Of a DNA stretch of 64,000 bases, positions 1 through 64,000 are shown in pieces. Made by a program: the position numbers and the translations under genes. The stretch comes from an uncultured Bacteroidales bacterium (GTDB lineage Bacteria > Bacteroidota > Bacteroidia > Bacteroidales > Bacteroidaceae): contig CACZAN010000017.1 in assembly GCA_902779165.1 (NCBI GenBank), forward strand, positions 62,001-126,000, written 5' to 3'. The first letter of the stretch is position 1. The number at the start of each line of letters is the position of its first letter. The notes beneath the pieces are model-generated. The model saw only the letters and a list, made by a program, of their open reading frames with translations, was not told where the DNA came from and searched no databases.

Positions 1-621
1 CGGGAGAAGTATCCTTGTACTGCTCCGGCCCGACTGCGAATCGGTCCTGACTGGATTGCTTATGCCGGCAACTGGATGACCGAGTACGAACGGACACGCA
101 ATGAGAAGTACCTGAAGAAAATCCAGGCGGGGATGAAAAGCATCGCAGCTCTGCCCAAAGGAATGTTCACGGGACCGGGAGTGCTCGGCTTTGATCCTGC
201 AACGGGCATCCTCAGCTATGAGGGCGACACCGCCGTCATCTCCAACAGCCACCTGATGTTCATCATGGGTGGTTTCGAGTTGATGCATGAATTGATGGAA
301 CTGGTGCCTGACGAGCAGTTCGAAGCCTGTTATCTCGACCACAATGCCCGTTATCATCAGATTACCAGAAACCACTTCCGTATCAGTCGTCTCAAGGGCT
401 ATGCTGCCGCCAAGAACAATGACCGCGCTATGGCAGAAGATACGTGGAAGGATATGTGGCGCTACAGCAATGCAGAGCAACACTACCGCTTCGATCCACA
501 TCCGCTGTTACCACCCGAAGTACCACAACCTATGACCGAAAGTGTGGAAACGACCACGAACGACTGTGCCCTCTGGTCGCTCGATGCTATTTACCTATTA
601 GAAGTTATCCCTCAAGAATGA
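1..621 (+). CDS. C-terminal part of a probable exo-rhamnogalacturonan lyase-type protein (partial)
   Basis: The reading frame is open from the first base of the window, so the start lies upstream. The 206 visible residues hold a mixed helical tail (residues LMFIMGGFELMHELMEL, then a YLDHNARYHQITRNHFRISRLKGY stretch split over about 340-410) that resembles the last domain of the PcRGLX/YetA-like (PL26) family. I recognise this from family memory and no catalytic residue lies in the visible part. The stop overlaps the next start (ATGA), which implies translational coupling to the DUF4861-type gene. Together they suggest a pectin (rhamnogalacturonan) utilisation set. It could instead be another secreted polysaccharide-active protein. 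Confidence 0.5.
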   Translation, partial: REKYPCTAPARLRIGPDWIAYAGNWMTEYERTRNEKYLKKIQAGMKSIAALPKGMFTGPGVLGFDPATGILSYEGDTAVISNSHLMFIMGGFELMHELMELVPDEQFEACYLDHNARYHQITRNHFRISRLKGYAAAKNNDRAMAEDTWKDMWRYSNAEQHYRFDPHPLLPPEVPQPMTESVETTTNDCALWSLDAIYLLEVIPQE

Positions 622-1850
622 AACAGCTCATCACCCTCTTTGCGCTCCTGCCGATAGCGGCTGCGGCGCAGACTTTCAAAGTCGAAGTTTCCAATCCCTC
701 CAATACAGACCGTAAGGACGTTCCCGTGGTTGTCGACCTGCATAAAACTCTGAAGAAGAAAGCCGCCACCGTCCTTTCGGCAGAGGTCACCGCCCCTACC
801 CTCACAGGGCAGGGGAGCGGGTTGATTCCCTGCCAGCTTGATGACCTCGACGGCGACCTGATTCCCGATGAGCTCTGCTTCGTCTGCGATGTTCCAGCTC
901 GCTCTGCTGCCACCTTTGAGGTCGTGTGCTCTGCTGTTTCTCCGCAGAAAGATTATTCTCCTCGCACGGCAGCCTTCATGAAAGTTTGGGACCGCAAATA
1001 CCGCTATCCCTATATCAACAGCATTGAATATCAGGGCCGCAACGAACCCCTCGCCACCTACGACGCCATCTATGGTCATGGTGCGCAGTGGGAATCGGAG
1101 CTCGTAGGCTTCCGTGTCTATATGGACCATCGCCAGAGTATCGATATCTATGGCAAACCCACTCCCCAGCTCGTCCTCGACCAGACCAATTTCTATAGTA
1201 CGCGCGAAGATATTGCCGAAGGACGGGGTTGCGACATTCTCTTTGCAGGTCCCAGCGTGGGAGCCGGTTCCTTCCGTGGATACCTCAATGGTCAGCCTAC
1301 GTATGTCGATGAGGTCGAGGCACGTGGTCAGCGTGTTTTGGCCTCTGGGCCTGTGCGCGCTATCGTGGAGGTGACAGACCGCAATTGGAGCTACGACGGC
1401 CGCCGTCTGCAGATGCGTCAGCTCTATACCCTTTATGCCGGACATCGCGACGTCGTAGTGGATATCCAGTTGGCTGGTGCTGATGTCAACCGTCTTTCAT
1501 TCTGTACGGGTGTGCAGAAACTGGAACTTGAGAACGAAGGGCTCATGGACCGCACCACCCCGCTTGTCGGCTCCTGGGGAAAAAACGTTCCCGATAAGGC
1601 GGCAGAGGATCTTGTGGAGGGAGTCGGATTGGGCGTCAGCGTCGAAACAAAATACTTGAAATCGAAGAAGGAAGATGCCTATAACTACCTCACAATCCTC
1701 CGTCCCGTCGATGGTCGCATCCGTTATCATCTGGCTATCTGTGCTCTGATGGAGCGCGATGGGTTTAGGGATTCCCGCAGTTGGTTCGACTGGCTGAGGC
1801 AGTGGCAGACAGAACTGAATCACCCTTGCACCATAAAAATAAAGCGCTGA
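618..1850 (+). CDS. Secreted DUF4861-family protein
   Basis: The start is set at 618: ATG overlaps the upstream stop (ATGA) and opens a signal peptide (MKQLITLFALLPIAAAAQ). An upstream in-frame ATG at 444 would lie inside the preceding gene and has no signal. The mature part contains PVVVDLHK, IPCQLDDLDGDLIPDELCF and a VDIQLAGADVNRLSFCTGVQKL region, typical of DUF4861 proteins, which in Bacteroidales sit in pectin and uronic-acid loci. The biochemical role is unknown; a periplasmic or surface role in glycan breakdown is inferred. Residues about 56-67 (APTLTGQGSGLI) are encoded by a small hairpin-forming CCCTaCCCT-cac-AGGGcAGGG stretch at 793-813 and may be a short repeat insertion. A bidirectional terminator overlaps the stop. 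Confidence 0.7.
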   Translation: MKQLITLFALLPIAAAAQTFKVEVSNPSNTDRKDVPVVVDLHKTLKKKAATVLSAEVTAPTLTGQGSGLIPCQLDDLDGDLIPDELCFVCDVPARSAATFEVVCSAVSPQKDYSPRTAAFMKVWDRKYRYPYINSIEYQGRNEPLATYDAIYGHGAQWESELVGFRVYMDHRQSIDIYGKPTPQLVLDQTNFYSTREDIAEGRGCDILFAGPSVGAGSFRGYLNGQPTYVDEVEARGQRVLASGPVRAIVEVTDRNWSYDGRRLQMRQLYTLYAGHRDVVVDIQLAGADVNRLSFCTGVQKLELENEGLMDRTTPLVGSWGKNVPDKAAEDLVEGVGLGVSVETKYLKSKKEDAYNYLTILRPVDGRIRYHLAICALMERDGFRDSRSWFDWLRQWQTELNHPCTIKIKR

Positions 1851-1870
1851 GGCCTCGGCCCCGGCGCTTT
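1841..1870. terminator. Bidirectional hairpin terminator
   Basis: AAAGCGC and GCGCTTT arms enclose an inner GGCC-tc-GGCC stem. It lies between the convergent DUF4861 gene and the outer-membrane protein gene at 1899, with A/T runs on both sides. Confidence 0.7.
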
Positions 1871-1898
1871 GCTTTGCTACGAACAACGGACAGCTTTC

Positions 1899-2411
1899 TT
1901 AGAAACGATAGGCGATGCCAATGTTGAAGACGCTGTGGCCGTAGTCGTTCGTAATCATGTATTTGTACTGGAGGTTGGCTGCAATGTTGGGCGTGATGTC
2001 GTACTGGAAGCCGACACCCACATTGGCGCCGACACGGAATTTGCCCGTATCGTCGAAATGGAAATGGCGGTGCCACAAGGCGATACCTACCACGGGATAG
2101 ACGTGCAGTCCATATTTCATGGGAAGGACATAGGGATGAATGTCGAGGTCGATGTCCCAGTCGCTGACTTCCTTGCTCTTGAAGAAGTAATTGAAGGCGA
2201 GTTCTGCGCGCACGCGTGATGCAATATAGTATTGCAGACGCGGAACCTGAATACCGAAATTAGTTGCTCCTGCACCAAATCCGAGGTCTAATCCAAGACC
2301 AATAGCCCAGTCGCCACCTTCGGCTTCAGATTCATTCGAGTAGTAGTAATCCTGCGCAAACATTCCGAGACTCAGCACGGCGGCGCAAATAGTCATAAGA
2401 AAACGTTTCAT
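1899..2411 (-). CDS. Small outer-membrane beta-barrel protein
   Basis: A 170-residue protein with a signal peptide (MKRFLMTICAAVLSLGMFAQ) and alternating aromatic/polar strands ending in IGIAYRF, the C-terminal aromatic residue expected of BAM-assembled barrels. The size and pattern fit the OMP_b-brl (OmpX/OmpW-like) group. Start chosen at the signal-peptide Met (2411); an in-frame Met at 2477 would add residues unlike a signal sequence and would place the -7 box inside the gene. Function beyond outer-membrane location cannot be told. Monocistronic, convergent with the DUF4861 gene. Confidence 0.75.
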   Translation of the reverse strand: MKRFLMTICAAVLSLGMFAQDYYYSNESEAEGGDWAIGLGLDLGFGAGATNFGIQVPRLQYYIASRVRAELAFNYFFKSKEVSDWDIDLDIHPYVLPMKYGLHVYPVVGIALWHRHFHFDDTGKFRVGANVGVGFQYDITPNIAANLQYKYMITNDYGHSVFNIGIAYRF

Positions 2412-2448
2412 AATCTTGTTTTTTGTTAAATAATGCTCTTTCTGCCTG

Positions 2449-2456
2449 CAAATATA
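2449..2456 (-). promoter_or_regulatory. Promoter -7 box (TATATTTG)
   Basis: On the minus strand this reads TATATTTG, matching the Bacteroidetes TAnnTTTG box, about 38 bases before the outer-membrane protein start at 2411. Confidence 0.6.
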
Positions 2457-2532
2457 GGTAATTCTCACCATATACACTGCCTTTTTATGAAAATATTATG
2501 TTTTTTGTGCGGCAAATACCGACTTTTCTTAC

Positions 2533-2540
2533 TATTTTTG
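2533..2540 (+). promoter_or_regulatory. Promoter -7 box of the tat operon (TATTTTTG)
   Basis: TATTTTTG followed by CAGC, 40 bases before tatA; fits TAnnTTTG. It probably drives tatA, tatC and the iron-sulfur genes downstream. Confidence 0.6.
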
Positions 2541-2580
2541 CAGCAAATAAACCCTAAACCCAACTTAAAACAAACCAAAA

Positions 2581-2769
2581 ATGAACTTAGGAACTCCCGA
2601 AATCATTCTCATCGCCCTCGTTGTGCTGCTGCTCTTCGGAGGCAAGAAGATTCCAGAACTGATGAAAGGTCTTGGCAAAGGTGTCAAGAGCTTCAAGGAT
2701 GGCGTGAAAGGACTTGATGACGAAGTCAAGGACAGCGCCACTTACGACAAAGCTGAAACCTCGAAGTGA
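2581..2769 (+). CDS. tatA: Twin-arginine translocase subunit TatA
   Basis: A 62-residue protein with a short N-terminal transmembrane helix ([12 protein letters not shown]), the [16 protein letters not shown] amphipathic helix with the conserved F-G pair, and a short acidic/basic tail: the classical TatA/E layout. It forms the pore-forming oligomer of the Tat pathway, which exports folded proteins with RR signals. The stop overlaps the tatC start (ATGA). No tatB-like second copy is seen, which fits the minimal TatA-TatC systems of Bacteroidetes. Two likely Tat substrates or Tat-dependent proteins are encoded just downstream. Confidence 0.93.
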
Positions 2770-3596
2770 TGGAAGAGCAGATGACCTTCTGGGATCATCT
2801 CGACATCCTGAGGGGAAGCATCATCAGGGTGCTCGTGGCGGCAGTTCTTATGGGCGTCGGAGTGTTCTTCCTGAAGGAGTATCTCTTCGATCTCGTCCTG
2901 TGGCCTCGCGACAGCAGCTTTCCCACCTATCGGTTGCTGGGGGCGGAGGAATTCCACATCCGCCTTGTCAACACCGAGCTGACGGAGCAGTTCATGATCC
3001 ACATGAAGGTGTCGCTCGTCATGGGACTGTTGGTGGCTTCTCCCTACATCATCTACGTCCTCTTCCGCTTCATCTCACCTGCCCTCTATGACAACGAACG
3101 GCGTGCCAGTATCCGTCTGGTAGGTGCCGCCTATGCGATGTTTATGGTTGGCATCGTCATCAACTACTTCCTCATTTTTCCGCTTACGGTTCGCTTCCTG
3201 GGCACCTATAGCGTGAGCAGTGAGGTCGAGACGATGCTCACCCTCAGCAGTTACATCGACACGCTGCTGCTGATGTCGCTGGTTTTTGGCATCGTCTTCG
3301 AGATACCCGTCATCGCATGGCTTCTCGCCCGCTTCGGAATGCTGAAGCACACATGGATGTCGCAGTATCGCCGCCATGCCGTTGTTGCTATCCTTGTCAT
3401 CGCTGCGATTATTACCCCGACGGCAGATATTATGACACTGCTCGTTGTCTCTCTCCCCATCTGGCTCCTCTATGAAGTCAGTATCTGGATTGTCAAATTT
3501 ACAAACACGACCTCTAACCCAACTGAAGAATGCTCAGAAGAATCCGAACCTTCTTCGCCGTCGTTACCCTCCTCGGCGTCACCCTCCTCTTCTTAG
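2769..3596 (+). CDS. tatC: Twin-arginine translocase subunit TatC
   Basis: About 275 residues with the TatC signature at the N-terminus (MTFWDHLDILRGSIIRV, the E/D-H-L-x-x-L-R motif in variant form) and six hydrophobic segments. TatC is the receptor that recognises the twin-arginine signal. Start at 2769 (ATG overlapping the tatA stop). The last 22 or so residues are Ser/Pro/Glu-rich (EESEPSSPSLPSSASPSSS) and are encoded in a 67-base overlap with the next gene. That tail is probably not structurally conserved and may be there only because of the overlap. Confidence 0.93.
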   Translation: MEEQMTFWDHLDILRGSIIRVLVAAVLMGVGVFFLKEYLFDLVLWPRDSSFPTYRLLGAEEFHIRLVNTELTEQFMIHMKVSLVMGLLVASPYIIYVLFRFISPALYDNERRASIRLVGAAYAMFMVGIVINYFLIFPLTVRFLGTYSVSSEVETMLTLSSYIDTLLLMSLVFGIVFEIPVIAWLLARFGMLKHTWMSQYRRHAVVAILVIAAIITPTADIMTLLVVSLPIWLLYEVSIWIVKFTNTTSNPTEECSEESEPSSPSLPSSASPSSS

Positions 3597-5107
3597 ACAT
3601 CAGTGGATTCCTCCACACCTACCTCGGCTGGCTGGCAAAGATACAGTTCCTGCCAGCTGTGCTGGCATTGAATGTGGGCGTCATAGTTGCCCTCATCGTG
3701 CTCACCCTCGTTTTTGGCCGCATCTATTGTTCTGTCATCTGCCCTCTGGGCATCATGCAGGACATCTTTGCGCGCCTGCGCCCGCGAAAGAATAAAAAGG
3801 TAGGGCACTACAGCTATTCGCCCGAGGTACGCTGGTTGCGTTATCCTGTGCTGGTGCTGTTCATCCTTGCTGTCATTGCAGGCTTCGGCTCTTTTGTGGC
3901 TCTGCTGGCTCCCTACAGCAGTTTCGGCCGCATCGTGGTGAACCTGCTGCGCCCGCTTTATGAATGGGGCAACAATGGACTTGCAGCTATTGCTGAGCAC
4001 TACGACAGCTATGCCTTCTATTCTACGGATGTGTGGCTTCGCAGTCTGCCCACCTTCTTCATTGCTGTGGCGACAGTGGTGCTCCTATTCGTCCTTGCCT
4101 GGGTGGGAGGTCGCACCTACTGCAACACCATCTGTCCCGTCGGCACCTTCCTCAGCTTCATCTCTCGGTTCTCTTTCCTGAAGGTTCGTTTCGACGTGGA
4201 GAAATGCCGCAATTGTTCTGCCTGTACCAAGGCGTGCAAGGCTGCCTGCATCGATTTCAAGAATCACAGCGTCGATTACTCCCGCTGTGTTGTCTGTGGC
4301 AACTGCATCGATGCCTGCAAGTTCGGGGCGTTGAAGTATGATGTGCCAAGGTTGCACCCGGACTCTCCCCCCGCCCTCCCTGTTAGGGAGGGAGCGGTTA
4401 CCAATGACTCTTGTAATGCGGATGCCCGCTCAGAACATTCTGCTCCCTCCCTAACAGGGAGGGCGGGGGGAGAGTCTGCTCTTTCTCGCCGCTCCTTCCT
4501 CATTGGTGCTTCCCTTGCCACCACCACAGCTCTCGCTCAGGAAGCGAAGCTGAAAGTGGATGGAGGACTCGCTGAAATCGAGGACAAGAAGGCGCCGGAG
4601 CGCAAGACACCCCTTGTTCCGCCGGGTGCCCTCTCTGCAAAGAACTTCGCCCAGCATTGCACGGGCTGCCAGCTTTGTGTTGCCCAGTGCCCCAATCAGG
4701 TGCTTCGTCCGTCCACGGGTCTGATGACCCTGATGCAGCCGGAGATGAGCTATGAGCGTGGCTACTGCCGTCCGGAGTGTAACCTCTGTTCAGAGGTCTG
4801 TCCGGCAGGGGCTATCCGCCCCATCACGGTGGAAGAGAAGTCCTCTGTCCAGATAGGTCACGCCGTCTGGATTAAAGATAACTGTCTGGCGGCGAACGAT
4901 GGCGTGGAGTGCGACAACTGTGCTCGTCACTGCCCCGTAGGAGCCATTCAGATGGTGCCTCTCAATCCTGACGACGAGCTGGGTGCCTATGTTCCTGCTG
5001 TCAATGAAGCTACCTGCATCGGTTGCGGTGCCTGCGAGAATCTTTGTCCCGCACGTCCCTTCTCTGCAATTTATGTCGAAGGTCACGAAGTACACAAGGA
5101 GATTTAA
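3530..5107 (+). CDS. NapH/NapG-like fused membrane-periplasmic iron-sulfur protein
   Basis: 525 residues. The N-terminal half is NapH/CcoG-like (Fer4_5): four or five transmembrane segments with two CxxxCP loops (YCSVICPLG, YCNTICPVG), then two ferredoxin motifs (CRNCSACTKACKAAC, CVVCGNCIDAC). At residues 319-337 comes an internal Tat-type signal (S-RR-SFLIGASLATTTALAQ, RR at 320-321), followed by a NapG-like half with four further Cx2Cx2Cx3C clusters (CTGCQLCVAQCP, CNLCSEVCP, CDNCARHCP, CIGCGACENLCP). Inference: an electron-transfer protein that passes electrons from quinol/cytoplasm to a periplasmic acceptor, its C-terminal half exported by the adjacent TatAC. A 116-bp palindromic repeat is inserted in frame at residues about 278-316, between the two halves. 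Fifteen bases separate it from the next gene. Confidence 0.8.
   Translation: MLRRIRTFFAVVTLLGVTLLFLDISGFLHTYLGWLAKIQFLPAVLALNVGVIVALIVLTLVFGRIYCSVICPLGIMQDIFARLRPRKNKKVGHYSYSPEVRWLRYPVLVLFILAVIAGFGSFVALLAPYSSFGRIVVNLLRPLYEWGNNGLAAIAEHYDSYAFYSTDVWLRSLPTFFIAVATVVLLFVLAWVGGRTYCNTICPVGTFLSFISRFSFLKVRFDVEKCRNCSACTKACKAACIDFKNHSVDYSRCVVCGNCIDACKFGALKYDVPRLHPDSPPALPVREGAVTNDSCNADARSEHSAPSLTGRAGGESALSRRSFLIGASLATTTALAQEAKLKVDGGLAEIEDKKAPERKTPLVPPGALSAKNFAQHCTGCQLCVAQCPNQVLRPSTGLMTLMQPEMSYERGYCRPECNLCSEVCPAGAIRPITVEEKSSVQIGHAVWIKDNCLAANDGVECDNCARHCPVGAIQMVPLNPDDELGAYVPAVNEATCIGCGACENLCPARPFSAIYVEGHEVHKEI
4361..4476. repeat. Palindromic repeat inserted in frame in the iron-sulfur gene
   Basis: The ends are perfect 35-bp inverted repeats starting GACTCTCCCCCCGCCCTCCC; each arm also holds the small palindrome CCCTCCCTgttAGGGAGGG. 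It encodes a Pro/Gly/Arg-rich linker (DSPPALPVREG ... PSLTGRAGGES) without a stop. A related copy is intergenic at 17943-18133. Confidence 0.85.
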
Positions 5108-5121
5108 AAGAAAAGAGAAAG

Positions 5122-6549
5122 ATGAATAAGACCATATCCCGCCGCAATTTCCTGAAATATCTGGCCGGTAGCGCTGCGGCCGCTGTTCCGGCTTCTGCCC
5201 TTCTCACGTCCTGCAAGCCGGGTTCTTCATCCGAGCCCTCTGGGGATGCGATGACCACCCGCGTCAACCCCAATACCGGCGATGTCGTATCGCTCCTCGG
5301 CTATGGCATGATGCGTTTGCCCGAGCTCCCAAAGGGCACTCCCGACGATCCGGTGACAGGTCCCTTCGACCAGGAGATGATCAATCGCCAGATAGACTAC
5401 GCCCTTGCGCACGGTGTCAACTATTTCGACACCAGCCCCGTCTATTGCCGCGGTCTCAGCGAGCGTTGCACGGGCATAGCCCTCAAGCGCTATCCTCGCG
5501 ATAAGTATTTCATAGCCACCAAGCTCTCGAATTTTGGCAGCAATCAGTGGGCGCTGGAGCCTTCGCAGGCGATGTTCGAGAACTCCCTGAAGGAACTGCA
5601 GACCGACTATGTCGACTACCTCCTGCTTCATAGCACAGGTGGCGGCGGTCGCGATCCCGAGACGAACGAGAACCTCAGCGGTCTGGAAGTCTGCAAGCGC
5701 CGCTTCATTGACAACGGTCTCACCGACTGGCTCGTGGAGCAGAAGCAGAAAGGCCGAATCCGCAACCTCGGCTTCTCATGGCATGGGGATTATCGTGCTT
5801 TCGAATACCTGTTGCAGCTGCACGACGAAGGGCGCTTCCACTGGGATTTCGTGCAGATAGAGCTCAACTACCTCGACTGGTTCTATGCCAACGAGATCAA
5901 CGGCACCAACGTGGATGCCGTCATTCTCTACGACGAACTCCACAAGCGCGGCATTCCTGCCGTCATCATGGAACCGCTGTTGGGAGGACGCTTGGCAAAT
6001 GTCAGCGACGAGGTGGCTGCCGAGCTCAAGCAGCGCGACCCCGAGGCCACCATAGCCTCCTGGGCATTCCGCTTCGCAGGTTCTCCCGAAGGCGTACTCA
6101 CCGTTCTCAGCGGCATGACTTATATGGAACACCTCGAGGAGAACGTTCGCACCTACAGCCCCTTGCAGCCCATTACCGAGGAGGAGAACGACTTCCTCCT
6201 GCATGTCGCAGAGCTCATCTTCGGACAGAAGGAAATCCCCTGTACTGCCTGTCAGTATTGTATGCCTTGTCCCTATGGTCTTGACATCCCTGGTAACTTC
6301 ACGCACTACAACCGCTGCATCCGCGAGGGCAACGTGCCGCAGTCCAGCGGTTCGCCCACCTACCGCCGCCAGCGACGTGCCTTCCTCGTGGGGCTCGACC
6401 GTAGTGTGCCTCGTCTGCGCCAGGCCAGTCATTGCATCGGCTGCAACCAGTGTACTTCCCACTGCCCACAGCAGATCGACATCCCCCGCGAGCTCCGTCG
6501 TATAGACGCCTATGCCGAACAACTGCGAAGAGAGGGCGGCCCCCTGTAA
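5122..6549 (+). CDS. Tat-exported aldo/keto reductase with C-terminal ferredoxin motifs
   Basis: 475 residues from ATG 5122, which opens a clear twin-arginine signal (SRRNFLKYLAGSAAAA) ending in a lipobox-like LLTSC, so probably a Tat lipoprotein. The middle is an aldo/keto reductase barrel (LGYGMMRLPELPKG, YFDTSPVYCRGLSE, DYVDYLLLHS, NLGFSWHG). The C-terminus has two cysteine clusters, CTACQYCMPCPYGLDIP and CIGCNQCTSHCPQQIDIP, as in the 4Fe-4S-containing AKR group. Being Tat-exported with cofactors fits the tatAC genes in the same operon, and the preceding iron-sulfur protein is a likely electron donor (inference). The in-frame codons upstream of 5122 overlap the previous gene and are not likely translated. 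Confidence 0.88.
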   Translation: MNKTISRRNFLKYLAGSAAAAVPASALLTSCKPGSSSEPSGDAMTTRVNPNTGDVVSLLGYGMMRLPELPKGTPDDPVTGPFDQEMINRQIDYALAHGVNYFDTSPVYCRGLSERCTGIALKRYPRDKYFIATKLSNFGSNQWALEPSQAMFENSLKELQTDYVDYLLLHSTGGGGRDPETNENLSGLEVCKRRFIDNGLTDWLVEQKQKGRIRNLGFSWHGDYRAFEYLLQLHDEGRFHWDFVQIELNYLDWFYANEINGTNVDAVILYDELHKRGIPAVIMEPLLGGRLANVSDEVAAELKQRDPEATIASWAFRFAGSPEGVLTVLSGMTYMEHLEENVRTYSPLQPITEEENDFLLHVAELIFGQKEIPCTACQYCMPCPYGLDIPGNFTHYNRCIREGNVPQSSGSPTYRRQRRAFLVGLDRSVPRLRQASHCIGCNQCTSHCPQQIDIPRELRRIDAYAEQLRREGGPL

Positions 6550-6572
6550 TTGTCAATTGTCAATCATTAATC

Positions 6573-6607
6573 GTTAATTGTTAATTGTTAATTGTTAATT
6601 GTCAATT
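6573..6607. repeat. Heptamer tandem repeat (GTTAATT x4, then GTCAATT)
   Basis: Four perfect copies of GTTAATT and one variant lie between the aldo/keto reductase stop and the DUF1893 start at 6626; the preceding bases carry degenerate copies. AT-rich, no other signal seen. Confidence 0.75.
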
Positions 6608-6625
6608 TTTAATCGTCAATCGAAC

Positions 6626-7051
6626 ATGCTCTCTCTCATCTCCCTTCTCCATTCCACCCCCGACCTCTGTGGGGTCGTCCGTTCCGCCGATGGGCGCATC
6701 GCCGACTTCCATCGCAAGGGAGTGGTGGATCTCTACACCCTTGTCACCTCCAATCCCGCCTTCCTCCGTGGCGGACAGCTTGCCGACCGTGTTATTGGTC
6801 GTGGAGCCGCCCTGCTGGCTGTGAAGGGAGGGGTGACAGAGGTTTATGCCGACACCCTCAGCGAGCATGCGTTGGAGATTCTGCAAAAGGCAGATGTCCG
6901 GTATTCCTACGACAAGCTTGTCCCCCACATCACCAATTGGGCGGGAGACGGCATGTGTCTTGTCGAGGCACTCACCCTCGAGGTCAGCGACCCCGATGTC
7001 GCCCTGCCTCTCATCCACGATTTCCTTCAGGAGCGTGGAATCATAGGGTAG
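6626..7051 (+). CDS. DUF1893 family protein
   Basis: 141 residues (MLSLISLLHSTPDLCGVVRSADG...) with DFHRKGVVDLYTLV, RVIGRGAALLAVKGG and EVYADTLSEHALEIL, the pattern of DUF1893 proteins. The family has a deaminase-like fold in its one known structure (TM1506), but no activity is established. Start at 6626 chosen because it begins the conserved region; an in-frame start at 6599 lies in the heptamer repeat. Probably the last gene of the tat operon by orientation, although 76 bases with repeats separate it. Confidence 0.7.
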   Translation: MLSLISLLHSTPDLCGVVRSADGRIADFHRKGVVDLYTLVTSNPAFLRGGQLADRVIGRGAALLAVKGGVTEVYADTLSEHALEILQKADVRYSYDKLVPHITNWAGDGMCLVEALTLEVSDPDVALPLIHDFLQERGIIG

Positions 7052-7090
7052 GGGGGACGAGGTTTTGCCTGACAAATTACAAAAGGAAAC

Positions 7091-7270
7091 TCAAGTTTCG
7101 CTAGTATGCTCGCTCGAACTTTGTTCGCTTCGACTCTTCGAAGAACCAGCTGTAATACAAAGCCCCAGCGGGGCGTGACAATGGTAGCCTCCGTCAACAT
7201 CCTCATTACCAGCCATTGAAATGGCTGGCTACCATTGTCAGATGCCTACGGCATCACTTGCGAAACTTGA
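7091..7270. mobile_element. MITE-like repeat, copy A
   Basis: Ends in TCAAGTTTCG ... CGAAACTTGA (perfect 10-bp terminal inverted repeats), encodes nothing, and holds inner palindromes CCCCAGCGGGG and CAGCCATTNAATGGCTG-like. Its right half and the stretch ACCAGCTGTAATACAAAGCC match copy B (33437-33596) in reverse orientation. No transposase nearby. Confidence 0.7.
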
Positions 7271-7285
7271 AAAGGAAATAAATCA

Positions 7286-8350
7286 TCAGAATGCGCTGGG
7301 CTTGAGATCGAGTCCAGCGTGTTCGTCTATGCCGAACATCAGGTTCATGTTCTGCACGGCTTGTCCGCTGGCTCCCTTCAGCAGGTTGTCGATGACGCTG
7401 GTGATGAGGAGCTTGCTATCGTGCTTTTCGACATGTACGAGGGCTTTGTTGGTGTTCACGACCTGTTTCAAGTCGAGGTCGCGGTCGACATAATGTGTGA
7501 AGGCAGCCGTCTCGTAGAACTGCTTGTAGAGTTTCACGATGTCCTCCTCGGGTACTTCGGGGTCGATGCGTACGACCTCCGTGCAGAAGATGCCTCGTGC
7601 GAAGTCGCCGCGGTAGGGGATGAAATCGACGGAGGCATTGAAGCCTGGCTGCAACTGTGCCAGTGACTGTCGGATTTCGGGCACATGCTGGTGGCGGAAT
7701 GCCTTGTAGATGCTCATGTTGCCGCTTCTCCAGGAGAAATGCGTTGTGGCGGCAGGCTTCACGCCGGCACCCGTAGAGCCGGTGATAGCATTGACCATGA
7801 TGTCATCGTGCAGCAGCCAGTTGGCAGCCAGCGGCAGCAGACCCAATTGGATGGCAGTGGCGAAGCAACCTGGATTGGCGACATGCTGTGCATTCTGGAT
7901 TTCTTTGCGGTTCAACTCGGGCAGCCCATAAATCCAGGAGAGCCCACCCCCGGCCCCTCCCCGGGGAGGGGTGACCGTTGAGGATGAAGCTGATGATGGA
8001 CTGTCTTTGCCCCCCTCACTGGGGAGGGGTTGGGGGTGGGCTTTCACTCGGAAGTCCTGTGCCAAGTCGATGATGCGCACGTTCTGGGGCACAGGATGCT
8101 CCTCGAGGAACTCTGCGCTCTTGCCGTGACCCATGCAGAAGAAGAGCACATCGACGCTTTTCAGTGGCAGGCGGTCGGTGAACTTCATGTCCGTCTCGCC
8201 CAGCAGTCCTTCGTGGACGTCGGTGAGCGGGTTCTTGGCGTTCGAGGTACTATGGACAAAGGCAATGTCTGCCTCGGGGTGGTGCAGCAACAGGCGGATG
8301 AGCTCCCCCGCCGTGTAGCCTGCGCCGCCGATGATTCCTACTTTTATCAT
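7286..8350 (-). CDS. argC: N-acyl-gamma-glutamyl-phosphate reductase
   Basis: 354 residues starting MIKVGIIGGAGYTAGELIRLL (NAD(P)-binding GxxGYxG), with the catalytic cysteine in HVANPGCFATAIQLG (Cys162) and YGLPELNR. Reduces the N-acyl-glutamyl phosphate in arginine synthesis; in Bacteroidetes the acyl group is probably succinyl. Start at 8350; the ATG overlaps the stop of the PspC gene (ATGA). Residues about 104-138 (HPQPLPSEGG ... TPPRGGAGGGLSW) are encoded by an inserted palindromic repeat, placed between the DLAQDFR and YGLPELNR motifs; this makes the protein about 30 residues longer than usual. The reading frame stays open, so it is probably functional. Confidence 0.93.
   Translation of the reverse strand: MIKVGIIGGAGYTAGELIRLLLHHPEADIAFVHSTSNAKNPLTDVHEGLLGETDMKFTDRLPLKSVDVLFFCMGHGKSAEFLEEHPVPQNVRIIDLAQDFRVKAHPQPLPSEGGKDSPSSASSSTVTPPRGGAGGGLSWIYGLPELNRKEIQNAQHVANPGCFATAIQLGLLPLAANWLLHDDIMVNAITGSTGAGVKPAATTHFSWRSGNMSIYKAFRHQHVPEIRQSLAQLQPGFNASVDFIPYRGDFARGIFCTEVVRIDPEVPEEDIVKLYKQFYETAAFTHYVDRDLDLKQVVNTNKALVHVEKHDSKLLITSVIDNLLKGASGQAVQNMNLMFGIDEHAGLDLKPSAF
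7941..8043. repeat. Palindromic repeat inserted in frame in argC
   Basis: Ends AGCCCACCCCC ... GGGGGTGGGCT are inverted repeats; inner palindromes CCCCTCCCCGGGGAGGGG and CCCTCACTGGGGAGGGG. About 103 bp, translated as a Pro/Ser/Gly-rich stretch. Confidence 0.8.
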
Positions 8351-8559
8351 ATACGGGTAATCAGATTTTGAGAATCCTGCTGAGGCATGATTATCCAGAG
8401 GATGACATATATGATGCCGCCGCAGAAGGCGGTGCCCACTGTCAGCACCACCCACAGCAGTCGCAGCAGTTCAGGGTTCCAGCCGAAGTATTCGGCAATG
8501 CCGCCGCACACTCCGGCAATCCACTTATTGCTGCTTGAACGTAACAGTCTCTTTTCCAT
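8347..8559 (-). CDS. PspC domain membrane protein
   Basis: 70 residues: KRLLRSSSNKWIAGVCGGIAEYFG matches the PspC signature, followed by one or two hydrophobic segments (LLWVVLTV ... GGIIYVILWIIMP). PspC proteins act in envelope stress signalling in proteobacteria; the role here is not known. It sits inside the arginine operon, nine bases after argG and overlapping argC by 4 bases, so it is co-transcribed with them. Confidence 0.85.
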   Translation of the reverse strand: MEKRLLRSSSNKWIAGVCGGIAEYFGWNPELLRLLWVVLTVGTAFCGGIIYVILWIIMPQQDSQNLITRI

Positions 8560-8567
8560 ATTTTATC

Positions 8568-9773
8568 TTATCTTTGTTCGTCTTTATGAATTCCGTAGTA
8601 CACGCGTAGCGGCGTGGAGAGCACCTTGATGAAGCCTTTGGCCTCGTCGGCAGTCCAGCCCGTCTGTGTCTCGCCGTATTCGCCGAGCTTGCTCTTGGTG
8701 AGGTCGTTGACGGAATCAACTCCCACGGTCTCGAAGCTGAAGGGACGCAGTCGCAGGATGGCCGTTCCCGTCACATTGCGCTGTGAGGAGGTGAGGAAGG
8801 CCTCGATGTCTGGCATCACGGGCTCCAGGTACTGGCTCTCGTGCAGGAACATGCCATACCAGTTGGCCACCTGGTCCTTCCAGTACTGCTGCCACTTCGA
8901 GAGGGTGGACTTCTCCAGCAGGCGATGGGCTTCGATGATGAGCTTGGGTGCTGCAGCCTCGAAGCCTACGCGCCCCTTGATGCCGATAATGGTGTCGCCC
9001 ACGTTGGCATCGCGGCCGATGGCATAGCTGGCACCGATTTCCTCGATGCGCTGTATGGCTTTCACGCGGTCGTCGAAGTGTTCGCCGTTGACGCCCACAA
9101 TCTCGCCCTGCTCGAACTGAATCTTCAGCAGGCTCTCCTGATCCTCAGCCGTCACATGCTTCAAGTAAGCCTCCTCGGGCAGCCCCTGAGTGGCGTCGAG
9201 CAGTTCGCCGCCGCAGATGCTGGTGCCCCAGATGCCTACGTTGTAGCTGTACTTCAGCTTGGCGAAGTCTGCGCTGAAGCCGTGGGCGTTGAGGTAGTCC
9301 ACTTCCTCCTTGCGCGTCAGTTTCTTGTCGCGCGTCAGGGTGATGATTTCCACTCCGGGAGCCATGACGAGGAAGGTCATGTCGAAGCGTATCTGATCGT
9401 TGCCGGCACCTGTGCTGCCGTGGGCGATGGCGTCTGCACCTATTTCTTTCGCGTAGCGCGCGATGGCGATGGCCTGGAAGATGCGTTCGCTGCTGACGCT
9501 GATGGGATAGCAGTTGTTGCGCAGCACGTTGCCGAAAATCATGTACTTCAGCGACTTCTCGTAGTACTCTTGGGTCACGTCGAGGGTTACGTACTTCGTG
9601 GCGCCCAGCTTGTAGGCATTCTCCTCGTTGGTCTTCAGCTGCTGGGCGCTGAATCCGCCCGTGTTGGCGCATGCAGCGTGCACTTCATATCCCAGTTCCT
9701 TTGCGAGGTACATCACCGTGTAGCTCGTATCCAAACCGCCGCTAAAGGCGACGACGACTTTCTTTTTTTCCAT
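8568..9773 (-). CDS. argG: Argininosuccinate synthase
   Basis: 401 residues starting MEKKKVVVAFSGGLDTSYTVMYL with the PP-loop ATP motif SGGLDTS, and HGSTGAGNDQIRFD, SICGGELLD. Joins citrulline and aspartate with ATP to give argininosuccinate. Start at 9773; an upstream in-frame Met at 9821 lies outside the conserved N-terminus. Part of the argR-GNAT-argG-pspC-argC unit. Confidence 0.95.
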   Translation of the reverse strand: MEKKKVVVAFSGGLDTSYTVMYLAKELGYEVHAACANTGGFSAQQLKTNEENAYKLGATKYVTLDVTQEYYEKSLKYMIFGNVLRNNCYPISVSSERIFQAIAIARYAKEIGADAIAHGSTGAGNDQIRFDMTFLVMAPGVEIITLTRDKKLTRKEEVDYLNAHGFSADFAKLKYSYNVGIWGTSICGGELLDATQGLPEEAYLKHVTAEDQESLLKIQFEQGEIVGVNGEHFDDRVKAIQRIEEIGASYAIGRDANVGDTIIGIKGRVGFEAAAPKLIIEAHRLLEKSTLSKWQQYWKDQVANWYGMFLHESQYLEPVMPDIEAFLTSSQRNVTGTAILRLRPFSFETVGVDSVNDLTKSKLGEYGETQTGWTADEAKGFIKVLSTPLRVYYGIHKDEQR

Positions 9774-9841
9774 TGTATATTGTTGTTTTGTTTTTGGTCT
9801 TATGGGGCTAATGGGCCTCATGGGGCTTATTGAGTATTTTC

Positions 9842-10519
9842 TTAATCTCTGAACTCCTGGCTATTCGTGATCTTTCCGTCCAGTCTGTTAATACGATTTA
9901 TGACCTCCTGCGGAATCTTGGCGGGCAGGTGCTCCTCGGGGTCGAAGAGCATGGCGGTGCAGATGCAGAACTTGCGGTTGCGCTCGCGCAGAACATTGAT
10001 GTTCACGCACCCCTCGCATCCCTTCCAGAACGCCTCGTCGTCCGTCAGGTCGTCGAAGGTTACAGGCAAGTAGCCCAGCTGTGTGTTCATCTTCATCACC
10101 GCCTTGCCGCTGGTGAGCGAGAAGATCTTCGCGTGCGGCCAGCGCGTACGCGCCAACGAGAATGTGAGGTCCTTGATTCTCTTGGCAATACCCAGTCCGC
10201 GGTACTTCGGATTCACAATCAGACCCGAGGTCGTCACATACTGCTTGTTGCCCCACGTCTCGATGTAGCTGAAGCCGGCGAACTCCGGCTCGGCAGGGGT
10301 GCCATCGGCATTCTGCTGCGATGCCAGCGCTATCACAGCCTTTGCCTCGCGCATCTTCGTAGCCACGTATTCATGTGTGCGCTTGGCAATACCCGTGCCG
10401 CGCACCTTGGCGGCCTCCTCGATGGTTTTCAGGATGGTGTCGACGTAGCGCTCATGGCTCTCGTCGGCCACCAGGATTTGGATTTCAGGGATTCCCTGAC
10501 TATTCTTTGTCTCTTCCAT
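9842..10519 (-). CDS. GNAT acyltransferase, probable N-acylglutamate (N-succinylglutamate) synthase
   Basis: 225 residues with a GNAT core: VTTSGLIVNPKYRGLGIAKRI (acyl-CoA loop of the R-x-x-G-x-G/A type) and IFSLTSGKAVMKMNTQLGY. It lies between argR and argG, as in Bacteroides, where the gene in this position (BT3761 in B. thetaiotaomicron) was assigned by fitness data as the N-succinylglutamate synthase that opens the succinylated arginine pathway. By position and family the same role is likely; the acyl donor cannot be read from sequence. Start 10519 chosen for the short leader after argR (the in-frame Met at 10546 would overlap argR). Confidence 0.75.
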   Translation of the reverse strand: MEETKNSQGIPEIQILVADESHERYVDTILKTIEEAAKVRGTGIAKRTHEYVATKMREAKAVIALASQQNADGTPAEPEFAGFSYIETWGNKQYVTTSGLIVNPKYRGLGIAKRIKDLTFSLARTRWPHAKIFSLTSGKAVMKMNTQLGYLPVTFDDLTDDEAFWKGCEGCVNINVLRERNRKFCICTAMLFDPEEHLPAKIPQEVINRINRLDGKITNSQEFRD

Positions 10520-10535
10520 AAGAGTTCTTCTGTTT

Positions 10536-11021
10536 TCAATAGTCAATACTTAACGTTTCAATCGCATTCAGCCGGTTCAGCAGCATCTGCCGGTTGGTGT
10601 CCTCGGCCATGACGATGAACACGGTGTCGTCGCCGGCCACTGTCCCCAGCACCTCCTGCAACTCCGCATTATCGATGTCGTAGGCCACGTGCGCAGCATG
10701 GCCTGGCGGCGTGCGCAGCACAGCCATGTTTCCGCTGAACTTCACGCTGAGCGCCCCCAGCCGGTTCATCTTCTGCACCGTCATGTGCGTGTCGCTCACG
10801 CGCTGATAGCGCCGCTTCTCGGGCAGCATATACACCTGCTCGCCCTCCTCGTTCGGCGCCTTGGTGATGCGCAGCTGTCGCAAGTCGCGCGAGAGGGTGG
10901 CCTGTGTGGTGGGGAATCCCGACCGCTCCAACTCTCTCAGCAGCTCCTCCTGAGTGCTCAGTTCCTGACTCGAGACAATCATCTTCACCACCTCGAGCCT
11001 GGTATTCTTGTTGATAATCAT
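10536..11021 (-). CDS. argR: Arginine repressor ArgR
   Basis: 161 residues with an N-terminal winged helix (QEELLRELERSGFPTTQATLSRDLRQLRI, the SR recognition helix) and a C-terminal oligomerisation/arginine-binding domain (VLGTVAGDDTVFIV, GDD motif). Represses arginine genes when arginine is present. First gene of its operon; the promoter is covered by a phased set of ArgR-like half sites at 11143-11208, so autoregulation of the whole operon is likely. Confidence 0.93.
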   Translation of the reverse strand: MIINKNTRLEVVKMIVSSQELSTQEELLRELERSGFPTTQATLSRDLRQLRITKAPNEEGEQVYMLPEKRRYQRVSDTHMTVQKMNRLGALSVKFSGNMAVLRTPPGHAAHVAYDIDNAELQEVLGTVAGDDTVFIVMAEDTNRQMLLNRLNAIETLSIDY

Positions 11022-11066
11022 ATCTCTTAGAGTGTTTTGAATCTTCTCGTAGCGTCAACGGGGTTC

Positions 11067-11109
11067 GCATCAGGCAGCGCCCACCGACTCTGCATCAGGC
11101 AGCGCCCAC
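11067..11109. repeat. Direct repeat in the argR leader
   Basis: GCATCAGGCAGCGCCCAC occurs at 11067-11084 and again at 11092-11109, inside the transcribed leader of argR. Function unknown; a recent slip duplication is possible. Confidence 0.8.
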
Positions 11110-11133
11110 GTCCCGCTTTCGCTAAATCGGCTG

Positions 11134-11208
11134 CAAAGGTATGCATAATCTTCCAAATATCCGCATAAAAACCCAAAAATTTTGCATAAATCCCCAAAAT
11201 AATGCATT
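11134..11208 (-). promoter_or_regulatory. argR operon promoter with phased ArgR half sites
   Basis: Minus-strand TACCTTTG (11134-11141) fits the -7 box. Directly upstream, GCATAA/GCATT half sites begin at 11143, 11163, 11184 and 11204 on the plus strand: 20, 21 and 20 bp apart, two helical turns each, the spacing of tandem ARG boxes. Confidence 0.65.
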
Positions 11209-11246
11209 CCCTTCCATGAACGGCTTGTTTTTTTCATACCTGAAGA

Positions 11247-11277
11247 ACCATTGTCATGTCCCGCTGGGGTTTTGTGA
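11247..11277. repeat. Fragment of the MITE-like repeat
   Basis: ACCATTGTCATGTCCCGCTG and the following GGGTTTTGTGA match the core of copies A and B (ACCATTGTCACGCCCCGCTG...) with few mismatches; the rest of the element is missing. The surrounding 11210-11490 shows nothing else I can name. Confidence 0.5.
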
Positions 11278-11491
11278 TTCATTTCCAAACTCCAAATAGT
11301 GCCCGCTCGGCGCAGCCTAATTTCAATTTTCAACTCCGTTGGCACGCAGATAGCTCCGAAGGGCTTTACGGCTATCTTCGGAGGCGTTTGGAGATAGCAG
11401 CGGGCGCGGAGGAGCATAGGTACCCTAAAAAGCATTCCGCTCGGCATCAATCCGACACTGGTGTTGCGGACTGTGTCTTTCCCTGTATAGT

Positions 11492-11689
11492 GTGGATTTC
11501 GTTTCTGAGATCCGTCAGGGCGAGCCTGCACAACGTGAACGTGCTGATGCGTGGCTTGTGGCTATCGTTCTGCAGGCTGTAGATGGGCTCAAAACCTCAG
11601 AATACTTGCAACAAATCGCTCGTAGGAATATTGAGGAAGAGATTACTATCGATGAAGCTTGTATATCCACGCAGGCCGTAAGGTCTTAG
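11492..11689 (+). pseudogene. Remnant of a Fic-family protein N-terminus (antitoxin-like module)
   Basis: A 65-residue frame with GTG start. Residues 1-55 (MDFVSEIRQGEPAQRERADA, then LQAVDGLKTSEYL and ARRNIEEEITIDEA) resemble, from memory, the N-terminal region in front of the Fic domain in Bacteroidales Fic proteins, including the ARRNIEGEIT inhibitory-helix-like stretch. After the DEA the similarity stops and a stop follows 10 codons later; no HPFxxGNGR Fic motif is present in the window. So this is best read as the left-over 5' end of a deleted gene, less likely a free-standing small antitoxin. Confidence 0.45.
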
Positions 11690-11717
11690 TGAGGTGATTT
11701 TTATTATTATAGAAGTG

Positions 11718-11751
11718 AAACAGGGGTGCAACTTGGTTGGCACCCCTGTTT
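11718..11751. terminator. Bidirectional hairpin terminator
   Basis: AAACAGGGGTGC and GCACCCCTGTTT, a perfect 12-bp stem with a 10-base loop, lies downstream of the Fic remnant (plus) and of the GH97 gene (minus). Confidence 0.85.
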
Positions 11752-11800
11752 CGTCTTAGTGTAGTGTGTAGTGTTTTTGAAATAAACTGCGGTTTTGCGA

Positions 11801-13750
11801 CTACTCGATGACGGCAGCGAAGCCGCCGTTGCGGGCCATCTTGATTTCCACCTGGCTGGCGGAGGTGACGGTCTGCTCCACGACGTTGTAGTGCATGGCC
11901 TGGTAGCCGGCATTGATGCCATCGACGAAGGCTTTCATCTTGAAGGACTGACCGGCAGGCAGGAAGTCGAGGCTAACCTTGACGGTCTTGTCCTCGTTGG
12001 TGCCCTGGATGGCTCCCACGAACCATTTGCTGCCGCTGCGGCGAGCAAGGACTTCGTATTCTCCCACCTTGGCGCCGAGGCAGCGGGTCTCGTCCCAGAC
12101 GACGGGCACACTGGCGATGTAGCGGGCGCAGTCCTCGTTCTGATAGTAGCGCGTGGGGTTGTCGGCCAGCATCTGCACACCGCTCTCGAGGACGACGTAG
12201 AGGGCCATCTGGAAGCAGCGGGTGCCCATGGCAGCGGAGTTCGGACGGCGCGAGGCATAGATGCCGGGCTGTGCGTTGAACATTCCGCCGGGAGTGAAGT
12301 CGGCTGCGCCCACGGCATTGCGGATGAAGGGGATATAGATGGTGTTGTCAGGCGGGCAGCCACCCATCTGTTCCAGTCCCTTCACGCCTTCGTAGGAGAT
12401 GAAGTTCGGGAAGCGGTATTCGAGTCCTGCGGGTGTGTAGGCTCCGTGGAGGTCGATGAGGAGGTGGTTGTCGGCGGCGGCCTTGACGATGCGCTCGTAG
12501 AAGTTCACCATCCACTGGTCGAAGTGGTCCATGAAGTCGATCTTCACGCCGGCGACGCCCCATTCTGCATACTTCTGGAAGAGGTCCATGTGGAGCTCAG
12601 CGGTGAGCCAGGGCAGCCAGAGGATGACGCCGACGCCCTTCTGCTTGCAGTAGGCGATAAGTTCGTGGAGGCGCAGGTCGTCGTTGCCGACAAAGGGATC
12701 GCGGGTGTTCTTGGCCCAACCCTCGTCGAGGAGGATGTACTCGATGCCATACTTGGCTGCGAAGTCTGCGAAGTAGGCGTAGGTCTCGTAGTTGCAGCCA
12801 GCCTTGAAGGTCACATCGGGACCGAAGGGGGTGGCTCCGTTCCACCACTCCCAAATGACTTTACCGGGCTTGATCCAGCTGACGTCTGCGAGTTCGCTCT
12901 TCGGAGCGAGCTGTGTGGGTACGGTCTGGGTGAGCAGGCCTTCGGAGTTGGTGATGACGACATAGCGCCAGGTGAAGGAGCGTGTGCCCTGGGTCTTGGC
13001 GTAATAGGGTGCTTCCTCGGTGACGTTGAAGCCGCGGTCGCCCTGCCATTCGTATTTCGCCGGGGCAGGGGGGAAGGTGCTCTCGATGGCGCCGTCGTCG
13101 GTGGGACGCAGGCAGAGGTGTGGATAGTCGCGCAGGTCGGTCTCGGCGATGAGCAGCTGCAGGTCGTTGTCACCAGAGAGCAAGGCAGGCGTGAGTCCGA
13201 ATTTCCCACCGGCTTTCCAGTCGGCAATACTCTGGTGGGTGTAGCCTTCCTCGCAGGAGGTGCGCCAGTTGCTGGGCTGCTGCACATGGGTCTGTGCGTC
13301 GAAGGCGGGACGCAGGACGAAGCGGTCCTCGGTGACCTCTACTTCTCCCTTCACCTTGGTCTGGAAACGATAGGCGACGGCGTTGTTCATGACGCGCAGC
13401 AGCAGGGTGCCGTTCTCGACGGCGACGGTAGCTTCGGTGTAGGCATTCTCGATGCTCGAGAACTTCAGGGGCACCACGGGCTTCAGGGTTTCTGTGGCGC
13501 TACGCTGCTTGACGCTGCCGGCAGTGACGCCTACGGCTTTGCCGCTCATCTTCATGCCGACGCGCTCCATTGTGTAGATCTTCTGTCCGCCGCGGCTGAC
13601 GGTCCAGCCGAGCTGTCCCTTCTGGGTGTTCAGCTCTACAACGATGTTGCCGTCGGGGGACTTCACCTGCACCGCTTTGGCGGCGAGGACGGGCGAGCTG
13701 ACTACTGCGGCGAGCAGGGCTGTCGCCAGGATTTTCTTCAGTTTTTTCAT
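11801..13750 (-). CDS. Glycoside hydrolase family 97 (retaining type, alpha-galactosidase-like)
   Basis: 649 residues, signal peptide (MKKLKKILATALLAAVVSSPVLA), N-terminal beta-sandwich, then the GH97 barrel (WEWWNGATPFGPDVTFK, YILLDEGWAKNTRDPF, GVKIDFMDHFDQW) and a C-terminal sheet. Asp405 in the GVKID motif matches the nucleophile position of retaining GH97 enzymes (Asp415 of BtGal97b); SusB-like inverting enzymes lack an Asp there. The probable acid/base is the Glu in FISYEGVKG. Predicted periplasmic exo-glycosidase on alpha-linked sugars; the exact sugar is inferred. Last gene of the EIIC-KduI-GH20-GH97 operon, 45 bases after GH20. Confidence 0.9.
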   Translation of the reverse strand: MKKLKKILATALLAAVVSSPVLAAKAVQVKSPDGNIVVELNTQKGQLGWTVSRGGQKIYTMERVGMKMSGKAVGVTAGSVKQRSATETLKPVVPLKFSSIENAYTEATVAVENGTLLLRVMNNAVAYRFQTKVKGEVEVTEDRFVLRPAFDAQTHVQQPSNWRTSCEEGYTHQSIADWKAGGKFGLTPALLSGDNDLQLLIAETDLRDYPHLCLRPTDDGAIESTFPPAPAKYEWQGDRGFNVTEEAPYYAKTQGTRSFTWRYVVITNSEGLLTQTVPTQLAPKSELADVSWIKPGKVIWEWWNGATPFGPDVTFKAGCNYETYAYFADFAAKYGIEYILLDEGWAKNTRDPFVGNDDLRLHELIAYCKQKGVGVILWLPWLTAELHMDLFQKYAEWGVAGVKIDFMDHFDQWMVNFYERIVKAAADNHLLIDLHGAYTPAGLEYRFPNFISYEGVKGLEQMGGCPPDNTIYIPFIRNAVGAADFTPGGMFNAQPGIYASRRPNSAAMGTRCFQMALYVVLESGVQMLADNPTRYYQNEDCARYIASVPVVWDETRCLGAKVGEYEVLARRSGSKWFVGAIQGTNEDKTVKVSLDFLPAGQSFKMKAFVDGINAGYQAMHYNVVEQTVTSASQVEIKMARNGGFAAVIE

Positions 13751-13795
13751 GTGTGTTAATTAAAAGTGGTTGTAGTGAATGATCAGTTTTTTCCA

Positions 13796-15502
13796 TTATT
13801 CTATCGAACGGCAGTAGGTTACTCCCAGTTTGTCGTAGAGCTTCTGCAGCTGGGGCAGACGTGCCTTGAAGCTCTCGAAGTTCTTCTGGTCGGGGTTGCA
13901 CCACTGCACCTCGCACATGGCGCCCAGACGGGGCAGCAGCTGGAAGAAGGCGTGCTCGGGGAAGGCCACGTGCTCTGTCCACAGGTTCGCCTGCACGCCC
14001 AGGATGCAGGTCTGTTCTTCTTCTGTCAGCTGGTCGGGGATGAGGGGCTCGAAGGAGTATATCTTGCTGCATGATACCTGGTAGCTGTCGGTGGTTTGGG
14101 GTTGCTTGCTGTAGTCCTTGAGCTGGGGATGGTCGATGTATGAGTAGACATTGGGGCTCATGATGACGCGATGGTGCTGCTTTGCAGCTTCGATGCCGCC
14201 CTTGGTGCCGCGCCACGACATCACGATGGCATTCTCCGTGAGTCCTCCGGAGAGGATCTCGTCCCATCCGATGATGCTGCGTCCGCGCGAGGCGAGGAAC
14301 TGCTCAATCTCGTGGTTGAGGTAGGTCTGCAGCTTGTTCTCGGCACTCTTGCCGTCCTGACTGCCTCTGCCTCCGGCTCCATCGTCCTTCGGGTCGCTGG
14401 TGAGTCCCAGTTCCTTGATCTTAGCCTGGCACTTCGGGCACTTCTGCCAGCGTTCCTTGGGGCATTCGTCGCCACCGATGTGTATGAATGGAGAGGGGAA
14501 GACGTCGCAGAGCTCGCCAAAGACGGTCTTCAGGAAGGTGAGCGTCTCGGGGTTGCCGCCGCAGAGCACATCGCGCATCACACCCCAGTAGGGGGCAACG
14601 GGGTAGGGGCCTCCCAGACATCCGAGGTTGGGGAAGACGTGGAGGGCTGAGAGCATGTGGCCGGGCATATCGATTTCGGGCACTACGTTGATGTAGCGTT
14701 CTGCGGCATAGCGCACGATGTCGCGACACTCGTCCTGGGTGTAGTATCCGCCGTAGGGAACGTTGTCGTAGATGCGGTGGTTGCCCGGGCCGATGACAGT
14801 CTTCTCGCGCACGCTGCCCTTCACGGCGAGGTCGGGCAAAGCCTTCACTTCGAAGCGCCAGCCCTGGTCCTCGGTGAGATGCCAGTGGAACTGGTTGCAG
14901 CCGTGCAGCGCCATGACGTCGAGGAACTGCTTGATGACATCTACGGTGAAGAAATGACGGCCACAGTCGAGCAGCACGCCGCGGTAGGTGAAGCGGGGCT
15001 GGTCGGCAATCTGCACGAAGGGCAGTTCTACAGAGGAGAGCTGCTTCACGGGCAGGCTCTTGCGCAGGGTCTGCACTCCACGGAAGATGCCTTCTGGCAG
15101 TGGACCGCGGATTTCGATGCCGCCGCTGCCCACAGTGAGGGTGTAGGATTCCTGCTGCTGGGGCGTCAGCTGCTGGGGCTGCTGTTTTTTCCTGTTCTTC
15201 TTAGATTTCTTGTCTGCCTGCGTTCCCAGAATGAGGCGCACAGCAGCCTTGGGGTCGCTGGGAGTCAGTGCCAGTTCCACACCCGTGGCTTCCTTCACCC
15301 ATTGCTGGAGGAAGGCGGCATTCTGCGCTATCTGCGGATTCTGGGCATCGTAGGCAATTCCCATTCCGGAACGGAGGGTGAAAAACTGAGTGGTATCGGT
15401 CTGCACGCTCTTGGGAAGCGGAATGATACGATAGTCAGCGCGCTGGGCAATGACCCAGGCGCTGACAAATATAAGTAATAGGCTGCTAAAGGTTTTTTTC
15501 AT
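13796..15502 (-). CDS. Beta-N-acetylhexosaminidase, GH20
   Basis: 568 residues with a signal peptide (MKKTFSSLLLIFVSAWVIAQ), a GH20b N-terminal domain (residues about 22-155) and the GH20 barrel: RGVLLDCGRHFF, QFHWHLTEDQGWRFEV, VPEIDMPGHMLSAL and the catalytic Asp-Glu pair in HIGGDECPKERW. Removes terminal GlcNAc/GalNAc. It has a Lys/Gln-rich stretch (about residues 97-113) in the N-terminal domain and a Gly-rich segment after the catalytic loop (DPKDDGAGGRGSQDGKS), both probably surface loops. Lies 35 bases after the KduI-like gene. Confidence 0.93.
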   Translation of the reverse strand: MKKTFSSLLLIFVSAWVIAQRADYRIIPLPKSVQTDTTQFFTLRSGMGIAYDAQNPQIAQNAAFLQQWVKEATGVELALTPSDPKAAVRLILGTQADKKSKKNRKKQQPQQLTPQQQESYTLTVGSGGIEIRGPLPEGIFRGVQTLRKSLPVKQLSSVELPFVQIADQPRFTYRGVLLDCGRHFFTVDVIKQFLDVMALHGCNQFHWHLTEDQGWRFEVKALPDLAVKGSVREKTVIGPGNHRIYDNVPYGGYYTQDECRDIVRYAAERYINVVPEIDMPGHMLSALHVFPNLGCLGGPYPVAPYWGVMRDVLCGGNPETLTFLKTVFGELCDVFPSPFIHIGGDECPKERWQKCPKCQAKIKELGLTSDPKDDGAGGRGSQDGKSAENKLQTYLNHEIEQFLASRGRSIIGWDEILSGGLTENAIVMSWRGTKGGIEAAKQHHRVIMSPNVYSYIDHPQLKDYSKQPQTTDSYQVSCSKIYSFEPLIPDQLTEEEQTCILGVQANLWTEHVAFPEHAFFQLLPRLGAMCEVQWCNPDQKNFESFKARLPQLQKLYDKLGVTYCRSIE

Positions 15503-15537
15503 CGATGTCTTAGGTTGTCAGGTAAGTAGGGGTCGGT

Positions 15538-16512
15538 TTATCGGATATCGATAACAGGGATGTTGTCCTTGTCGTTGTAGTAGAGGTTCTCGCCTGCCAT
15601 ACCCCAGATGAAGGTGTAGTAGTAGGTGCCGGCTGCGGCGTGAATCGACCACTCGGGCGACATGATGGCCTGCTCGTTGTGGAGCCATACGACGCGGCTC
15701 TCTTCGGGCTGACCCATGATATGGGCGATAGTCTGGTCTTGCGGCAGGTTGAAGTAGTAGTAGGCCTCGATGCGGCGACCGTGGGTGTGGGGAGGCATGG
15801 TGTTCCAGGCAGCACCCGGGTTGAGCTGTGTCAGTCCGAGCTGCAGCTGGCAGGGTCCTTCCTCGAGCACGTCGTTGACGATAAGCTTGTAGACGGTGCG
15901 GTTGTTGCACTCCTCCAGCGAGCCTACGGGTCCCCAGACGGCAGCCTTCAGCGAGCCCTTGCGACCGTCGAGGGTGATCCACTGGGTCTTGTAGTGCTGG
16001 TGGGCGGTGGCGCTGTTGAGGTAGAACTTAGCGGGTTTTGAGGCATCCTTGGAACGGAAGAGCACCTCCTTGTTCACGTCCTTGTCCTTGGCGATATGTC
16101 CGCGGCCGATGTACAGTGCCTCCTTCGGAGAGAGGGCATACTCCTTGCCATCGACGATGACCACACCGTCGCCCTCGCCGCAGTTCACCACGCCGAGTTC
16201 TCGGTTGTAGAGGAAATATTTCTCCTTGATACCGGGATCCACGTCGAGACCGAGTTCGAGGAAGTTCTCCAGCTTCAGGTCTTTCGTGACAGGCATGGCA
16301 CCGCCAAAGATGAAGCGGTCGTAGTGGGAATAAGTCAGGTTGATCTCGTCGGCCACCATGACCTTCTCCATGACGAAACGCTGGCGAAGGGTCTTGGTGT
16401 CGTAGTGCTTGACATCTTCGGGATGGCAGGCGGTCTGGAAATTAACTTTCTGCTGGGCTGAAGAAACTAATGCCACGGACAGCAGGGCTAGGGAAAGAAA
16501 TAACTTTTTCAT
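15538..16512 (-). CDS. kduI: KduI-like 5-keto-4-deoxyuronate isomerase with a signal peptide
   Basis: 324 residues. The KduI core is clear ([36 protein letters not shown], the metal site [15 protein letters not shown] with His-x-His and Glu, and [20 protein letters not shown]). The reaction is conversion of 5-keto-4-deoxyuronate to 2,5-diketo-3-deoxygluconate in pectin/uronate catabolism. Unusual: the ATG at 16512 starts a good signal peptide ([20 protein letters not shown]), whereas KduI is normally cytoplasmic and about 280 residues. Here the enzyme probably acts in the periplasm, on unsaturated uronates released there. The in-frame Met at 16554 would overlap the EIIC gene. Confidence 0.85.
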
Positions 16513-16550
16513 TGTTTCGAAAATATTGAATTTAAAAACAGTCGGAAAAA

Positions 16551-17939
16551 TCACTGTGCATTAGCACTTGCTTTCTCATCGGCAACGATATGCCTTCTGT
16601 TGATGAACATCATGACGAGGGTGAAGCCGGCGAGCAGGCCCATGCCGATATAGTCCAGACTCTTGCAAGCGCGGAAGATGACCCATCCGAAGAGCGAGGA
16701 GCAGAAGTCGAGGGCGCCGGCCAGGAAGCCGTCGGGAACGTGGGCTGCAGCATCCTGCGTGGCGGCATACACCGAGTTGGCGGCGGCGGTGAAGTCTGCA
16801 CTCATGTCGGTGACGAAATACAAACCGACGATGAGCGCCACAAGGCCGATGATAAAGGTCTTCACCACATTATTCTTCGTGATGGGCAGCACCAGGGGGA
16901 AGAGGTAGAACATGCCAGCCAGCGAAGCTAACGGCAGGAACTGGTTGCCAGGCAGCACGACAGCGAGGAACAACACCGTAGGAATCAGCAGCAGGCTGAC
17001 CACCAGCGTGGTAGGATGACCGATGACGAGGGCGGGCGACATGCCGATGTGTACTTTCTTGCCATTGAACTTCTTCTCCACCACTTCCTTCGTCTTCTGG
17101 CTGATGGGCATCAGACCGTCGATGAAGAGCTTGGTGATACGAGGGATGAGCTCCATCACGGCACCCATGATGACACCTAATGAGAGGATGGTCTTAGCGG
17201 CATCGCCGTTCCATTCCTTCACACTCAAGGCACCTATCAGTGCTCCCACGATGACACCGAGGATGAGCGGCTCGCCCAGCACGCCGAACTTCTTCTTCAG
17301 TCCTTCGGCATCAATGTCGAGCTTCGAGAAGCCGGGAATCTTGTCCAGCAGCCAGTTGATGGCGAGGGCGAAAGGCACAAAACTCTGGCAGAAGGGCTGA
17401 GGGATGCTGATGCCGTCCAGGTCGTAGTGTTTCTGGAACTTCTCGGCGGTCAGGTCGGCCATCACGAGCGTGAACATATAACATACGATGGCGGCGAAGT
17501 AACCCCATCCGAGGCTCTCGCCCTGAACGAAATAGACCACGGCACCGATAAAAGCGAAGTGCCAGTAGTTCCACAGGTCGATATTCACCGTTCGCGTGGT
17601 CTTCGTCAGCACCATCAGGAAGTTCACTCCCAGACAGATGGGAATGATGAGGGCGCCCACGGCGGTGTTGTAGGCTACTGCGGCAGCGGCAGGCCAACCC
17701 ATATCGAAGATACCCAGCTGCAGGTCATAGATGTCAGAGATGTTCTTCAACGGACCGTTGAAGTTGGTGGTCAGCAGGGCTGTCACTATGCCCAATCCCA
17801 CGAATCCGACACCCACGTAGAGGCCGCTCTGCAGCGATTTTCCGAACTTGAGTCCTATGCACAAGCCAATAATAGTAAATAGGATAGGCATCATGACAGA
17901 TGCTCCCAGCGAGATGATGTAAGAGAATACTGCTTCCAT
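16551..17939 (-). CDS. PTS galactitol-type EIIC permease (orphan)
   Basis: 462 residues with about 10-12 transmembrane segments and the EIIC-Gat pattern ([60 protein letters not shown]). No EIIA or EIIB partner is present in the window, and Bacteroidetes generally lack a full PTS phosphorelay, so a phosphorylation-independent permease is likely (inference). First gene of an operon with KduI, GH20 and GH97, suggesting uptake of a sugar or uronate derivative. Start at 17939; the alternative Met at 17957 would lie in the neighbouring palindromic repeat. Confidence 0.82.
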
Positions 17940-17942
17940 AGG

Positions 17943-18133
17943 AGACCCACCCCTCACCCTCCCTGTGAGGGAGGGAGTAGTTACCTTGGTGGGTAAAGGA
18001 TTTTATTTGTTAAACATTTAATTATTTATTTCAGGAATACCAAAATCGATGATGACAACTCCTTGTTAAATCAAGAAAACAAGAATCGATAGTGACCACT
18101 CCCTCCCTCACAGGGAGGGCGGGGGGTGGGTCT
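17943..18133. repeat. Intergenic palindromic repeat element
   Basis: Terminal inverted repeats of about 40 bp starting AGACCCACCCC, with each end containing CCCTCCCTGTGAGGGAGGG. 191 bp; the centre is AT-rich and encodes nothing. Same family as the copy inside the iron-sulfur gene (4361-4476). It fills the gap between the EIIC start and the coiled-coil gene stop. Confidence 0.85.
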
Positions 18134-19010
18134 ACTTCTCGAACGATATGCTTCCGCTTCCGATATTCTTGCCGTCGGCAAAGATCATCACGCGGTATTG
18201 TCCGGCGACGAGCATCTCGTTGACGTCCCAATAGACGGTGATGGGCGTTTCCTCGCCGTTATACTCGATGTCCTTGCGGATGCTGTACTCGAGGTTACGG
18301 TTCTCGAAGGGGAAGGTGCCGCCTCCGTTCAGCACTTCGCCCGTGGGTTTCAGGATACGGACGAAGATACTGCGATTGCCAGCAGCGGCGGTGACGTTGC
18401 GCGAGATGTTGAAACTGATCTGGAACTTCTTCACGTCCTTGGTCTTCTTCGCCTCCTTGCCACGTTTGTTCAGGGCACTGATCCGCAGGCCCGTAGCATC
18501 CAGCTGACTGGCGATGGCCACTTTGTCAGACAGCGATTCCTTCTCCTCGCTGAGGGAGGATATCTGCTGCTGTTGCTGCACCTGCTGCTGGCGCAGGTTC
18601 TCGTTCTCGCCCATCAGCTGTTCGTTCAGACGGTTCAGCGAGTCGATTTCTGCTACAAAGCTCTTCAGCACCTCGCGCATGGTTGCCAGTTCCTTCTTCA
18701 GTCGGGCAATCTCTGCGGCATCGTTGCTCTTGGTGCGTCGCAGTTCCTCCAGGAGTTCCTGTGTGCGCTGCTGCTCCTGCTCGAGCTGCGCCATCAGCGA
18801 GTCGTTATTAACCTGAGTCTTCATCTCGTTGTACTGACGGGCGAAGTTCTCGTATTCGTTCTCCATCTCGCGTTTGTCCATTTCGGCGAGTTCCAGCATC
18901 TGCTTGTTCTCTTCGTTGGATTTGTTGAGCGAGTAAATCAGGTAACCCATTCCTGCCAAGAGGAGGACAACAATGGTTACCGCAATAAAAATAATGGTCT
19001 TTTTGTTCAT
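18132..19010 (-). CDS. Membrane-anchored coiled-coil protein, function unknown
   Basis: 292 residues: an N-terminal transmembrane helix (TIIFIAVTIVVLLLAGMGYLIYSL), a long coiled coil (about residues 30-165, with repeated Glu/Leu/Gln heptads and a QQQVQQQQQ stretch), then a beta-rich C-terminal domain (FQISFNISRNVTAAAGNRSIFVRIL ... YRVMIFADGKNIGSGSISFEK). I recognise it only as a conserved Bacteroidales-type hypothetical. Topology suggests a periplasmic coiled coil anchored in the inner membrane. Monocistronic with its own -7 box. Confidence 0.75.
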   Translation of the reverse strand: MNKKTIIFIAVTIVVLLLAGMGYLIYSLNKSNEENKQMLELAEMDKREMENEYENFARQYNEMKTQVNNDSLMAQLEQEQQRTQELLEELRRTKSNDAAEIARLKKELATMREVLKSFVAEIDSLNRLNEQLMGENENLRQQQVQQQQQISSLSEEKESLSDKVAIASQLDATGLRISALNKRGKEAKKTKDVKKFQISFNISRNVTAAAGNRSIFVRILKPTGEVLNGGGTFPFENRNLEYSIRKDIEYNGEETPITVYWDVNEMLVAGQYRVMIFADGKNIGSGSISFEK

Positions 19011-19029
19011 TTTCTCAAGATTTACGGTG

Positions 19030-19037
19030 CAAAGGTA
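19030..19037 (-). promoter_or_regulatory. Promoter -7 box (TACCTTTG)
   Basis: Minus-strand TACCTTTG 20 bases before the coiled-coil gene start. The rest of 19038-19285 holds heptamer-like repeats (ACTTTAA, ACTCTCA pairs at about 19043-19074) and otherwise nothing I can identify. Confidence 0.65.
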
Positions 19038-19285
19038 AGAAAAACTTTAAACTTTAAACTCTCAACTCTCAACTTTTTCCCACATTTGCAGCAAGAAAAG
19101 GTAAAAAACTAACGTAATTGTGCTAAAACGTCTCTCTTCTTCCCTCCTTTTCATCCTTTCAATGACCATTTTGCGCGTAATGGATGCTCGTGTGGATGCA
19201 TCAAAGATGTTCGACTAAACTTCGACTAAACTATCGGGAAATGATTACTTTTATGAATAGAAACTCTCTGTAAGGCGTCTCCACT

Positions 19286-19546
19286 TTATGACGATGTGAT
19301 GCGAACCTGCATCCCTGTTTGAGTCAAGTGGTCACCACAGACATCCCTCTCCCGTTCCTCCTGAGTTCCCCATTTCAGATTATAGGAATCCACGAGGCTG
19401 TATAGTTCCACCATCTGAGCTGGCACCAGAATCTCCTGAAAAGCACTCTCTGGTGCCCGGAGGAACTCAGCCAAAGTCGTAATCCCTAACCTCTTACAAG
19501 CTTCAAGAATGGGAGGACTGATGTGATAATCTTCTATGTTGCGCAT
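19286..19546 (-). CDS. Small protein with an alpha-CTD-like helix-hairpin-helix start
   Basis: 86 residues. The first half (ISPPILEACKRLGITTLAEFL, followed by RAPESAFQEI) has the spacing of the helix-hairpin-helix of the RNA polymerase alpha C-terminal domain (S-x-x-x-x-x-L-K-x-x-G-I-x-T-L-x-E-L). No further domain is seen. It starts 8 bases after the 264-residue gene and is probably co-transcribed. A truncated copy of its 5' end occurs at 21045-21122. A nucleic-acid or protein-docking role is only a guess. Confidence 0.6.
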   Translation of the reverse strand: MRNIEDYHISPPILEACKRLGITTLAEFLRAPESAFQEILVPAQMVELYSLVDSYNLKWGTQEERERDVCGDHLTQTGMQVRITSS

Positions 19547-19554
19547 GGTAGAGT

Positions 19555-20349
19555 TTATTTATAGAATGTAATCCAGTTCGTGCAATATCGGTTTCTGGCT
19601 TGGTGTAATTCCACGACCTCGCCTTTCTCTCGATACCATGCATAGTTCCATCCTGCACCCATATCAAGATAGATAGCTTCCGATGCACCATAATTTAATA
19701 AGGCTTGCTTGAAATCGCCAAAGGAGATGACCGTGGAAGATTCTATGATGCATAGTCGTCCTTGATGACAGCACAATGCCCTGAATACATTCTCATTATC
19801 ATTCCCACGAGCTGTTGGCTTCAGTTTCCCTTCGTGGATAATCATTTCCTGAGCAAAGGCAGCTCCGCCATGTTGAGCGGCAGAATCCAATTCCGCAGAA
19901 TAGTTCTTATAGCAGAACTTCCAGGCCTTGTCGTAATAGACGAATTCCCCAGTATTCCGTTCGCATCGGTATCCCGCGTACCGCTGTCCACCAGAGACAT
20001 GATCTCCGGCAACGTTAGAATGCTCAAACTTCTCTAAGCGCTGACCTGTATAAGCAGCTTCAGCGAACAAGATAACTGCCGAATCTTCCTTCTCTGGCAT
20101 CTCGCCACACAGCAAATCAATAGAAGTCCATCGAGGATAGAGAACAATAAGTCCCATTGTATCTACCCTCAGAACTTCTTCTTCCGTCAATACATCCTCT
20201 GCCGCTTCTGCTCCTATATTCATTGAAGAGTTGCCATCATGATTATAAGGGCTAGCTTGGAACCGCATAGTATTTGAAGTCCTGCAAGCAGAAGAGTTGT
20301 TATCAAGGTGCGTAACAATAAATGTTTTACCGAATTCATCATTGTACAT
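19555..20349 (-). CDS. Phosphodiester glycosidase (NAGPA)-like protein
   Basis: 264 residues without a signal peptide. The C-terminal part (RLCIIESSTVISFGDFKQAL, then NYGASEAIYLDMGAGWNYAWYR ... TNWITFYK) follows the layout of NAGPA-type phosphodiester glycosidases, where the gene product reads 'aiyLDgGgS'; here the Gly-rich signature is MGAGWN. Assignment is by pattern only and the catalytic residues are not certain. It sits in the AT-rich island, 20 bases after the WYL-like gene. Confidence 0.5.
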   Translation of the reverse strand: MYNDEFGKTFIVTHLDNNSSACRTSNTMRFQASPYNHDGNSSMNIGAEAAEDVLTEEEVLRVDTMGLIVLYPRWTSIDLLCGEMPEKEDSAVILFAEAAYTGQRLEKFEHSNVAGDHVSGGQRYAGYRCERNTGEFVYYDKAWKFCYKNYSAELDSAAQHGGAAFAQEMIIHEGKLKPTARGNDNENVFRALCCHQGRLCIIESSTVISFGDFKQALLNYGASEAIYLDMGAGWNYAWYREKGEVVELHQARNRYCTNWITFYK

Positions 20350-20369
20350 TCTTTATATTTGATGATACT

Positions 20370-21023
20370 TCATGGACGCCAAAGAAATTCGTGGCTCGCT
20401 AAAATTGTTGTATCACTCCAGTAGTCATCGTTGTATATGGAATCGTCAATCTTTGGATTGATAAATGATTCCTCTGGCCATAACTTGCGAAGTCTAAGAG
20501 CATATTGAATATTTTCTGTCGCCTTCTGATATGCTACGACCTCGTATTTATCATTAACTTCATTCTTTGGCTTAACCTCCAATGTTTTCCAACCTATTCC
20601 ATTGGGATAGAACCCAATATAATGATAAGCACGTGGTTCTACACTAACCCAGCCACTCATGTGCTCAAATTCATCGGAAAAGCATTTCCAGAATATCTCT
20701 CCTTTGCTCATCCTGTACATCTCTAGCTCTAAATGATTGTCCCCCCAACATTCAAAGATGTAAAGGCCATCTTGTGGTGCCATTTCATCTTTATTTGTAA
20801 TATGAATCCACAATGGCTTTATACTAACAATCCGTTCAATTTTAAAGGTTAAACGATGGTGCTTTTCTTCACAATATGCATCAATGTAGTTATCTCCATA
20901 TTCATCAGAAATACACACGTCTGTTATGTTTCGCAAACACGTTTCACCATTCGCTTTAAGATATTCTATCTCCACAACTGAATGAGATTCTAAGAATGCC
21001 AACATGTCCAAGTTCCTAACCAT
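20370..21023 (-). CDS. Protein with an N-terminal WYL-like domain, no HTH
   Basis: 217 residues. Residues about 10-75 (VVEIEYLKANGETCLRNITD ... YIDAYCEEKHHRLTFKIERI) fit a WYL domain, a ligand-sensing module common in defence regulators. The remaining 140 residues (WGDNHLELEMYRMSKGEIFW...) are not recognised. There is no DNA-binding domain, so it is more likely a sensor or effector part than a repressor. AT-rich, same strand as the other island genes. Confidence 0.5.
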   Translation of the reverse strand: MVRNLDMLAFLESHSVVEIEYLKANGETCLRNITDVCISDEYGDNYIDAYCEEKHHRLTFKIERIVSIKPLWIHITNKDEMAPQDGLYIFECWGDNHLELEMYRMSKGEIFWKCFSDEFEHMSGWVSVEPRAYHYIGFYPNGIGWKTLEVKPKNEVNDKYEVVAYQKATENIQYALRLRKLWPEESFINPKIDDSIYNDDYWSDTTILASHEFLWRP

Positions 21024-21044
21024 ATATTTATGTCTTTCTATATT

Positions 21045-21122
21045 TTAATCCAAAAATATCCCTAACCTCTTGCAAGCTTCAAGGATAGGAGGGCTGATAT
21101 TATATTCTTCTAAGTTGCGCAT
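21045..21122 (-). pseudogene. Truncated duplicate of the 86-residue gene
   Basis: 25 codons (MRNLEEYNISPPILEACKRL, then GIFLD and stop) match the first 21 residues of the protein at 19286-19546 almost exactly, then end. As with the full copy, it begins a few bases (6) after the stop of the gene before it, so the repeat unit included the junction. Confidence 0.75.
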
Positions 21123-21128
21123 GGTATG

Positions 21129-21608
21129 TTACTTCTTTGATGGAATATAATATCCAGAATCTATCAAATATAATAGATGTTTCACACATTCTTGTTTTGC
21201 AGATTCCCTATCGTGCTTTATACTTGCACGATAAAAAGAAGAGATATAAGAATAATGATTTTGAGCTGATTCGATAGCTCTATATTTGCCCGATGAGAGT
21301 TCTGCTATAGAGAATTCATATAGTTCGCCATCCCAGTTAATTGTAGTGCCAACGGGGAACTCTTTTTTACATAGAGATAACGCTTTTTGCACATCATAAC
21401 TGCCATTTGTCAAAACTTCAGGATTATCCTTGTAATATTGAAATAAATTCAGCGGTAATTTATAATGTTTGTATCCAGCATTAATACTACCTATGGCTAT
21501 TAAATTAAGAGTAGGGTCGCTGAAATATTCGCCTAACTCTATTTCCACCTTGTGCATTCCTTCTGAACGAAAAGGTTTCTCTTTAAATGATAACACGTTG
21601 ACTTTCAT
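21129..21608 (-). CDS. Hypothetical protein
   Basis: 159 residues, no signal or membrane segment, no family recognised. Mixed alpha/beta composition (SFKEKPFRSEGMHKVEIELG ... LIAIGSINAGYKHYKLPLNL). Lies 38 bases after the PLD gene and is probably in its transcript. Codon use is AT-rich like the rest of the island. Confidence 0.55.
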   Translation of the reverse strand: MKVNVLSFKEKPFRSEGMHKVEIELGEYFSDPTLNLIAIGSINAGYKHYKLPLNLFQYYKDNPEVLTNGSYDVQKALSLCKKEFPVGTTINWDGELYEFSIAELSSGKYRAIESAQNHYSYISSFYRASIKHDRESAKQECVKHLLYLIDSGYYIPSKK

Positions 21609-21646
21609 ATTGATTTTGTATGATAATGTATGATAAAGGGTGTATT

Positions 21647-22840
21647 TTATAGTTCATTAACAAAGAATTCTCTCATGACTTTTTCTCCTCTTTTTTGAGG
21701 ATCCCAGCCTTCGTAAAATACCACGTTGTCGCTGTCAACCTCTTTTATTATTCCTAGAAGGTTAATTGCCGAGATAGTTCTTGGTATGGCATTCTTCCAG
21801 GTCTTTGGCTGGCTTTTGTTGAACATAGGTCTTGGAAATAGGTAAAAAAACATCTTTGCCAAATCAATACGCAGCATACTGTCGGGGATTAATTTTCTTG
21901 TTGTCATTGATAAAGTCTTTGAGCAAAGAACCTGTTTAATACTCAAAATGAATTCTTCATCATAAACATTGAGTTTTAGTCCACATGCAAAATGTGCATT
22001 TCTTCCTGCATTTGTCTTCAACACTCCTTCAATATATTCACGATGGTATTTGTCTTCTTTAATACTGTATGGAATATACCACCATTTGCCTATGTATGCA
22101 TGACCATCAACATCATCGTAAGGTTTCCCTACAGTGTTTTCTTCCCATAACCGATATGTAAAATCTTGCCACCTGCTTGTTAAGACATCTTTAATAGTTC
22201 TAAGATGTTGTTCTGTCGCGAGCGAACTAGCTATGGCCAATTCTTCTGCATCTCCACTTTTATATGCATGGTCAAGATTAATTAGCTTGATTCGCTTTAA
22301 TTCGCTATTCTCATCATTCTTAGCTATAACATCCCTGAATATGCTTCTTCGGAGTTCAGAGAAATCACCCTCTTTAACATCTGTCCACTTAAAACGCTCG
22401 TAAGGCTGTGGAATTGGTGTTGCATCACAAAATAATCTATCGAATTCTTCTCTATAACTATTCACGACACTCTCTTCGTCAGTCATAAGAATGTTTTCAC
22501 TATTATTATTTGCATGATAAGTCCAATTGTATGATCCTGTGATAACCATGTCGTCGATTATACAGAATTTATTATGCATAGTCCCTTTCACGGATTCTGC
22601 AAAACGAACTTCTGCACCCAAATTTGATAAAATGCCAAAATCAAGTCCAAACTCATTCCTGTTTATTAAATCATCCAAAATGACAACTTTAATCCTAACG
22701 TTGTTGTTAAGCACACTCATTAACGCTTCAAATAAGAGATCATTGGTAAACCAAGCAACTGCAATTCGAATGTAATTTTTTGACGAGGCGATTTGCCTCA
22801 ATAACACATCTTGGATATTGGCAAAATAAGGACTTGTCAT
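21647..22840 (-). CDS. Phospholipase D-like domain protein
   Basis: 397 residues. The first 140 form a single PLD/nuclease domain: IRIAVAWFTNDLLFEALMSV, the HKD motif in HNKFCIIDDMVITGSYNWT, and NNSENILM. The rest (about 250 residues) is not recognised. Single-HKD proteins act as dimers, as nucleases or lipases; in defence islands PLD proteins are common nucleases. Placed 36 bases after the HEPN-type gene, so likely one operon with the retron region. Confidence 0.8.
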   Translation of the reverse strand: MTSPYFANIQDVLLRQIASSKNYIRIAVAWFTNDLLFEALMSVLNNNVRIKVVILDDLINRNEFGLDFGILSNLGAEVRFAESVKGTMHNKFCIIDDMVITGSYNWTYHANNNSENILMTDEESVVNSYREEFDRLFCDATPIPQPYERFKWTDVKEGDFSELRRSIFRDVIAKNDENSELKRIKLINLDHAYKSGDAEELAIASSLATEQHLRTIKDVLTSRWQDFTYRLWEENTVGKPYDDVDGHAYIGKWWYIPYSIKEDKYHREYIEGVLKTNAGRNAHFACGLKLNVYDEEFILSIKQVLCSKTLSMTTRKLIPDSMLRIDLAKMFFYLFPRPMFNKSQPKTWKNAIPRTISAINLLGIIKEVDSDNVVFYEGWDPQKRGEKVMREFFVNEL

Positions 22841-22876
22841 GACCTGTGGATATTGGTGATTATTACTTACAACGTA

Positions 22877-23701
22877 TTAAACTAAATTGTCTTTTACACT
22901 ACATGCTAAGATTTTTATTTTCTCAACAATATCATCATAAGGCTTATTATTATACCAGATGAGATAATTATATAACGCAAATTCTTTGGTGTTTTTGACT
23001 TTAGACTCATAAATATTGTATGCTAAGGTGTCCTGTTTCGTTTGATACCAGTCAAATGTACCATCACTTTTCAATGAAATCTTCCAGTCAAGTAGTTTCT
23101 TTTGATAGGCTTCAGTAGAAAAATCTTCTTTTTGAGGAGTCCTATGGCTTTGGCTATTTCTTACTTCACGTACATGGTCAAACGTTTCTCGTATATTGAT
23201 TTTAAACTCACAATCATAAGCCCAAAGCTTCACACTAAAAGAAATTGAAGACAAACTGGTGTTGTTGTCAGAGATGCTTGCTTTCGGATTATATTGTTTT
23301 ATGTGAGATATGATGTTTGGGATGGAACCATCTTTAACCGTATAGAAATAGTTGAGCAGCATTTCAGCTTGGAGTTGAGCGTACCTACAGTATTCTTCAA
23401 AATCTACCTTATGAGAGCGAGTCCCATATCGATATCTCATCATTTCACGATTGTCAGAAATTAATTTGTCTCTAACCTCAATTTCACTGATAAAAGCATA
23501 ATCAATGATAGACTCCATAGCATCAATATAGTAGTCTAACCCTAAGTATTTCTCTATATGAGAAATGCGCCCATCATCGCTTTTAATCACTGATGCAGAA
23601 ACCGTTTTTCCAAACAGCTTCTGCATTTCTTGACGGAACTCGGAATTTTGTTCTGCCAATAGTTTTATTTTCTTTATGGTTGCTAACAACTTTTCATCCA
23701 T
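22877..23701 (-). CDS. Protein with a HEPN-type RNxxxH motif, next to the retron RT
   Basis: 274 residues, largely helical. FDHVREVRNSQSHRTPQKED contains RNSQSH, which fits the R-N-x3-H active-site motif of HEPN ribonucleases, in the usual place after a helix. The N-terminus (DEKLLATIKKIKLLAEQ...) is charged and helical. The start overlaps the reverse-transcriptase frame by 8 bases, so the two are translationally coupled. As retrons pair the RT with an effector protein, this is the natural effector candidate (inference). Alternative: a chance RxxxxH in an unrelated helical protein. Confidence 0.5.
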   Translation of the reverse strand: MDEKLLATIKKIKLLAEQNSEFRQEMQKLFGKTVSASVIKSDDGRISHIEKYLGLDYYIDAMESIIDYAFISEIEVRDKLISDNREMMRYRYGTRSHKVDFEEYCRYAQLQAEMLLNYFYTVKDGSIPNIISHIKQYNPKASISDNNTSLSSISFSVKLWAYDCEFKINIRETFDHVREVRNSQSHRTPQKEDFSTEAYQKKLLDWKISLKSDGTFDWYQTKQDTLAYNIYESKVKNTKEFALYNYLIWYNNKPYDDIVEKIKILACSVKDNLV

Positions 23702-25137
23702 CTTGTAACGTATTTAGTAGTGAATCTAATTCTGCATTTAGTTCATCCACATCAATAGCTGGAGGTGGAGGAACCATCACTTTATCTTTCCGGTGTATGA
23801 GCCAGAAAGGCTTCTCGTCTTTACCTCGGCATGAAGATATTGCAAGAACTTCTTTGTTCTGTTCTTCTTCTATGGTAAGTGTCTTATTGACAGTTACCAA
23901 CATTTTCTTGTCGTTGAGCATGAAATAGGCATAGTGTTTGCCTTTCTCGCTGATGGCAAAGGTAACAGTAGTAGAATTCTTCTTCTCAAATTCTGTTATA
24001 CCAATTGTTTCAAGATACGTTACTCCTTTTGAGTTGGTCTTTTCAGAGATAGCGTCTTTGTTTGCCAACTTTTGGAACTTAGCATAAAGCCTAATATAGA
24101 CGGGATCATCAACGCCTTTCACCATCTTCAGGTACATAAGTTTTCCGTCAATCACATTTATAAGATCTGGATTTCCTTTTTTCACATGTCCCTTTTCTTC
24201 TTTGTATTTTTGGAAAAACTTACCATAAGCAACATTATAACCATATCTATCCCACATATAGAGGATATTACGAATGTCACGAACATACTTTTGTGTCACA
24301 TTCAGTTTATCACTGACAATGATGCCGGTAACTTCCTGCCTACTGCTCTTTGATAATTCGTTCGAGTTCCACCATAAATTTCCCCCTTTTACTATACACG
24401 TAACGCATGGAAGAAAATGTGATGTCGTCTGCATAACGAGTATAGTTCATATTAAATCGGTTTGCCAGTCTACTTAGATAATAATCAAGTTTGTCACAGA
24501 CCATGTTTGTAATGATAGGAGACGTCGGTGCTCCCTGGGGGAGAACAAAGACGTCCTCTTTATTCCCATTCTCGTCCTCACGACTCTCTTTCATGCAACA
24601 CAATCCAGCCAACAAATTGGCAATAGGCTGATTGAACTTGAATGGTGGAACCTGAAGCCGTTTCCAAACTCTTGCTTGATGGATACAGGGGAAGAAATCC
24701 TTTAGGTCTAAGTTAAGTATATAGTCCATCCCAAGGTGCGCTGACGCATTAGTTACCACAGAACGTCCATCTGTAAATCCCATAGCATATTCTGATGGGG
24801 TATACATCGAACGGAACAATTCATTGACTGCAGAAAGCATCATCATGAAACTTTGCGTCCTTGGTGCCGTAATTTGTCTAGTGCCACCAGACTTCTTTTT
24901 TATCTTGAATTGACGGTAACGATGGAAAGTGTGATTAGGGTTACAATAGAAGTTTAGTTGTTTTTCCGTGAACGGATGATACATAGAAGCATCAAAGCCC
25001 ATGTCCTCTATCTCAGCCTTTTTTATTTGGTTGAGTAGATTAAGAAGATCTCCCTTGTTTTTGAGCTGTAATGCTTGTTGTGCTATCTGTTTTCTATCCA
25101 TTTCACTTTGTATTATAGGAAGCGGTCTCTGACTCAT
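23694..25137 (-). pseudogene. Retron-type reverse transcriptase, broken by a frameshift/deletion
   Basis: Two overlapping frames make one RT. Frame 1 (25137-24340) holds the fingers/palm: KKKSGGTRQITAP, the retron-specific NAxxH motif (NASAHLG), LDLKDFFPCI, LPQGAPTSP and the catalytic YADD, and ends with LERIIKEQ-stop. Frame 2 continues with SSRQEVTGIIVSDKLNVTQK, carrying the retron VTG motif and the thumb (DPVYIRLYAKFQKL), plus about 115 further residues. Compared with Ec86 RT, about 12 or more residues between YADD and VTG are missing, including the N-x-K-K-T region. The frame switch occurs at the 8-mer AAGAGCAG, so a deletion between short repeats is likely. The RT is probably dead here. 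Confidence 0.8.
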
Positions 25138-25176
25138 CTTTTCACTGAAATGTCTTTTCTTTGTATAAGAATAAGA

Positions 25177-25232
25177 TCATAAAAATATAATCTCATAAAT
25201 ATAAGTCATAAAAATATACAACTCATAAAAAC
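25177..25232. repeat. Degenerate direct repeats (TCATAAA)
   Basis: TCATAAA(AA)TATA-type units begin at 25177, 25193, 25206 and 25223, between the candidate ncRNA and the RT start. AT-rich; function unknown. Confidence 0.55.
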
Positions 25233-25425
25233 AACAACAATGTACAACGTACGTAATAGTGCAACGTTAACGCTCAAACATTGTTTCTCTCCAGAACCCC
25301 GTAGAGACTGAAGACATCTTGCGAATCTACCTCCGAAGAAGCAGGGCTTGCGCGACGCAAGACGAAATTCAAAATACCATTTCAGTTTCCAGACTTATCA
25401 AAGACCGCTATAATAATCCATTTCT
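25230..25425 (-). ncRNA. Candidate retron msr-msd RNA
   Basis: The 290-bp gap upstream of the RT encodes no protein but folds: AACAATGT/ACATTGTT arms (25236-25243 with 25278-25285) enclose an inner AACGT/ACGTT stem; CTTGCG-tcg-CGCAAG at 25347-25361; and a GTAGA/TCTAC stem around AAGAtgTCTT. Position directly 5' of the RT is where msr-msd lies in retrons. I could not find convincing a1/a2 repeats, and the branching G is not assigned. Confidence 0.4.
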
Positions 25426-25427
25426 TC

Positions 25428-26030
25428 TTACTTTTTAATTTTAACGAGACGAATAGGAAGCTTATATCCTGAAAAGACATTTGCGACCTCTATGATTGGC
25501 GTGCGTCCTGATCCCTTTTCAATTATAATAGCTTTTTGCTCATTTGTGTCTTGATGATTTTTTAGCCAAAAGCGAACTGAGCCGCCACCATACTTTGGTT
25601 TCCCAATTTCTATTTCGTCCTGCATATATCCTTTAGCGCCCAACTTTATACTATTCCCATTTGGACCAATAATGGTAATACCATAGAAGGATTGTCCACT
25701 ACTACTATAACGACCTTGCCATTTACAGATTTCAAGTAACTCTTTCCATTGTTCTTCTGTTGGAAGATTTAATCCTGATGCTTTTGCGTATGGTAAATAC
25801 ATAGTATTACCATTTTCTGATTCATAGTTGTTTGCCCAAAGTGTTCCACTTGGAAGACCCAGGTCAACAAATTCATTTCTGTTGTCACGAAGGTCAACAG
25901 GGATTTCTTCCTTGCAGTCCTTGTAACCTTCACGATAACCATCTTCGTATGCCTTGGCGAGCGCATTGGCAATTACTTCGTTAGCATTCTGTGCTGCGTA
26001 CTTATAAGCTTTTTCGGTAAGTGCAATCAT
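25428..26030 (-). CDS. FISUMP-like protein under the island operator
   Basis: 200 residues. After a helical N-terminus (YAAQNANEVIANALAKAYED), EFVDLGLPSGTLWANNYES and LNLPTEEQWKELLEICKWQ match the Fibrobacter succinogenes major paralogous (FISUMP)-type domain usually found in surface proteins, but there is no signal peptide, so it is probably cytoplasmic. Its promoter carries the same operator as the WYL operon. It is the gene immediately upstream of the retron ncRNA/RT, so read-through from this promoter may feed the retron. Role unknown. Confidence 0.6.
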   Translation of the reverse strand: MIALTEKAYKYAAQNANEVIANALAKAYEDGYREGYKDCKEEIPVDLRDNRNEFVDLGLPSGTLWANNYESENGNTMYLPYAKASGLNLPTEEQWKELLEICKWQGRYSSSGQSFYGITIIGPNGNSIKLGAKGYMQDEIEIGKPKYGGGSVRFWLKNHQDTNEQKAIIIEKGSGRTPIIEVANVFSGYKLPIRLVKIKK

Positions 26031-26054
26031 ATCATGTTCTTATGTTTTCGGATG

Positions 26055-26089
26055 CAAAGGTACTAATAATTGACGAAATGTATGTTCGT
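26055..26089 (-). promoter_or_regulatory. Promoter plus shared island operator, site 1
   Basis: Minus-strand -7 box TACCTTTG (26055-26062), 10 bases, then the inverted repeat ACGAA-N7-TTCGT (26073-26089; plus strand ACGAAATGTATGTTCGT). The start codon lies 25 bases below the -7 box. Same geometry as the sites at 26909-26943 and 31498-31532. Confidence 0.8.
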
Positions 26090-26101
26090 AGGTGTGACTT
26101 T

Positions 26102-26884
26102 TTATGTCGTTTTATTAAATAATAGGTCTAAATATTCCATTCCGGCCTCATTTTTACACATAAATTGATGTATTAGCATCATTGTCTCAGAAATCTGTGC
26201 TATACGAGAGTCACTAAAGTTAAAGTGTAGTTTAAGTACTTTTTGAAGAAATTTCCTACAAAGGTTTAAGGTGTGCTCTCTGATTGTTTGGTCAGAAACT
26301 TTTGCGAAATCAAGACCTTCTAACAAATATCGAATCTTTCTTCCAGCAAATAGAGTGATTAAAAAGTCTCCCTCCCTGAAAATATCTCTTTTGCCTTCAT
26401 CGGATTTTATTATTATCTTATCCTTTTCAAGCATATCACTTAATCCTCGGATGTATGCTATAGAAGAATTTGTATAATCTTCGGTGAACGCTATTTTACA
26501 GGCTTGCACGATAATCTCAAAAAGATAATTCCAATCATATAATGGTGCATCAAATGTTGTTACCCTATGATTGTCCCACTGATACAATTTAGCTATGTTA
26601 AAATTGAGAATATAACGATTGCCTTTTTTAATGGCGGCTTTCAGATATGATAAACGGCCATATCCGAAGTTTGTCATGATGCAAATTTCTAGATTCTTTT
26701 CTGGAATAGTAATCGTGTCATTAACAAACCCTAGAAATCCATGAGGACGATATAAGATTTCCTCAGAAGTCTCATTTTCAATAAAGTTCCGGGTATATAG
26801 TCCCATACTTTCAGAATAGCACAAGCACTTTGTAAACTGGGACTTAATTTCTTCCCAATGTTGAGTATTTTTTCTTGTTGCCAT
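26102..26884 (-). CDS. Island protein of unknown function under the shared operator
   Basis: 260 residues, no signal or membrane segment, not recognised. N-terminal part is alpha/beta (YRPHGFLGFVNDTITIPEKN, then LEICIMTNFGYGRLSYLKAA), the C-terminal 100 residues mostly helical (HTLNLCRKFLQKVLKL). No catalytic motif stands out. Lies downstream (same strand) of the helicase gene but with its own operator-promoter, 18 bases of leader. Shared control with the WYL operon suggests it belongs to the same system. Confidence 0.6.
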   Translation of the reverse strand: MATRKNTQHWEEIKSQFTKCLCYSESMGLYTRNFIENETSEEILYRPHGFLGFVNDTITIPEKNLEICIMTNFGYGRLSYLKAAIKKGNRYILNFNIAKLYQWDNHRVTTFDAPLYDWNYLFEIIVQACKIAFTEDYTNSSIAYIRGLSDMLEKDKIIIKSDEGKRDIFREGDFLITLFAGRKIRYLLEGLDFAKVSDQTIREHTLNLCRKFLQKVLKLHFNFSDSRIAQISETMMLIHQFMCKNEAGMEYLDLLFNKTT

Positions 26885-26908
26885 ATTTTTTCTTTTTTAT
26901 TGATGATG

Positions 26909-26943
26909 CAAAGGTACCACCTGTTTGCGAACACTATGTTCGT
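26909..26943 (-). promoter_or_regulatory. Promoter plus shared island operator, site 2
   Basis: TACCTTTG (26909-26916, minus strand), 10 bases, then GCGAA-N7-TTCGT (26927-26943; GCGAACACTATGTTCGT). Start codon 25 bases below the -7 box. Confidence 0.8.
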
Positions 26944-26957
26944 AGGGCGAATAAAAT

Positions 26958-28985
26958 TTATTGGCAGAGTTTTTCAACCACACTTTTCAATATCTCATCA
27001 TCTGATCCTTCATCAGAGAAAGGCTGGGCATAACTGATAAACCCATCTTTGGTTATGAAGAACTGTATCCATGAATAACTTCCAGTGCCTTGTATATAGT
27101 AGAAAACGCAATAGTTGGTCAAATGCTCTACGATATTGGTAATCTTCACGTCTAAATCAGAACAGATGGACTCTACATTATTATATAGAGTACCAAGAAC
27201 TTTGCTTGATGGCGAATACCTAAACGAGCATAACGGGGTCAAGTTTATCTGTATGAGAGAGAGGATGTTGACGATTCCTTCAAGATTATCGCCTGCCATA
27301 TATCTAGTGAATATACCCGCCTTGTTGTAAAAGCACTGCACCAAGTGGTTCTGTTCCTGGGCATCTTCAATGTGATACCACTCGCAGTATTGTTTGCTTT
27401 CAACGCCTTTCACTAAACAGCCTGCACTCTTCAACTCGTCTGATACGGCCCAATACTTTGCCTTCAAAAAATTGGGCGCATCGCTATGATGGAATGGTGT
27501 CTCTGGTACATCAGTGAACGAAAGGTATTCCTCACGAGGTTTGTTGACTTTGATAATGGGAGCCACCCTCATCTTCGACAATGGAGTGACATTGGGTATG
27601 TTGTACCCATAAAGTGTATGACTTGCTCGTGTTGTAACGGTATAAGTCCATCTGAGATTATCATTGCTCAATCCCGTCCTGCCGGTATAATCTACAAACA
27701 CTGTACTCCATTCTCCACCCTGTGATTTGTGCCCCGTAATAGCATAGCCGTACTTTACACGTAAAGCGTTATAATACGGATCGCCTTTAAGCAACTCTTT
27801 GAACTGTTGAGAGTTCCTCTTTAGTTCTGGATGTCGCATGCAGAAATTAATATAGAGGGCTTGAATTTGGGTGAAGGTCAGATTTGAATCAGCATCATCT
27901 AACATACTTTCAATAATTTTACATACTTTTTCTCTTCCATCGTCTAACATGATACGGACATTGCGGAAGGCCAATGTAACATTCTGCCTAACCCTCTCTC
28001 TACCTTTTGTGACATAAACAGGAGCACTTTGGCACTCTGTTTCACCTCCAATATCTGTAATCTTAACGAAATCGCCATTCATCACATCCAACTTGTAGTT
28101 GTTATTAACAACTTGAAGTATGTCGCCAATCACAATATGTTTCTTTCCTGGATAAAGAATTTCGCGAACAGCATAATTATAGTCTCTCGCCTGGCGATTA
28201 CTGAAAGTAATGATAACCGACTGTCCGATTTCAGGTTTGGGATATAAATCAAGTAGCTGTCTGGGTATGTTGAATCCTGCAATGTCAATCACTTCGCCCT
28301 CTTTTCTATCGAATACTAGATTGTTTCTCTGAGCAGACTCAAGGAGTGCCCGGACTTTCATGGCATTGGAAAGTATGGCACTTCCTTCACCTTGCCGAAT
28401 AACATCTGTCAGTTCTGCAACCATCACCTTTATCTTGTTGCTCATGAAAAAATGCTCGTCCAAGGCATTTGATACATTATCACCTATAGGTGGAAGCTGC
28501 ATGGGGTCTCCAACAAATATCACTTTCCCTCCTCTATGTGGAGCGACGAAGGTAAGCAGGTCGTTAAGCAAACTGCCTGTTCCAAACTCAAAGAGTTCAT
28601 TGTGAACTTCGCGGGTTCCAATCATAGAAGACTCGTCAACGATACAGATACGGTCTTGGGCAGTGTCTTCTGCATCTTTCAACGGGAAGATATAGCGTAT
28701 ATCATCAGAATCTTCTTGGGTTTCGATTGTATCCAACTCGTATATACAGCGGTGTATCGTATTCGCTTCCTCTTGGGTCTTGGAACATAGAACTCTTGCT
28801 GCTCTTCCTGTCGGAGCCATTAGAATGGGCATTTTATCATACTTAGCCACCTCCTTTATGATATGACTAATCATGGTCGTCTTACCCGTTCCAGCATACC
28901 CTTTGAGGATGAATACGGATGCATTGCTATTCAAGAACCCTTTGATAGAGTCCAATACCTGCTGTTGCTGTTTTGTTAAAGTCAT
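26958..28985 (-). CDS. RecD/Dda-like SF1 helicase with an extra C-terminal domain
   Basis: 675 residues from ATG 28985. Motor motifs are complete: Walker A GYAGTGKTT, DESS box (CIVDESSMIG), GDPMQLPPIG (motif III), and YAITGHKSQGGEWSTVFVDY (motif V) followed by YTVTTRASHTLYG (motif VI). It is a 5'-3' type SF1B helicase/exonuclease-V-alpha-like motor. After about residue 490 comes a domain of about 185 residues (FRYSPSSKVLGTLYNNVESI ... YYIQGTGSYSWIQFFITKDG) I do not recognise. Eight bases after the TPR gene, third gene of the WYL operon. The in-frame Met at 29021 would overlap the TPR gene. Confidence 0.85.
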   Translation of the reverse strand: MTLTKQQQQVLDSIKGFLNSNASVFILKGYAGTGKTTMISHIIKEVAKYDKMPILMAPTGRAARVLCSKTQEEANTIHRCIYELDTIETQEDSDDIRYIFPLKDAEDTAQDRICIVDESSMIGTREVHNELFEFGTGSLLNDLLTFVAPHRGGKVIFVGDPMQLPPIGDNVSNALDEHFFMSNKIKVMVAELTDVIRQGEGSAILSNAMKVRALLESAQRNNLVFDRKEGEVIDIAGFNIPRQLLDLYPKPEIGQSVIITFSNRQARDYNYAVREILYPGKKHIVIGDILQVVNNNYKLDVMNGDFVKITDIGGETECQSAPVYVTKGRERVRQNVTLAFRNVRIMLDDGREKVCKIIESMLDDADSNLTFTQIQALYINFCMRHPELKRNSQQFKELLKGDPYYNALRVKYGYAITGHKSQGGEWSTVFVDYTGRTGLSNDNLRWTYTVTTRASHTLYGYNIPNVTPLSKMRVAPIIKVNKPREEYLSFTDVPETPFHHSDAPNFLKAKYWAVSDELKSAGCLVKGVESKQYCEWYHIEDAQEQNHLVQCFYNKAGIFTRYMAGDNLEGIVNILSLIQINLTPLCSFRYSPSSKVLGTLYNNVESICSDLDVKITNIVEHLTNYCVFYYIQGTGSYSWIQFFITKDGFISYAQPFSDEGSDDEILKSVVEKLCQ

Positions 28986-28993
28986 ATTACTCC

Positions 28994-30415
28994 TCATTTT
29001 ATAATAGAAACAACTCGCCATCTCCCGTCTGGCATCTTTTTTGCTTTAGCCTTAACGACATCGCCTTCCTTCAGGTTGTTGGCCTTTGCCAGTTTCTTTG
29101 GCACATAATATTGATGGTCAATAAAACAGAACTCTCCCTTTGCAGGAACAGACACCTTACCGCTGATGGTACAAACTTCTGCATCATTGACATGCTGTTT
29201 CTTTTTTGCAGTCACATGATGGTCTTTTTTATCTGTCGGATGAATAGTCAATACAATCTTCCGATGTTGGAAATCATACACTCGTACAAGGAAGATATCG
29301 CCAACAGATGCTTTCTTCAACAGCGGTGTGACCGTTGATTGTACATAGATTTTCTTCTGTTTGTTGACGAGGTTTACCCTTTCTTTTCCTGCATGATTGG
29401 TGACAATACCACTATAGGTCAGTTCTTCAACGGGTACATCGGAATAGGCAAGTTCTTCAGCCTTCTCAATATTACTTCGATAGAAAAGCATGGCTTGAGT
29501 GGAAGGGGTTATGCCCGACAGTTTATTCTGTAACAGATAAGCATCGCCTATGATTTTCCAGCCATTTTCTGTATAGGTCTTCATATACTGGCCAATCTCG
29601 TAAGCTGCCTGTTCCTTATTGGAATCCAGCAACAGGTTGGCCAAACCTAAACGTAGTTCACCAATGTACTCTTCCTTTCCCATCATGGTCAATGCCTTGC
29701 AATATAATGAGATTCGAACTTCCTTATCAGCACAGATGTCGCCAAGATGTTTCCAAATAAACCACTCTGGTGTTGTACGGAGAAGTGCCTTGTATTCTGC
29801 AATGGCTCTTTCAGTGTTGCCCTGCCAGTAATACAACTGAGCGATATACATCCCGATGAATCTGTTGTTTGGGCATTTCGCCTTGATGATCTCAAAGAAC
29901 GGAAATAGTTCATTAACGAATTCTTCTGTATGACGTTTCTTCAGTTCTTTATAGAGACGGGTAGCGACGTTCTCTGCCAGAGATTGGAATTCGATAGACT
30001 TTCCATTATCCGTAGTTCCTTTTGCCGATAGGAAATCTTCATCGCGTAGGCTTTCCAGTTTCCACATCAGGCAGAATTCAATGAATTTGAAATCGTTCTC
30101 ATGCTTCTTTTCAAGATTGGCAGCTTGCATCATAATACATGAGTGCAGCGTACTTGGTTTGCAAGATGCAAAGGTCAGATAGAATGCCAATGCCTTCCTA
30201 ATATCCCTCGAAGACAATCTACCCTCATTGTTTTTCAGATAACGATAGATAGTCCACCCGCAGGGCTCTTCAAAATACGATGGTATTTCTTTTGCTTCAA
30301 AAAGAGGCAAAAGGGATTGATACGCTTCTTCGTATTTTTGCTCCTTGCCAAGCTGATAGGCTTTGGCTACATCTGGAGCAATTGCCTTGATATGTTCTTG
30401 CGAGTTGATATCCAT
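28994..30415 (-). CDS. TPR protein with C-terminal S1/OB-like domains
   Basis: 473 residues. Residues about 1-320 are helical repeats (YEEAYQSLLPLFEAK, NTERAIAEYKALLRTTPEWF, then IWKHLGDIC), TPR-like. The C-terminal 150 have two beta-rich segments (ASVGDIFLVRVYDFQHRKIV; AKANNLKEGDVVKAKAKKMP, then DGRWRVVSI), an S1/cold-shock OB pattern that suggests nucleic-acid binding. Such TPR plus OB proteins accompany helicases in predicted bacterial conflict systems. The start abuts the WYL regulator stop with no gap; 8 bases separate it from the helicase. Confidence 0.65.
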   Translation of the reverse strand: MDINSQEHIKAIAPDVAKAYQLGKEQKYEEAYQSLLPLFEAKEIPSYFEEPCGWTIYRYLKNNEGRLSSRDIRKALAFYLTFASCKPSTLHSCIMMQAANLEKKHENDFKFIEFCLMWKLESLRDEDFLSAKGTTDNGKSIEFQSLAENVATRLYKELKKRHTEEFVNELFPFFEIIKAKCPNNRFIGMYIAQLYYWQGNTERAIAEYKALLRTTPEWFIWKHLGDICADKEVRISLYCKALTMMGKEEYIGELRLGLANLLLDSNKEQAAYEIGQYMKTYTENGWKIIGDAYLLQNKLSGITPSTQAMLFYRSNIEKAEELAYSDVPVEELTYSGIVTNHAGKERVNLVNKQKKIYVQSTVTPLLKKASVGDIFLVRVYDFQHRKIVLTIHPTDKKDHHVTAKKKQHVNDAEVCTISGKVSVPAKGEFCFIDHQYYVPKKLAKANNLKEGDVVKAKAKKMPDGRWRVVSIIK

Positions 30416-31474
30416 TTAATCTTGGTATTGGTCTAAATGTGCACTAAGACGATTCTTAATGTCTTCTCTGATTGACTTAGGAGAAAGAACAACGAGGTTG
30501 CCACCAAAAGAACACAACTCCCTGGTAAGTTCATAGTTTTGGATGCAATCAATAGAGAAGAAAGCGCCATCTGTGAGAGTTGGGTATTGTAGGCGGAGGG
30601 CACTATCACGGTTACCTGTATAATGTTTTTGTGATTCGTGAAGTGGTTTAGTTTTCACATAATCTTTGGAAATATCACTCACCCAAAATATAATGTGCTC
30701 AATGGGGCGATTGTCATACAACGTAACTCCAATAATGTCTTCAAAGCGTTCGTTGAGGTCGCCTTCATAATCTATAAAGGTGTGTGAAGGAAGTGGCACT
30801 ACTTTGTCTATACGGTCAAGAGCAAAATTCAATAATTTGCCATCATACTCAACAGCACCAAAGAGGAACCAGCGACGATTATACTCCTTTAATAAATAAG
30901 GATACAGATTCAGGCTGCGAATCAACTCTGGCTCTGAATAAGTATGGTAGTGGAGTTCTATAACTTGCTTGTGTGAACAAGCCGTGAACAACTCACCAAG
31001 CAGGGTAGAGTTTGCAAGAGGATTTTTTGTAAATGAAATCACTTGCTTTCGCGTCTCTGCGCGGAAGCCGCGACGCAACTTATCAAGAGCTTGCAAATTA
31101 GGAAGTCCATCGAACTGACCAAGCATAGACAATGCTTCGGACAGGAGAAAAGCTTCATCGTCAGTTAAGTCCTTCTTGAAAATAGAATAGGAGGGGTCGG
31201 CATATCTTAGACATTGCTTTCTGATAGACTCCATCTTTTCTCTGTCGAATCCAGAGGTGTAATATCGTTCAATCTCAGCCAGAAACGGTCCTTCGTATTC
31301 AATGTAGTGAATATCCTTCTCCAGCATCCTTCGACCAATGGAATCAAGACCTAACTCGTTGAGCTTCTTGTTCAACTCTTCGAGCAAGTCGTTCATCGAA
31401 TAAGCATGATACCTGTCGGAAAGTAATCCGTCAAGTATCTGGAATCGAGTCATTGCATTCTTGTTAACTGGCAT
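30416..31474 (-). CDS. WYL-domain transcriptional regulator
   Basis: 352 residues. N-terminal HTH (RFQILDGLLSDRYHAYSMND, then LLEELNKKLNELG ... GRRMLEKDIHYIE), middle WYL domain (HKQVIELHYHTYSEPELIRS, LYPYLLKEYNRRWFLFGAVE, then LLNFALDRIDKV), and a C-terminal WCX-like extension (FEDIIGVTLYDN ... VVLSPKSIREDI). WYL repressors such as BrxR and CapW control defence loci by binding inverted repeats in their own promoters. Here the operator ACGAA-N7-TTCGT lies in its promoter and in two more promoters of the island, so it is the likely repressor of all three. Confidence 0.88.
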   Translation of the reverse strand: MPVNKNAMTRFQILDGLLSDRYHAYSMNDLLEELNKKLNELGLDSIGRRMLEKDIHYIEYEGPFLAEIERYYTSGFDREKMESIRKQCLRYADPSYSIFKKDLTDDEAFLLSEALSMLGQFDGLPNLQALDKLRRGFRAETRKQVISFTKNPLANSTLLGELFTACSHKQVIELHYHTYSEPELIRSLNLYPYLLKEYNRRWFLFGAVEYDGKLLNFALDRIDKVVPLPSHTFIDYEGDLNERFEDIIGVTLYDNRPIEHIIFWVSDISKDYVKTKPLHESQKHYTGNRDSALRLQYPTLTDGAFFSIDCIQNYELTRELCSFGGNLVVLSPKSIREDIKNRLSAHLDQYQD

Positions 31475-31497
31475 ACACGATATTTTTAAATCGTGGG

Positions 31498-31532
31498 CAA
31501 AGGTACTTGGTCTTCACGAATCCTATGTTCGT
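31498..31532 (-). promoter_or_regulatory. Promoter plus shared island operator, site 3 (WYL operon)
   Basis: TACCTTTG (31498-31505, minus strand), 10 bases, then ACGAA-N7-TTCGT (31516-31532; ACGAATCCTATGTTCGT). Start codon 24 bases below the -7 box. The rest of 31533-31806 is AT-rich with no other signal I can name. Confidence 0.82.
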
Positions 31533-31806
31533 TTCGGAGGCAAATTTAACGATTATTATCCATTTTGAAGCAATAAGGTGGAAAAAGAAGGTGAAGGAAG
31601 CAGAATTTGCTATGTATTTGAAAAAAGTCTCTATATTATTGAGAGATGCATCAAGATAAAGCAAACGCTTCCTTTTAATCTATGTCTAGTTAAACGTTAA
31701 TTATTTAATTCATTGTTACTTATTGAGGGTTAAACATTTTGATTGCAATACTTTATCACATTATAATATCTGATTTTGCATTACTCTTTGTCGTTAGATA
31801 GAAGTG

Positions 31807-32121
31807 CTATAATGTTATACCTTCTCGTTGTACATTCGTTTGGAAAGGGGTGGCGAAGGGACGGTTTTCCCATTCGCTTCTAGGAAGGATCATGGTGCTT
31901 ATGTCGGCTCCAGTCTCTAACTCAATGTCATAGAGAGGTGCCTTTATCGCATCCTTCTCACTATAAGTGAGCCTGTCGGTATCCACCAGAATCAGCAAAT
32001 CGAAATCAGAATCGGGACGCGCGTCGCCACGTGCCTCCGAGCCTTAGAGTATCACTTGGACCGCAGGAAATCTGCGATGCATGGTCTCTCTTATCTGATT
32101 GACGACTTGTGCCCGTTCCAT
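31807..32121 (-). pseudogene. Minimal nucleotidyltransferase (MNT) with an in-frame stop
   Basis: Read from ATG 32121 the frame gives MERAQVVNQIRETMHRRFPA, then VQVIL-stop-GSEARGDARPDSDFDLLILVDTD. GS-x-A-R-G ... D-x-D is the Pol-beta-type MNT signature, and the stop (TAA, 32046-32044) stands where the family has a Tyr (LYGSxARG), one base from TAT or TAC. Length about 104 codons is normal. It could be reinitiated at Met 31998, but that would lose the active site. MNT proteins often act as antitoxins to HEPN toxins; no HEPN gene is adjacent, the nearest being about 8 kb away. Confidence 0.75.
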
Positions 32122-32142
32122 TCTTTTATAAGTTTTCGGCGG

Positions 32143-32150
32143 CAAATATA
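32143..32150 (-). promoter_or_regulatory. Promoter -7 box (TATATTTG)
   Basis: Minus-strand TATATTTG, 22 bases before the MNT ATG at 32121. Confidence 0.55.
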
Positions 32151-33146
32151 GTGATTATTTTGCAACATGCGGCAACGAACCACTGAAAAAAGCGACATTG
32201 ATGAGAAAAAAGAGTTGTTTTTGTAAGATATCGTGTTATAAATAATGCATGTTTATTGCTCTGTTGATATTATTTCCTCTTTTTGATTAACTGTTTTCCT
32301 CACATACAGATACCTCGGGTACTCGGTTTTTATTACCTACTTTTGCGGCGGATTAAGCTCAATATACACCTTAATATATCTATAGACAAATTAAGCCCAC
32401 CTATACACCTTATAAAAAAACTTTTTTTCAAAAATCCACCGAATCCACCGATTGAAAGGAGGGGTGAGAAAGGAGGCCACCTCGCTACTCGTCAAGTATC
32501 TAATGTGTCTTGACTGTACGCTAATTGTTTATATCACTGTTAGTTAGGCGGATTTATTCCCATTTGTCCTGAAATCGTTTAATTTGTCTCAGCAGTGCTG
32601 AGAGTTTTTCGCCTGTGCCTTTATAGGTCTCATAAATCTGCTTCATTCGCCAGAGGTTCTTGTCAAATCTATGCTATGAGAGGGTCAATAATTAGTTATC
32701 TGGGGACAAAGATAGTGATTATTTTGCATTCTATTTTTGCATACTATGCTAACGATTCTCAACCAGCTGGAATGGAATTCTGCAAATCAGAAATTCAAAA
32801 ACTATGCTAACCCTACTAACCTTGCTAATTTCTGGATGCCGAAGATGCTTCTCTGTCACTCAAATGATCCCCCATTCCGCTCCATACCCGTTCACTCTCC
32901 TTCCTCTTTCGCTCTTTTTCGGGCATTAAATTCATCACTCAAGTTGCCTGCATGTCGGCAACTTGTTGTCTGTTAGGTAATATATTGCTATCAAGAATTA
33001 GAGAATTAGAGAATGTTTCTCAATATGCAGAATAAAGCCTATGAATTGATGAGAATGACTAGAATATTTTTCAAATTCTTGACAATCAGAATGACTACTT
33101 GCGAAAGTCGAGTAATGTAAAATAATTCTGAATACCTACTTATTTC

Positions 33147-33238
33147 TCAGAATGGGTATCCATTTCATCCAAAAGGAACTTTTCAAGGGTGCGCTTGTCT
33201 GGCAGCTGGAGCATCCTCTTCCAGTCATCTTTCCCCTA
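33147..33238 (-). pseudogene. Gene-tail fragment
   Basis: A short minus-strand frame closed on both sides by stops reads GKDDWKRMLQLPDKRTLEKF, then LLDEMDTHSEK-stop. The composition is protein-like, but only 31 codons remain and I do not recognise the family. May be chance. Confidence 0.3.
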
Positions 33239-33254
33239 ACCTCCATATCTTCCG

Positions 33255-33344
33255 CTTGACGACCCTTGGGTCGTCAAGGCTAACATCCCGTTGTTTCGGC
33301 TTATACGCCCTGTTCTTATGCTTGACGACCCAAGGCTCGTCAAG
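33255..33344. repeat. Two related hairpins (CTTGACGACCC)
   Basis: CTTGACGACCC-tt-GGGTCGTCAAG at 33255-33278 is a perfect 11-bp stem; 33321-33344 is the same with one mismatch. Role unknown; could be terminator-like or protein-binding. Confidence 0.6.
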
Positions 33345-33436
33345 CCTCATTCCCTCCTATCCGACACTTTCTCTCTATAGGTGGGTTCTAAGTAGGTAAT
33401 CGAATTTACATATTTCGCCTGATAAATACACCTTAC

Positions 33437-33596
33437 TCAAGTTTCGTAAGTGATGCCGTAGGCATCAGACAATGGTAGCCAGCCATTTCAATGGCTGGTA
33501 ATGAGGATGTTGACGGATAGCGTGCCGTAGGTACGCGACAGGGATTCCCCGCTGGGGCTTTGTATTACAGCTGGTTAGCATCACTTACGAAACTTA
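33437..33596. mobile_element. MITE-like repeat, copy B
   Basis: Terminal inverted repeats AAGTTTCGTAAGTGATGC (33439-33456) and its exact complement (33578-33595), 18 bp perfect. The body matches copy A (7091-7270) in opposite orientation, including CAGCCATTTCAATGGCTG. Non-coding. Confidence 0.8.
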
Positions 33597-33919
33597 AAAC
33601 ACCTTATCATAAGTAGGTGTTACCCATGAGAAAGGAGCCAAGGTAGAAGAAGTCGTCATTCGCACGAAGACAGAGTATCAGCACGGTCTCCTGCTGACCA
33701 TGCCCCTGCATCACTCTCAGCAAGTATGGAGCGGAGTTTTGGACCATTTGAGTAGCAGAGAAGCTTCATCGGCATCCAGGAAATTAGCAAGGTTAGTAGG
33801 GTTAGCATAGTTTTTGAATTTCTGATTTGCAGAATTCCATTCCAGCAGGTTGAGGATAGTATGCAAAAATGGTTCCTTTCTCCACTCGTCCACTTTTTCT
33901 GTTTCCTATAAGCCGCACC

Positions 33920-35869
33920 CTATTCTCCGAGGCTGATGCTGGCGCACCAGCCACCGTTGCGGGCCATGTGGACGGGCAGGATGGTAGTGCTGCTGACTTT
34001 GCTCTCCTGACGGAGGTAGTCCATTGCAATGACGTGGGCATTGACACCATCGGCGAAACTCGTCATGCTGTACTCCTTGCCGGCGGGCAGGAAGTCGAGT
34101 TTGAGCTGCAGGTCACGTTCCGTGCTGTTGGTGATGCCGCCGATGAACCATTTGTCACCCTTGCGCTTGGCAGTGACACAATATTGTCCGGCTTCGGCTG
34201 CGAGGACACGCGTCTCGTCCCAGTTGACGGGCACGCTGGTGAGGAAGTCGCGGCAGTCGGGCCACTGGTCGTAGCGGCAGGGGTTGTCCATCAGCATCTG
34301 CAGGTTACTCTCAGCAAGCACGAAGATTGCCAGATTGAAAACCTTGGTGCCCACGCCTGCGCAAATGGGACGGTTGCCGTGATGCACCTCCGGCTGGTAG
34401 TTGAGCATCGATCCGGGCGTATAGTCCATGGGGCCTATAGCGTTGCGGATGAAGGGCAGCCATACACTGTTGTCGGGTTTGCAACTGCCGTTGTATTCCA
34501 TTCCTCGCACCCCTTCGTAGGTCAGCACATTAGGATATTTGTAGTCCATTCCGCTGGGGTGGTAGGCACCGTGGAAGTCAACGAAGATATGATGCTTGGC
34601 GGCTTCCTGTGCCACACGCTCGTAGAAGTTCACCATCCACTGGTCCTGGCGGTCCATGAAGTCTATCTTCACACCCTTGATGCCCCATTCCTCGAACTTC
34701 TGGAACAGGTCCATGTGATGCTCTACGGTGAGCCACGGGAGCCAGAGGATGACGCCTACGCCCTTGCTCTGGCCGTAGGCAATGATCTCCGGGAGGTGTA
34801 CTTCAGGGTTGGTCTCGAAAGGATTGCGGGTGTTCTTGGCCCAGCCCTCGTCGATGAGGATGTATCCCACGCCGTTGCGGGCCGCGAAGTCAATGAAGTA
34901 CTTGTAGGTGTCGAGGTTGATGCCGGACTTGAAAGTCACATCGGGTCCAAAGGGGATGCCGTTGAGCCAGTCCCAGCAGGTCTGTCCCACCTTGATCCAG
35001 TCGGTAGGCCCGATGGCGTTTGCCGGAGCCAGTCGCTCAGGCATCAAATTCAGCGGCAGCTGGGTGTCGCTTTGGGTGATGTACATATAGCGCCAGGGGA
35101 AGGTGCGTGTGCCGGTGGTCTTGGCCACGTAGTCGGCTTCCTTCAGGATCTTGTGGCTGCGGTCGCCCTGGTCTTCGTATTCTGTTGGACACTTGGGCTG
35201 GATGATGGAGAAGGCATTGCTGCCTTCGCCGCAAGACTTGAGGAACACGCCGGCATAATCGAAGAGATCGAACTCAGAGATGAGCACTTTCTGTCCGTCG
35301 CTCATGACGAGGATGGGGAGTTCGCTCATGCGGTCGTCGGCCTTCCATTCGTTGCTGGCCATCACAGAGTAGTTCTCCTCGCAGCTGGTCTTGAAGCCGC
35401 CTGGCTGCTGAAGGACGAGCCTGCTGGGCTTCGCGAGCTGCCACGTGCCGTCCTCGCCCAGCACCTCGATGTCGCCTTTCAGGGCAGTGATGAAACGGTA
35501 GGCAACGCCGTCGTTATATACGCGCCATTCCACCTTGTAGTTGCCGCCGAAGGTGAGGGTGAGCTGGGTGTAGTTGTTCTCCACTTTGCTGTACTTCAGG
35601 GGATGGATGGGGGTGATGGTTTCGTTGACCGTCGTCACCTTCTTGCCCTTCAGGACGGGCTTCTCGCCTAAGGTGCGGTCGCTGAGGGTCATGCCGATGT
35701 GGCACTGCTGGAACAGTTGTTCGCCATGACTCTCTACATCGTAGTAGATGCGGTCTGCAACGGTTACTGTAACCTTTGTCTGTCCGTCGGGACTGGTAGC
35801 GCTGACTTGTTTCTGCGCATGGGCGGTCATCGTTATAAAGACCACCGCCAGGGAAAGTAGTTTTTTCAT
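33920..35869 (-). CDS. Glycoside hydrolase family 97 (retaining type), second copy
   Basis: 649 residues with a signal peptide (MKKLLSLAVVFITMTAHAQ) and the same layout as the enzyme at 11801-13750: WDWLNGIPFGPDVTFKSG, YILIDEGWAKNTRNPF, GVKIDFMDRQDQW. Asp403 in the GVKID motif fits the nucleophile of retaining GH97 enzymes and VLTYEGVRG carries the probable acid/base Glu. The two GH97 proteins are the same length but clearly diverged, so likely different substrates. No SusC/D genes are adjacent. Its 3' end lies 50 bases from the inverted-repeat block. Confidence 0.9.
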   Translation of the reverse strand: MKKLLSLAVVFITMTAHAQKQVSATSPDGQTKVTVTVADRIYYDVESHGEQLFQQCHIGMTLSDRTLGEKPVLKGKKVTTVNETITPIHPLKYSKVENNYTQLTLTFGGNYKVEWRVYNDGVAYRFITALKGDIEVLGEDGTWQLAKPSRLVLQQPGGFKTSCEENYSVMASNEWKADDRMSELPILVMSDGQKVLISEFDLFDYAGVFLKSCGEGSNAFSIIQPKCPTEYEDQGDRSHKILKEADYVAKTTGTRTFPWRYMYITQSDTQLPLNLMPERLAPANAIGPTDWIKVGQTCWDWLNGIPFGPDVTFKSGINLDTYKYFIDFAARNGVGYILIDEGWAKNTRNPFETNPEVHLPEIIAYGQSKGVGVILWLPWLTVEHHMDLFQKFEEWGIKGVKIDFMDRQDQWMVNFYERVAQEAAKHHIFVDFHGAYHPSGMDYKYPNVLTYEGVRGMEYNGSCKPDNSVWLPFIRNAIGPMDYTPGSMLNYQPEVHHGNRPICAGVGTKVFNLAIFVLAESNLQMLMDNPCRYDQWPDCRDFLTSVPVNWDETRVLAAEAGQYCVTAKRKGDKWFIGGITNSTERDLQLKLDFLPAGKEYSMTSFADGVNAHVIAMDYLRQESKVSSTTILPVHMARNGGWCASISLGE

Positions 35870-35898
35870 ATAATTAGGTTTTGGAACTTCAAAAAAAA

Positions 35899-35928
35899 GG
35901 CGAAGAAGAGGGGTGACTCATCTTCGCC
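35899..35928 (-). terminator. Hairpin terminator
   Basis: GGCGAAGA and TCTTCGCC (8-bp stem); on the minus strand it is followed by a T run. Lies just after the T9SS-tail gene. Confidence 0.7.
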
Positions 35929-35992
35929 CGCTTGTTTTCAGCGGAGTCGCTGTTTCTTGTTGCCGGCTTGCGTGCCAACGGGTGTCGCCGTC

Positions 35993-36799
35993 TTATCTGA
36001 CGAGCACCTTCTCGCCACCGACGACATAGATGCCGGCGGGGAGGTTGTCGGTAGCAGAATTGATGCTGACCTGACGGCGGATGAGGGTTCCCTTGGTGTC
36101 ATAGACGTCCACGAGGGCGTTCTTGGCCTTCAGGGTCTGCACGCTGGTCTGGATGCAGTCGAGGCTGGCGACGTGCTTGATTTGCAACTCGGTAGCCGTG
36201 GTGGACTGCTGTTCCCAGATGAAACCGCAACGGGTGGGGAGGAAGTGCTGATCGGGCTGGGTGCGCACGAGTATGCTCTGCAGGATCTCGGAATCCTGCT
36301 TGGCGGGGATGCCGAAGCGGCCGTCGCCGTTCAGCTGGCTCCAGCTGCTGGCAAAGGTGACGCGGTTACCCTGCTCATCGCTGAGGGTGACGGGCATCAG
36401 CTGGGTGCCGATGGCCACAACCTCGGTGTTGCGGGCACGCAGGTACTGGGTCTTGGGAGTGTAGATGAGGTAGGGTACGCCGGCTTGAATGCCCTCGGCG
36501 GTGCAGTCGAGGAAATAGAGGTTCACCGTGTTGCCTTCCTGACGGATGGCAGCGAGGCGTTCGACCTGTACATCGGGTGCTGCCTGCTGCAGCTGTTCAG
36601 CGGTCAGGGTCATGGGCAGGCACAGGGTGTTGTAGCCAGCGAAGAGGATACGGTTGAGCTGCGTGGGGTTTTCGGACTGCAGCTGCTGCACGTTCAGAGC
36701 ACTATTGTGTGCATAGATGAACTTCAGCGGTTTCGGCTGTGCAAAAGCGGTTGAACACATGGTGGTCAGAGCCACGACAAGAAGAGTAAAATGCTTCAT
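35993..36799 (-). CDS. Secreted protein with a T9SS-type C-terminal tail
   Basis: 268 residues: signal peptide (MKHFTLLVVALTTMCSTAFAQ), a beta-rich body (NRILFAGYNTLCLPMTLTAE, PYLIYTPKTQYLRA) and a C-terminal stretch VDVYDTKGTLIRRQ ... LPAGIYVVGGEKVLVR, the pattern of type IX secretion (Por_Secre_tail) sorting domains. Probably surface-exposed or secreted through T9SS. Function otherwise unknown. It is upstream of GH97 on the same strand but a terminator lies between them. Confidence 0.72.
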   Translation of the reverse strand: MKHFTLLVVALTTMCSTAFAQPKPLKFIYAHNSALNVQQLQSENPTQLNRILFAGYNTLCLPMTLTAEQLQQAAPDVQVERLAAIRQEGNTVNLYFLDCTAEGIQAGVPYLIYTPKTQYLRARNTEVVAIGTQLMPVTLSDEQGNRVTFASSWSQLNGDGRFGIPAKQDSEILQSILVRTQPDQHFLPTRCGFIWEQQSTTATELQIKHVASLDCIQTSVQTLKAKNALVDVYDTKGTLIRRQVSINSATDNLPAGIYVVGGEKVLVR

Positions 36800-36902
36800 A
36801 ATCTATACGTGTTTAGGTTGTTTTTGTTTGATTTCAGCTGCAATTTTACGAATAAAATCTGATATTGCGTTCAAAAGGAGTCAAGACTTAACTTTTTTTA
36901 AG

Positions 36903-37940
36903 TTAAATCAACGGAATACCTGCTTCGCGACATTCTTTGCGCATCGCTTCGGGCCAGATGCTGGACTGTGTCTCGCCGATATGTGCCTTGTGGAGCAGTA
37001 TCATGCAGATGCGGCTTTGTCCCAGACCGCCTCCGATGCTCAGCGGCAGTTCTCCGCGCAGCAGACGCTGGTGGAAATAGAGCTGCTTGCGCTCCTCCTT
37101 GCCCTGCAGCGCCAACTGACGTTCGAGTGCTTCCTTGTCCACACGAATGCCCATCGATGAGAGCTCGATGGAGCGGTTGAGGATGGGATACCAGATGAGC
37201 AGGTCGCCGTTGAGTCCGCAGAAGCCGTCTTCGTTCGGCGTGGACCAGTCGTCGTAGTCCGGAGCACGCTGGTCGTGGGGTTCGCCGTCGCCCAGCTTGC
37301 CGCCTATACCTATTATAAATACGGCGCCGTAGGCTTTGCAGATGGCGTCCTCGCGCTGCTTGGGCGTGAGGTTGGGATACTGCCGACGTAACTCCTCGCT
37401 GTGGATGAAGTGAACCTCCTCGGGCAGGAAGGGTGTCAGCTGCGGATACATCTCGCTGAGATAGTACTCCGTGCGGAGGATGCAGCCGTAGATGCGGTTG
37501 ACGGTTCGGCGCAGGTATTTCAGCGTACGGTCTTCGCGGGTCATCGTGCGTTCCCAGTCCCATTGGTCGACATAGATGGAGTGGATGTTGTCGAGTTCCT
37601 CGTCGGCGCGCACGGCATTCATGTCCGTGATGACTCCGAATCCGGGCTTCACCTGGTATTCAGCCAGTGTATTGCGCTTCCATTTGGCCAATGAGTGTAC
37701 GATCTCGGCAGGGGCATCGCCCATATCCTTGATGGGGAAGGTGACGGCGCGTTCCACGCCGTTGAGGTCATCGTTCAGTCCCAGTCCCTTCAGCACGAAC
37801 AGGGGTGCCGTTACTCGACGCAGGCGCAGCTCCGAGCTCAGCGAGCTTAGGAAGAAGTCCTTGATTTTCTTGATGGCCAGCTCCGTCTGTTGCAAATCCA
37901 ACTGAGGTTCATATCCATCAGGCTTTAGCAGTTTGCTCAT
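36903..37940 (-). CDS. asnA: Aspartate-ammonia ligase (asparagine synthetase A)
   Basis: 345 residues from ATG 37940, class II aaRS-like fold: MNAVRADEELDNIHSIYVDQ, then WDWER; RQYPNLTPKQREDAICKAYG; LPLSIGGGLGQSRICMILL. Makes asparagine from aspartate, ammonia and ATP. Length is close to the usual 330. The in-frame Met at 37994 precedes unconserved residues. Own -7 box at 38024. Confidence 0.95.
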   Translation of the reverse strand: MSKLLKPDGYEPQLDLQQTELAIKKIKDFFLSSLSSELRLRRVTAPLFVLKGLGLNDDLNGVERAVTFPIKDMGDAPAEIVHSLAKWKRNTLAEYQVKPGFGVITDMNAVRADEELDNIHSIYVDQWDWERTMTREDRTLKYLRRTVNRIYGCILRTEYYLSEMYPQLTPFLPEEVHFIHSEELRRQYPNLTPKQREDAICKAYGAVFIIGIGGKLGDGEPHDQRAPDYDDWSTPNEDGFCGLNGDLLIWYPILNRSIELSSMGIRVDKEALERQLALQGKEERKQLYFHQRLLRGELPLSIGGGLGQSRICMILLHKAHIGETQSSIWPEAMRKECREAGIPLI

Positions 37941-38023
37941 TGTTTTGTTATAGTTCTCGTTTTGGAATCGTTCTTTTGATGATTTGTCGGACAATGCAGC
38001 CCGTTTTGTTGCATTTTGCGCGG

Positions 38024-38031
38024 CAAAGGTA
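38024..38031 (-). promoter_or_regulatory. Promoter -7 box of asnA (TACCTTTG)
   Basis: Minus-strand TACCTTTG, 84 bases before the asnA start. Confidence 0.6.
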
Positions 38032-38126
38032 CGTCTTTTCTTTCATATTGCCAAGAAAAACGAGGGGAAAGGGCAGTTTAGGAGCAAATATTTGACAAAA
38101 ATCTTGGTCATGTCAACAAAAAGGTC

Positions 38127-38134
38127 TATCTTTG
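38127..38134 (+). promoter_or_regulatory. Promoter -7 box of tRNA-Arg (TATCTTTG)
   Basis: TATCTTTG 11 bases before the tRNA, with TTG 20 bases further upstream (38104-38106) as a -33 element. Confidence 0.7.
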
Positions 38135-38145
38135 CACCCGCATTT

Positions 38146-38219
38146 GGCTCCGTAGCTTAGCTGTATAGAGCGTCGGATTCCGGTTCCGAAGGTCGCGGGT
38201 TAGAATCCCGCCGGAGTCA
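38146..38219 (+). tRNA. tRNA-Arg (anticodon CCG)
   Basis: 74 bases folding as a full cloverleaf: acceptor GGCTCCG/CGGAGTC (one G-U), D stem GCTT/GAGC, anticodon stem TCGGA/TCCGA with loop TTCCGGT (anticodon CCG, reads CGG), T stem GCGGG/CCCGC. Discriminator A; CCA not encoded, so it is added by the cca product encoded at 48292. Confidence 0.95.
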
Positions 38220-38230
38220 CTTAATTTTAA

Positions 38231-38272
38231 GTTTAGAGTTTAGAGTTTAGAGTTTAGAGTTTAGAGTTTAGA
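38231..38272. repeat. Heptamer tandem repeat (GTTTAGA x6)
   Basis: Six perfect GTTTAGA units, followed by degenerate GTTTAAA/GTTTAAG units up to the nitroreductase ATG at 38324. The array fills the leader between the tRNA and that gene. Confidence 0.9.
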
Positions 38273-38323
38273 GTTGAGTTTAAGGTTTAGAGTTTAAAGT
38301 TTAAGGTTTAAAGTTTAAAGTTT

Positions 38324-38860
38324 ATGAAAACACTAAACGACATAGCCCTGCACAGACGTAGCATCAGAAAATACGATTCTTCCCGTGGCCTGAGCCGCGA
38401 GGAGCTGGAGACCCTTGTGCGCTTTGCCCAGGAAGCTCCCAGTTGGAAAAACCAGCAGACCTCACGCTATCATATTGTCACCTCGCCGGAAACGCTGGCT
38501 GCAGCCCGTCAGTGTCTGGGCGGCTCCAACCCCCAAAAGACGGAAGGCGCGGGCGCACTCATCATCACCTCCTTCAAGCACGACATCGTGGGCCACACAC
38601 AAGGCAAGCCCGACAACGAAGCGGGCAACGGATGGGGGTGGTATGACCTGGGATTGCAGAGCGCCTATCTGCTGCTGAAGGCCGCAGAACTGGATATCGA
38701 CACCTTGGTCATCGGCATCCGTTCCGCAGAGCAGCTCAGGCAACTCCTCTCCATCCCTGAGGACGAAACCATTGGCGCCGTCATCGCCGTAGGCCATCGT
38801 GTCGAAGACGTCCAGCGCCCGCCTCGCAAGCCCCTGGATGACATCCTCCGCTTCTACTGA
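38324..38860 (+). CDS. Nitroreductase family protein
   Basis: 178 residues: RRSIRKYDSSRGLSREELE, FAQEAPSWKNQQTSRYHIV, and DLGLQSAYLLLKAAELDIDT are typical of FMN-dependent nitroreductases, followed by IGIRSAEQLRQLLSIPEDET. Reduces nitro- or quinone-like compounds with NAD(P)H; the substrate is unknown. A 7-bp tandem repeat lies directly upstream of the start. Possibly read from the tRNA promoter. Confidence 0.88.
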   Translation: MKTLNDIALHRRSIRKYDSSRGLSREELETLVRFAQEAPSWKNQQTSRYHIVTSPETLAAARQCLGGSNPQKTEGAGALIITSFKHDIVGHTQGKPDNEAGNGWGWYDLGLQSAYLLLKAAELDIDTLVIGIRSAEQLRQLLSIPEDETIGAVIAVGHRVEDVQRPPRKPLDDILRFY

Positions 38861-38960
38861 TCGTCTGGTCTGTAGGGGACGTGAATAGCTGACAGCCCTC
38901 TCCTGCTCGCCTCCCTATCAGATTATTACTGCCAGAGGACGAGCGCAAAAGTAAAAAAAG

Positions 38961-38991
38961 CCCCGCTGCATCGACATCCGATGCAGCGGGG
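38961..38991. terminator. Strong bidirectional terminator
   Basis: CCCCGCTGCATCG and CGATGCAGCGGGG, a perfect 13-bp stem with a 5-base loop, A run before and T-rich after, between convergent nitroreductase and membrane-protein genes. Confidence 0.92.
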
Positions 38992-39019
38992 TTGTTTTGA
39001 TATTGTTGGATTTTTTTGA

Positions 39020-39772
39020 TTACTTCACTTCCTGGTAATCGTTATTCTCTGCGGGAGCAGCGGGAGCAGCGGGAGCGATGGGCTCTTCAGCGGGAGCGGC
39101 TGAGGGCAGATAGGACCGCAGGACGAGGTAGGCAACGACGAGCATGAAGTTGATGACGACGTCGGCAAAGTAGACACCTACGCAGCAGGCACAGAAGCCG
39201 AGGATGGCGATTCCGATAGCGGTGAGGCCGAGGAGGACGAGATCCCAGAAGCTGCCTGAGGTCATGTTCCACGAGCGGCTGAGGGCTTCGGTGAAGCTGA
39301 CATTCTCGACAGCGGCAATCAGGGGAGCGAACAGGAGACGTACGCCGAGGAAGATGCCGGGAAGGATGCAGCAGACGGTGCCCAAGCCGACGATGATGCC
39401 TACTGCGAGTTCCACACAGAAGAAGATGGCAAACTGGTTGATGTCGATCTTCAGGGCTTCGCCGAAGCTCTCGTACGTCTTGCCCGTGGTGGCTGCGTTA
39501 TAGAGCATGCGGAAAGTAATGAAACCGATGTAGAGGCTGAGGAGCACACCGATGATGATCCAAGGCGAGAACTGCATGGCCTCTCTCATGGCTTCGGCCA
39601 CTTCCTGCGGGTCGGGATTTTGTCCCATGCCGCTGAGCACATCCTTGTTGACGGTTAATCCCAAGTTGCTGCCCAGAGATTTGACGAGGGAGAGGAGTAC
39701 GAAAATGGGCCAGTGTTTTACGGCGAGGTCCCACGCACGGGAGACGGTGTCTCCGACGAAGATTTTCTTCAT
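39020..39772 (-). CDS. Integral membrane protein, function unknown
   Basis: 250 residues with about five to six transmembrane segments (PIFVLLSLVKSLG, WIIIGVLLSLYIGFITFRML, FFCVELAVGIIVGLG, then TVCCILPGIFLGVRLLFAPL, IGIAILGFCACCVGVYF) and a C-terminal Ala/Pro/Glu-rich tail. The pattern (long helical hairpins with a GIFLGVRLLFAPLIAAVENVS-type loop) recalls glycerophosphoryl-diester phosphodiesterase membrane domains and DUF975 proteins. No function assigned. A similar Ala/Pro tail occurs in the DUF805 protein at 40317. Confidence 0.75.
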   Translation of the reverse strand: MKKIFVGDTVSRAWDLAVKHWPIFVLLSLVKSLGSNLGLTVNKDVLSGMGQNPDPQEVAEAMREAMQFSPWIIIGVLLSLYIGFITFRMLYNAATTGKTYESFGEALKIDINQFAIFFCVELAVGIIVGLGTVCCILPGIFLGVRLLFAPLIAAVENVSFTEALSRSWNMTSGSFWDLVLLGLTAIGIAILGFCACCVGVYFADVVINFMLVVAYLVLRSYLPSAAPAEEPIAPAAPAAPAENNDYQEVK

Positions 39773-39855
39773 TGTAGTGTTATTTTATTGGTTTAACGTT
39801 TTCTGTCTGTTAGACGTTGGTCGGAAGCAAAAAGTTGCAGCAGGTGCAAAATTTT

Positions 39856-40143
39856 TCATCCGAGGGGCACGATATTCCGAACAATGCCCCATGCGAAGGC
39901 GATGATGACCATCACGAGGGCAGCCCGAGGGGAGATTTCGTGCTTCCACAGCCACCACAATCCTACGAGAGGTGCTCCGATGGCGAGCCCAGGGTTGAGC
40001 CAGAAGGCCTCCACGAAGTTGCCGTGCAGCAACGCAAGGAACATTCGCTGGGCGCCGCAGAAGGGGCAATCGAGGCCTGTGAGCCAGTGGAAAGGGCATA
40101 TCAGCATGTCAATTCGTTCGATTTTCGCCGTTTTGTCGTGCAA
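39856..40143 (-). CDS. DUF2752 family protein
   Basis: 95 residues: CPFHWLTGLDCPFCGAQRMF and then LALLHGNFVEAF are the DUF2752 signature (C-P-x-x-x-x-T-G-x-x-C-P-x-C-G), followed by two hydrophobic segments (GLAIGAPLVGLWWLW, ALVMVIIAFAWGIVRNIV). Small membrane protein of unknown function, common next to DUF805-type genes in Bacteroidetes. Two cysteine pairs may bind metal (inference). Confidence 0.85.
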   Translation of the reverse strand: MHDKTAKIERIDMLICPFHWLTGLDCPFCGAQRMFLALLHGNFVEAFWLNPGLAIGAPLVGLWWLWKHEISPRAALVMVIIAFAWGIVRNIVPLG

Positions 40144-40264
40144 AACTACACATTATTTACGATTTGGCCAAAAAGTGACCCATAAAAACTACAAAAAACA
40201 AGGAAAAATGGCCCGTTCATTGACATTTTCCAAGAAAATATTTGGAACGAAAGGCCAAAAGGTG

Positions 40265-40272
40265 TACTTTTG
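40265..40272 (+). promoter_or_regulatory. Promoter -7 box (TACTTTTG)
   Basis: TACTTTTG with a TTTG -33 element at 40241-40244, 20 bases upstream; drives the DUF805 gene. Confidence 0.7.
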
Positions 40273-40316
40273 CAGCAAAGTAAACCTTAATTATTAACTT
40301 TTAAACTACTATTTCT

Positions 40317-40751
40317 ATGGGATTTTTCAAAGCAATTGGTTCCGGTTTTGGTAACTACACAAACTTCTCGGGTCGTGCCCGTCGTTCTGAATTCTGGTGG
40401 TGGGCTTTGTTCGCTTTTCTAATGGGTATTCTGACCGTGATTCCTATCCTCGGATGGCTTATCGCGCTGGCAATGCTGCTGCCGAACTTAGCCATGCAAG
40501 TACGTCGTCTGCACGATACGGGGCACAGCGGCTGGTGGTGGTTCATCGGCCTCATCCCCATTATTGGTTTCATCGTTCTGCTCATTTTCTACGTCACCGA
40601 CAGCAAGCCCGGTCCGAACCAGTGGGGCCCGAATCCGAAGGGCATCGGCAACGAAATCTATGAGCCCGCTCCCGCTGCAGAACCCGCTGCAGAACCCGCC
40701 GCAGCTCCTGCTGCTGAATCTCCCGCTGCAGAGCCCGCTCCCGAAGCATAA
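40317..40751 (+). CDS. DUF805 membrane protein with an Ala/Pro/Glu repeat tail
   Basis: 144 residues. NFSGRARRSEFWWWALFAFL and LAMQVRRLHDTGHSGWWWFI are the DUF805 motifs; three hydrophobic segments. The last 40 residues are PAAEPAAEPAAAPAAESPAA, a low-complexity tail written mostly with GCA/GAA/CCC codons and perhaps variable in length. Function of the family is unknown. Confidence 0.88.
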   Translation: MGFFKAIGSGFGNYTNFSGRARRSEFWWWALFAFLMGILTVIPILGWLIALAMLLPNLAMQVRRLHDTGHSGWWWFIGLIPIIGFIVLLIFYVTDSKPGPNQWGPNPKGIGNEIYEPAPAAEPAAEPAAAPAAESPAAEPAPEA

Positions 40752-40775
40752 TTTCTTACAGAAAAGAAAACAAAG

Positions 40776-40808
40776 AATCCCAGCTTCACTCTGCGTGAGG
40801 CTGGGATT
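40776..40808. terminator. Bidirectional terminator
   Basis: AATCCCAGC and GCTGGGATT (9-bp stem, 15-base loop) followed by a T run, between DUF805 and luxS (convergent). Confidence 0.85.
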
Positions 40809-40821
40809 TTCTTTTTCTTTC

Positions 40822-41316
40822 TTATGCGTCGGCAAAGACACGGCCGTCGTCGAGGGTGACTTGCAGCAGGGAGTATTCGCTGTGGAAATCGTGCTGCAAG
40901 CGGTGGAGGTATCGGCGACATTCCCAATGACACATGGGCAGATCGTGGAGCAGGTAGTTGCCACAAGTCTCGGGGGTGGTGGCGGGCACTTCGTTCTGGG
41001 TGAGGATCCACTCCAGACATTGGATGGTCAGCTGACGCATGTCCTCGACACGATAGTCACCCGTCATAACAATATACATCCCCGTCAGGCAACCCATAGG
41101 ACCTACATACACGACATCCTCCTTCACGGCGGAATTGCGGAACCAGGTGGCCATCAGATGCTCGATGCTGTGGATGGCAGCGGGGGCAACAGCGGGCTCG
41201 CAATTGGGCTCGGTGATGCGGAGGTCGAAAGTGGTGAAGCCCTTGTCGCGCCTCGACACATAGATGCCAGGCTTCAGCCGGGTGTGATCAATCGTGAAAC
41301 TCTGTATTACTTCCAT
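40822..41316 (-). CDS. luxS: S-ribosylhomocysteine lyase
   Basis: 164 residues: FTIDHTRLKPGIYVSRRD, the zinc motif HSIEHLMATWFRNS, VVYVGPMGCLTGMYIV and the third ligand in the ETCGNYLLHDL loop region. Splits S-ribosylhomocysteine into homocysteine and DPD, the AI-2 precursor. Start at 41316. Together with the mtn gene just upstream it forms the SAH recycling route. Confidence 0.95.
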   Translation of the reverse strand: MEVIQSFTIDHTRLKPGIYVSRRDKGFTTFDLRITEPNCEPAVAPAAIHSIEHLMATWFRNSAVKEDVVYVGPMGCLTGMYIVMTGDYRVEDMRQLTIQCLEWILTQNEVPATTPETCGNYLLHDLPMCHWECRRYLHRLQHDFHSEYSLLQVTLDDGRVFADA

Positions 41317-41350
41317 AGGAGTTAATTCATAATGCACAATTCAAAATAGG

Positions 41351-42094
41351 CTAATCCTCGAATTTCAGGATGGCGAACTTCTCGGGCAGGGCGGCGAGGA
41401 AGCGGCGAGTGACCTCGAAGCTGCGATCGGCCATCTCGTCCCAGAAATTCTGATATTGCTCCAGATGCTGGTCGGCACCCGGCGTGTCGCTGAGGACGCG
41501 AAAACTGACAAAGGGCACCTTGTGGAGGTAGCACGTCTGCGCAATAGCCGCACTCTCCATGTCCACAGCCAGCGCCTCGGGGAACTGCGCCTTGATACGC
41601 TGGAGCTGCGAATGATCGCTGATGAACTGGTCGCCAGAGCAGATCAAACCGGGAACGATTTTACAACTGGAAGATATCACCATTTCACCGTGAGACGGTC
41701 TGTTAACAGTCCTGGCCACTTCCACCAGTTCCTCTTCACTGCGGAAACGGGTGGGCATACCTTGTAATTGTCCGGGCTCGCAGCCGGGAAAGATGACATC
41801 GTGGTAGACGGTGAACGTGCTGACGACAACGTCCATCACATTCAGGCATTCATCGATGCCGCCTGCACAACCCGTGCTGATGATGCAGTCGGGCTCATAG
41901 CGGCGGATGAGCGATGTGGTGCCCACGGCTGCATTCACTTTGCCGATGCCACATTGCATCAATATCAGGGTGTTGGCACGCAGCGAGCCTATGGTGAACT
42001 CGAAGTTTCCATCGTGCTCTGTATGAGCATCTTTGAGTAGTGTCGTAAGCTGCACGTGCTCCTTCGACATTGCTGAGAGGACTCCTATTTTCAT
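41351..42094 (-). CDS. mtn: 5'-methylthioadenosine/S-adenosylhomocysteine nucleosidase
   Basis: 247 residues with MKIGVLSAMSKEHVQLTTLL, GIGKVNAAVGTTSLI, TGCAGGIDECLNVMDVVVST, GDQFISD and LAVDMESAAIAQTCY (catalytic Glu in DMESAA and DTPG loop SDTPG). Hydrolyses SAH to S-ribosylhomocysteine, the LuxS substrate. Start at 42094; luxS follows after 34 bases, so one operon. Confidence 0.93.
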   Translation of the reverse strand: MKIGVLSAMSKEHVQLTTLLKDAHTEHDGNFEFTIGSLRANTLILMQCGIGKVNAAVGTTSLIRRYEPDCIISTGCAGGIDECLNVMDVVVSTFTVYHDVIFPGCEPGQLQGMPTRFRSEEELVEVARTVNRPSHGEMVISSSCKIVPGLICSGDQFISDHSQLQRIKAQFPEALAVDMESAAIAQTCYLHKVPFVSFRVLSDTPGADQHLEQYQNFWDEMADRSFEVTRRFLAALPEKFAILKFED

Positions 42095-42127
42095 TGTCGT
42101 AAACTATAAGATGTGGTTTTGTGCGCA

Positions 42128-42135
42128 CAAAGGTA
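42128..42135 (-). promoter_or_regulatory. Promoter -7 box of mtn-luxS (TACCTTTG)
   Basis: Minus-strand TACCTTTG, 34 bases before mtn. Confidence 0.65.
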
Positions 42136-42175
42136 AGGCTTTTATGCGTATTAGCCAAGAAAAAAGTAAAAAAAA

Positions 42176-42207
42176 GAACTGCACCCCACGCAAATGGGAT
42201 GCAGTTC
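42176..42207 (-). terminator. Hairpin terminator
   Basis: GAACTGCA-CCCC and GGGATGCAGTTC arms (one mismatch) with A/T tracts on both sides; downstream of the outer-membrane protein gene at 42234. Confidence 0.8.
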
Positions 42208-42233
42208 GATGAAATCTGATCTCAGATGGCTGA

Positions 42234-42770
42234 TTAGAAGGTGTAGAAGAAACCTACACTTACCAGCTGGTTGTTGGCATTGATACCGAAGTGGTTGTAG
42301 CCATCGGTGTGGCGGAAGCCGAGGTAACCTGTGGTGGTAACGAAGCTGCAATGTTCATTGACGCTGAAAGCCACACCCGGACGGAAGCCGACATTAAACA
42401 TGGTTGTAGCGTCTGCGTTGCCCATCTTGTGACTACCTACTCCGAAACCGCCATCAACAAAGAAGCTGGCGACGCCGGCACGGGCAAAGGTAAAACGAGC
42501 GTAAGGAGAGACCATGATGTCCTGAGTCTTGAGGGGGTTAGGATGAACCAGACCCACGCCAGTGCTGCCGAACGAGAAGCTGAGGTCCAAACCGAGAGCC
42601 CACTTGTCGCTGAAGTTGTAGCCCACAGAGGGAGCCAGGGTGAACTGAGTCTTGGCGTCAAAGCCAGTGCTCTTCTCATAGTCAAAGCCAATAGCTCCAC
42701 CGACCCATACCTGTGCGTTAGCTGTCAATGTAGCGACTGCGAAAGCAGCCATCAAAAGAATCTTTTTCAT
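42234..42770 (-). CDS. Small outer-membrane beta-barrel protein
   Basis: 178 residues, signal peptide (MKKILLMAAFAVATLTANAQ), alternating beta strands (WVGGAIGFDYEKSTGFDAKT, WALGLDLSFSFGSTG, NNQLVSVGFFYTF) with a terminal Phe. OmpX/OmpW-like size. Function unknown beyond outer-membrane location. Own promoter and terminator. Confidence 0.8.
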   Translation of the reverse strand: MKKILLMAAFAVATLTANAQVWVGGAIGFDYEKSTGFDAKTQFTLAPSVGYNFSDKWALGLDLSFSFGSTGVGLVHPNPLKTQDIMVSPYARFTFARAGVASFFVDGGFGVGSHKMGNADATTMFNVGFRPGVAFSVNEHCSFVTTTGYLGFRHTDGYNHFGINANNQLVSVGFFYTF

Positions 42771-42856
42771 AATACTGTTATTTTATCACTTTGTACCTTT
42801 CCTACTCTTTTCTGGGTTTTCGGAATCTCCCATTTGTACATTTCTGATTTCGGGTG

Positions 42857-42864
42857 CAAAAGTA
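42857..42864 (-). promoter_or_regulatory. Promoter -7 box (TACTTTTG)
   Basis: Minus-strand TACTTTTG 87 bases before the outer-membrane protein start. Confidence 0.55.
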
Positions 42865-43024
42865 GAGGGTTTAGACGAGACGACAAAATATTATGCTGAA
42901 AAACATATATTATACCGACTAATGGAACATTTTTGTTCGCAAATCGTCTACCCCCCCAACTATTCTATTGCACAAAAACGCATAATTTGAGCAATCAATA
43001 AGGTGCCGAGATTCTCTCAGAGCC

Positions 43025-46000
43025 TTAGCGAACGACCTTGCGCAAGGTGCCGTCGTGCATCTGAATGATATTGATGCCACGCTGCAGGCGGATGAGCTGT
43101 CGTCCAGATCCGTCGAAGATGGCCTTGATACTGTTGCCAGCAATCAAGCGCCCCAGTCCGTCGGCGATGAGGGCGCGGTACACAATATCGTGAGCAGGCA
43201 TCGTCTCGTAGGTCTCGCCGTCCCAGCCGATGAACGAGTAGCGGCTGGCGTCCTCGGGCGTGTAGGTGCGCAGGGTCAATGCTGCGCCGTACTCCACTTC
43301 GTCCTCAAAGACGAGTTGTTCGCCGACATAGTAGCTGACCTTGTACTTGTTGACGCTGAAGGAACCCGTGACGGTCACATCCTCGGCGGGCATTGTCTCT
43401 GGAATCTCGCTCCAGCCGCTGAAGGTGTAGCCTTCCTTCTCAGGAGCTTGCTCAGGAATGATCGTGGCTCCGACCTCGACCTCTGCGGTCTTGTACTCTA
43501 CCCCGTCCACGATGTAAGTGAGGTTGTAGGTAACAGGAAGCTTCGTAGCGTCGAAGAAGCGGTCGTAGGCTTGTGCCTCTGCCTCCGTGAAGGGGAAGTC
43601 CTTATCGCGGCAGGAAGCGACTGCAAGGTCGGCGATATGTGAACGTCCGCTGGTGTCATCTGTAGCATCGACTTCGAAGGTGAAGGTCTGCCCCTCGCGC
43701 AGTTTGATAAAGAAGTCGAGTGTCTGAGGAACCTTGCCGTCCACTTCGTCGACTTCCACCGTTCCGTAAGGCTGAGTGAAGAGGAAGTCTCCCTGGTCGC
43801 ACTTCATACCTCTGCCCTTCATAATGCGGCTGCGCAAGTTGAGGGTATTGGTCTGTCCGCTCTTATCGCGGAACACGGTCATGGTGGCGAAGTAGATGCC
43901 GTCGGCAGGAGCCGTGAAGGCGATGGCGGGCGAAGCCGTACCATTGCTGCTGGAAGCAAGCGGATGGATGTTGCCGTTCTCCGTTACGAAGCAATACTCC
44001 TCGTTGCTATACCAGGCCCTTCCGTTGGCGGCTTTGGCCTTGGAGTTCTGGTCATCGAAGGTGGTGAACTTTGCATATTCGCCATCGCTGGGAGTATAGC
44101 GGTAGTAGCCCCAGGGGTGGTCGTCGTTCTTCTCGAAGCAAGCATCGGCAGTGGCGGCAGAAGCGCCTTCAGCCGTCTGGAAGAGGTGGTAGTTGCCCTC
44201 AGCATCGAAGTTGATGGGAACAACGACCTCGGCCATTGCATCGTAGAAGCGATCGTAGGCCTGCGCGTCCTCCAAAGTGAAGGGCTTGTTGGTATCGCGG
44301 CAGGAGGCTACGGCGAGGTTGGTGAAGAAGGAACGTCCGGAAGCATCGGTGTTGGCGGTGTAGTTCTCAATTTCGATGGTGAAGCTGGCACCCTGCTTCA
44401 TACGGATGAAGAAGTCGAGCGTCTGAGGCACCTTGCCGTCGGCTTCGTCGATAGCAGGCGTTCCATAAGCCTTTGCAAAGAGGTACTCATCCTTACTGCA
44501 CTGCTTTTCCTCGCCCTCGATATAGCGGCTGCGCAGGTAGAGCGGAGTATTCACGCCGGACTTGTCGCGATGGATCGTTGCCGTGGCAAAGTAGATTCCG
44601 TCGGCAGGAGCCGTGAACATAATGGCTGGCGAAGCGGTAGGCAGAGAGTGGCAGTTACCGTTCTCGGAGATAAACACGTACTCATCATTGCTGTACCACG
44701 CATCACCGTTGGCAGGTTTGGCCTTGGAACTGTTGGCATCGAGGATCTGGAATTTCTCATAGGTGCCGTCCTCCACAGCGTAGCGATAGAAGCCCCAGGG
44801 GGTATCTGTGTTCTGCAAGAAGGCAGCATCGGCTGTGGCCTTCTCAGCTCCGTCAGCCGTTTTGAAGAGTTGGAAGTTACCCTCGGCAGCGAAGTTGATG
44901 GGCTCCTGGCCGATTGCATCATAGAAGCGGACATAACTCTTTGCTTCCTTCAGCGTGAAGGGTTTATCGGTATCGTGGCATGAGGCTACGGCGAGGTCGG
45001 TGAAGAAGGAACGACCAGATGCATCGGTGTTGGCGGTATAGTTTTCAATCTCAATCGTGAAGCTGGCACCCTGCCTCATGCGGATAAAGAAGTCGAGCGT
45101 CTGAGGCACCTTGCCGTCTTCGCCGTCAATATCGGGTGTTCCGTAGCCCTTGGCGAAGATGAAATTGTTCTTGTTGCACTGCTTCTCCTCGCCCTCGATA
45201 TAGCGGCTGCGCAGGTAGAGCGGAGTATTCACGCCGGACTTGTCGCGATGGATGGTGACAGTAGCAAAGTAGATGCCGTCGGCAGGAGCCGTGAACATGA
45301 CGGCTGGCGAAGCGGCAGGCAGAGAGTGGCAGTTACCGTTCTCGGAAATGAAGACATACTCATCGTTGCTGTACCACGCATCACCGTTGGCGGGTTTGGC
45401 CTTGGAACTGTTGGCATCGAGGATCTGGAATTTCTCATAGGTGCCGTCTTCCACGGAGTAGCGATAGAAGCCCCAGGGGGTATCTGTGTTCTGCAAGAAA
45501 GCAGCGTCTGCTGTAGCCTTCTCAGCTCCGTCAGCCGTCATGAAGAGGTGGTAGTTACCCTCTGCCTCGAAGTTGATGGGGTCGGCGACGATGCGGCTGT
45601 CCTCAACAGCCTTCCACGCGCGATCCATATAATAAATATACGTGTGCGTGAGGTTGACATTCAGTTTGCCCTGCTCGACGACGTCCTTAGCATCACTGAT
45701 GATGGCACTCAGTTTATCCATTTTGGCCTTGTTCACCTGTCCGATTTCGTCTCCGACACTCTCGCCGGCCATCAGTTCCTCGTACTTGGTGATTTCGGTG
45801 CTGAGTACCTCGTAAATGTCGCCGATGTTCCAGACTTCGTCGGAGTTGAAGTCTGCAGGTGTGATAATCCACTGGCGGTTGACGCTGGTGTAGTTCTTCT
45901 CGTTGCTCTCCCAAGCAATGAGCGAGGTTCCAGGAGTACTGCTGCCGCCTTCCACGTTGGCCGTGCGCTGGTATTTCTTGTTAATGATGTTGTAGTAGCT

Positions 46001-47581
46001 GGCTTCGTCGCTGGCAAGAACGATGTTCCACAACTGGGCTTCGTCCTCGGCGTTGGGTTCCACGATATTTAGGCGCGTGCTGAGGTCGCCACTGGGTGCA
46101 TTGAGAGCCAGTCCGCTGGCGCGATTGATGAACTGATAGGCATCACCCACCTGCTTGATGGCCCATTGCTGTGTCCAGCGAACGGTGTCGGCCGCCCATA
46201 AACAGGTAAAGTTCCCGTCCTTCAGCCCCTCGTCCACGACATCAAACAACGTCTTGACACCCACGCTCTGAACGCGGTAGTAGTAATTGACGTTCAGTTC
46301 GAACTCGCGGGCATCATCCTCATAAGTGGCGTTGGCGCGCTCCACAATTTCATGGTCGAGGTAAGCGAAGTGCTGGGTGAGGAAGTCCTTGAGGTCTGTG
46401 ATATACTCAGCATAAGTATCATGTATCGCCACTTCGTTATAGACCTTCGTGTTGATACCGTACTTGTCGAAGTTCAATTTGGCAGAAGCTGCCAGCAGGT
46501 TGCCCAGGCTGTCCACAGCATGTTGCAGATGAGCTTCAATACCAGCATCACGCAGTTCCCTGTAGCGGCGAAGGATGAGCTGGCGGAACCAGGGGTCGCG
46601 CCACATGCGGGTGAACCACGAACGGCAGACGCCCGTGTTGATGTCCACAATCATTCTTTCGGTTGTATTATTGCCGCGGGTGTCGTTGTTATAGGCGATA
46701 TCATAGTCCCACAGCGGACCGAAGTACATCTTCTGGTCGTTGGGACGCTTGTAGAGATAGGTGCTCCAGAAGCCGTCGTAGTTGGCACTCATCTCTGTGC
46801 AGAGATACAGATTTGCCAGTGATACGGAGTCTACGAGCTTGCGATAGCCCAATTCCGGATCCTTGTAGTCCTTGCTGAAGAGTGCCGATTCGAAACGGTC
46901 GAGCCAAGACTTCACATAGTTGGATTGCGCCGTAGTAACCTCTCCGTCTTTGGGTTTGTGGATACGCACGGGAACACTCTTCAGTGTGGTTGTCACATAT
47001 TTGTGGTCTTTCCATCCATCAGCCTCGAGGAAGAATCCCTCGCTGGCCTCAGCGTCATCACCAGGAGTCTCAATATCCAGACGACCCGACTCCACATCTG
47101 GATGGTCGGTAATCTGGTAGTTGCCAATGTAGTCGCCGTTGAGCACGACATCCACGAAGAGGGCTCCGGGATTGAACTCCATACCCACAAAGCGCCCCAT
47201 GACATCAGTGGTCAGAGCATTGCGGATGAGCGACTTGTCGTAGTGATTTGCCATCAGGACCCAGTTCTTGTCGGCCACGCCCTTATCGCCCAGCAGGCTC
47301 ACCTTTTCGCTGAACTTCACGCGGTAGGCCTTCTTGCTGGCATTGCTGCCGCTGAAGGTGGAATTTCCCCTGCAGCGGATCTTCATGTCTGTGAGAGTCA
47401 CCACTTGGTTGCCATCGACCATCTTCCATGTGGCGTTGACGAAGTCCTTCTTCGAGGTGACGGCAGCCTTGTTCTTGGTCTCGATATAGACCGTAGGCAG
47501 GTTTGTCAGCTGTGTGTACTCCTGAGCAACCAACGGCAGGCTCAGAAACAGCAGGAAGAGGTAGTAAAGAATGCGTTTCAT
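43025..47581 (-). CDS. Large secreted CotH-kinase protein with three tandem repeat domains
   Basis: 1518 residues. Signal peptide (MKRILYYLFLLFLSLPLVAQ); CotH domain about residues 30-420 (MKIRCRGNSTFSGSNASKKA, KNWVLMANHYDKSLIRNAL, MYFGPLWDYDIAYNND with the conserved D-x-D); a ricin-like beta-trefoil (about 440-570, FINRASGLALN); then three copies of a domain of about 225 residues starting near 669, 892 and 1121 (INFEAEGNYHLFMTADGAEK type); two InlB/Flg_new-like repeats (EGYTFSGWSEIPETMPAEDV); and a T9SS-like tail (IFDGSGRQLIRLQ ... LRKVVR). Probably a T9SS cargo on the surface. CotH kinases phosphorylate proteins; the target here is unknown. Repeats 1 and 2 are near-identical in DNA, suggesting recent duplication. 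Confidence 0.88.
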   Translation of the reverse strand: MKRILYYLFLLFLSLPLVAQEYTQLTNLPTVYIETKNKAAVTSKKDFVNATWKMVDGNQVVTLTDMKIRCRGNSTFSGSNASKKAYRVKFSEKVSLLGDKGVADKNWVLMANHYDKSLIRNALTTDVMGRFVGMEFNPGALFVDVVLNGDYIGNYQITDHPDVESGRLDIETPGDDAEASEGFFLEADGWKDHKYVTTTLKSVPVRIHKPKDGEVTTAQSNYVKSWLDRFESALFSKDYKDPELGYRKLVDSVSLANLYLCTEMSANYDGFWSTYLYKRPNDQKMYFGPLWDYDIAYNNDTRGNNTTERMIVDINTGVCRSWFTRMWRDPWFRQLILRRYRELRDAGIEAHLQHAVDSLGNLLAASAKLNFDKYGINTKVYNEVAIHDTYAEYITDLKDFLTQHFAYLDHEIVERANATYEDDAREFELNVNYYYRVQSVGVKTLFDVVDEGLKDGNFTCLWAADTVRWTQQWAIKQVGDAYQFINRASGLALNAPSGDLSTRLNIVEPNAEDEAQLWNIVLASDEASYYNIINKKYQRTANVEGGSSTPGTSLIAWESNEKNYTSVNRQWIITPADFNSDEVWNIGDIYEVLSTEITKYEELMAGESVGDEIGQVNKAKMDKLSAIISDAKDVVEQGKLNVNLTHTYIYYMDRAWKAVEDSRIVADPINFEAEGNYHLFMTADGAEKATADAAFLQNTDTPWGFYRYSVEDGTYEKFQILDANSSKAKPANGDAWYSNDEYVFISENGNCHSLPAASPAVMFTAPADGIYFATVTIHRDKSGVNTPLYLRSRYIEGEEKQCNKNNFIFAKGYGTPDIDGEDGKVPQTLDFFIRMRQGASFTIEIENYTANTDASGRSFFTDLAVASCHDTDKPFTLKEAKSYVRFYDAIGQEPINFAAEGNFQLFKTADGAEKATADAAFLQNTDTPWGFYRYAVEDGTYEKFQILDANSSKAKPANGDAWYSNDEYVFISENGNCHSLPTASPAIMFTAPADGIYFATATIHRDKSGVNTPLYLRSRYIEGEEKQCSKDEYLFAKAYGTPAIDEADGKVPQTLDFFIRMKQGASFTIEIENYTANTDASGRSFFTNLAVASCRDTNKPFTLEDAQAYDRFYDAMAEVVVPINFDAEGNYHLFQTAEGASAATADACFEKNDDHPWGYYRYTPSDGEYAKFTTFDDQNSKAKAANGRAWYSNEEYCFVTENGNIHPLASSSNGTASPAIAFTAPADGIYFATMTVFRDKSGQTNTLNLRSRIMKGRGMKCDQGDFLFTQPYGTVEVDEVDGKVPQTLDFFIKLREGQTFTFEVDATDDTSGRSHIADLAVASCRDKDFPFTEAEAQAYDRFFDATKLPVTYNLTYIVDGVEYKTAEVEVGATIIPEQAPEKEGYTFSGWSEIPETMPAEDVTVTGSFSVNKYKVSYYVGEQLVFEDEVEYGAALTLRTYTPEDASRYSFIGWDGETYETMPAHDIVYRALIADGLGRLIAGNSIKAIFDGSGRQLIRLQRGINIIQMHDGTLRKVVR
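43550..45580 (-). repeat. Three tandem coding repeats in the CotH gene
   Basis: Unit of about 680 bp. Copies near 45580-44905, 44904-44219 and 44218-43550; for example CTGCGCAGGTAGAGCGGAGT occurs identically in the first two. The third copy is more diverged. Confidence 0.85.
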
Positions 47582-47723
47582 AGAATAGGAATAGTTTTTG
47601 TTAATGAATAGAATAATGATTAGAAAAATGGTTTTTCACTTACAAGTCATGCCTAACGATTCAAGCGTCAAGCGTCAAGACGGAAAATTCAACAGACAGA
47701 GGTTAGCCGAAAGATATCAGCCG

Positions 47724-48185
47724 TCAGAGGTCCCGACGGTCGATATCAATCTTTCGCACATAGAATTTCGCCTTCGCGCACAGTTCGTCGTAGTGCTGCT
47801 CCATCTCGAAGACACGTCGCTGCTGCTGGTAGTAGGCGTCATTGGTGCGGCCGTTGACGCGAGGCTTCATGCGCTTGAACTCCTCCCGGGCTGCCTCGAG
47901 GCTGATTGCATAGCGGCTGAGGCTATCGCGAGTCTCCAGCAGCTCCACGCTGTCGAGCGTGAGGATCGCTGCACGGCGGGTTTGCAAAGCCGTGGGATAC
48001 TGACGTCGCAGAGCGAGGATGGTGTCGCGAGCTGCATTGAATTGTCCGTCGGCCAGCAGTTCACGAGCTTGGTCGAGCATAAAGAATGCCTCATCTTCCG
48101 TTGCCTCTTGCGTGGTCTTGCAACCCCACATAAAAGATGCGATAAAGAGGGCAAACAGGATTCTATAGTGGTCAATTTGTCTCAT
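47724..48185 (-). CDS. Small lipoprotein with helical repeats
   Basis: 153 residues from ATG 48185: a lipoprotein signal (YRILFALFIASFMWGCKTTQ, Cys 21), then a helical region (EDEAFFMLDQARELLADGQF, AARDTILALRRQYPTALQTR) resembling one TPR-like unit, and a charged coiled tail. Function unknown; similar small lipoproteins are frequent in Bacteroidales. The in-frame Met at 48278 would have no signal and overlaps the cca promoter. Confidence 0.7.
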   Translation of the reverse strand: MRQIDHYRILFALFIASFMWGCKTTQEATEDEAFFMLDQARELLADGQFNAARDTILALRRQYPTALQTRRAAILTLDSVELLETRDSLSRYAISLEAAREEFKRMKPRVNGRTNDAYYQQQRRVFEMEQHYDELCAKAKFYVRKIDIDRRDL

Positions 48186-48254
48186 ATCGATTGCAAAAAT
48201 AGGTCTTTCTTCAAAAAAGGCCGCACGCGCGAGCGTCTTTTCAACTATTTTTAT

Positions 48255-48262
48255 TACTTTTG
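48255..48262 (+). promoter_or_regulatory. Promoter -7 box of cca (TACTTTTG)
   Basis: TACTTTTG followed by CAGC, 30 bases before the start at 48292. Confidence 0.65.
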
Positions 48263-48291
48263 CAGCAGTTTTTAGCATGAATTAAACATTT

Positions 48292-49746
48292 ATGAGACTA
48301 CTTGACCGAGCTGAGCTCGCACAGCTACTGGATACACGCGTCTTCCATCTCATCGGAGACGTGGCCGACGAAATGGGTGTCGAAACCTATGTCGTCGGAG
48401 GCTACGTCCGCGACCTCTTCCTCGAACGGCCGTCGAAGGACATTGATGTCGTCGTGGTGGGAAGCGGTATCGGGCTGGCAGAAGCCGTGGCGGCGAGGAT
48501 GGGGAAAGGGGCACACGTCAGCGTCTTCCGCAACTTTGGAACAGCACAGGTACATTGGCACGGAGAGGAAGTGGAATTCGTGGGGGCTCGCAAGGAGAGC
48601 TACAGCCACGATTCACGAAAACCCATTGTGGAGGACGGAACCCTGGAGGACGACCAGCAGCGAAGGGACTTCACCATCAATGCGATGGCCGTCTGCCTGA
48701 ACCGCGAACGTTTCGGAGAACTCATAGACCCCTTCGACGGCATCTGGGACTTACAAGACCGCCTCATTGCCACTCCGCTGGACCCCGACATCACCTTCTC
48801 CGACGACCCCCTGCGCATGATGCGCTGCATCCGGTTCGCCACTCAGCTGAATTTCGAGATAGAACCCGAGACCCTTGAGGCTCTTCACAGAAATCGCGAA
48901 CGAATACGGATTATCTCGCAGGAACGCATCATCGACGAGCTGCAGAAGATTATGGCATCAGACTCTCCCGCGCGAGGATGGGAACTGCTGTTCCAATGTG
49001 GACTGCTCGACATCATCTTCCCGGAACTGGCTGCCATGCAAGGTGTGGAGACAGTAGCTGGCAGGGCCCACAAGGATAACTTCTGGCACACGTTGGAGGT
49101 GCTGACGAATGTCGTTCGTGCTCTCCGCGACGACCCGACAGAGCGTGCCGACAACGGTCTGTGGCTTCGCTGGGCAGCTCTGTTGCATGACATCGGGAAG
49201 CCGAAGACCAAACGCTGGGACGCACAGCAGGGCTGGACGTTCCACAACCACAATTTCGTGGGCGAAAAGATGATACCACACATCTTCCGACGCATGAAGA
49301 TGCCGATGGACGAACGCATGAAGTACGTCCAGAAACTCGTCTCGCTGCACATGAGGCCTATCGTCATTGCCGACGAGGAAGTCACTGACAGCGCTGTGCG
49401 CCGACTGCTGTTCGAGGCTGGCGACGATATCGACGACCTGATGTTGCTCTGTGAGGCAGACATCACTTCGAAGAATGAGCAGCGTAAGCAGCGGTTCCTC
49501 GACAACTTCCGCCTGGTGCGACAGAAACTCATAGATCTCGAGGAGCGCGACCGCATCCGCAACTTCCAGCCGCCTGTCAGCGGAGAGGAAATCATGCAGC
49601 GTTTCCACCTCCCGCCCTGCCGCGAAGTGGGCACCTTGAAGAGTGCCGTAAAGGATGCCATCCTCGATGGAGTCATCCCCAACGAACACGACGCCGCCCT
49701 CCAGTTCGTCATCGAGAAAGCGCGGAAGATGGGATTGGAAAGTTAA
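48292..49746 (+). CDS. cca: CCA-adding tRNA nucleotidyltransferase (poly(A) polymerase family) with HD domain
   Basis: 484 residues. Head: TYVVGGYVRDLFLERPSKDI, then DVVV (GG and D-x-D), RRDFTINAMAV; neck: DDPLRMMRCIRFATQLNFEI; then an HD domain (WAALLHDIGKPKTKRW, HNHNFVGEKM). Adds or repairs the CCA end of tRNAs, which matches the tRNA-Arg here that lacks an encoded CCA. HD fusion is usual in Bacteroidetes. Start at 48292, and the short unit ends at a terminator. Confidence 0.92.
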   Translation: MRLLDRAELAQLLDTRVFHLIGDVADEMGVETYVVGGYVRDLFLERPSKDIDVVVVGSGIGLAEAVAARMGKGAHVSVFRNFGTAQVHWHGEEVEFVGARKESYSHDSRKPIVEDGTLEDDQQRRDFTINAMAVCLNRERFGELIDPFDGIWDLQDRLIATPLDPDITFSDDPLRMMRCIRFATQLNFEIEPETLEALHRNRERIRIISQERIIDELQKIMASDSPARGWELLFQCGLLDIIFPELAAMQGVETVAGRAHKDNFWHTLEVLTNVVRALRDDPTERADNGLWLRWAALLHDIGKPKTKRWDAQQGWTFHNHNFVGEKMIPHIFRRMKMPMDERMKYVQKLVSLHMRPIVIADEEVTDSAVRRLLFEAGDDIDDLMLLCEADITSKNEQRKQRFLDNFRLVRQKLIDLEERDRIRNFQPPVSGEEIMQRFHLPPCREVGTLKSAVKDAILDGVIPNEHDAALQFVIEKARKMGLES

Positions 49747-49763
49747 AGATAAGGCAGAAAAAA

Positions 49764-49797
49764 AACGAGTAGGAAGAAGCTGTTTTCTCCTACTCGT
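49764..49797. terminator. Bidirectional terminator
   Basis: AACGAGTAGGA and TCCTACTCGTT, a perfect 11-bp stem, then T-rich; between convergent cca and eno. Confidence 0.9.
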
Positions 49798-49850
49798 TTG
49801 TTTTTTGTATGCTGTTTCTGGAGAAACTCCCGAAACATCACCTCTGAATC

Positions 49851-51245
<1,395 letters not shown>

Positions 51246-51297
51246 TTAAAGTTCCAAGTTTTTGCCGCTGAAGAGGGTATTTTTCACATTATTTATA

Positions 51298-52404
51298 TCA
51301 ATGTGTGTGCACAATCTCCGTTTTTGCCAACTCTGCATTGCGCTTATCGGTCTGTGTGACCACGCGCGCTGCCAACTGCAAGAAGGCATTTCCCACGGGT
51401 GTGGAGGGATCCAGGGCGGCTGGTTCGCCGGCATCACCGCTCTCGCAGACGCTCTGCACGAGCGGAATCTGCGCCAGCAGGGGCACATCTGTTTCTTCGG
51501 CCAGCTGCTTCACGCCCTCGCGTCCGAAGATATAGTAGCGGTTCTCTGGCAGTTCGGCGGGAGTGAACCACGACATGTTCTCCACCAGTCCGAGAATGGG
51601 AACATTCACTTTCTCGTTCGTGTACATATTCAGTCCTTTGCGCGCGTCGGCCAGCGCCACCTGCTGCGGCGTCGAGACGATGACGGCTCCCGTGATGGGC
51701 AGAGTCTGCACCAGCGTCAGATGAATGTCCGAAGTGCCGGGAGGGGTGTCGAGAATGAAGTAGTCGAGGTCGCCCCATGCGACTTCGCCGATGAGCTGTT
51801 TCAGGGCGTTCGAAGCCATTCCACCGCGCCACAGGGTGGGGGTGGCTGCATCCACGAAGAAACCGATACTCAGTAGCTTAACGCCATATTTCTCTGCTGG
51901 GATGATCAGTGTCTTGCCGTCACGTTCCTCGCTATAAATCTGCTCCCCTTCAATCTGGAACATCTTGGGAACAGAGGGACCGAAGATGTCGCAGTCCAGC
52001 AATCCCACACGGTGGCCCAGACGTGCAAGCCCCACGGCCAGGTTTGCTGCTACGGTGCTCTTTCCGACTCCACCTTTGCCGGAGGATACGGCGATGATGT
52101 TCCCTAAATTCGAGAAGTCCGGAGTGCCCGCAGCACGCTCGGCATTCGGAGTGCTCTGGGTCTTCGTCTTCACCTCCACTTCCACCTCCTTGCCGACATA
52201 AGCGTGGATGGCGGCCTCAGCAGCCTTGACGAGGGATTTCAGGAACGGGTTCGTAGGCTTGTCGAAGAGGAGCGAGAAACTGACATGCAGTCCTGCGATG
52301 CGCAGGTCGTCCTCAACCATTCCCATCTCAACAATGTTCTTGCCCGAGCCGGGATAGCGCACAGTCTTCAGCGCATCGATTATCTGTTGTGGATAGAGAG
52401 TCAT
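51298..52404 (-). CDS. mrp: Mrp/NBP35-type iron-sulfur carrier ATPase
   Basis: 368 residues: N-terminal MIP18/DUF59-like domain (about 1-90), then the deviant Walker A SSGKGGVGKSTVAANLA, DCDIFGPSVPKMFQ and DTPPGTSDIHLTL. Carrier for Fe-S cluster delivery. The Cx2C motif that holds the bridging cluster in most Mrp proteins is missing: the loop reads MSWFTPAELPENRYYIFGRE. From memory this is also seen in other Bacteroidetes Mrp proteins. Own promoter (52534). Confidence 0.9.
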   Translation of the reverse strand: MTLYPQQIIDALKTVRYPGSGKNIVEMGMVEDDLRIAGLHVSFSLLFDKPTNPFLKSLVKAAEAAIHAYVGKEVEVEVKTKTQSTPNAERAAGTPDFSNLGNIIAVSSGKGGVGKSTVAANLAVGLARLGHRVGLLDCDIFGPSVPKMFQIEGEQIYSEERDGKTLIIPAEKYGVKLLSIGFFVDAATPTLWRGGMASNALKQLIGEVAWGDLDYFILDTPPGTSDIHLTLVQTLPITGAVIVSTPQQVALADARKGLNMYTNEKVNVPILGLVENMSWFTPAELPENRYYIFGREGVKQLAEETDVPLLAQIPLVQSVCESGDAGEPAALDPSTPVGNAFLQLAARVVTQTDKRNAELAKTEIVHTH

Positions 52405-52533
52405 AAAAGTTGAAAGGTTGAAACGTTGAAAGGTTGAACTTTTGGAGCAGCGAGCGCCATCAAGCTTGCTTGAAATGGCCGAGTCGTGACAAAAGTCAGC
52501 GAAGCTAAATATTGAAAATTATTATTTGGGCTG

Positions 52534-52541
52534 CAAAGATA
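52534..52541 (-). promoter_or_regulatory. Promoter -7 box of mrp (TATCTTTG)
   Basis: Minus-strand TATCTTTG, 130 bases before mrp; between them lie 8-mer-like repeats (GTTGAAAG/GTTGAAAC, 52408-52440). Confidence 0.5.
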
Positions 52542-52616
52542 GTGAAAAGTTGAAAGTTTCTGGGCCTAAAGCATAAAGTTTTTGCTCCGCAGAGACACTT
52601 TTTGCCTCTTTTTGCG

Positions 52617-52624
52617 TACCTTTG
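52617..52624 (+). promoter_or_regulatory. Promoter -7 box (TACCTTTG)
   Basis: TACCTTTG followed by CGCCCG, 50 bases before the transporter ATG at 52674. Confidence 0.65.
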
Positions 52625-52673
52625 CGCCCGAAAACACATCTTTTATCCTACAAACCACTCAACCAATAGCACA

Positions 52674-54386
52674 ATGGACTGGTTAATCAACTTATTCACC
52701 AACACCGACAGCATCGCGCACATCGTGGTGCTCTACTCGTTGGTCATCGCCGTAGGTATCTTCCTCGGCCGTTTCAAGGTTTTCGGCATCTCGCTGGGCG
52801 TCACCTTCGTGCTCTTCGCCGGCATCCTGGCCGGACATGTCGGTTTCACAGGCACGCCCGAAGTGCTGAACTACGTACAGGACTTCGGCCTCATCCTCTT
52901 TGTCTATTGCATCGGACTTCAGGTCGGCCCGGGCTTCTTCGAGAGCTTCGCCAAGGGCGGCATCACCGCCAATGCTTTAGCGATGGGCATCGTAGGACTG
53001 AACGTGGTGACGATGCTGGCCCTCTACTTCATTCTATTCTACGACCCCGCCGTGAAGGGTGGCGACAACGTCTGGAACCTTTCGATGATGACCGGTGTCC
53101 TGTGTGGTGCTATTACGAACACCCCAGGTCTGGGTGCCGCCTCCGAAGCCGTGACATCTATATACAAAGGTGCAGCCCAGGTTCCGCAGATTGCCTCCGG
53201 CTACGCCTGCGCCTATCCCCTCGGTGTCGTAGGCATTATCGGAGCCATCATCGCCATCCGATACATCTGCGGCATCAGCCTGAAGAAAGAGTCCGAGCAG
53301 ATTGAAAAGGAAATGAACGAGAACCCCCACGCTAAGCCCCACCGCATGACCTTGCGCGCTGAGAATAAAGCACTTAGCGGGCGCTCCATCCTCCAGATTC
53401 GCGACTTCCTCGGACGCAACTTCGTCTGCTCACGATTCCTACACGAAGGCCACGTCACCATCCCCAACCGCGACACCATCGTCACCACGGGCGACCTCAT
53501 GTACATCACCTGTGCCGAGGACGACTGGGAAGCCATATCCGCCTTCATCGGACCCGTGGACCATGTGGAATGGGACGAACAGGATGTGCAGATGGTTTCC
53601 AAGAACGTGCTCGTCACCCAGCCCCACATCAACGGCAAGACCTTCGGCCAGCTCCACTTCTCCAGCGTCTATGGAGTCAATGTCACCCGCATCCATCGCA
53701 ACGGCATGAACCTCTTCGCCGACCGCAACCTCCGCATTCAGATTGGCGACAAGCTCGTCTGCGTAGGACCGGAAGACGCCATCGAACGTGTGGCCAACAT
53801 GCTCGGCAACGAGGTGAAACGCCTCGACCACCCCAACCTCAGCGCCATCTTCATCGGCATCGTTGTCGGCATCATCTTCGGAATGATGCCCATCGCCCTC
53901 CCCGGCGTGCCCACCCCTGTGAAACTCGGACTGGCTGGCGGACCTCTCATCATCGCAATACTCATCGGGCGCTTCGGCTACAAGCTACACCTCGTCAGCT
54001 ACACCACCACCTCCGCCAACCTCATGCTCCGAGAGTTCGGACTCGTGCTCTTTCTCGCATCAGTAGGCATCAAGGCCGGAGCCTCTTTCTGGGAAACTGT
54101 CACACACGGCGACGGACTCACTTACGTCTGGGTCGGCTTCCTTATCACCGTCATTCCTATACTTATTATAGGTGTACTCGCGCGCCTGCGCTACAAGATG
54201 AATTATTTCACGCTGATGGGACTCATCGCCGGTGCCACCACCGACCCGCCCGCCCTGGCCTATGCCAACCAGACGGCCAACAACGACGCTCCCGCCGTCG
54301 GCTACAGCACCGTCTATCCCCTCTGCATGTTCCTCCGCATCCTCACCGCCCAGCTTATCATCCTCCTGCTCTACAGCATTGTCTGA
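52674..54386 (+). CDS. YidE/AspT-family transporter with two TrkA-C domains
   Basis: 570 residues: about five transmembrane segments ([34 protein letters not shown]), two RCK_C/TrkA-C domains in the middle (about 230-390, [20 protein letters not shown]), then five more segments ([40 protein letters not shown]). This is the layout of the AspT/YidE antiporter family; in AspT the exchange is aspartate for alanine, but the substrate here is unknown. Start 52674; the in-frame Met at 52602 would precede the promoter. Confidence 0.9.
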
Positions 54387-54413
54387 CCAGCAAGGGACAT
54401 CACCCTCGATAAG

Positions 54414-54444
54414 CCCCGCTGCGTCGTTATTCGACACAGCGGGG
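54414..54444. terminator. Terminator
   Basis: CCCCGCTGCGTCG and CGACACAGCGGGG (13 pairs, one mismatch) followed by TCTTTTT, just after the YidE-type gene. Confidence 0.9.
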
Positions 54445-54504
54445 TCTTTTTAGTATCCCAATTCGAGAACATACCACATTCATTCTCCTAACGGAGGAAA
54501 ACAG

Positions 54505-54557
54505 ACTATAGTTTCTGCGACGACTAACTATAGTTACTCGTGCAACAAACTATAGTT
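54505..54557. repeat. Three palindromes ACTATAGTT at exact 22-bp spacing
   Basis: ACTATAGTT at 54505, 54527 and 54549. The bases between copies are also similar (CTGCGACGAC / CTCGTGCAAC). It lies between convergent genes, so it is not an ordinary promoter. The gap 54445-54649 shows nothing else. Confidence 0.85.
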
Positions 54558-54649
54558 CCCCGCCCCAACAACCCAGGGAATAATTCAACGTTTCAACTTT
54601 TCCGCCCGGTCTTGGGTCGCTTCACGCTTGAAGAACTTTTCAACTTTTT

Positions 54650-55756
54650 TCAGAAGCTGAAGTCGAATTGTGCGTCGAAGAGATTGTAGTTGTGCTTGTC
54701 GGGGTTGGCGATGGTGCGGTCGTTGACGCGGGCGTACTCCACGTTCAGCTGAAAATGTTTGTTGATGAAGAAGTTGACACCGATCTCATACATGGTCTTC
54801 GAGCGGTTCCACTCGCTGTTGTCGCGGTAGCACTGGTAGCGGGCTTTGGCGTGGAGGCGGCTTTTGATGACGGGCACGATGCCTGAGACATACCAGCCGT
54901 CGGCTTTATTGCCCAGGGAATAGTCGATGGTGTTGCTTCCCCTGCCCGTTGCGCCCCAGCCGTAGCTGTGTATGTATTCTGCGCGGAAGGTGTACTCATC
55001 CTTGTCGTATTCCACGGAGAAGGCGTAGCGGTTCTTGCGGATATCCAAGGTTTCCTGGGTGTTGGGGTCTATCATCCCACCACGGCTTCCCGTCCACCCG
55101 AAGGCTCCTATGCGCAGCCCCTGAATGGGCGCGACCCAGATGCCTCCGATGATGTCTTTGCCGTGGTTCTTGTCCCAGATGTTGATGCCTTCGCCATTGA
55201 AGACACCGATCTGGTAATGTAGCAGGTTGCGTCCGGACTTATTCTTCAGGAAGTCGCCCTGAAGCTGGATGCCGATGTCGCGTCCCGAGGAGCTCTTCTC
55301 GCCTGTGCGGTCGCCATAGCCTACGAGGGAGTTGATGACGTTGGCGTAGGCATACCATCCTTGGGTGATGGGGTTCATGGGGTTCTCGAAGGTGAAGGGG
55401 CGCTTGAATTCGCCGCCCTTGATACGCAGCCATTCGAATTTCCGCCACTCGGCGTAGAGGTCTACGAGCATCACGGTGGGTTCGCCGGGACCCTTGGCGG
55501 AGGTGGCCTGTATCTGCACGCGCCAGTCGAAGTCGCTGATCTTGCCGTCGAGCATCAGACGTGCGAGTCGCAGATTGAAATAGTTGTGATCGCTGCCTTC
55601 CCGGTCCTCATACTGATACTGTAACATGCCGTAGCCGCTGAACTTGATATTGTCGTACCATTTGGTGGGGCGGCTGGTGCTGTCCGCCGTTTTCTCCTGA
55701 GCGCTGGCTGTCAGGGTGCATACAGCCAAGAGTATTGCTAATAGTTTCTTTTTCAT
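54650..55756 (-). CDS. Porin of the O/P (phosphate-selective) family
   Basis: 368 residues, signal peptide (MKKKLLAILLAVCTLTASAQ) and a barrel of alternating strands (IKFSGYGMLQYQYEDREGSD, WRVQIQATSAKGPGEPTVML, FKRPFTFENPMNP, YGWGATGRGSNTIDYSLGNK) ending in DAQFDFSF. Matches Porin_O_P of Bacteroidetes outer membranes. Substrate not known; phosphate or general anion by family. Own promoter. Confidence 0.87.
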   Translation of the reverse strand: MKKKLLAILLAVCTLTASAQEKTADSTSRPTKWYDNIKFSGYGMLQYQYEDREGSDHNYFNLRLARLMLDGKISDFDWRVQIQATSAKGPGEPTVMLVDLYAEWRKFEWLRIKGGEFKRPFTFENPMNPITQGWYAYANVINSLVGYGDRTGEKSSSGRDIGIQLQGDFLKNKSGRNLLHYQIGVFNGEGINIWDKNHGKDIIGGIWVAPIQGLRIGAFGWTGSRGGMIDPNTQETLDIRKNRYAFSVEYDKDEYTFRAEYIHSYGWGATGRGSNTIDYSLGNKADGWYVSGIVPVIKSRLHAKARYQCYRDNSEWNRSKTMYEIGVNFFINKHFQLNVEYARVNDRTIANPDKHNYNLFDAQFDFSF

Positions 55757-55816
55757 AATATGTAGTAGATGAGAATATGATCTTCGAGAACCTCACCTTT
55801 TATGGATGTTTGGGTG

Positions 55817-55824
55817 CAAAAATA
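55817..55824 (-). promoter_or_regulatory. Promoter -7 box of the porin (TATTTTTG)
   Basis: Minus-strand TATTTTTG, 61 bases before the porin start. Confidence 0.55.
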
Positions 55825-55920
55825 CTCATTTTTGGCAGAAAAGCCTATTATCTTTCGATGAATTATGGGATGATGAGTGTTTTTTTGGTGAATTTTTGCC
55901 CGTAGACGATAGAAAAGCAC

Positions 55921-55928
55921 TATCTTTG
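55921..55928 (+). promoter_or_regulatory. Promoter -7 box of radA (TATCTTTG)
   Basis: TATCTTTG, 22 bases before the radA ATG at 55950; a TTTTTGCC stretch about 20 bases upstream fits a -33 element. It excludes the earlier in-frame start at 55806. Confidence 0.7.
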
Positions 55929-55949
55929 TGCCGCAAAAAGGTTATTCCA

Positions 55950-57434
55950 ATGGCAAAAGACAAGGTGATGTATGTCTGCGACAACTGCGGACAGGAGAGC
56001 GCAAAATGGTTGGGCAAATGCCCGAGTTGCGGACAGTGGAACACTTTCAAGGAGTTCCGCGTGGCACCGAAGCCATCCGTCAGTGCCCGTCAAGGAGGAT
56101 CGCTTCCTGCGTCAGGAGAGGGCGGAAGGACTGTTTCGCGCCCCATTCCGCTGTCGCAGATCCGTGCCGACGCCGAGCCGCGTATGGATTTGCAGGACCC
56201 AGAACTGAACCGCGTGCTGGGAGGGGGAGGACTGGTGCCGGGCAGCCTGGTGCTGCTGGGCGGAGAACCAGGTATCGGCAAGAGCACGCTGGTGCTGCAG
56301 ACTATCCTGCGGTTGACGGATAAGAAGGTGTTGTATGTCAGCGGCGAAGAGAGCGCCAGGCAGCTGAGGTTGAGGGCAGAGCGGCTAAAGCCCTCCTTGG
56401 GAGAAACTGTCGCCACCCAGAACACCATCGGAAACGAAAGTCTCCCCTTACGGGGTGATTTAGAGGGGGCTTCTACGGAGTCTTCTGAGGGGGCTTCCGT
56501 CCTCGTCATCTGCGACACCTCCCTCGAAAGCATCTTCCAGCATATCGAGGCAGAAAAACCAGACCTGGTGGTCGTAGACAGCATTCAGACCATAGCCACG
56601 GAAACCGTGGAGAGCTCGCCTGGCAGCCTCAGCCAGATCCGCGAGTGCGCTGCAGCCCTGCTACGCTACACCAAGAGCGGTGGCCCCAGCATCATCCTCA
56701 TCGGACATATCACCAAGGAGGGCAGCCTGGCAGGACCTAAGGTGCTGGAACACATCGTGGATACGGTGCTGCAGTTCGAGGGCGACCAGCATTATCTCTA
56801 CCGCATCCTGCGCGCCCAGAAGAACCGCTTCGGTTCGACCTCGGAGCTGGGAATCTATGAGATGCGACAGGACGGCCTCCGTCCTGTCACCAATCCTTCA
56901 GAACTGCTCCTGAGCGATCATCAGGAAGACCTCAGCGGCATCGCCATCGCTGATGTGGTTGAGGGCGTGCGGCCGTTCCTTATCGAGGTGCAGGCGCTGG
57001 TGAGCACGGCGGCCTACGGCACCGCTCAGCGTTCAGCCACTGGTTTCGACTACCGCCGGCTGAATATGCTATTGGCCGTACTGGAGAAGAGGGTGGGGTT
57101 CAAGCTCGCCCAGAAAGACGTGTTCCTGAACATTGCGGGAGGACTGCGGGTGACGGATACGGCTACGGACCTGGCCGTCATCGCTGCCATCCTCAGTTCG
57201 AATACCGACACTCCGCTGGATCACGATACTGCACTCTGCGGCGAGGTAGGACTCTCGGGTGAACTGCGCCCCGTGAGCCGCATCGAGCAGCGCATTGCCG
57301 AAGCCCAGCGCCTGGGATTCAGCCGCATTCTCATTCCTGCCGCCAACCTGAAAGCGGTGAATCCGCACGACTACAGTATCCAGCTGGTGCCCTGCCGCAA
57401 GGTGGAGGATGCCTTCCGTGCGCTCTTCGGATAA
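55950..57434 (+). CDS. radA: DNA repair protein RadA
   Basis: 494 residues: N-terminal zinc finger (YVCDNCGQESAKWLGKCPSC), Walker A GGEPGIGKSTLVLQ, ATPase core (YVSGEESARQLRLRAERL), the KNRFG motif (QKNRFGSTSELG), and the Lon-like C-terminal domain (FLNIAGGLRVTDTATDLAVI, CGEVGLSGELRPVSRIEQRI). Processes recombination intermediates by branch migration. Residues about 146-185 contain a palindromic repeat insertion (SLPLRGDLEGASTESSEGAS) between the AERLKP and VLVICDTSLESI motifs, making it longer than the usual 455. The frame is intact. Confidence 0.95.
   Translation: MAKDKVMYVCDNCGQESAKWLGKCPSCGQWNTFKEFRVAPKPSVSARQGGSLPASGEGGRTVSRPIPLSQIRADAEPRMDLQDPELNRVLGGGGLVPGSLVLLGGEPGIGKSTLVLQTILRLTDKKVLYVSGEESARQLRLRAERLKPSLGETVATQNTIGNESLPLRGDLEGASTESSEGASVLVICDTSLESIFQHIEAEKPDLVVVDSIQTIATETVESSPGSLSQIRECAAALLRYTKSGGPSIILIGHITKEGSLAGPKVLEHIVDTVLQFEGDQHYLYRILRAQKNRFGSTSELGIYEMRQDGLRPVTNPSELLLSDHQEDLSGIAIADVVEGVRPFLIEVQALVSTAAYGTAQRSATGFDYRRLNMLLAVLEKRVGFKLAQKDVFLNIAGGLRVTDTATDLAVIAAILSSNTDTPLDHDTALCGEVGLSGELRPVSRIEQRIAEAQRLGFSRILIPAANLKAVNPHDYSIQLVPCRKVEDAFRALFG
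56438..56472. repeat. 35-bp palindromic repeat in radA
   Basis: AAGTCTCCCCTTACGGGGTG and the next 15 bases match 58965-58999 (reverse strand, in the DUF3987 gene) with only two differences in 35. Its outer flank adds AAGCCCTCC (from 56388) as a possible left end. Confidence 0.85.
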
Positions 57435-57512
57435 AAAGTAAGATGATTGATGTTGTTTTGGAGTGTCTGAGATTGTATCTTTAGAACACGTTCGTACTGG
57501 ATGAACTCAAAA

Positions 57513-57537
57513 GAGGAGAGCCTTTCGAGCTCTCCTC
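57513..57537. terminator. Bidirectional terminator
   Basis: GAGGAGAGC and GCTCTCCTC, a perfect 9-bp stem with a 7-base loop and a T run, between convergent radA and the DUF3987 gene. Confidence 0.85.
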
Positions 57538-57582
57538 CTTTCTTTATGCTACCTCAGTAGCGGGTCCCTTGTCTGATGAAAG

Positions 57583-60270
57583 TCAGAGCATTTGAACTCC
57601 CGTTTTTCGGTAGCGAGCCTTTGTCGTTCCGTTTTCGACAAAACTGCCTGATCTCTCAATGGTCTTGTCTTTCATTAGGCGGTTGATTCTTGACTGTGCA
57701 GCCTTAATGTTGTTCAGCGCGAAGCATCGTATGGTGTCTTCCACGGTGAACTCCTCCGGCAGCTGCTGAAAGGCGAGGATGGTCTTCTGGCGGTGCTGCA
57801 CGTTGACGCTGGCTTCGCGGTCCTGCTCCTCGAAGTACTCCTCGACGAGGTGGCCGAAGAAGTGGCGCTGGCAGGCGTAGTGGATGTTCAGCAACAACTC
57901 GGTCAGGCACCAGTCCGTGTCGTCGGTCTCGAAGGTTCCGCAGTAGAACGTGCCTTCTTCCTTCAAGCTGTCCCAGTGGCGCATGACGATGAAGGGTGCG
58001 GCGAAGTTCAGGCCATGGTAGGCGCAGCGCTTCAGCATCAGTTCGTCGGCTCGCGACTCGTTCTCCTCGGCATCCTTCATGCGTCGTTCCGTCCAGTCGT
58101 AGAGCTCATCGACGATACGCTGCAGGCTCAAATCCCCCTTGGTGCGGTTGAGTTTTTGTGCCCATTGCCTAAGTCGCTCATCGGCTTCGTAGTCCACGCT
58201 CTCCTGCCGCTGCAGCATCTCGAAGTTGGTGGAGGGCAGGGGGATGACTGTCAGACGGGTGAAAAGTCCGCTGCCGACGTTGGAGGCGTTCACCTTCTTT
58301 CTCAGCGCGATAGGCGTGCCTGTGCATACGTAGTTCCAGGTGACGATGAAGTTTTCGAGGATGCTGTCGAGGTTGGAGTATGCCTGACCGTCCTCCTCGT
58401 TGTGGAACGCCTTCAGCTCCATGGAGTTCTTGTCTATCCATGCGCCTCCTCGCTGTACGCTCAGCGTATTGTCCAGCTCTGAGTCGAAGGTGAGCATGTG
58501 CAGCTGCATCGGCTCGCCGTCTACGACCTCCACGGCATTCACCATGTCCTGAATGAACTGGGCGTTGGAAGTACGGGCGGGGTGTATGCGTACCACCACC
58601 TTGGGCTTCTTCGGCTTCTCCTTGTTGGCGCCCTTGGTGCGCATGAGTTCGCGGTAGGCGTTGATGGCTTCCTTGCCTGCGCGGTCGGCTTCGGCGATGG
58701 GTGCCGTGAGGAGTTTGTAGAGGCGGGTGGCGAACGACTTTCCGCTGGCGGGGTCGCCGATGATGAGTGTCTGACAGTTCAGTCGGCGCGCCACCTCCGG
58801 CATATGGTAGAAGTGGTAGGTGCAGCGTGTCATCAGCGTCATCAGGAAGCCTCCTGCCACGAACACGGCAGCTGGATACTGGCTGCGCTTCAGGCCCTTG
58901 CAGATGTCCTTCAGTATGGGATAATCCTCAAAGAGGGCTTCGATCTGAGCGCCCCAGGCAGCAAGAGCCCCCTCTAAATCTCCCCGTAAGGGGAGACTTG
59001 CTTTTCCGCTTGCCGTCTCTGTGCCAGATTCTTTCCTCCCTTCAAGGGAGGGGTTGGGGAATGTATCCAGCACCCTTTTCAACCTCAAGGGGAATCCCTC
59101 ATATTCAGAACTGAGCGCATTGCGAATCTTCTGCTGCTTCTCTTCCAGCGGGAATCCGTCGTAGCAGGGGATGACCTGATCCAGCCATTCGAACGACTTG
59201 CCGCAGATGTGCCTGAGGTCACATGCCAATTGATACGTCAGCGTGTCCCTGTCACCCTTCGTAGGTTCGAAGCCGTGGTTGTTCATCTCCCAGTACTTGG
59301 CGATGATGTCTGTGAAGGGGATGCCGTGGTAGGTGGTGGGGAAAAGACCCACCCCCTGACCCCTCCCGTCAGGGAGGGGGGCATCCTCCGGCTTGTTCTC
59401 ATTCTCTGCGCCAGCCTCCACCTCCGCGCCAGCCTCTCCCCTCCCTGACGGGAGAGGGGTGGCCTTCGGCTTGTTCTCATTCTCTGCGCCAGCCTCCACC
59501 TCCGCGCCAGCCTCTCCCCTCCCTGACGGGAGGGGGGTGGCCTTCGGCTTGTTTACATTCTTTGCGCCAGCCTCCACCTCCGCGCCAGCCTCTCCCCTCC
59601 CTGACGGGAGGGGTATGGGGGTGGGTCTTGGACAGAAATGCTTATTCGCCTTCTTCGCCCCTGCCGGCACCTCTTCCTTGCCCTGCCTCTGGCGCTCCTT
59701 CAGTCGCTGGAATTCTGCCTCGCACTCCTCGCGGCTCATGGGCTCTGTGAAGAGGATATCGTCGAGATACACCAAGTCTTCGTCCGACCCGCTGGTGGAG
59801 AACACCACGCGCTGGAGGTCCTTAGCACTTGTGTCCATCTCCAGTTGAAGGATGGTGGCCACGCGCACCTGATTCTCAAGGATCGTGGTGCCCGGCACAC
59901 GCTTGCACACCAGATGCCAGCCGCCGCCGACAGAGCGCTCCAGCATCACCAGCCCTATCTCGTCCTTCTTCGACAGTATCAGCTCCCTGATAGCCTCCGA
60001 CTGCGCTGCGTCGTAGCAGTCCACGTCGTGGAAGAAGAAGCTGCCCTGGCTCTTGCAACCCGCCAGCGGCCCGTCGGCATAGCCGATGTTGTAGGCCAGC
60101 TGCAGCAGCTTCGCCTTTGCCGCATTGTCGCCATCGCGCGCCTTGGCCAGCAGCCTCAGGTTCGTCTTCGAGTTCCTGAGCGCCATCAGCTCCTTGCGGT
60201 TCTTGATGGGGCGGGCCACCTTCTGCCGGCGCCCGCTCCCTTTGTCTTCGTATCTTATCTGATATACCAT
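57583..60270 (-). CDS. VirE-N / DUF3987 protein (BT4734-like), with in-frame repeat insertions
   Basis: 895 residues. N-terminal BT4734/VirE-N-like primase-type domain (about 30-200, GYADGPLAGCKSQGSFFFHD, VDCYDAAQSEAI); then a repeat-derived linker; then a DUF3987 ATPase (TLIIGDPASGKSFATRLYKL, LTFDSELDNTLSVQRGGAW). Such genes are frequent in Bacteroidales accessory elements and probably act in replication; activity not established. Oddities: residues about 214-309 consist of three 26-residue repeats (LPSGRGEAGAEVEAGA) from a 286-bp palindromic element, and about 403-435 from a second element (SLPLRGDLEGA). Both keep the frame open. First named gene of the 57-64 kb cluster. Confidence 0.85.
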   Translation of the reverse strand: MVYQIRYEDKGSGRRQKVARPIKNRKELMALRNSKTNLRLLAKARDGDNAAKAKLLQLAYNIGYADGPLAGCKSQGSFFFHDVDCYDAAQSEAIRELILSKKDEIGLVMLERSVGGGWHLVCKRVPGTTILENQVRVATILQLEMDTSAKDLQRVVFSTSGSDEDLVYLDDILFTEPMSREECEAEFQRLKERQRQGKEEVPAGAKKANKHFCPRPTPIPLPSGRGEAGAEVEAGAKNVNKPKATPLPSGRGEAGAEVEAGAENENKPKATPLPSGRGEAGAEVEAGAENENKPEDAPLPDGRGQGVGLFPTTYHGIPFTDIIAKYWEMNNHGFEPTKGDRDTLTYQLACDLRHICGKSFEWLDQVIPCYDGFPLEEKQQKIRNALSSEYEGFPLRLKRVLDTFPNPSLEGRKESGTETASGKASLPLRGDLEGALAAWGAQIEALFEDYPILKDICKGLKRSQYPAAVFVAGGFLMTLMTRCTYHFYHMPEVARRLNCQTLIIGDPASGKSFATRLYKLLTAPIAEADRAGKEAINAYRELMRTKGANKEKPKKPKVVVRIHPARTSNAQFIQDMVNAVEVVDGEPMQLHMLTFDSELDNTLSVQRGGAWIDKNSMELKAFHNEEDGQAYSNLDSILENFIVTWNYVCTGTPIALRKKVNASNVGSGLFTRLTVIPLPSTNFEMLQRQESVDYEADERLRQWAQKLNRTKGDLSLQRIVDELYDWTERRMKDAEENESRADELMLKRCAYHGLNFAAPFIVMRHWDSLKEEGTFYCGTFETDDTDWCLTELLLNIHYACQRHFFGHLVEEYFEEQDREASVNVQHRQKTILAFQQLPEEFTVEDTIRCFALNNIKAAQSRINRLMKDKTIERSGSFVENGTTKARYRKTGVQML
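58965..59060. repeat. Palindromic repeat in frame in the DUF3987 gene (second site)
   Basis: 58965-58999 is the reverse-strand match to the radA 35-mer; the right part CTCCCTTCAAGGGAGGGG (59031-59048) is a second palindrome. Encodes PSLEGRKESG ... SLPLRGDLEGA. Confidence 0.82.
59344..59629. repeat. 286-bp palindromic element with internal 78-bp tandem repeat
   Basis: Ends AAGACCCACCCC ... GTGGGTCTT. Inside, ATTCTCTGCGCCAGCC-type units begin at 59401, 59479 and 59557, exactly 78 bp (26 codons) apart; each carries CCCCTCCCTGACGGGAGGGG. In frame inside the DUF3987 gene. Confidence 0.9.
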
Positions 60271-60300
60271 ACTTATTTCCTTCCTTTGTCAAATGTTTGC

Positions 60301-60345
60301 CCGCAGGCCCTCCCCTCCCTAACGAAGTGTTCAGGGAGGGGCTGG
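60301..60345. repeat. Solo palindrome between genes
   Basis: CCCCTCCCT and AGGGAGGGG arms (9 bp) with a 12-base loop, followed by CTGGGGGCGGTC; same sequence type as the other palindromic elements. May also work as terminator for the 109-residue gene. Confidence 0.65.
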
Positions 60346-60352
60346 GGGCGGT

Positions 60353-60682
60353 CTAAACCAGCCCCATCGCCCAGTCCACCACAGTCTGCTCCGCCTTGGC
60401 CGTTTCGCGATCGAGCACGTCGCACATGTCGTAGGGTCCAATCGCCTTGGGCAGGCTCTCATAGACCTTGATGCGCTGTGCCGACTCCTTTACCCAGCCA
60501 TGCTCCAGTGCGCGCAGCAGGCGTGCCCTCGGTCGCGACTTCGCTTGTCGGTTATAGCGCTGGAATCGCAGTTGATACTTGCCGTCCTGAGTCTCTTCCA
60601 TCGAGAGGCGGCCTTCCACTCTCAGTCCCTTTGCGAGGCAGGCCATGACCATCGCCTCGTCCATAATGTTTACTTTCTTCAT
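60353..60682 (-). CDS. Small hypothetical protein of the DUF3987 cluster
   Basis: 109 residues, basic, no membrane segment, no family recognised (MDEAMVMACLAKGLRVEGRL, YQLRFQRYNRQAKSRPRARL). Composition suggests nucleic-acid contact. It lies between the lysozyme and the DUF3987 gene, where related clusters often carry small DUF proteins. Co-transcription is likely from the tight order. Confidence 0.6.
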   Translation of the reverse strand: MKKVNIMDEAMVMACLAKGLRVEGRLSMEETQDGKYQLRFQRYNRQAKSRPRARLLRALEHGWVKESAQRIKVYESLPKAIGPYDMCDVLDRETAKAEQTVVDWAMGLV

Positions 60683-60728
60683 TGTATATTAAGTTTCAAG
60701 ATTAAAGTTTCAAGGAAACTCTTATTAT

Positions 60729-61208
60729 TCACTTTTCATTTCCTTCCCTCGCCCCCACGGGGAGAGCCGGAGAGGGGCTAAAGAATCGGCTGGCTTCCCA
60801 TTCCCTACGGTGTTCCAGCCCCGCCAGTTTCTTACCGCCGGCAAAGACCCAGCGTTTGAACTCCGCCTTGATGTTGCGGTAGCTGTCCTGGCGGCGAATC
60901 AGTCGCAGGAGCTTCGACGTGCGCAGGCGCTCCACACCGATGTTGAAGGCGAAGCTCACCAGAGCATCGAACTGCCCCTGCGTGTGCGCCACACCCATGC
61001 GCTGCACCTGCTCTGCCACCTTCGCCACGTCCGCCTTCAGCAACTCCTCTGCCCAGTACTGGGAGATCTTGTCGCCCTCGCGGACGTCGCTGCCCGTGTG
61101 TCCGTAGCCTATCGTCAGCTTGCCACCCGCACAGCGGTACGTCTCTAACCTCAACCCTTCAAACTCCTTGAGCTTGTCGAGCAACAGATACGATACTTCC
61201 ATTTTCAT
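60729..61208 (-). CDS. Phage-type lysozyme, GH24
   Basis: 159 residues: LKEFEGLRLETYRCAGGKLT and IGYGHTGSDVREGDKIS show the GH24 catalytic E-x8-D/C-x5-T arrangement with Glu15 and the TIGYGHT loop; FDALVSFAFNIGVERLRTSK is the second signature. Cleaves peptidoglycan; no signal peptide, as in phage endolysins. The last 18 residues (SPSPALPVGAREGNEK) come from a palindromic C/G-rich repeat at 60744-60778 that also supplies the stop. It sits in the accessory cluster, position usually held by an amidase in related clusters. Confidence 0.85.
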   Translation of the reverse strand: MKMEVSYLLLDKLKEFEGLRLETYRCAGGKLTIGYGHTGSDVREGDKISQYWAEELLKADVAKVAEQVQRMGVAHTQGQFDALVSFAFNIGVERLRTSKLLRLIRRQDSYRNIKAEFKRWVFAGGKKLAGLEHRREWEASRFFSPSPALPVGAREGNEK

Positions 61209-61217
61209 ATTTACGAT

Positions 61218-61805
61218 TTACGATTCCAGATACTCCTCTTCTTCTTCCCACTTCCAGTTCTGCGGGCGTGCTTTTACGGATTCCTTTATCGCCTCCGTGC
61301 AGAACACCCTGACCTTGACGTTCACGCCGTTGCGAGTGAAGATGCGGCAGTAAGCCTGAGCCCAGTACAGAGCCGTTTCAGCATCGTCGAAGCTGTCGAG
61401 GTCGAACAGGCCTTGCGCCACACCCTCCGATTTCTCGCAGGTGATGGAAAAGTTTCCTCCACGCTGAGTGCCATCGTTGGAGAACAGGTGCAGCTTCAGG
61501 TGCAACTCCTGCGGCACTGCTTCGAACTTCACGTCCTGGGCTCTGAGGGTCAACAGTCGCGACTGGAGCACCTTGTGGATCTCGTCCTCGGCATTCTCGA
61601 GTGCGCACCCCAACATCAGCGCCAGGTCCTTCATCTGGATGACGTCGCCCGCATCGCAGAGATAGCGGTATCCGTCGTAGTAGTAGGTCGAGTCCTCCAG
61701 CGGCTCCAGCACCTCGTTCTTTGTGGTTAGCCACCACTGATTTCCAAGGAAAGTCGCGGTGGCGACGACGCCCGATACTTTGTTGTAAACAATAATCTTA
61801 TTCAT
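61218..61805 (-). CDS. Hypothetical protein
   Basis: 195 residues, not recognised. Soluble, acidic C-terminus (WKWEEEEEYLES). Segments VVATATFLGNQWWLTTKNEV and YRYLCDAGDVIQMKDLALML could be beta-rich. Nine bases before the lysozyme start, 13 bases after the DUF3127 gene, so in one operon. Confidence 0.6.
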   Translation of the reverse strand: MNKIIVYNKVSGVVATATFLGNQWWLTTKNEVLEPLEDSTYYYDGYRYLCDAGDVIQMKDLALMLGCALENAEDEIHKVLQSRLLTLRAQDVKFEAVPQELHLKLHLFSNDGTQRGGNFSITCEKSEGVAQGLFDLDSFDDAETALYWAQAYCRIFTRNGVNVKVRVFCTEAIKESVKARPQNWKWEEEEEYLES

Positions 61806-61818
61806 ACTTCTTATTCAA

Positions 61819-62103
61819 TTAAATATTCGAAACTGTGAGCTTTACAACGTTAATCTCATTGTAAACACGCCCGTTGTACTCGCGTGTTCTGATTCCAAAG
61901 TGTACGTCCACGAGCTGCCCTACGGTCAGCTCTTTGTCGACGGGGATCTTGTCATTGAAGAGGTCCAGAGCGACTTCATTGGGGAAGGCAATACTGGGGT
62001 CTGCTTCCACGACCACAATTGTTAACTTGCGCCATTCGGCGCCTTGGCTGCTCACGCCCTGCTGCAGGGGAAGCACCTGAGAAATTTTTCCTGTAATTCG
62101 CAT
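61819..62103 (-). CDS. DUF3127 (OB-fold-like) protein
   Basis: 94 residues from ATG 62103: MRITGKISQVLPLQQGVSSQ, then GAEWRKLTIVVVEAD ... VDVHFGIRTREYNGRVYNEI. DUF3127 proteins look like small single-stranded-DNA-binding OB folds. Start chosen because it opens the conserved region; the in-frame Met at 62208 lies in the preceding Cys-rich gene. Probably part of replication/maintenance of the element. Confidence 0.8.
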   Translation of the reverse strand: MRITGKISQVLPLQQGVSSQGAEWRKLTIVVVEADPSIAFPNEVALDLFNDKIPVDKELTVGQLVDVHFGIRTREYNGRVYNEINVVKLTVSNI

Positions 62104-62111
62104 AGTGATTA

Positions 62112-62351
62112 TTATTTGATAATTATGTTGCTTGTTCCTTTCTGCTTCACGACTCCTCCACTTTTTCCAGCGTTCAGGAATCGTTTCGACATTCGCCACC
62201 TCCAGCATCGGAAATCACCTGTGACCTCTTGTCTTGTTTTCGTGCAGTAATGCGAACCATCAAGGTTTATCTCCTTGCGCTTGCATGAGGCACAACAGAT
62301 GTTGATGTAGATGCCATGTTCATTTCGCACGGTAAATTTGTTTTCTGTCAT
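62112..62351 (-). CDS. Small cysteine-rich (zinc-binding?) protein
   Basis: 79 residues with CCASCKRKEINLDGSHYC and a further Cys in DFRCWRW: a possible four-Cys zinc site. No family recognised. Starts the small-gene run of the cluster; a terminator lies upstream of it. Confidence 0.55.
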   Translation of the reverse strand: MTENKFTVRNEHGIYINICCASCKRKEINLDGSHYCTKTRQEVTGDFRCWRWRMSKRFLNAGKSGGVVKQKGTSNIIIK

Positions 62352-62530
62352 TTTCTCTAAATTACCGCTTCCTTCGAGCGGGGTCTTAAAATGAATAATG
62401 TTCGCGTGGACGTGAACTCTTTTCGAGACATCATCCGTAATACACGAACCGACCTCGTTTCTTCAGGGAAAACGTTAGGGAAAACATTAGGGAGCAACTC
62501 TGAAGCCGCCAAACAAAAGGGATACAAAAA

Positions 62531-62566
62531 TAGCGGAATCCCTTCTAAATCAAAGAGATTCCGCTA
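62531..62566. terminator. Hairpin terminator
   Basis: TAGCGGAATC and GATTCCGCTA, a perfect 10-bp stem, flanked by A and T runs; downstream of the gene at 62623 on the minus strand. The rest of 62352-62620 holds only AT-rich DNA with GTTAGGGAAA-like repeats. Confidence 0.8.
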
Positions 62567-62622
62567 CGGAAAAATATTTTGATAATTTTTTCGACTTTCC
62601 CTAAGGATTTCCCTAAAGCCGT

Positions 62623-63996
62623 TTATCGCTTATGCAAATGCAGGTCCTGATGGTCGTAGGAATCATACACACTCTGGAAGTCCTCATCCTCCTCCGTAGC
62701 CCTCCTCAGCACATGCTTGGGATTGGTCTTCAGCAAGTCGACGCACTCCTTAATCACCGGCAGCGCCTGCGCATGAGCACTATTGCCCTTGTCCAGTCCT
62801 GTCAGCCATTGTCCGTCTTTGTTCTTGAAATGCCCTTCGAGGATGGCAGGGAGCGTGTAGCCCGCAGGCAGTTCGACCAGCCCTGCGTCTATGACTTGCT
62901 TGAACAACTCTACCAGCGTACCCTTCCCATACTTGCCTGTCCAAATCAATTCGCAGTCGTCGTCTCTCTGTCCAGAGAACAACGCCTTGAAATCCGCTTC
63001 ATTGCCCTCTATCCATCCTTCTATTGTCAACTGCTGAAAAAACAACGTCAGGTGCCCCTTCGTCACCCCGCTCTTCTTCTTCAACGTCATCGTCACGCGA
63101 GTCTTGGGTGCCTTGGCCGCCTTGGGCTTCTTGGGAGCAGACTCCTTCTTCAACATTTCCTTAATATTTTTTTCTGGCGCATAGTAGTTCAGTTCTTCTT
63201 CCTTCTCTGATGTGTCTGTGCCATGGAGTTTATTCATCTCATCTTGAACATAACGTAGCTTAAATTCGAATTTGAAAAATGCTTCCCTGTGCGCTTTGGC
63301 GTCTACTTCCCTCCTCTGCTGGTAGAAGAGAATACCTAATCGATGAGCTTCGCCTCTTTCCAACATTCCAGTGTTGTATTCATATAGGTGCCTCAGTTGA
63401 TCATAATTCTTCCAAGCATAATTTCTCTGCGATTCGTCGTCCAGCGAGTCGAAGTCTATTTCATCTTTCTTCTTATGCGTTCTCACTGCTGAAGACAATT
63501 GGGATTGGAAAATGCCCGAATCAAATAACTCCATCATGATCCTGATTCTGTAGTCTTCCAATTGTTCCGCATTAGGTTCGTCGTAGCATTCTTTTTCCTT
63601 CCATTCCTCGAATTCTCGTTTGGCATCCGAAACTAATGATGAGTACTTATATTTTTCATACACCTCTTCGAAAAGACTTTTATACTGCTCTTGTCTCCAT
63701 CTGCTATTCGTTTTTGTATAAATATTTTTTAGCACAATCCTCAGTTCATTCAATATTGCATTCACAATCCGCTCCAGATGAGTCTCATTCATCAATATCC
63801 CTGCTGAAGCAGCACTGATAATGCCAGACACCTGCTCATGAGCATTGAATGATTTTAGGACTAAATCATTTTCAGCTTCCTTCTCAATCAACCTCAGGAA
63901 TCTGTCTTTGTAGCTACTGTGTAGAGTTGGGTCATCATCTTCCTTGAAATATCTCTGAGGGTCGGTGTACACACCTGTCTTCTCGGCGCATTGCAT
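62623..63996 (-). CDS. Bacteroidales hypothetical protein (possibly continuing beyond the window)
   Basis: 457 residues visible from an ATG at 63996; no stop is visible before the window edge, so an earlier start is possible. Helical N-terminal 250 residues (LERIVNAILNELRIVLKNIY, VSDAKREFEEWKEKE), then a Lys-rich linker (SAPKKPKAAKAPKTRV) and a compact C-terminal domain (HLTLFFQQLTIEGWIEGNEA, LPAILEGHFKNKDGQW). The C-terminal part recalls proteins found in Bacteroidales conjugative elements, but I cannot name the family. Ends at a terminator. Confidence 0.6.
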   Translation of the reverse strand: MQCAEKTGVYTDPQRYFKEDDDPTLHSSYKDRFLRLIEKEAENDLVLKSFNAHEQVSGIISAASAGILMNETHLERIVNAILNELRIVLKNIYTKTNSRWRQEQYKSLFEEVYEKYKYSSLVSDAKREFEEWKEKECYDEPNAEQLEDYRIRIMMELFDSGIFQSQLSSAVRTHKKKDEIDFDSLDDESQRNYAWKNYDQLRHLYEYNTGMLERGEAHRLGILFYQQRREVDAKAHREAFFKFEFKLRYVQDEMNKLHGTDTSEKEEELNYYAPEKNIKEMLKKESAPKKPKAAKAPKTRVTMTLKKKSGVTKGHLTLFFQQLTIEGWIEGNEADFKALFSGQRDDDCELIWTGKYGKGTLVELFKQVIDAGLVELPAGYTLPAILEGHFKNKDGQWLTGLDKGNSAHAQALPVIKECVDLLKTNPKHVLRRATEEDEDFQSVYDSYDHQDLHLHKR

Positions 63997-64000
63997 TAGA

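Follow-up and report, generated by a model that had tools for sequence, protein, structure and literature searches.

Introduction

The window that we have analyzed, a stretch of 64,000 nucleotides from an uncultured Bacteroidales bacterium, carries the same short palindrome in front of three transcription units, one headed by the gene of a WYL regulator and another followed by a retron. This raises the question of whether a single protein governs the three units and, if so, whether it switches them on or off. Little is known about the switching-on of defence islands and retrons. BrxR and CapW, the WYL proteins that regulate defence transcription in the literature that we compared, are repressors, as far as the accessible text of those papers describes them. 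A WYL regulator of retrons appeared in no paper found in the literature searched, in part seen only in excerpt and with subscription papers and most preprints outside it.

Results

Three promoters with one geometry

A sequence-only reading of this DNA had placed one operator, (A/G)CGAA-N7-TTCGT, before the three units. The three sites are where that reading put them (Table 1), and the gap of 10 bp between the 17-mer and a TACCTTTG box, the Bacteroidota -7 box (TAnnTTTG), is exact in all of them. Read toward the genes, the palindrome is CGAACATA-N3-TTCG at every site, with a common left side, ACGAACATA, that goes beyond the motif proposed at the time, and the distances from box to ATG are 24, 24 and 23 nt (24–25 bp had been given). 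Altogether the window holds 11 copies of the TACCTTTG box. Chance predicts 0.22 occurrences of the 17-mer pattern there, the largest of 100 shuffles giving 2, while the composite of palindrome and box with up to three mismatches is expected 0.04 times and reached three in 0 of 100 shuffles.

Table 1. Positions of the operators, promoter boxes, genes and retron elements in the window
Feature	Position	Strand	Remarks
274-aa gene after RT, presumed retron accessory or effector	22877..23701	-	
Second RT frame, C-terminal part of same profile	23694..24434	-	RT-Protease_XI 6.8e-28, profile 230-367
Retron RT, first open frame	24340..25137	-	RVT_1 5.8e-16; RT-Protease_XI 4.8e-65
Retron ncRNA	25121..25409	-	long end-to-end closing stem (a1/a2); GCGGTCTTTGA at 25408
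FISUMP-like gene, 200 aa	25428..26030	-	TIGR02145 E 0.0031
-7 box TACCTTTG, FISUMP-like gene and probably retron	26055..26062	-	
Operator 1	26073..26089	-	promoter orientation ACGAACATACATTTCGT; exact composite
260-aa gene	26102..26884	-	directly behind operator 2
-7 box TACCTTTG, 260-aa gene	26909..26916	-	
Operator 2	26927..26943	-	promoter orientation ACGAACATAGTGTTCGC; exact composite
Helicase with TBP-TOTE domain, PADLOC PDC-M16A	26958..29021	-	E 1.3e-205
DUF7017 / S1CSD-TOTE-2, PADLOC PDC-M16B, second gene of WYL operon	28994..30415	-	E 1.1e-57
WYL regulator, 352 aa	30416..31474	-	N-terminal helices (predicted), WYL domain, WCX domain
-7 box TACCTTTG, WYL operon	31498..31505	-	10 bp from 17-mer
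Operator 3	31516..31532	-	promoter orientation ACGAACATAGGATTCGT; exact composite

Over the 3.59-Mb assembly, CGAA-N7-TTCG alone is found at 85 sites against 75 for the reversed control, so this loose motif is not specific and was rejected as a regulon marker. The form CGAACATA-N3-TTCG has four exact sites in the genome; the fourth (contig 17, 51538) has no TANNTTTG in the next 75 nt, and six one-mismatch sites have none 11 nt downstream, these seven being part of the 17 listed sites from outside the window. The composite CGAACATA-N3-TTCG-N11-TANNTTTG finds exactly the three window sites, and allowing up to three mismatches adds one further match (with three mismatches) against three control matches. 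A weaker composite, CGAA-N7-TTCG-N11-TANNTTTG, gave 5 matches in the genome versus 0 in the control.

The WYL regulator and its operon

The WYL and WCX domains of the regulator were recognized by Pfam above cut-off (PF13280, 2.3e-9, and PF25583, 8.6e-6). Pfam gave no match for an HTH in this protein, and in the model (pLDDT 81.6) helices 7-18, 27-40 and 48-61 followed by two strands make an N-terminal winged HTH, further backed by long alignments to DriD and PafBC. By Foldseek the order of resemblance was DriD (1.5e-14), PafBC (1.1e-12), CapW (3.6e-9) and BrxR (3.7e-8), the DriD and PafBC matches having 14–18% identity and TM-scores of 0.43–0.46 (full-length DriD) and 0.33–0.35 (PafBC 9fnd). 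The nearest solved structures by sequence profile were those of PafBC (7p5x and 9fnd, E 3e-7), with BrxR/CapW weaker (7qfz, E 0.0039). Behind the regulator, both genes of the candidate defence system PDC-M16 are present.

Spacing and core in loci chosen by the WYL protein

Since our logo and promoter counts include loci picked by the composite pattern, the claim on spacing rests on 34 loci picked by the WYL protein alone. L111, a duplicate of L044, was left out of the analysis. In these loci strict sites precede TANNTTTG 32 times at spacing 11 and 4 times at all the other spacings from 0 to 40. Reversed-control composites were 0, and half-site gaps of 5, 6, 8 and 9 gave one match each at any spacing from 0 to 60. 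The relaxed composite is absent in 11 of the 34. Seven of these 11 have only a distant or partial relative, which is not the case for the other four (L028, L040, L048 and L049).

Besides, the palindrome has an oriented core (ATAG or ATTG) that is forward in 51 and reverse in 0 of 80 operator sites, pattern-chosen loci included, and forward in 22 versus 0 of the 35 sites of the window and the WYL-chosen loci. A TTG at the -33 position is found in 0 of 61 operator promoters, again with pattern-chosen loci, versus 30 of 91 other promoters; the CGAA half by its own letters rules out starts 23–25, which leaves 21–22 as the informative ones. Both sites of L027 and L034 have the form CGCA...TGCG. Tentative candidates for the residues behind this variant are WYL positions 24 and 27 (plus 72 and 80, outside the helices), which differ cleanly, but in two sequences only.

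Co-occurrence of operator and WYL subfamily

The sequence-only reading had proposed looking for the same operator in related genomes that carry the WYL-TPR-helicase operon. Among 399 genomes of the family, the composite is present in 29 of the 32 with full-length WYL subfamily genes (E 6e-86 or better with profile A3) versus 17 of the 367 others (Fisher test, 7e-29); the strict form is absent in G027, G035 and G116. Profile A3 has 22 rows, from the window and the WYL-chosen loci, none of them pattern-chosen. The test had been repeated with it because an earlier profile, A1, took 15 of its 37 rows from genomes chosen by the pattern and had led to the counting of a partial WYL gene (G338), giving 30/33 vs 16/366 (Fisher, 4e-30). 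The 32 full-length genomes were identical with both profiles, and 29 of them have the composite; with A3, G338 falls among the others. In total the 399 genomes hold 86 composite matches versus 7 for the reversed control, and 63 of the 86 lie within 15 kb of a subfamily WYL gene (one partial gene counted). Genomes with only a second WYL subfamily have the composite in 0 of 37 cases (profile A1). Virus contigs gave 0 exact matches for a stricter composite, and among the matches listed the WYL relatives of plasmids and phages (10 of 14 plasmid and 4 of 4 phage records) had about 33% identity or below.

A motif common genome-wide before unrelated genes had been named as what would speak against the regulon, and for the composite this is not what we find in this genome. 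As the composite tracks the WYL subfamily and is absent before unrelated genes of this genome, the regulon has passed the half of that test that can be computed. The sequence data thus support a single operator for the three units, probably read by the WYL protein.

The retron and the other controlled genes

The FISUMP-like gene has a TIGR02145 match of 18.2 bits, where the cut-off is 41.65. The retron ncRNA starts 18 nt past its stop codon, folds with z = -8.35 and has the a1/a2 stem of an msr-msd ncRNA. From the site-1 box to the ncRNA no TANNTTTG occurs, so that the ncRNA is without a -7 box of its own, and elsewhere 12 of 24 related RT genes have the palindrome no more than 360 nt upstream. 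These data strengthen the earlier suggestion that transcripts begun at site 1 could run on into the retron. A similar ncRNA leader stands upstream of 15 of the 24, and relatives of the FISUMP-like gene are operator-led and then followed by a retron RT in L098 and L109. The RT is of the retron type, split in the window over two frames. The 274-aa protein has no family match in Pfam, PADLOC or NCBIfam; in other loci, too, relatives of it are encoded after the RT, the closest match being that of L044 (3e-109). Rfam gave no retron match in positions 19000-34000 of the window, only SECIS_3 far below cut-off. A repeated CGGTCTTTGACA was considered as a CRISPR leader and rejected, since the retron ncRNA begins with it at its 5' end.

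The 260-aa protein has no Pfam, PADLOC or NCBIfam match, and with its model of low confidence (pLDDT 66) no structure was matched at E < 0.001. Its relatives are directly operator-led in L032, L034 and L106, and not in L041 and L100.

Elsewhere, operator-led or WYL-linked units include retron ncRNA-RT cassettes, Cas10, SspC, PDC-S02 and OLD-like ATPases. In many gut and rumen bacteria the control site stands in the same placement before several anti-phage gene sets and before the gene of the WYL protein, its probable reader. Because the site is at exactly the same place before them, different defences, retrons included, look wired to one switch. A putative WYL regulon wider than the one first proposed is well supported by these sequence data.

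Discussion

Activation or repression

We think it reasonably probable that the three palindromes are the sites of the WYL protein and that together they make a positively autoregulated defence regulon. A dimer of the protein would sit on the site, which replaces the -33 element and keeps a constant distance to a good -7 box. Together with RNA polymerase it would switch on its own operon with the candidate pair PDC-M16A/B, the 260-aa gene, and the FISUMP-like gene with the retron behind it. The sites, their geometry, the oriented core, the conservation, the co-occurrence with the WYL gene and the mosaic defence cargo are the observed basis; from it we infer that the protein binds the site and that binding activates rather than represses. 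By analogy with DriD and PafBC, the signal may be a nucleic acid such as ssDNA.

The same regulon could instead be run by a classical repressor of the BrxR/CapW kind, covering the -33 region, shutting the three units and being released on infection. As a rule, defence genes are held silent when their effectors are toxic, and the site does overlap the -33 region. Moreover, the WYL regulators BrxR and CapW repress BREX and CBASS through inverted repeats in their own promoters, as described in the portions of the reports available (PMC9122588, PMC9122601). According to the same portions, however, the sites of CapW lie over the -10 and the box of BrxR is downstream of the -10 (PMC9122588, PMC9122601), whereas the composites here are upstream of the -7, at one distance. 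A repressor needs neither an exact spacing nor the loss of the -33, and a core oriented 51 to 0 does not favour it either. The sequence-only reading had taken the WYL protein for a repressor; given the near-invariant 11-nt spacing, the replaced -33, the oriented core, which match DriD better, and DriD and PafBC as nearest structures, repression is not the best reading, and we consider it somewhat unlikely. That another, chromosomal regulator reads the operator, the WYL gene being only one of its targets, seems to us very improbable. Binding by the WYL protein is predicted from sequence, and the composite does occur in the 17 genomes without a full-length WYL gene (one of them, G338, beside a partial one), but part of these must be chance, as the 7 reversed-control matches in the same genomes indicate. 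Against it stand also the co-occurrence itself, the clustering of matches at the WYL gene, the lack of the composite with the second subfamily and the operator variants common to the sites within one locus. Chance or a recent duplication, leaving three promoter copies without common regulation, is extremely improbable. The sites do lie within 5.5 kb, but their 10-bp spacers and flanks look unrelated by eye while palindrome and spacing are conserved both in the window and in distant loci, and the spacing in the WYL-chosen loci and the assembly-wide composite count contradict it.

Some promoter features count against an activator. Polymerase would also be blocked by a site overlapping the -33, and core-promoter spacing could account for the fixed distance if the ATAG/ATTG core were a poor -33 element. 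Of the other promoters just a third have TTG, and in Flavobacterium johnsoniae the -33 motif could not be found. The -7 boxes at the operator promoters are good; activator-dependent promoters often have no good -7 boxes.

Broadening the activator reading, we put forward as a rather doubtful proposal an immune regulon in which a Bacteroidales WYL activator, at promoters without a -33, would switch on captured modules (retron, type III CRISPR, Ssp, PDC). Its trigger may be ssDNA, from infected or damaged DNA or possibly the retron RT-DNA; in the latter case the retron and its regulator would be joined in a feedback loop. Joint induction of the whole island, and its trigger, are directly testable in cultivable Bacteroidales. 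Besides, a short operator so exactly placed is a sequence tag for co-regulated and for unknown defence genes across many genomes, the 260-aa family and proteins of roughly 1000 aa being candidates.

Comparison with known systems

Compared with known retrons, the one in the window has the RT, a structured ncRNA with an end-to-end stem and a gene after the RT. By profile its RT is nearest to types XI/XII/XIII and I-C, matching only partly, and it departs from known retrons in a second gene without family and in a transcriptional operator at the ncRNA.

Among regulators of defence, RptR represses the island that encodes it through a conserved site, but is not a WYL protein and acts at a single promoter, where TAGCTA repeats overlap the -10, according to the available part of its description (PMC12255303). 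BrxR and CapW share with our protein the WYL regulator within defence islands and inverted-repeat binding at its own promoter, here predicted. BrxR has two boxes in its island, and the sections of these descriptions that we compared contain no multi-operon regulon of fixed spacing.

PafBC of mycobacteria is a WYL activator working by sigma adaptation, inserted between promoter DNA and sigma domain 4, as summarized in the accessible text (PMC11804915); it is a heterodimer with a -26 motif, whereas here there is one gene and a palindrome. DriD of Caulobacter crescentus, a homodimeric, ssDNA-sensing WYL activator in the excerpt available, has sites that overlap the -35 and keep a single distance to the -10, in promoters whose -35 elements are poor (PMC12340889). 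The likeness lies in the HTH-WYL-WCX fold, for which DriD is the best Foldseek match, and in sites over the -35/-33 at one distance, our promoters having a fixed distance from the -7 and a poor, overlapped -33. The two proteins have about 15% identity, ssDNA binding and activation are putative here, and the genes differ, mosaic anti-phage cargo behind a Bacteroidales TAnnTTTG promoter in place of the DNA-damage genes of Caulobacter.

The operator in the window and in the genome

We re-read the sequence, and the three palindromes, boxes and distances described by the sequence-only reading were borne out at the same coordinates. Read toward the genes, the operators are ACGAACATACATTTCGT (site 1), ACGAACATAGTGTTCGC (site 2) and ACGAACATAGGATTCGT (site 3). 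In each, a gap of 10 bp leads to TACCTTTG, with the start codon 23–24 nt further on. For the housekeeping sigma factor of Bacteroidota the -7 element is TAnnTTTG, with which this box agrees; according to PMC7366714, Bacteroides fragilis has TTTG around -33 and in Flavobacterium johnsoniae a -33 motif was not found. The window contains 11 TACCTTTG boxes, and the other eight have no such palindrome within 45 nt upstream. In a sequence logo, the stretch from 17 to 8 nt ahead of the operators resembles an UP element, with an A-tract and then a T-tract.

The motif was counted genome-wide, as the same reading had proposed. CGAA-N7-TTCG is uninformative by itself, since its 85 matches compare with 75 in the reversed control used as background. 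The pattern CGAACATA-N3-TTCG had four exact matches, the fourth of which is outside the window and lacks a -7 box over the next 75 nt. The full composite CGAACATA-N3-TTCG-N11-TANNTTTG was found exactly only three times, at the window sites, in a genome that is 85.95% complete, so that further sites may be missing from these counts. Allowing up to three mismatches added one match, which is no more than background, the control giving three. The weaker composite CGAA-N7-TTCG-N11-TANNTTTG had five matches and its control none; the CATA core is absent from the two additional matches.

Conservation with a WYL subfamily

We analyzed 34 loci (503,751 bases) selected from a species-genome collection solely for their WYL protein, with titles of Bacteroidaceae, Prevotella, Prevotellaceae, Alloprevotella, Muribaculaceae, Porphyromonadaceae, other Bacteroidales and a few distant relatives. 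The same operator, which the sequence-only reading had suggested looking for in related genomes with the WYL-TPR-helicase operon, was found in 23 of them (42 sites) in a relaxed form, CGMA-N7-TKCG with a looser -7 box, and in 17 (32 sites) in the strict form, with no reversed-control matches for either. At least two relaxed sites occurred in 15 loci, and in 14 the 120 nt ahead of the WYL start included one. Of the 11 loci with no relaxed site, seven are either distant relatives or partial ones (L052, L053, L055-L059) and four are closer (L028, L040, L048, L049); L040 does have a site with one half degenerate. When palindrome-to-TANNTTTG spacings of 0 to 40 were scanned, 32 cases fell at 11 and four at all other values combined. 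Both sites within each of L027 and L034 read CGCA...TGCG, which points to a locus-specific reader.

Among 399 family genomes, 46 carried the weaker composite (86 matches vs 7 in the reversed control). With a WYL profile that contained rows of pattern-chosen genomes, the composite was present in 30/33 subfamily genomes (one partial gene included) vs 16/366 others, and in 0/37 genomes having only a second, lower-scoring WYL subfamily. Because this profile depended on the operator, the search was redone with a profile whose rows came solely from the window and 21 WYL-chosen loci. Full-length genes again placed the same 32 genomes first, all at E 6e-86 or below and the next genome at 1e-71; the composite was found in 29 of them vs 17/367 others (Fisher 7e-29). 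Only one of 20 more genomes with weaker WYL matches (1e-60) has the composite, and there a partial WYL gene begins 48 bp from it (G338). Besides, 63 of the 86 matches were located within 15 kb of a subfamily WYL gene. These counts and this proximity indicate that the operator belongs to this WYL subfamily, not to WYL proteins generally, and the WYL protein, already suspected from the sequence, is its probable reader. Some genomes, G001, G090 and G244 among them, have good-consensus operators and no detected full-length subfamily WYL gene; the regulator may be lost, fragmented or missing.

Genes behind the operator

Using our own greedy ORF caller, we examined 91 relaxed sites that are followed by an ORF (at least 80 aa) on the same strand, in the window and 53 loci, the duplicate L111 being left out. 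The first ORF was WYL in 28, retron reverse transcriptase (RT) in 13, the 260-aa family in four, the FISUMP-like family in four (one 1.1 kb from its site), a helicase in one and others in 41. Membership in operator-led transcripts was assigned from gene order and strand. Further genes that are operator-led or WYL-linked include Cas10/Csm1 (L043), SspC (L038), PDC-S02 (L026), OLD-like ATPases near NsnB (L096, L104), RecD-like (L094) and UvrD-like (L026, L102) helicases and YhcG-type nucleases (L032, L094). For 11 of 20 selected proteins PADLOC gave no match at 1e-10. The window WYL operon corresponds to PDC-M16A/B in PADLOC, a name under which we found no paper.

Coordinates of operators and genes in the window and in related loci
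Feature	Location	Coordinates	Strand	Remarks
Site 1 palindrome	window	26073-26089	-	
Site 2 palindrome	window	26927-26943	-	
Site 3 palindrome	window	31516-31532	-	
Retron ncRNA (predicted)	window	25121-25409		fold z -8.35, end-to-end closing stem
Retron RT	window	23694-25137	-	broken into two frames that overlap; both match parts of one RT profile
PLD-like nuclease (PLDc_2)	window	21647-22840	-	shortly after retron genes; no composite operator of its own
217-262 aa family	window	26102-26884		also in L032, L034, L041, L100, L106; no fold assigned; recurrent in these islands
WG-repeat protein	L046	3271-4110		immediately after operator, beside WYL and retron genes
WG-repeat protein	L042	9135-9977		as L046
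WG-repeat protein	L029	7225-7998		as L046
Large protein (947-1010 aa)	L044	10316-13348		after operator or adjoining WYL
Large protein (947-1010 aa)	L108	4218-7235		as L044
Large protein (947-1010 aa)	L037	5171-8014		as L044

The three large proteins had no PADLOC match, two showing a beta-propeller signal far under the cut-off, and are candidate new defence genes.

A related RT was present in 16 of the 34 WYL-chosen loci. At 10 of the 13 RT-leading sites the box lies 232–299 nt from the RT start, and at the other three 440–882 nt. Among 24 related RT genes in these loci, the 360 nt upstream contain the palindrome in 12 and, in 15, a GGTCTTTGA-like leader, which pairs with sequence near the RT start (by eye; folded for the window only); leader and partner form the predicted retron ncRNA. 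In the window this begins 18 nt past the FISUMP-like stop codon with no TANNTTTG between it and the site-1 box, so that site 1 is likely the retron promoter, and read-through into the retron, which the sequence-only reading had thought possible, is favoured. The RT of related loci is a single ORF, mostly of 380–570 aa (1001 in L027); a frameshift, decay or an assembly error could explain the split RT of the window.

Altogether, these comparisons give good support to a WYL-read operator common to Bacteroidales defence units, which is very probably real. WYL regulators and defence-island regulators were already known. What looks new is a cross-genome operator with fixed promoter geometry, mosaic cargo and a direct position at retron ncRNA promoters; we found no published description of one in a search covering few subscription journals.

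Activation or repression, and known WYL regulators

The WYL protein had been proposed as a repressor of the three units. Three features of the sequence speak for activation instead. The palindrome-to-box spacing is all but invariant, and the operator occupies the position of the -33 element: a TTG starting 21–25 nt upstream of TANNTTTG was found in 30/91 other promoters of these loci (peak at 22–23) and in 0/61 operator promoters. Of these positions only 21–22 are free evidence, as the CGAA half itself precludes 23–25. The centre is also asymmetric, ATAG/ATTG being promoter-oriented in 51 of 80 sites and reversed in none (22 and 0 of 35 in the window and WYL-chosen loci only). The operator is thus oriented with respect to the promoter, something for which a repressor binding as a symmetric dimer would have no use. 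These arguments would be escaped most readily if the core of the operator itself served as a poor -33 element, since the spacing would then be fixed for a repressor too. The repressors CapW and BrxR bind over and downstream of the -10, respectively, according to PMC9122588 and PMC9122601. Activation remains the better reading, and its combination with a shared, WYL-read operator seems to us somewhat probable.

For the activator reading we also compared the known activators DriD (cryo-EM preprint PMC12340889) and PafBC. According to that preprint, DriD sites overlap the -35 and share a single distance to the -10, at promoters whose -35 elements are poor. The model of the WYL protein (pLDDT 81.6) matched DriD best, followed by PafBC and, after it, CapW and BrxR, at identities of 14–18% and TM-scores of 0.43–0.46 for full-length DriD and 0.33–0.35 for PafBC (9fnd). 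A profile search likewise found PafBC ahead of BrxR, and these rankings lend weak support to activation. CapW bound to ssDNA (9c5g) was also among the fold matches, so ssDNA binding alone does not mark activators. PafBC, which ssDNA switches on, acts through sigma adaptation and, like DriD, at the -35 region (PMC11804915).
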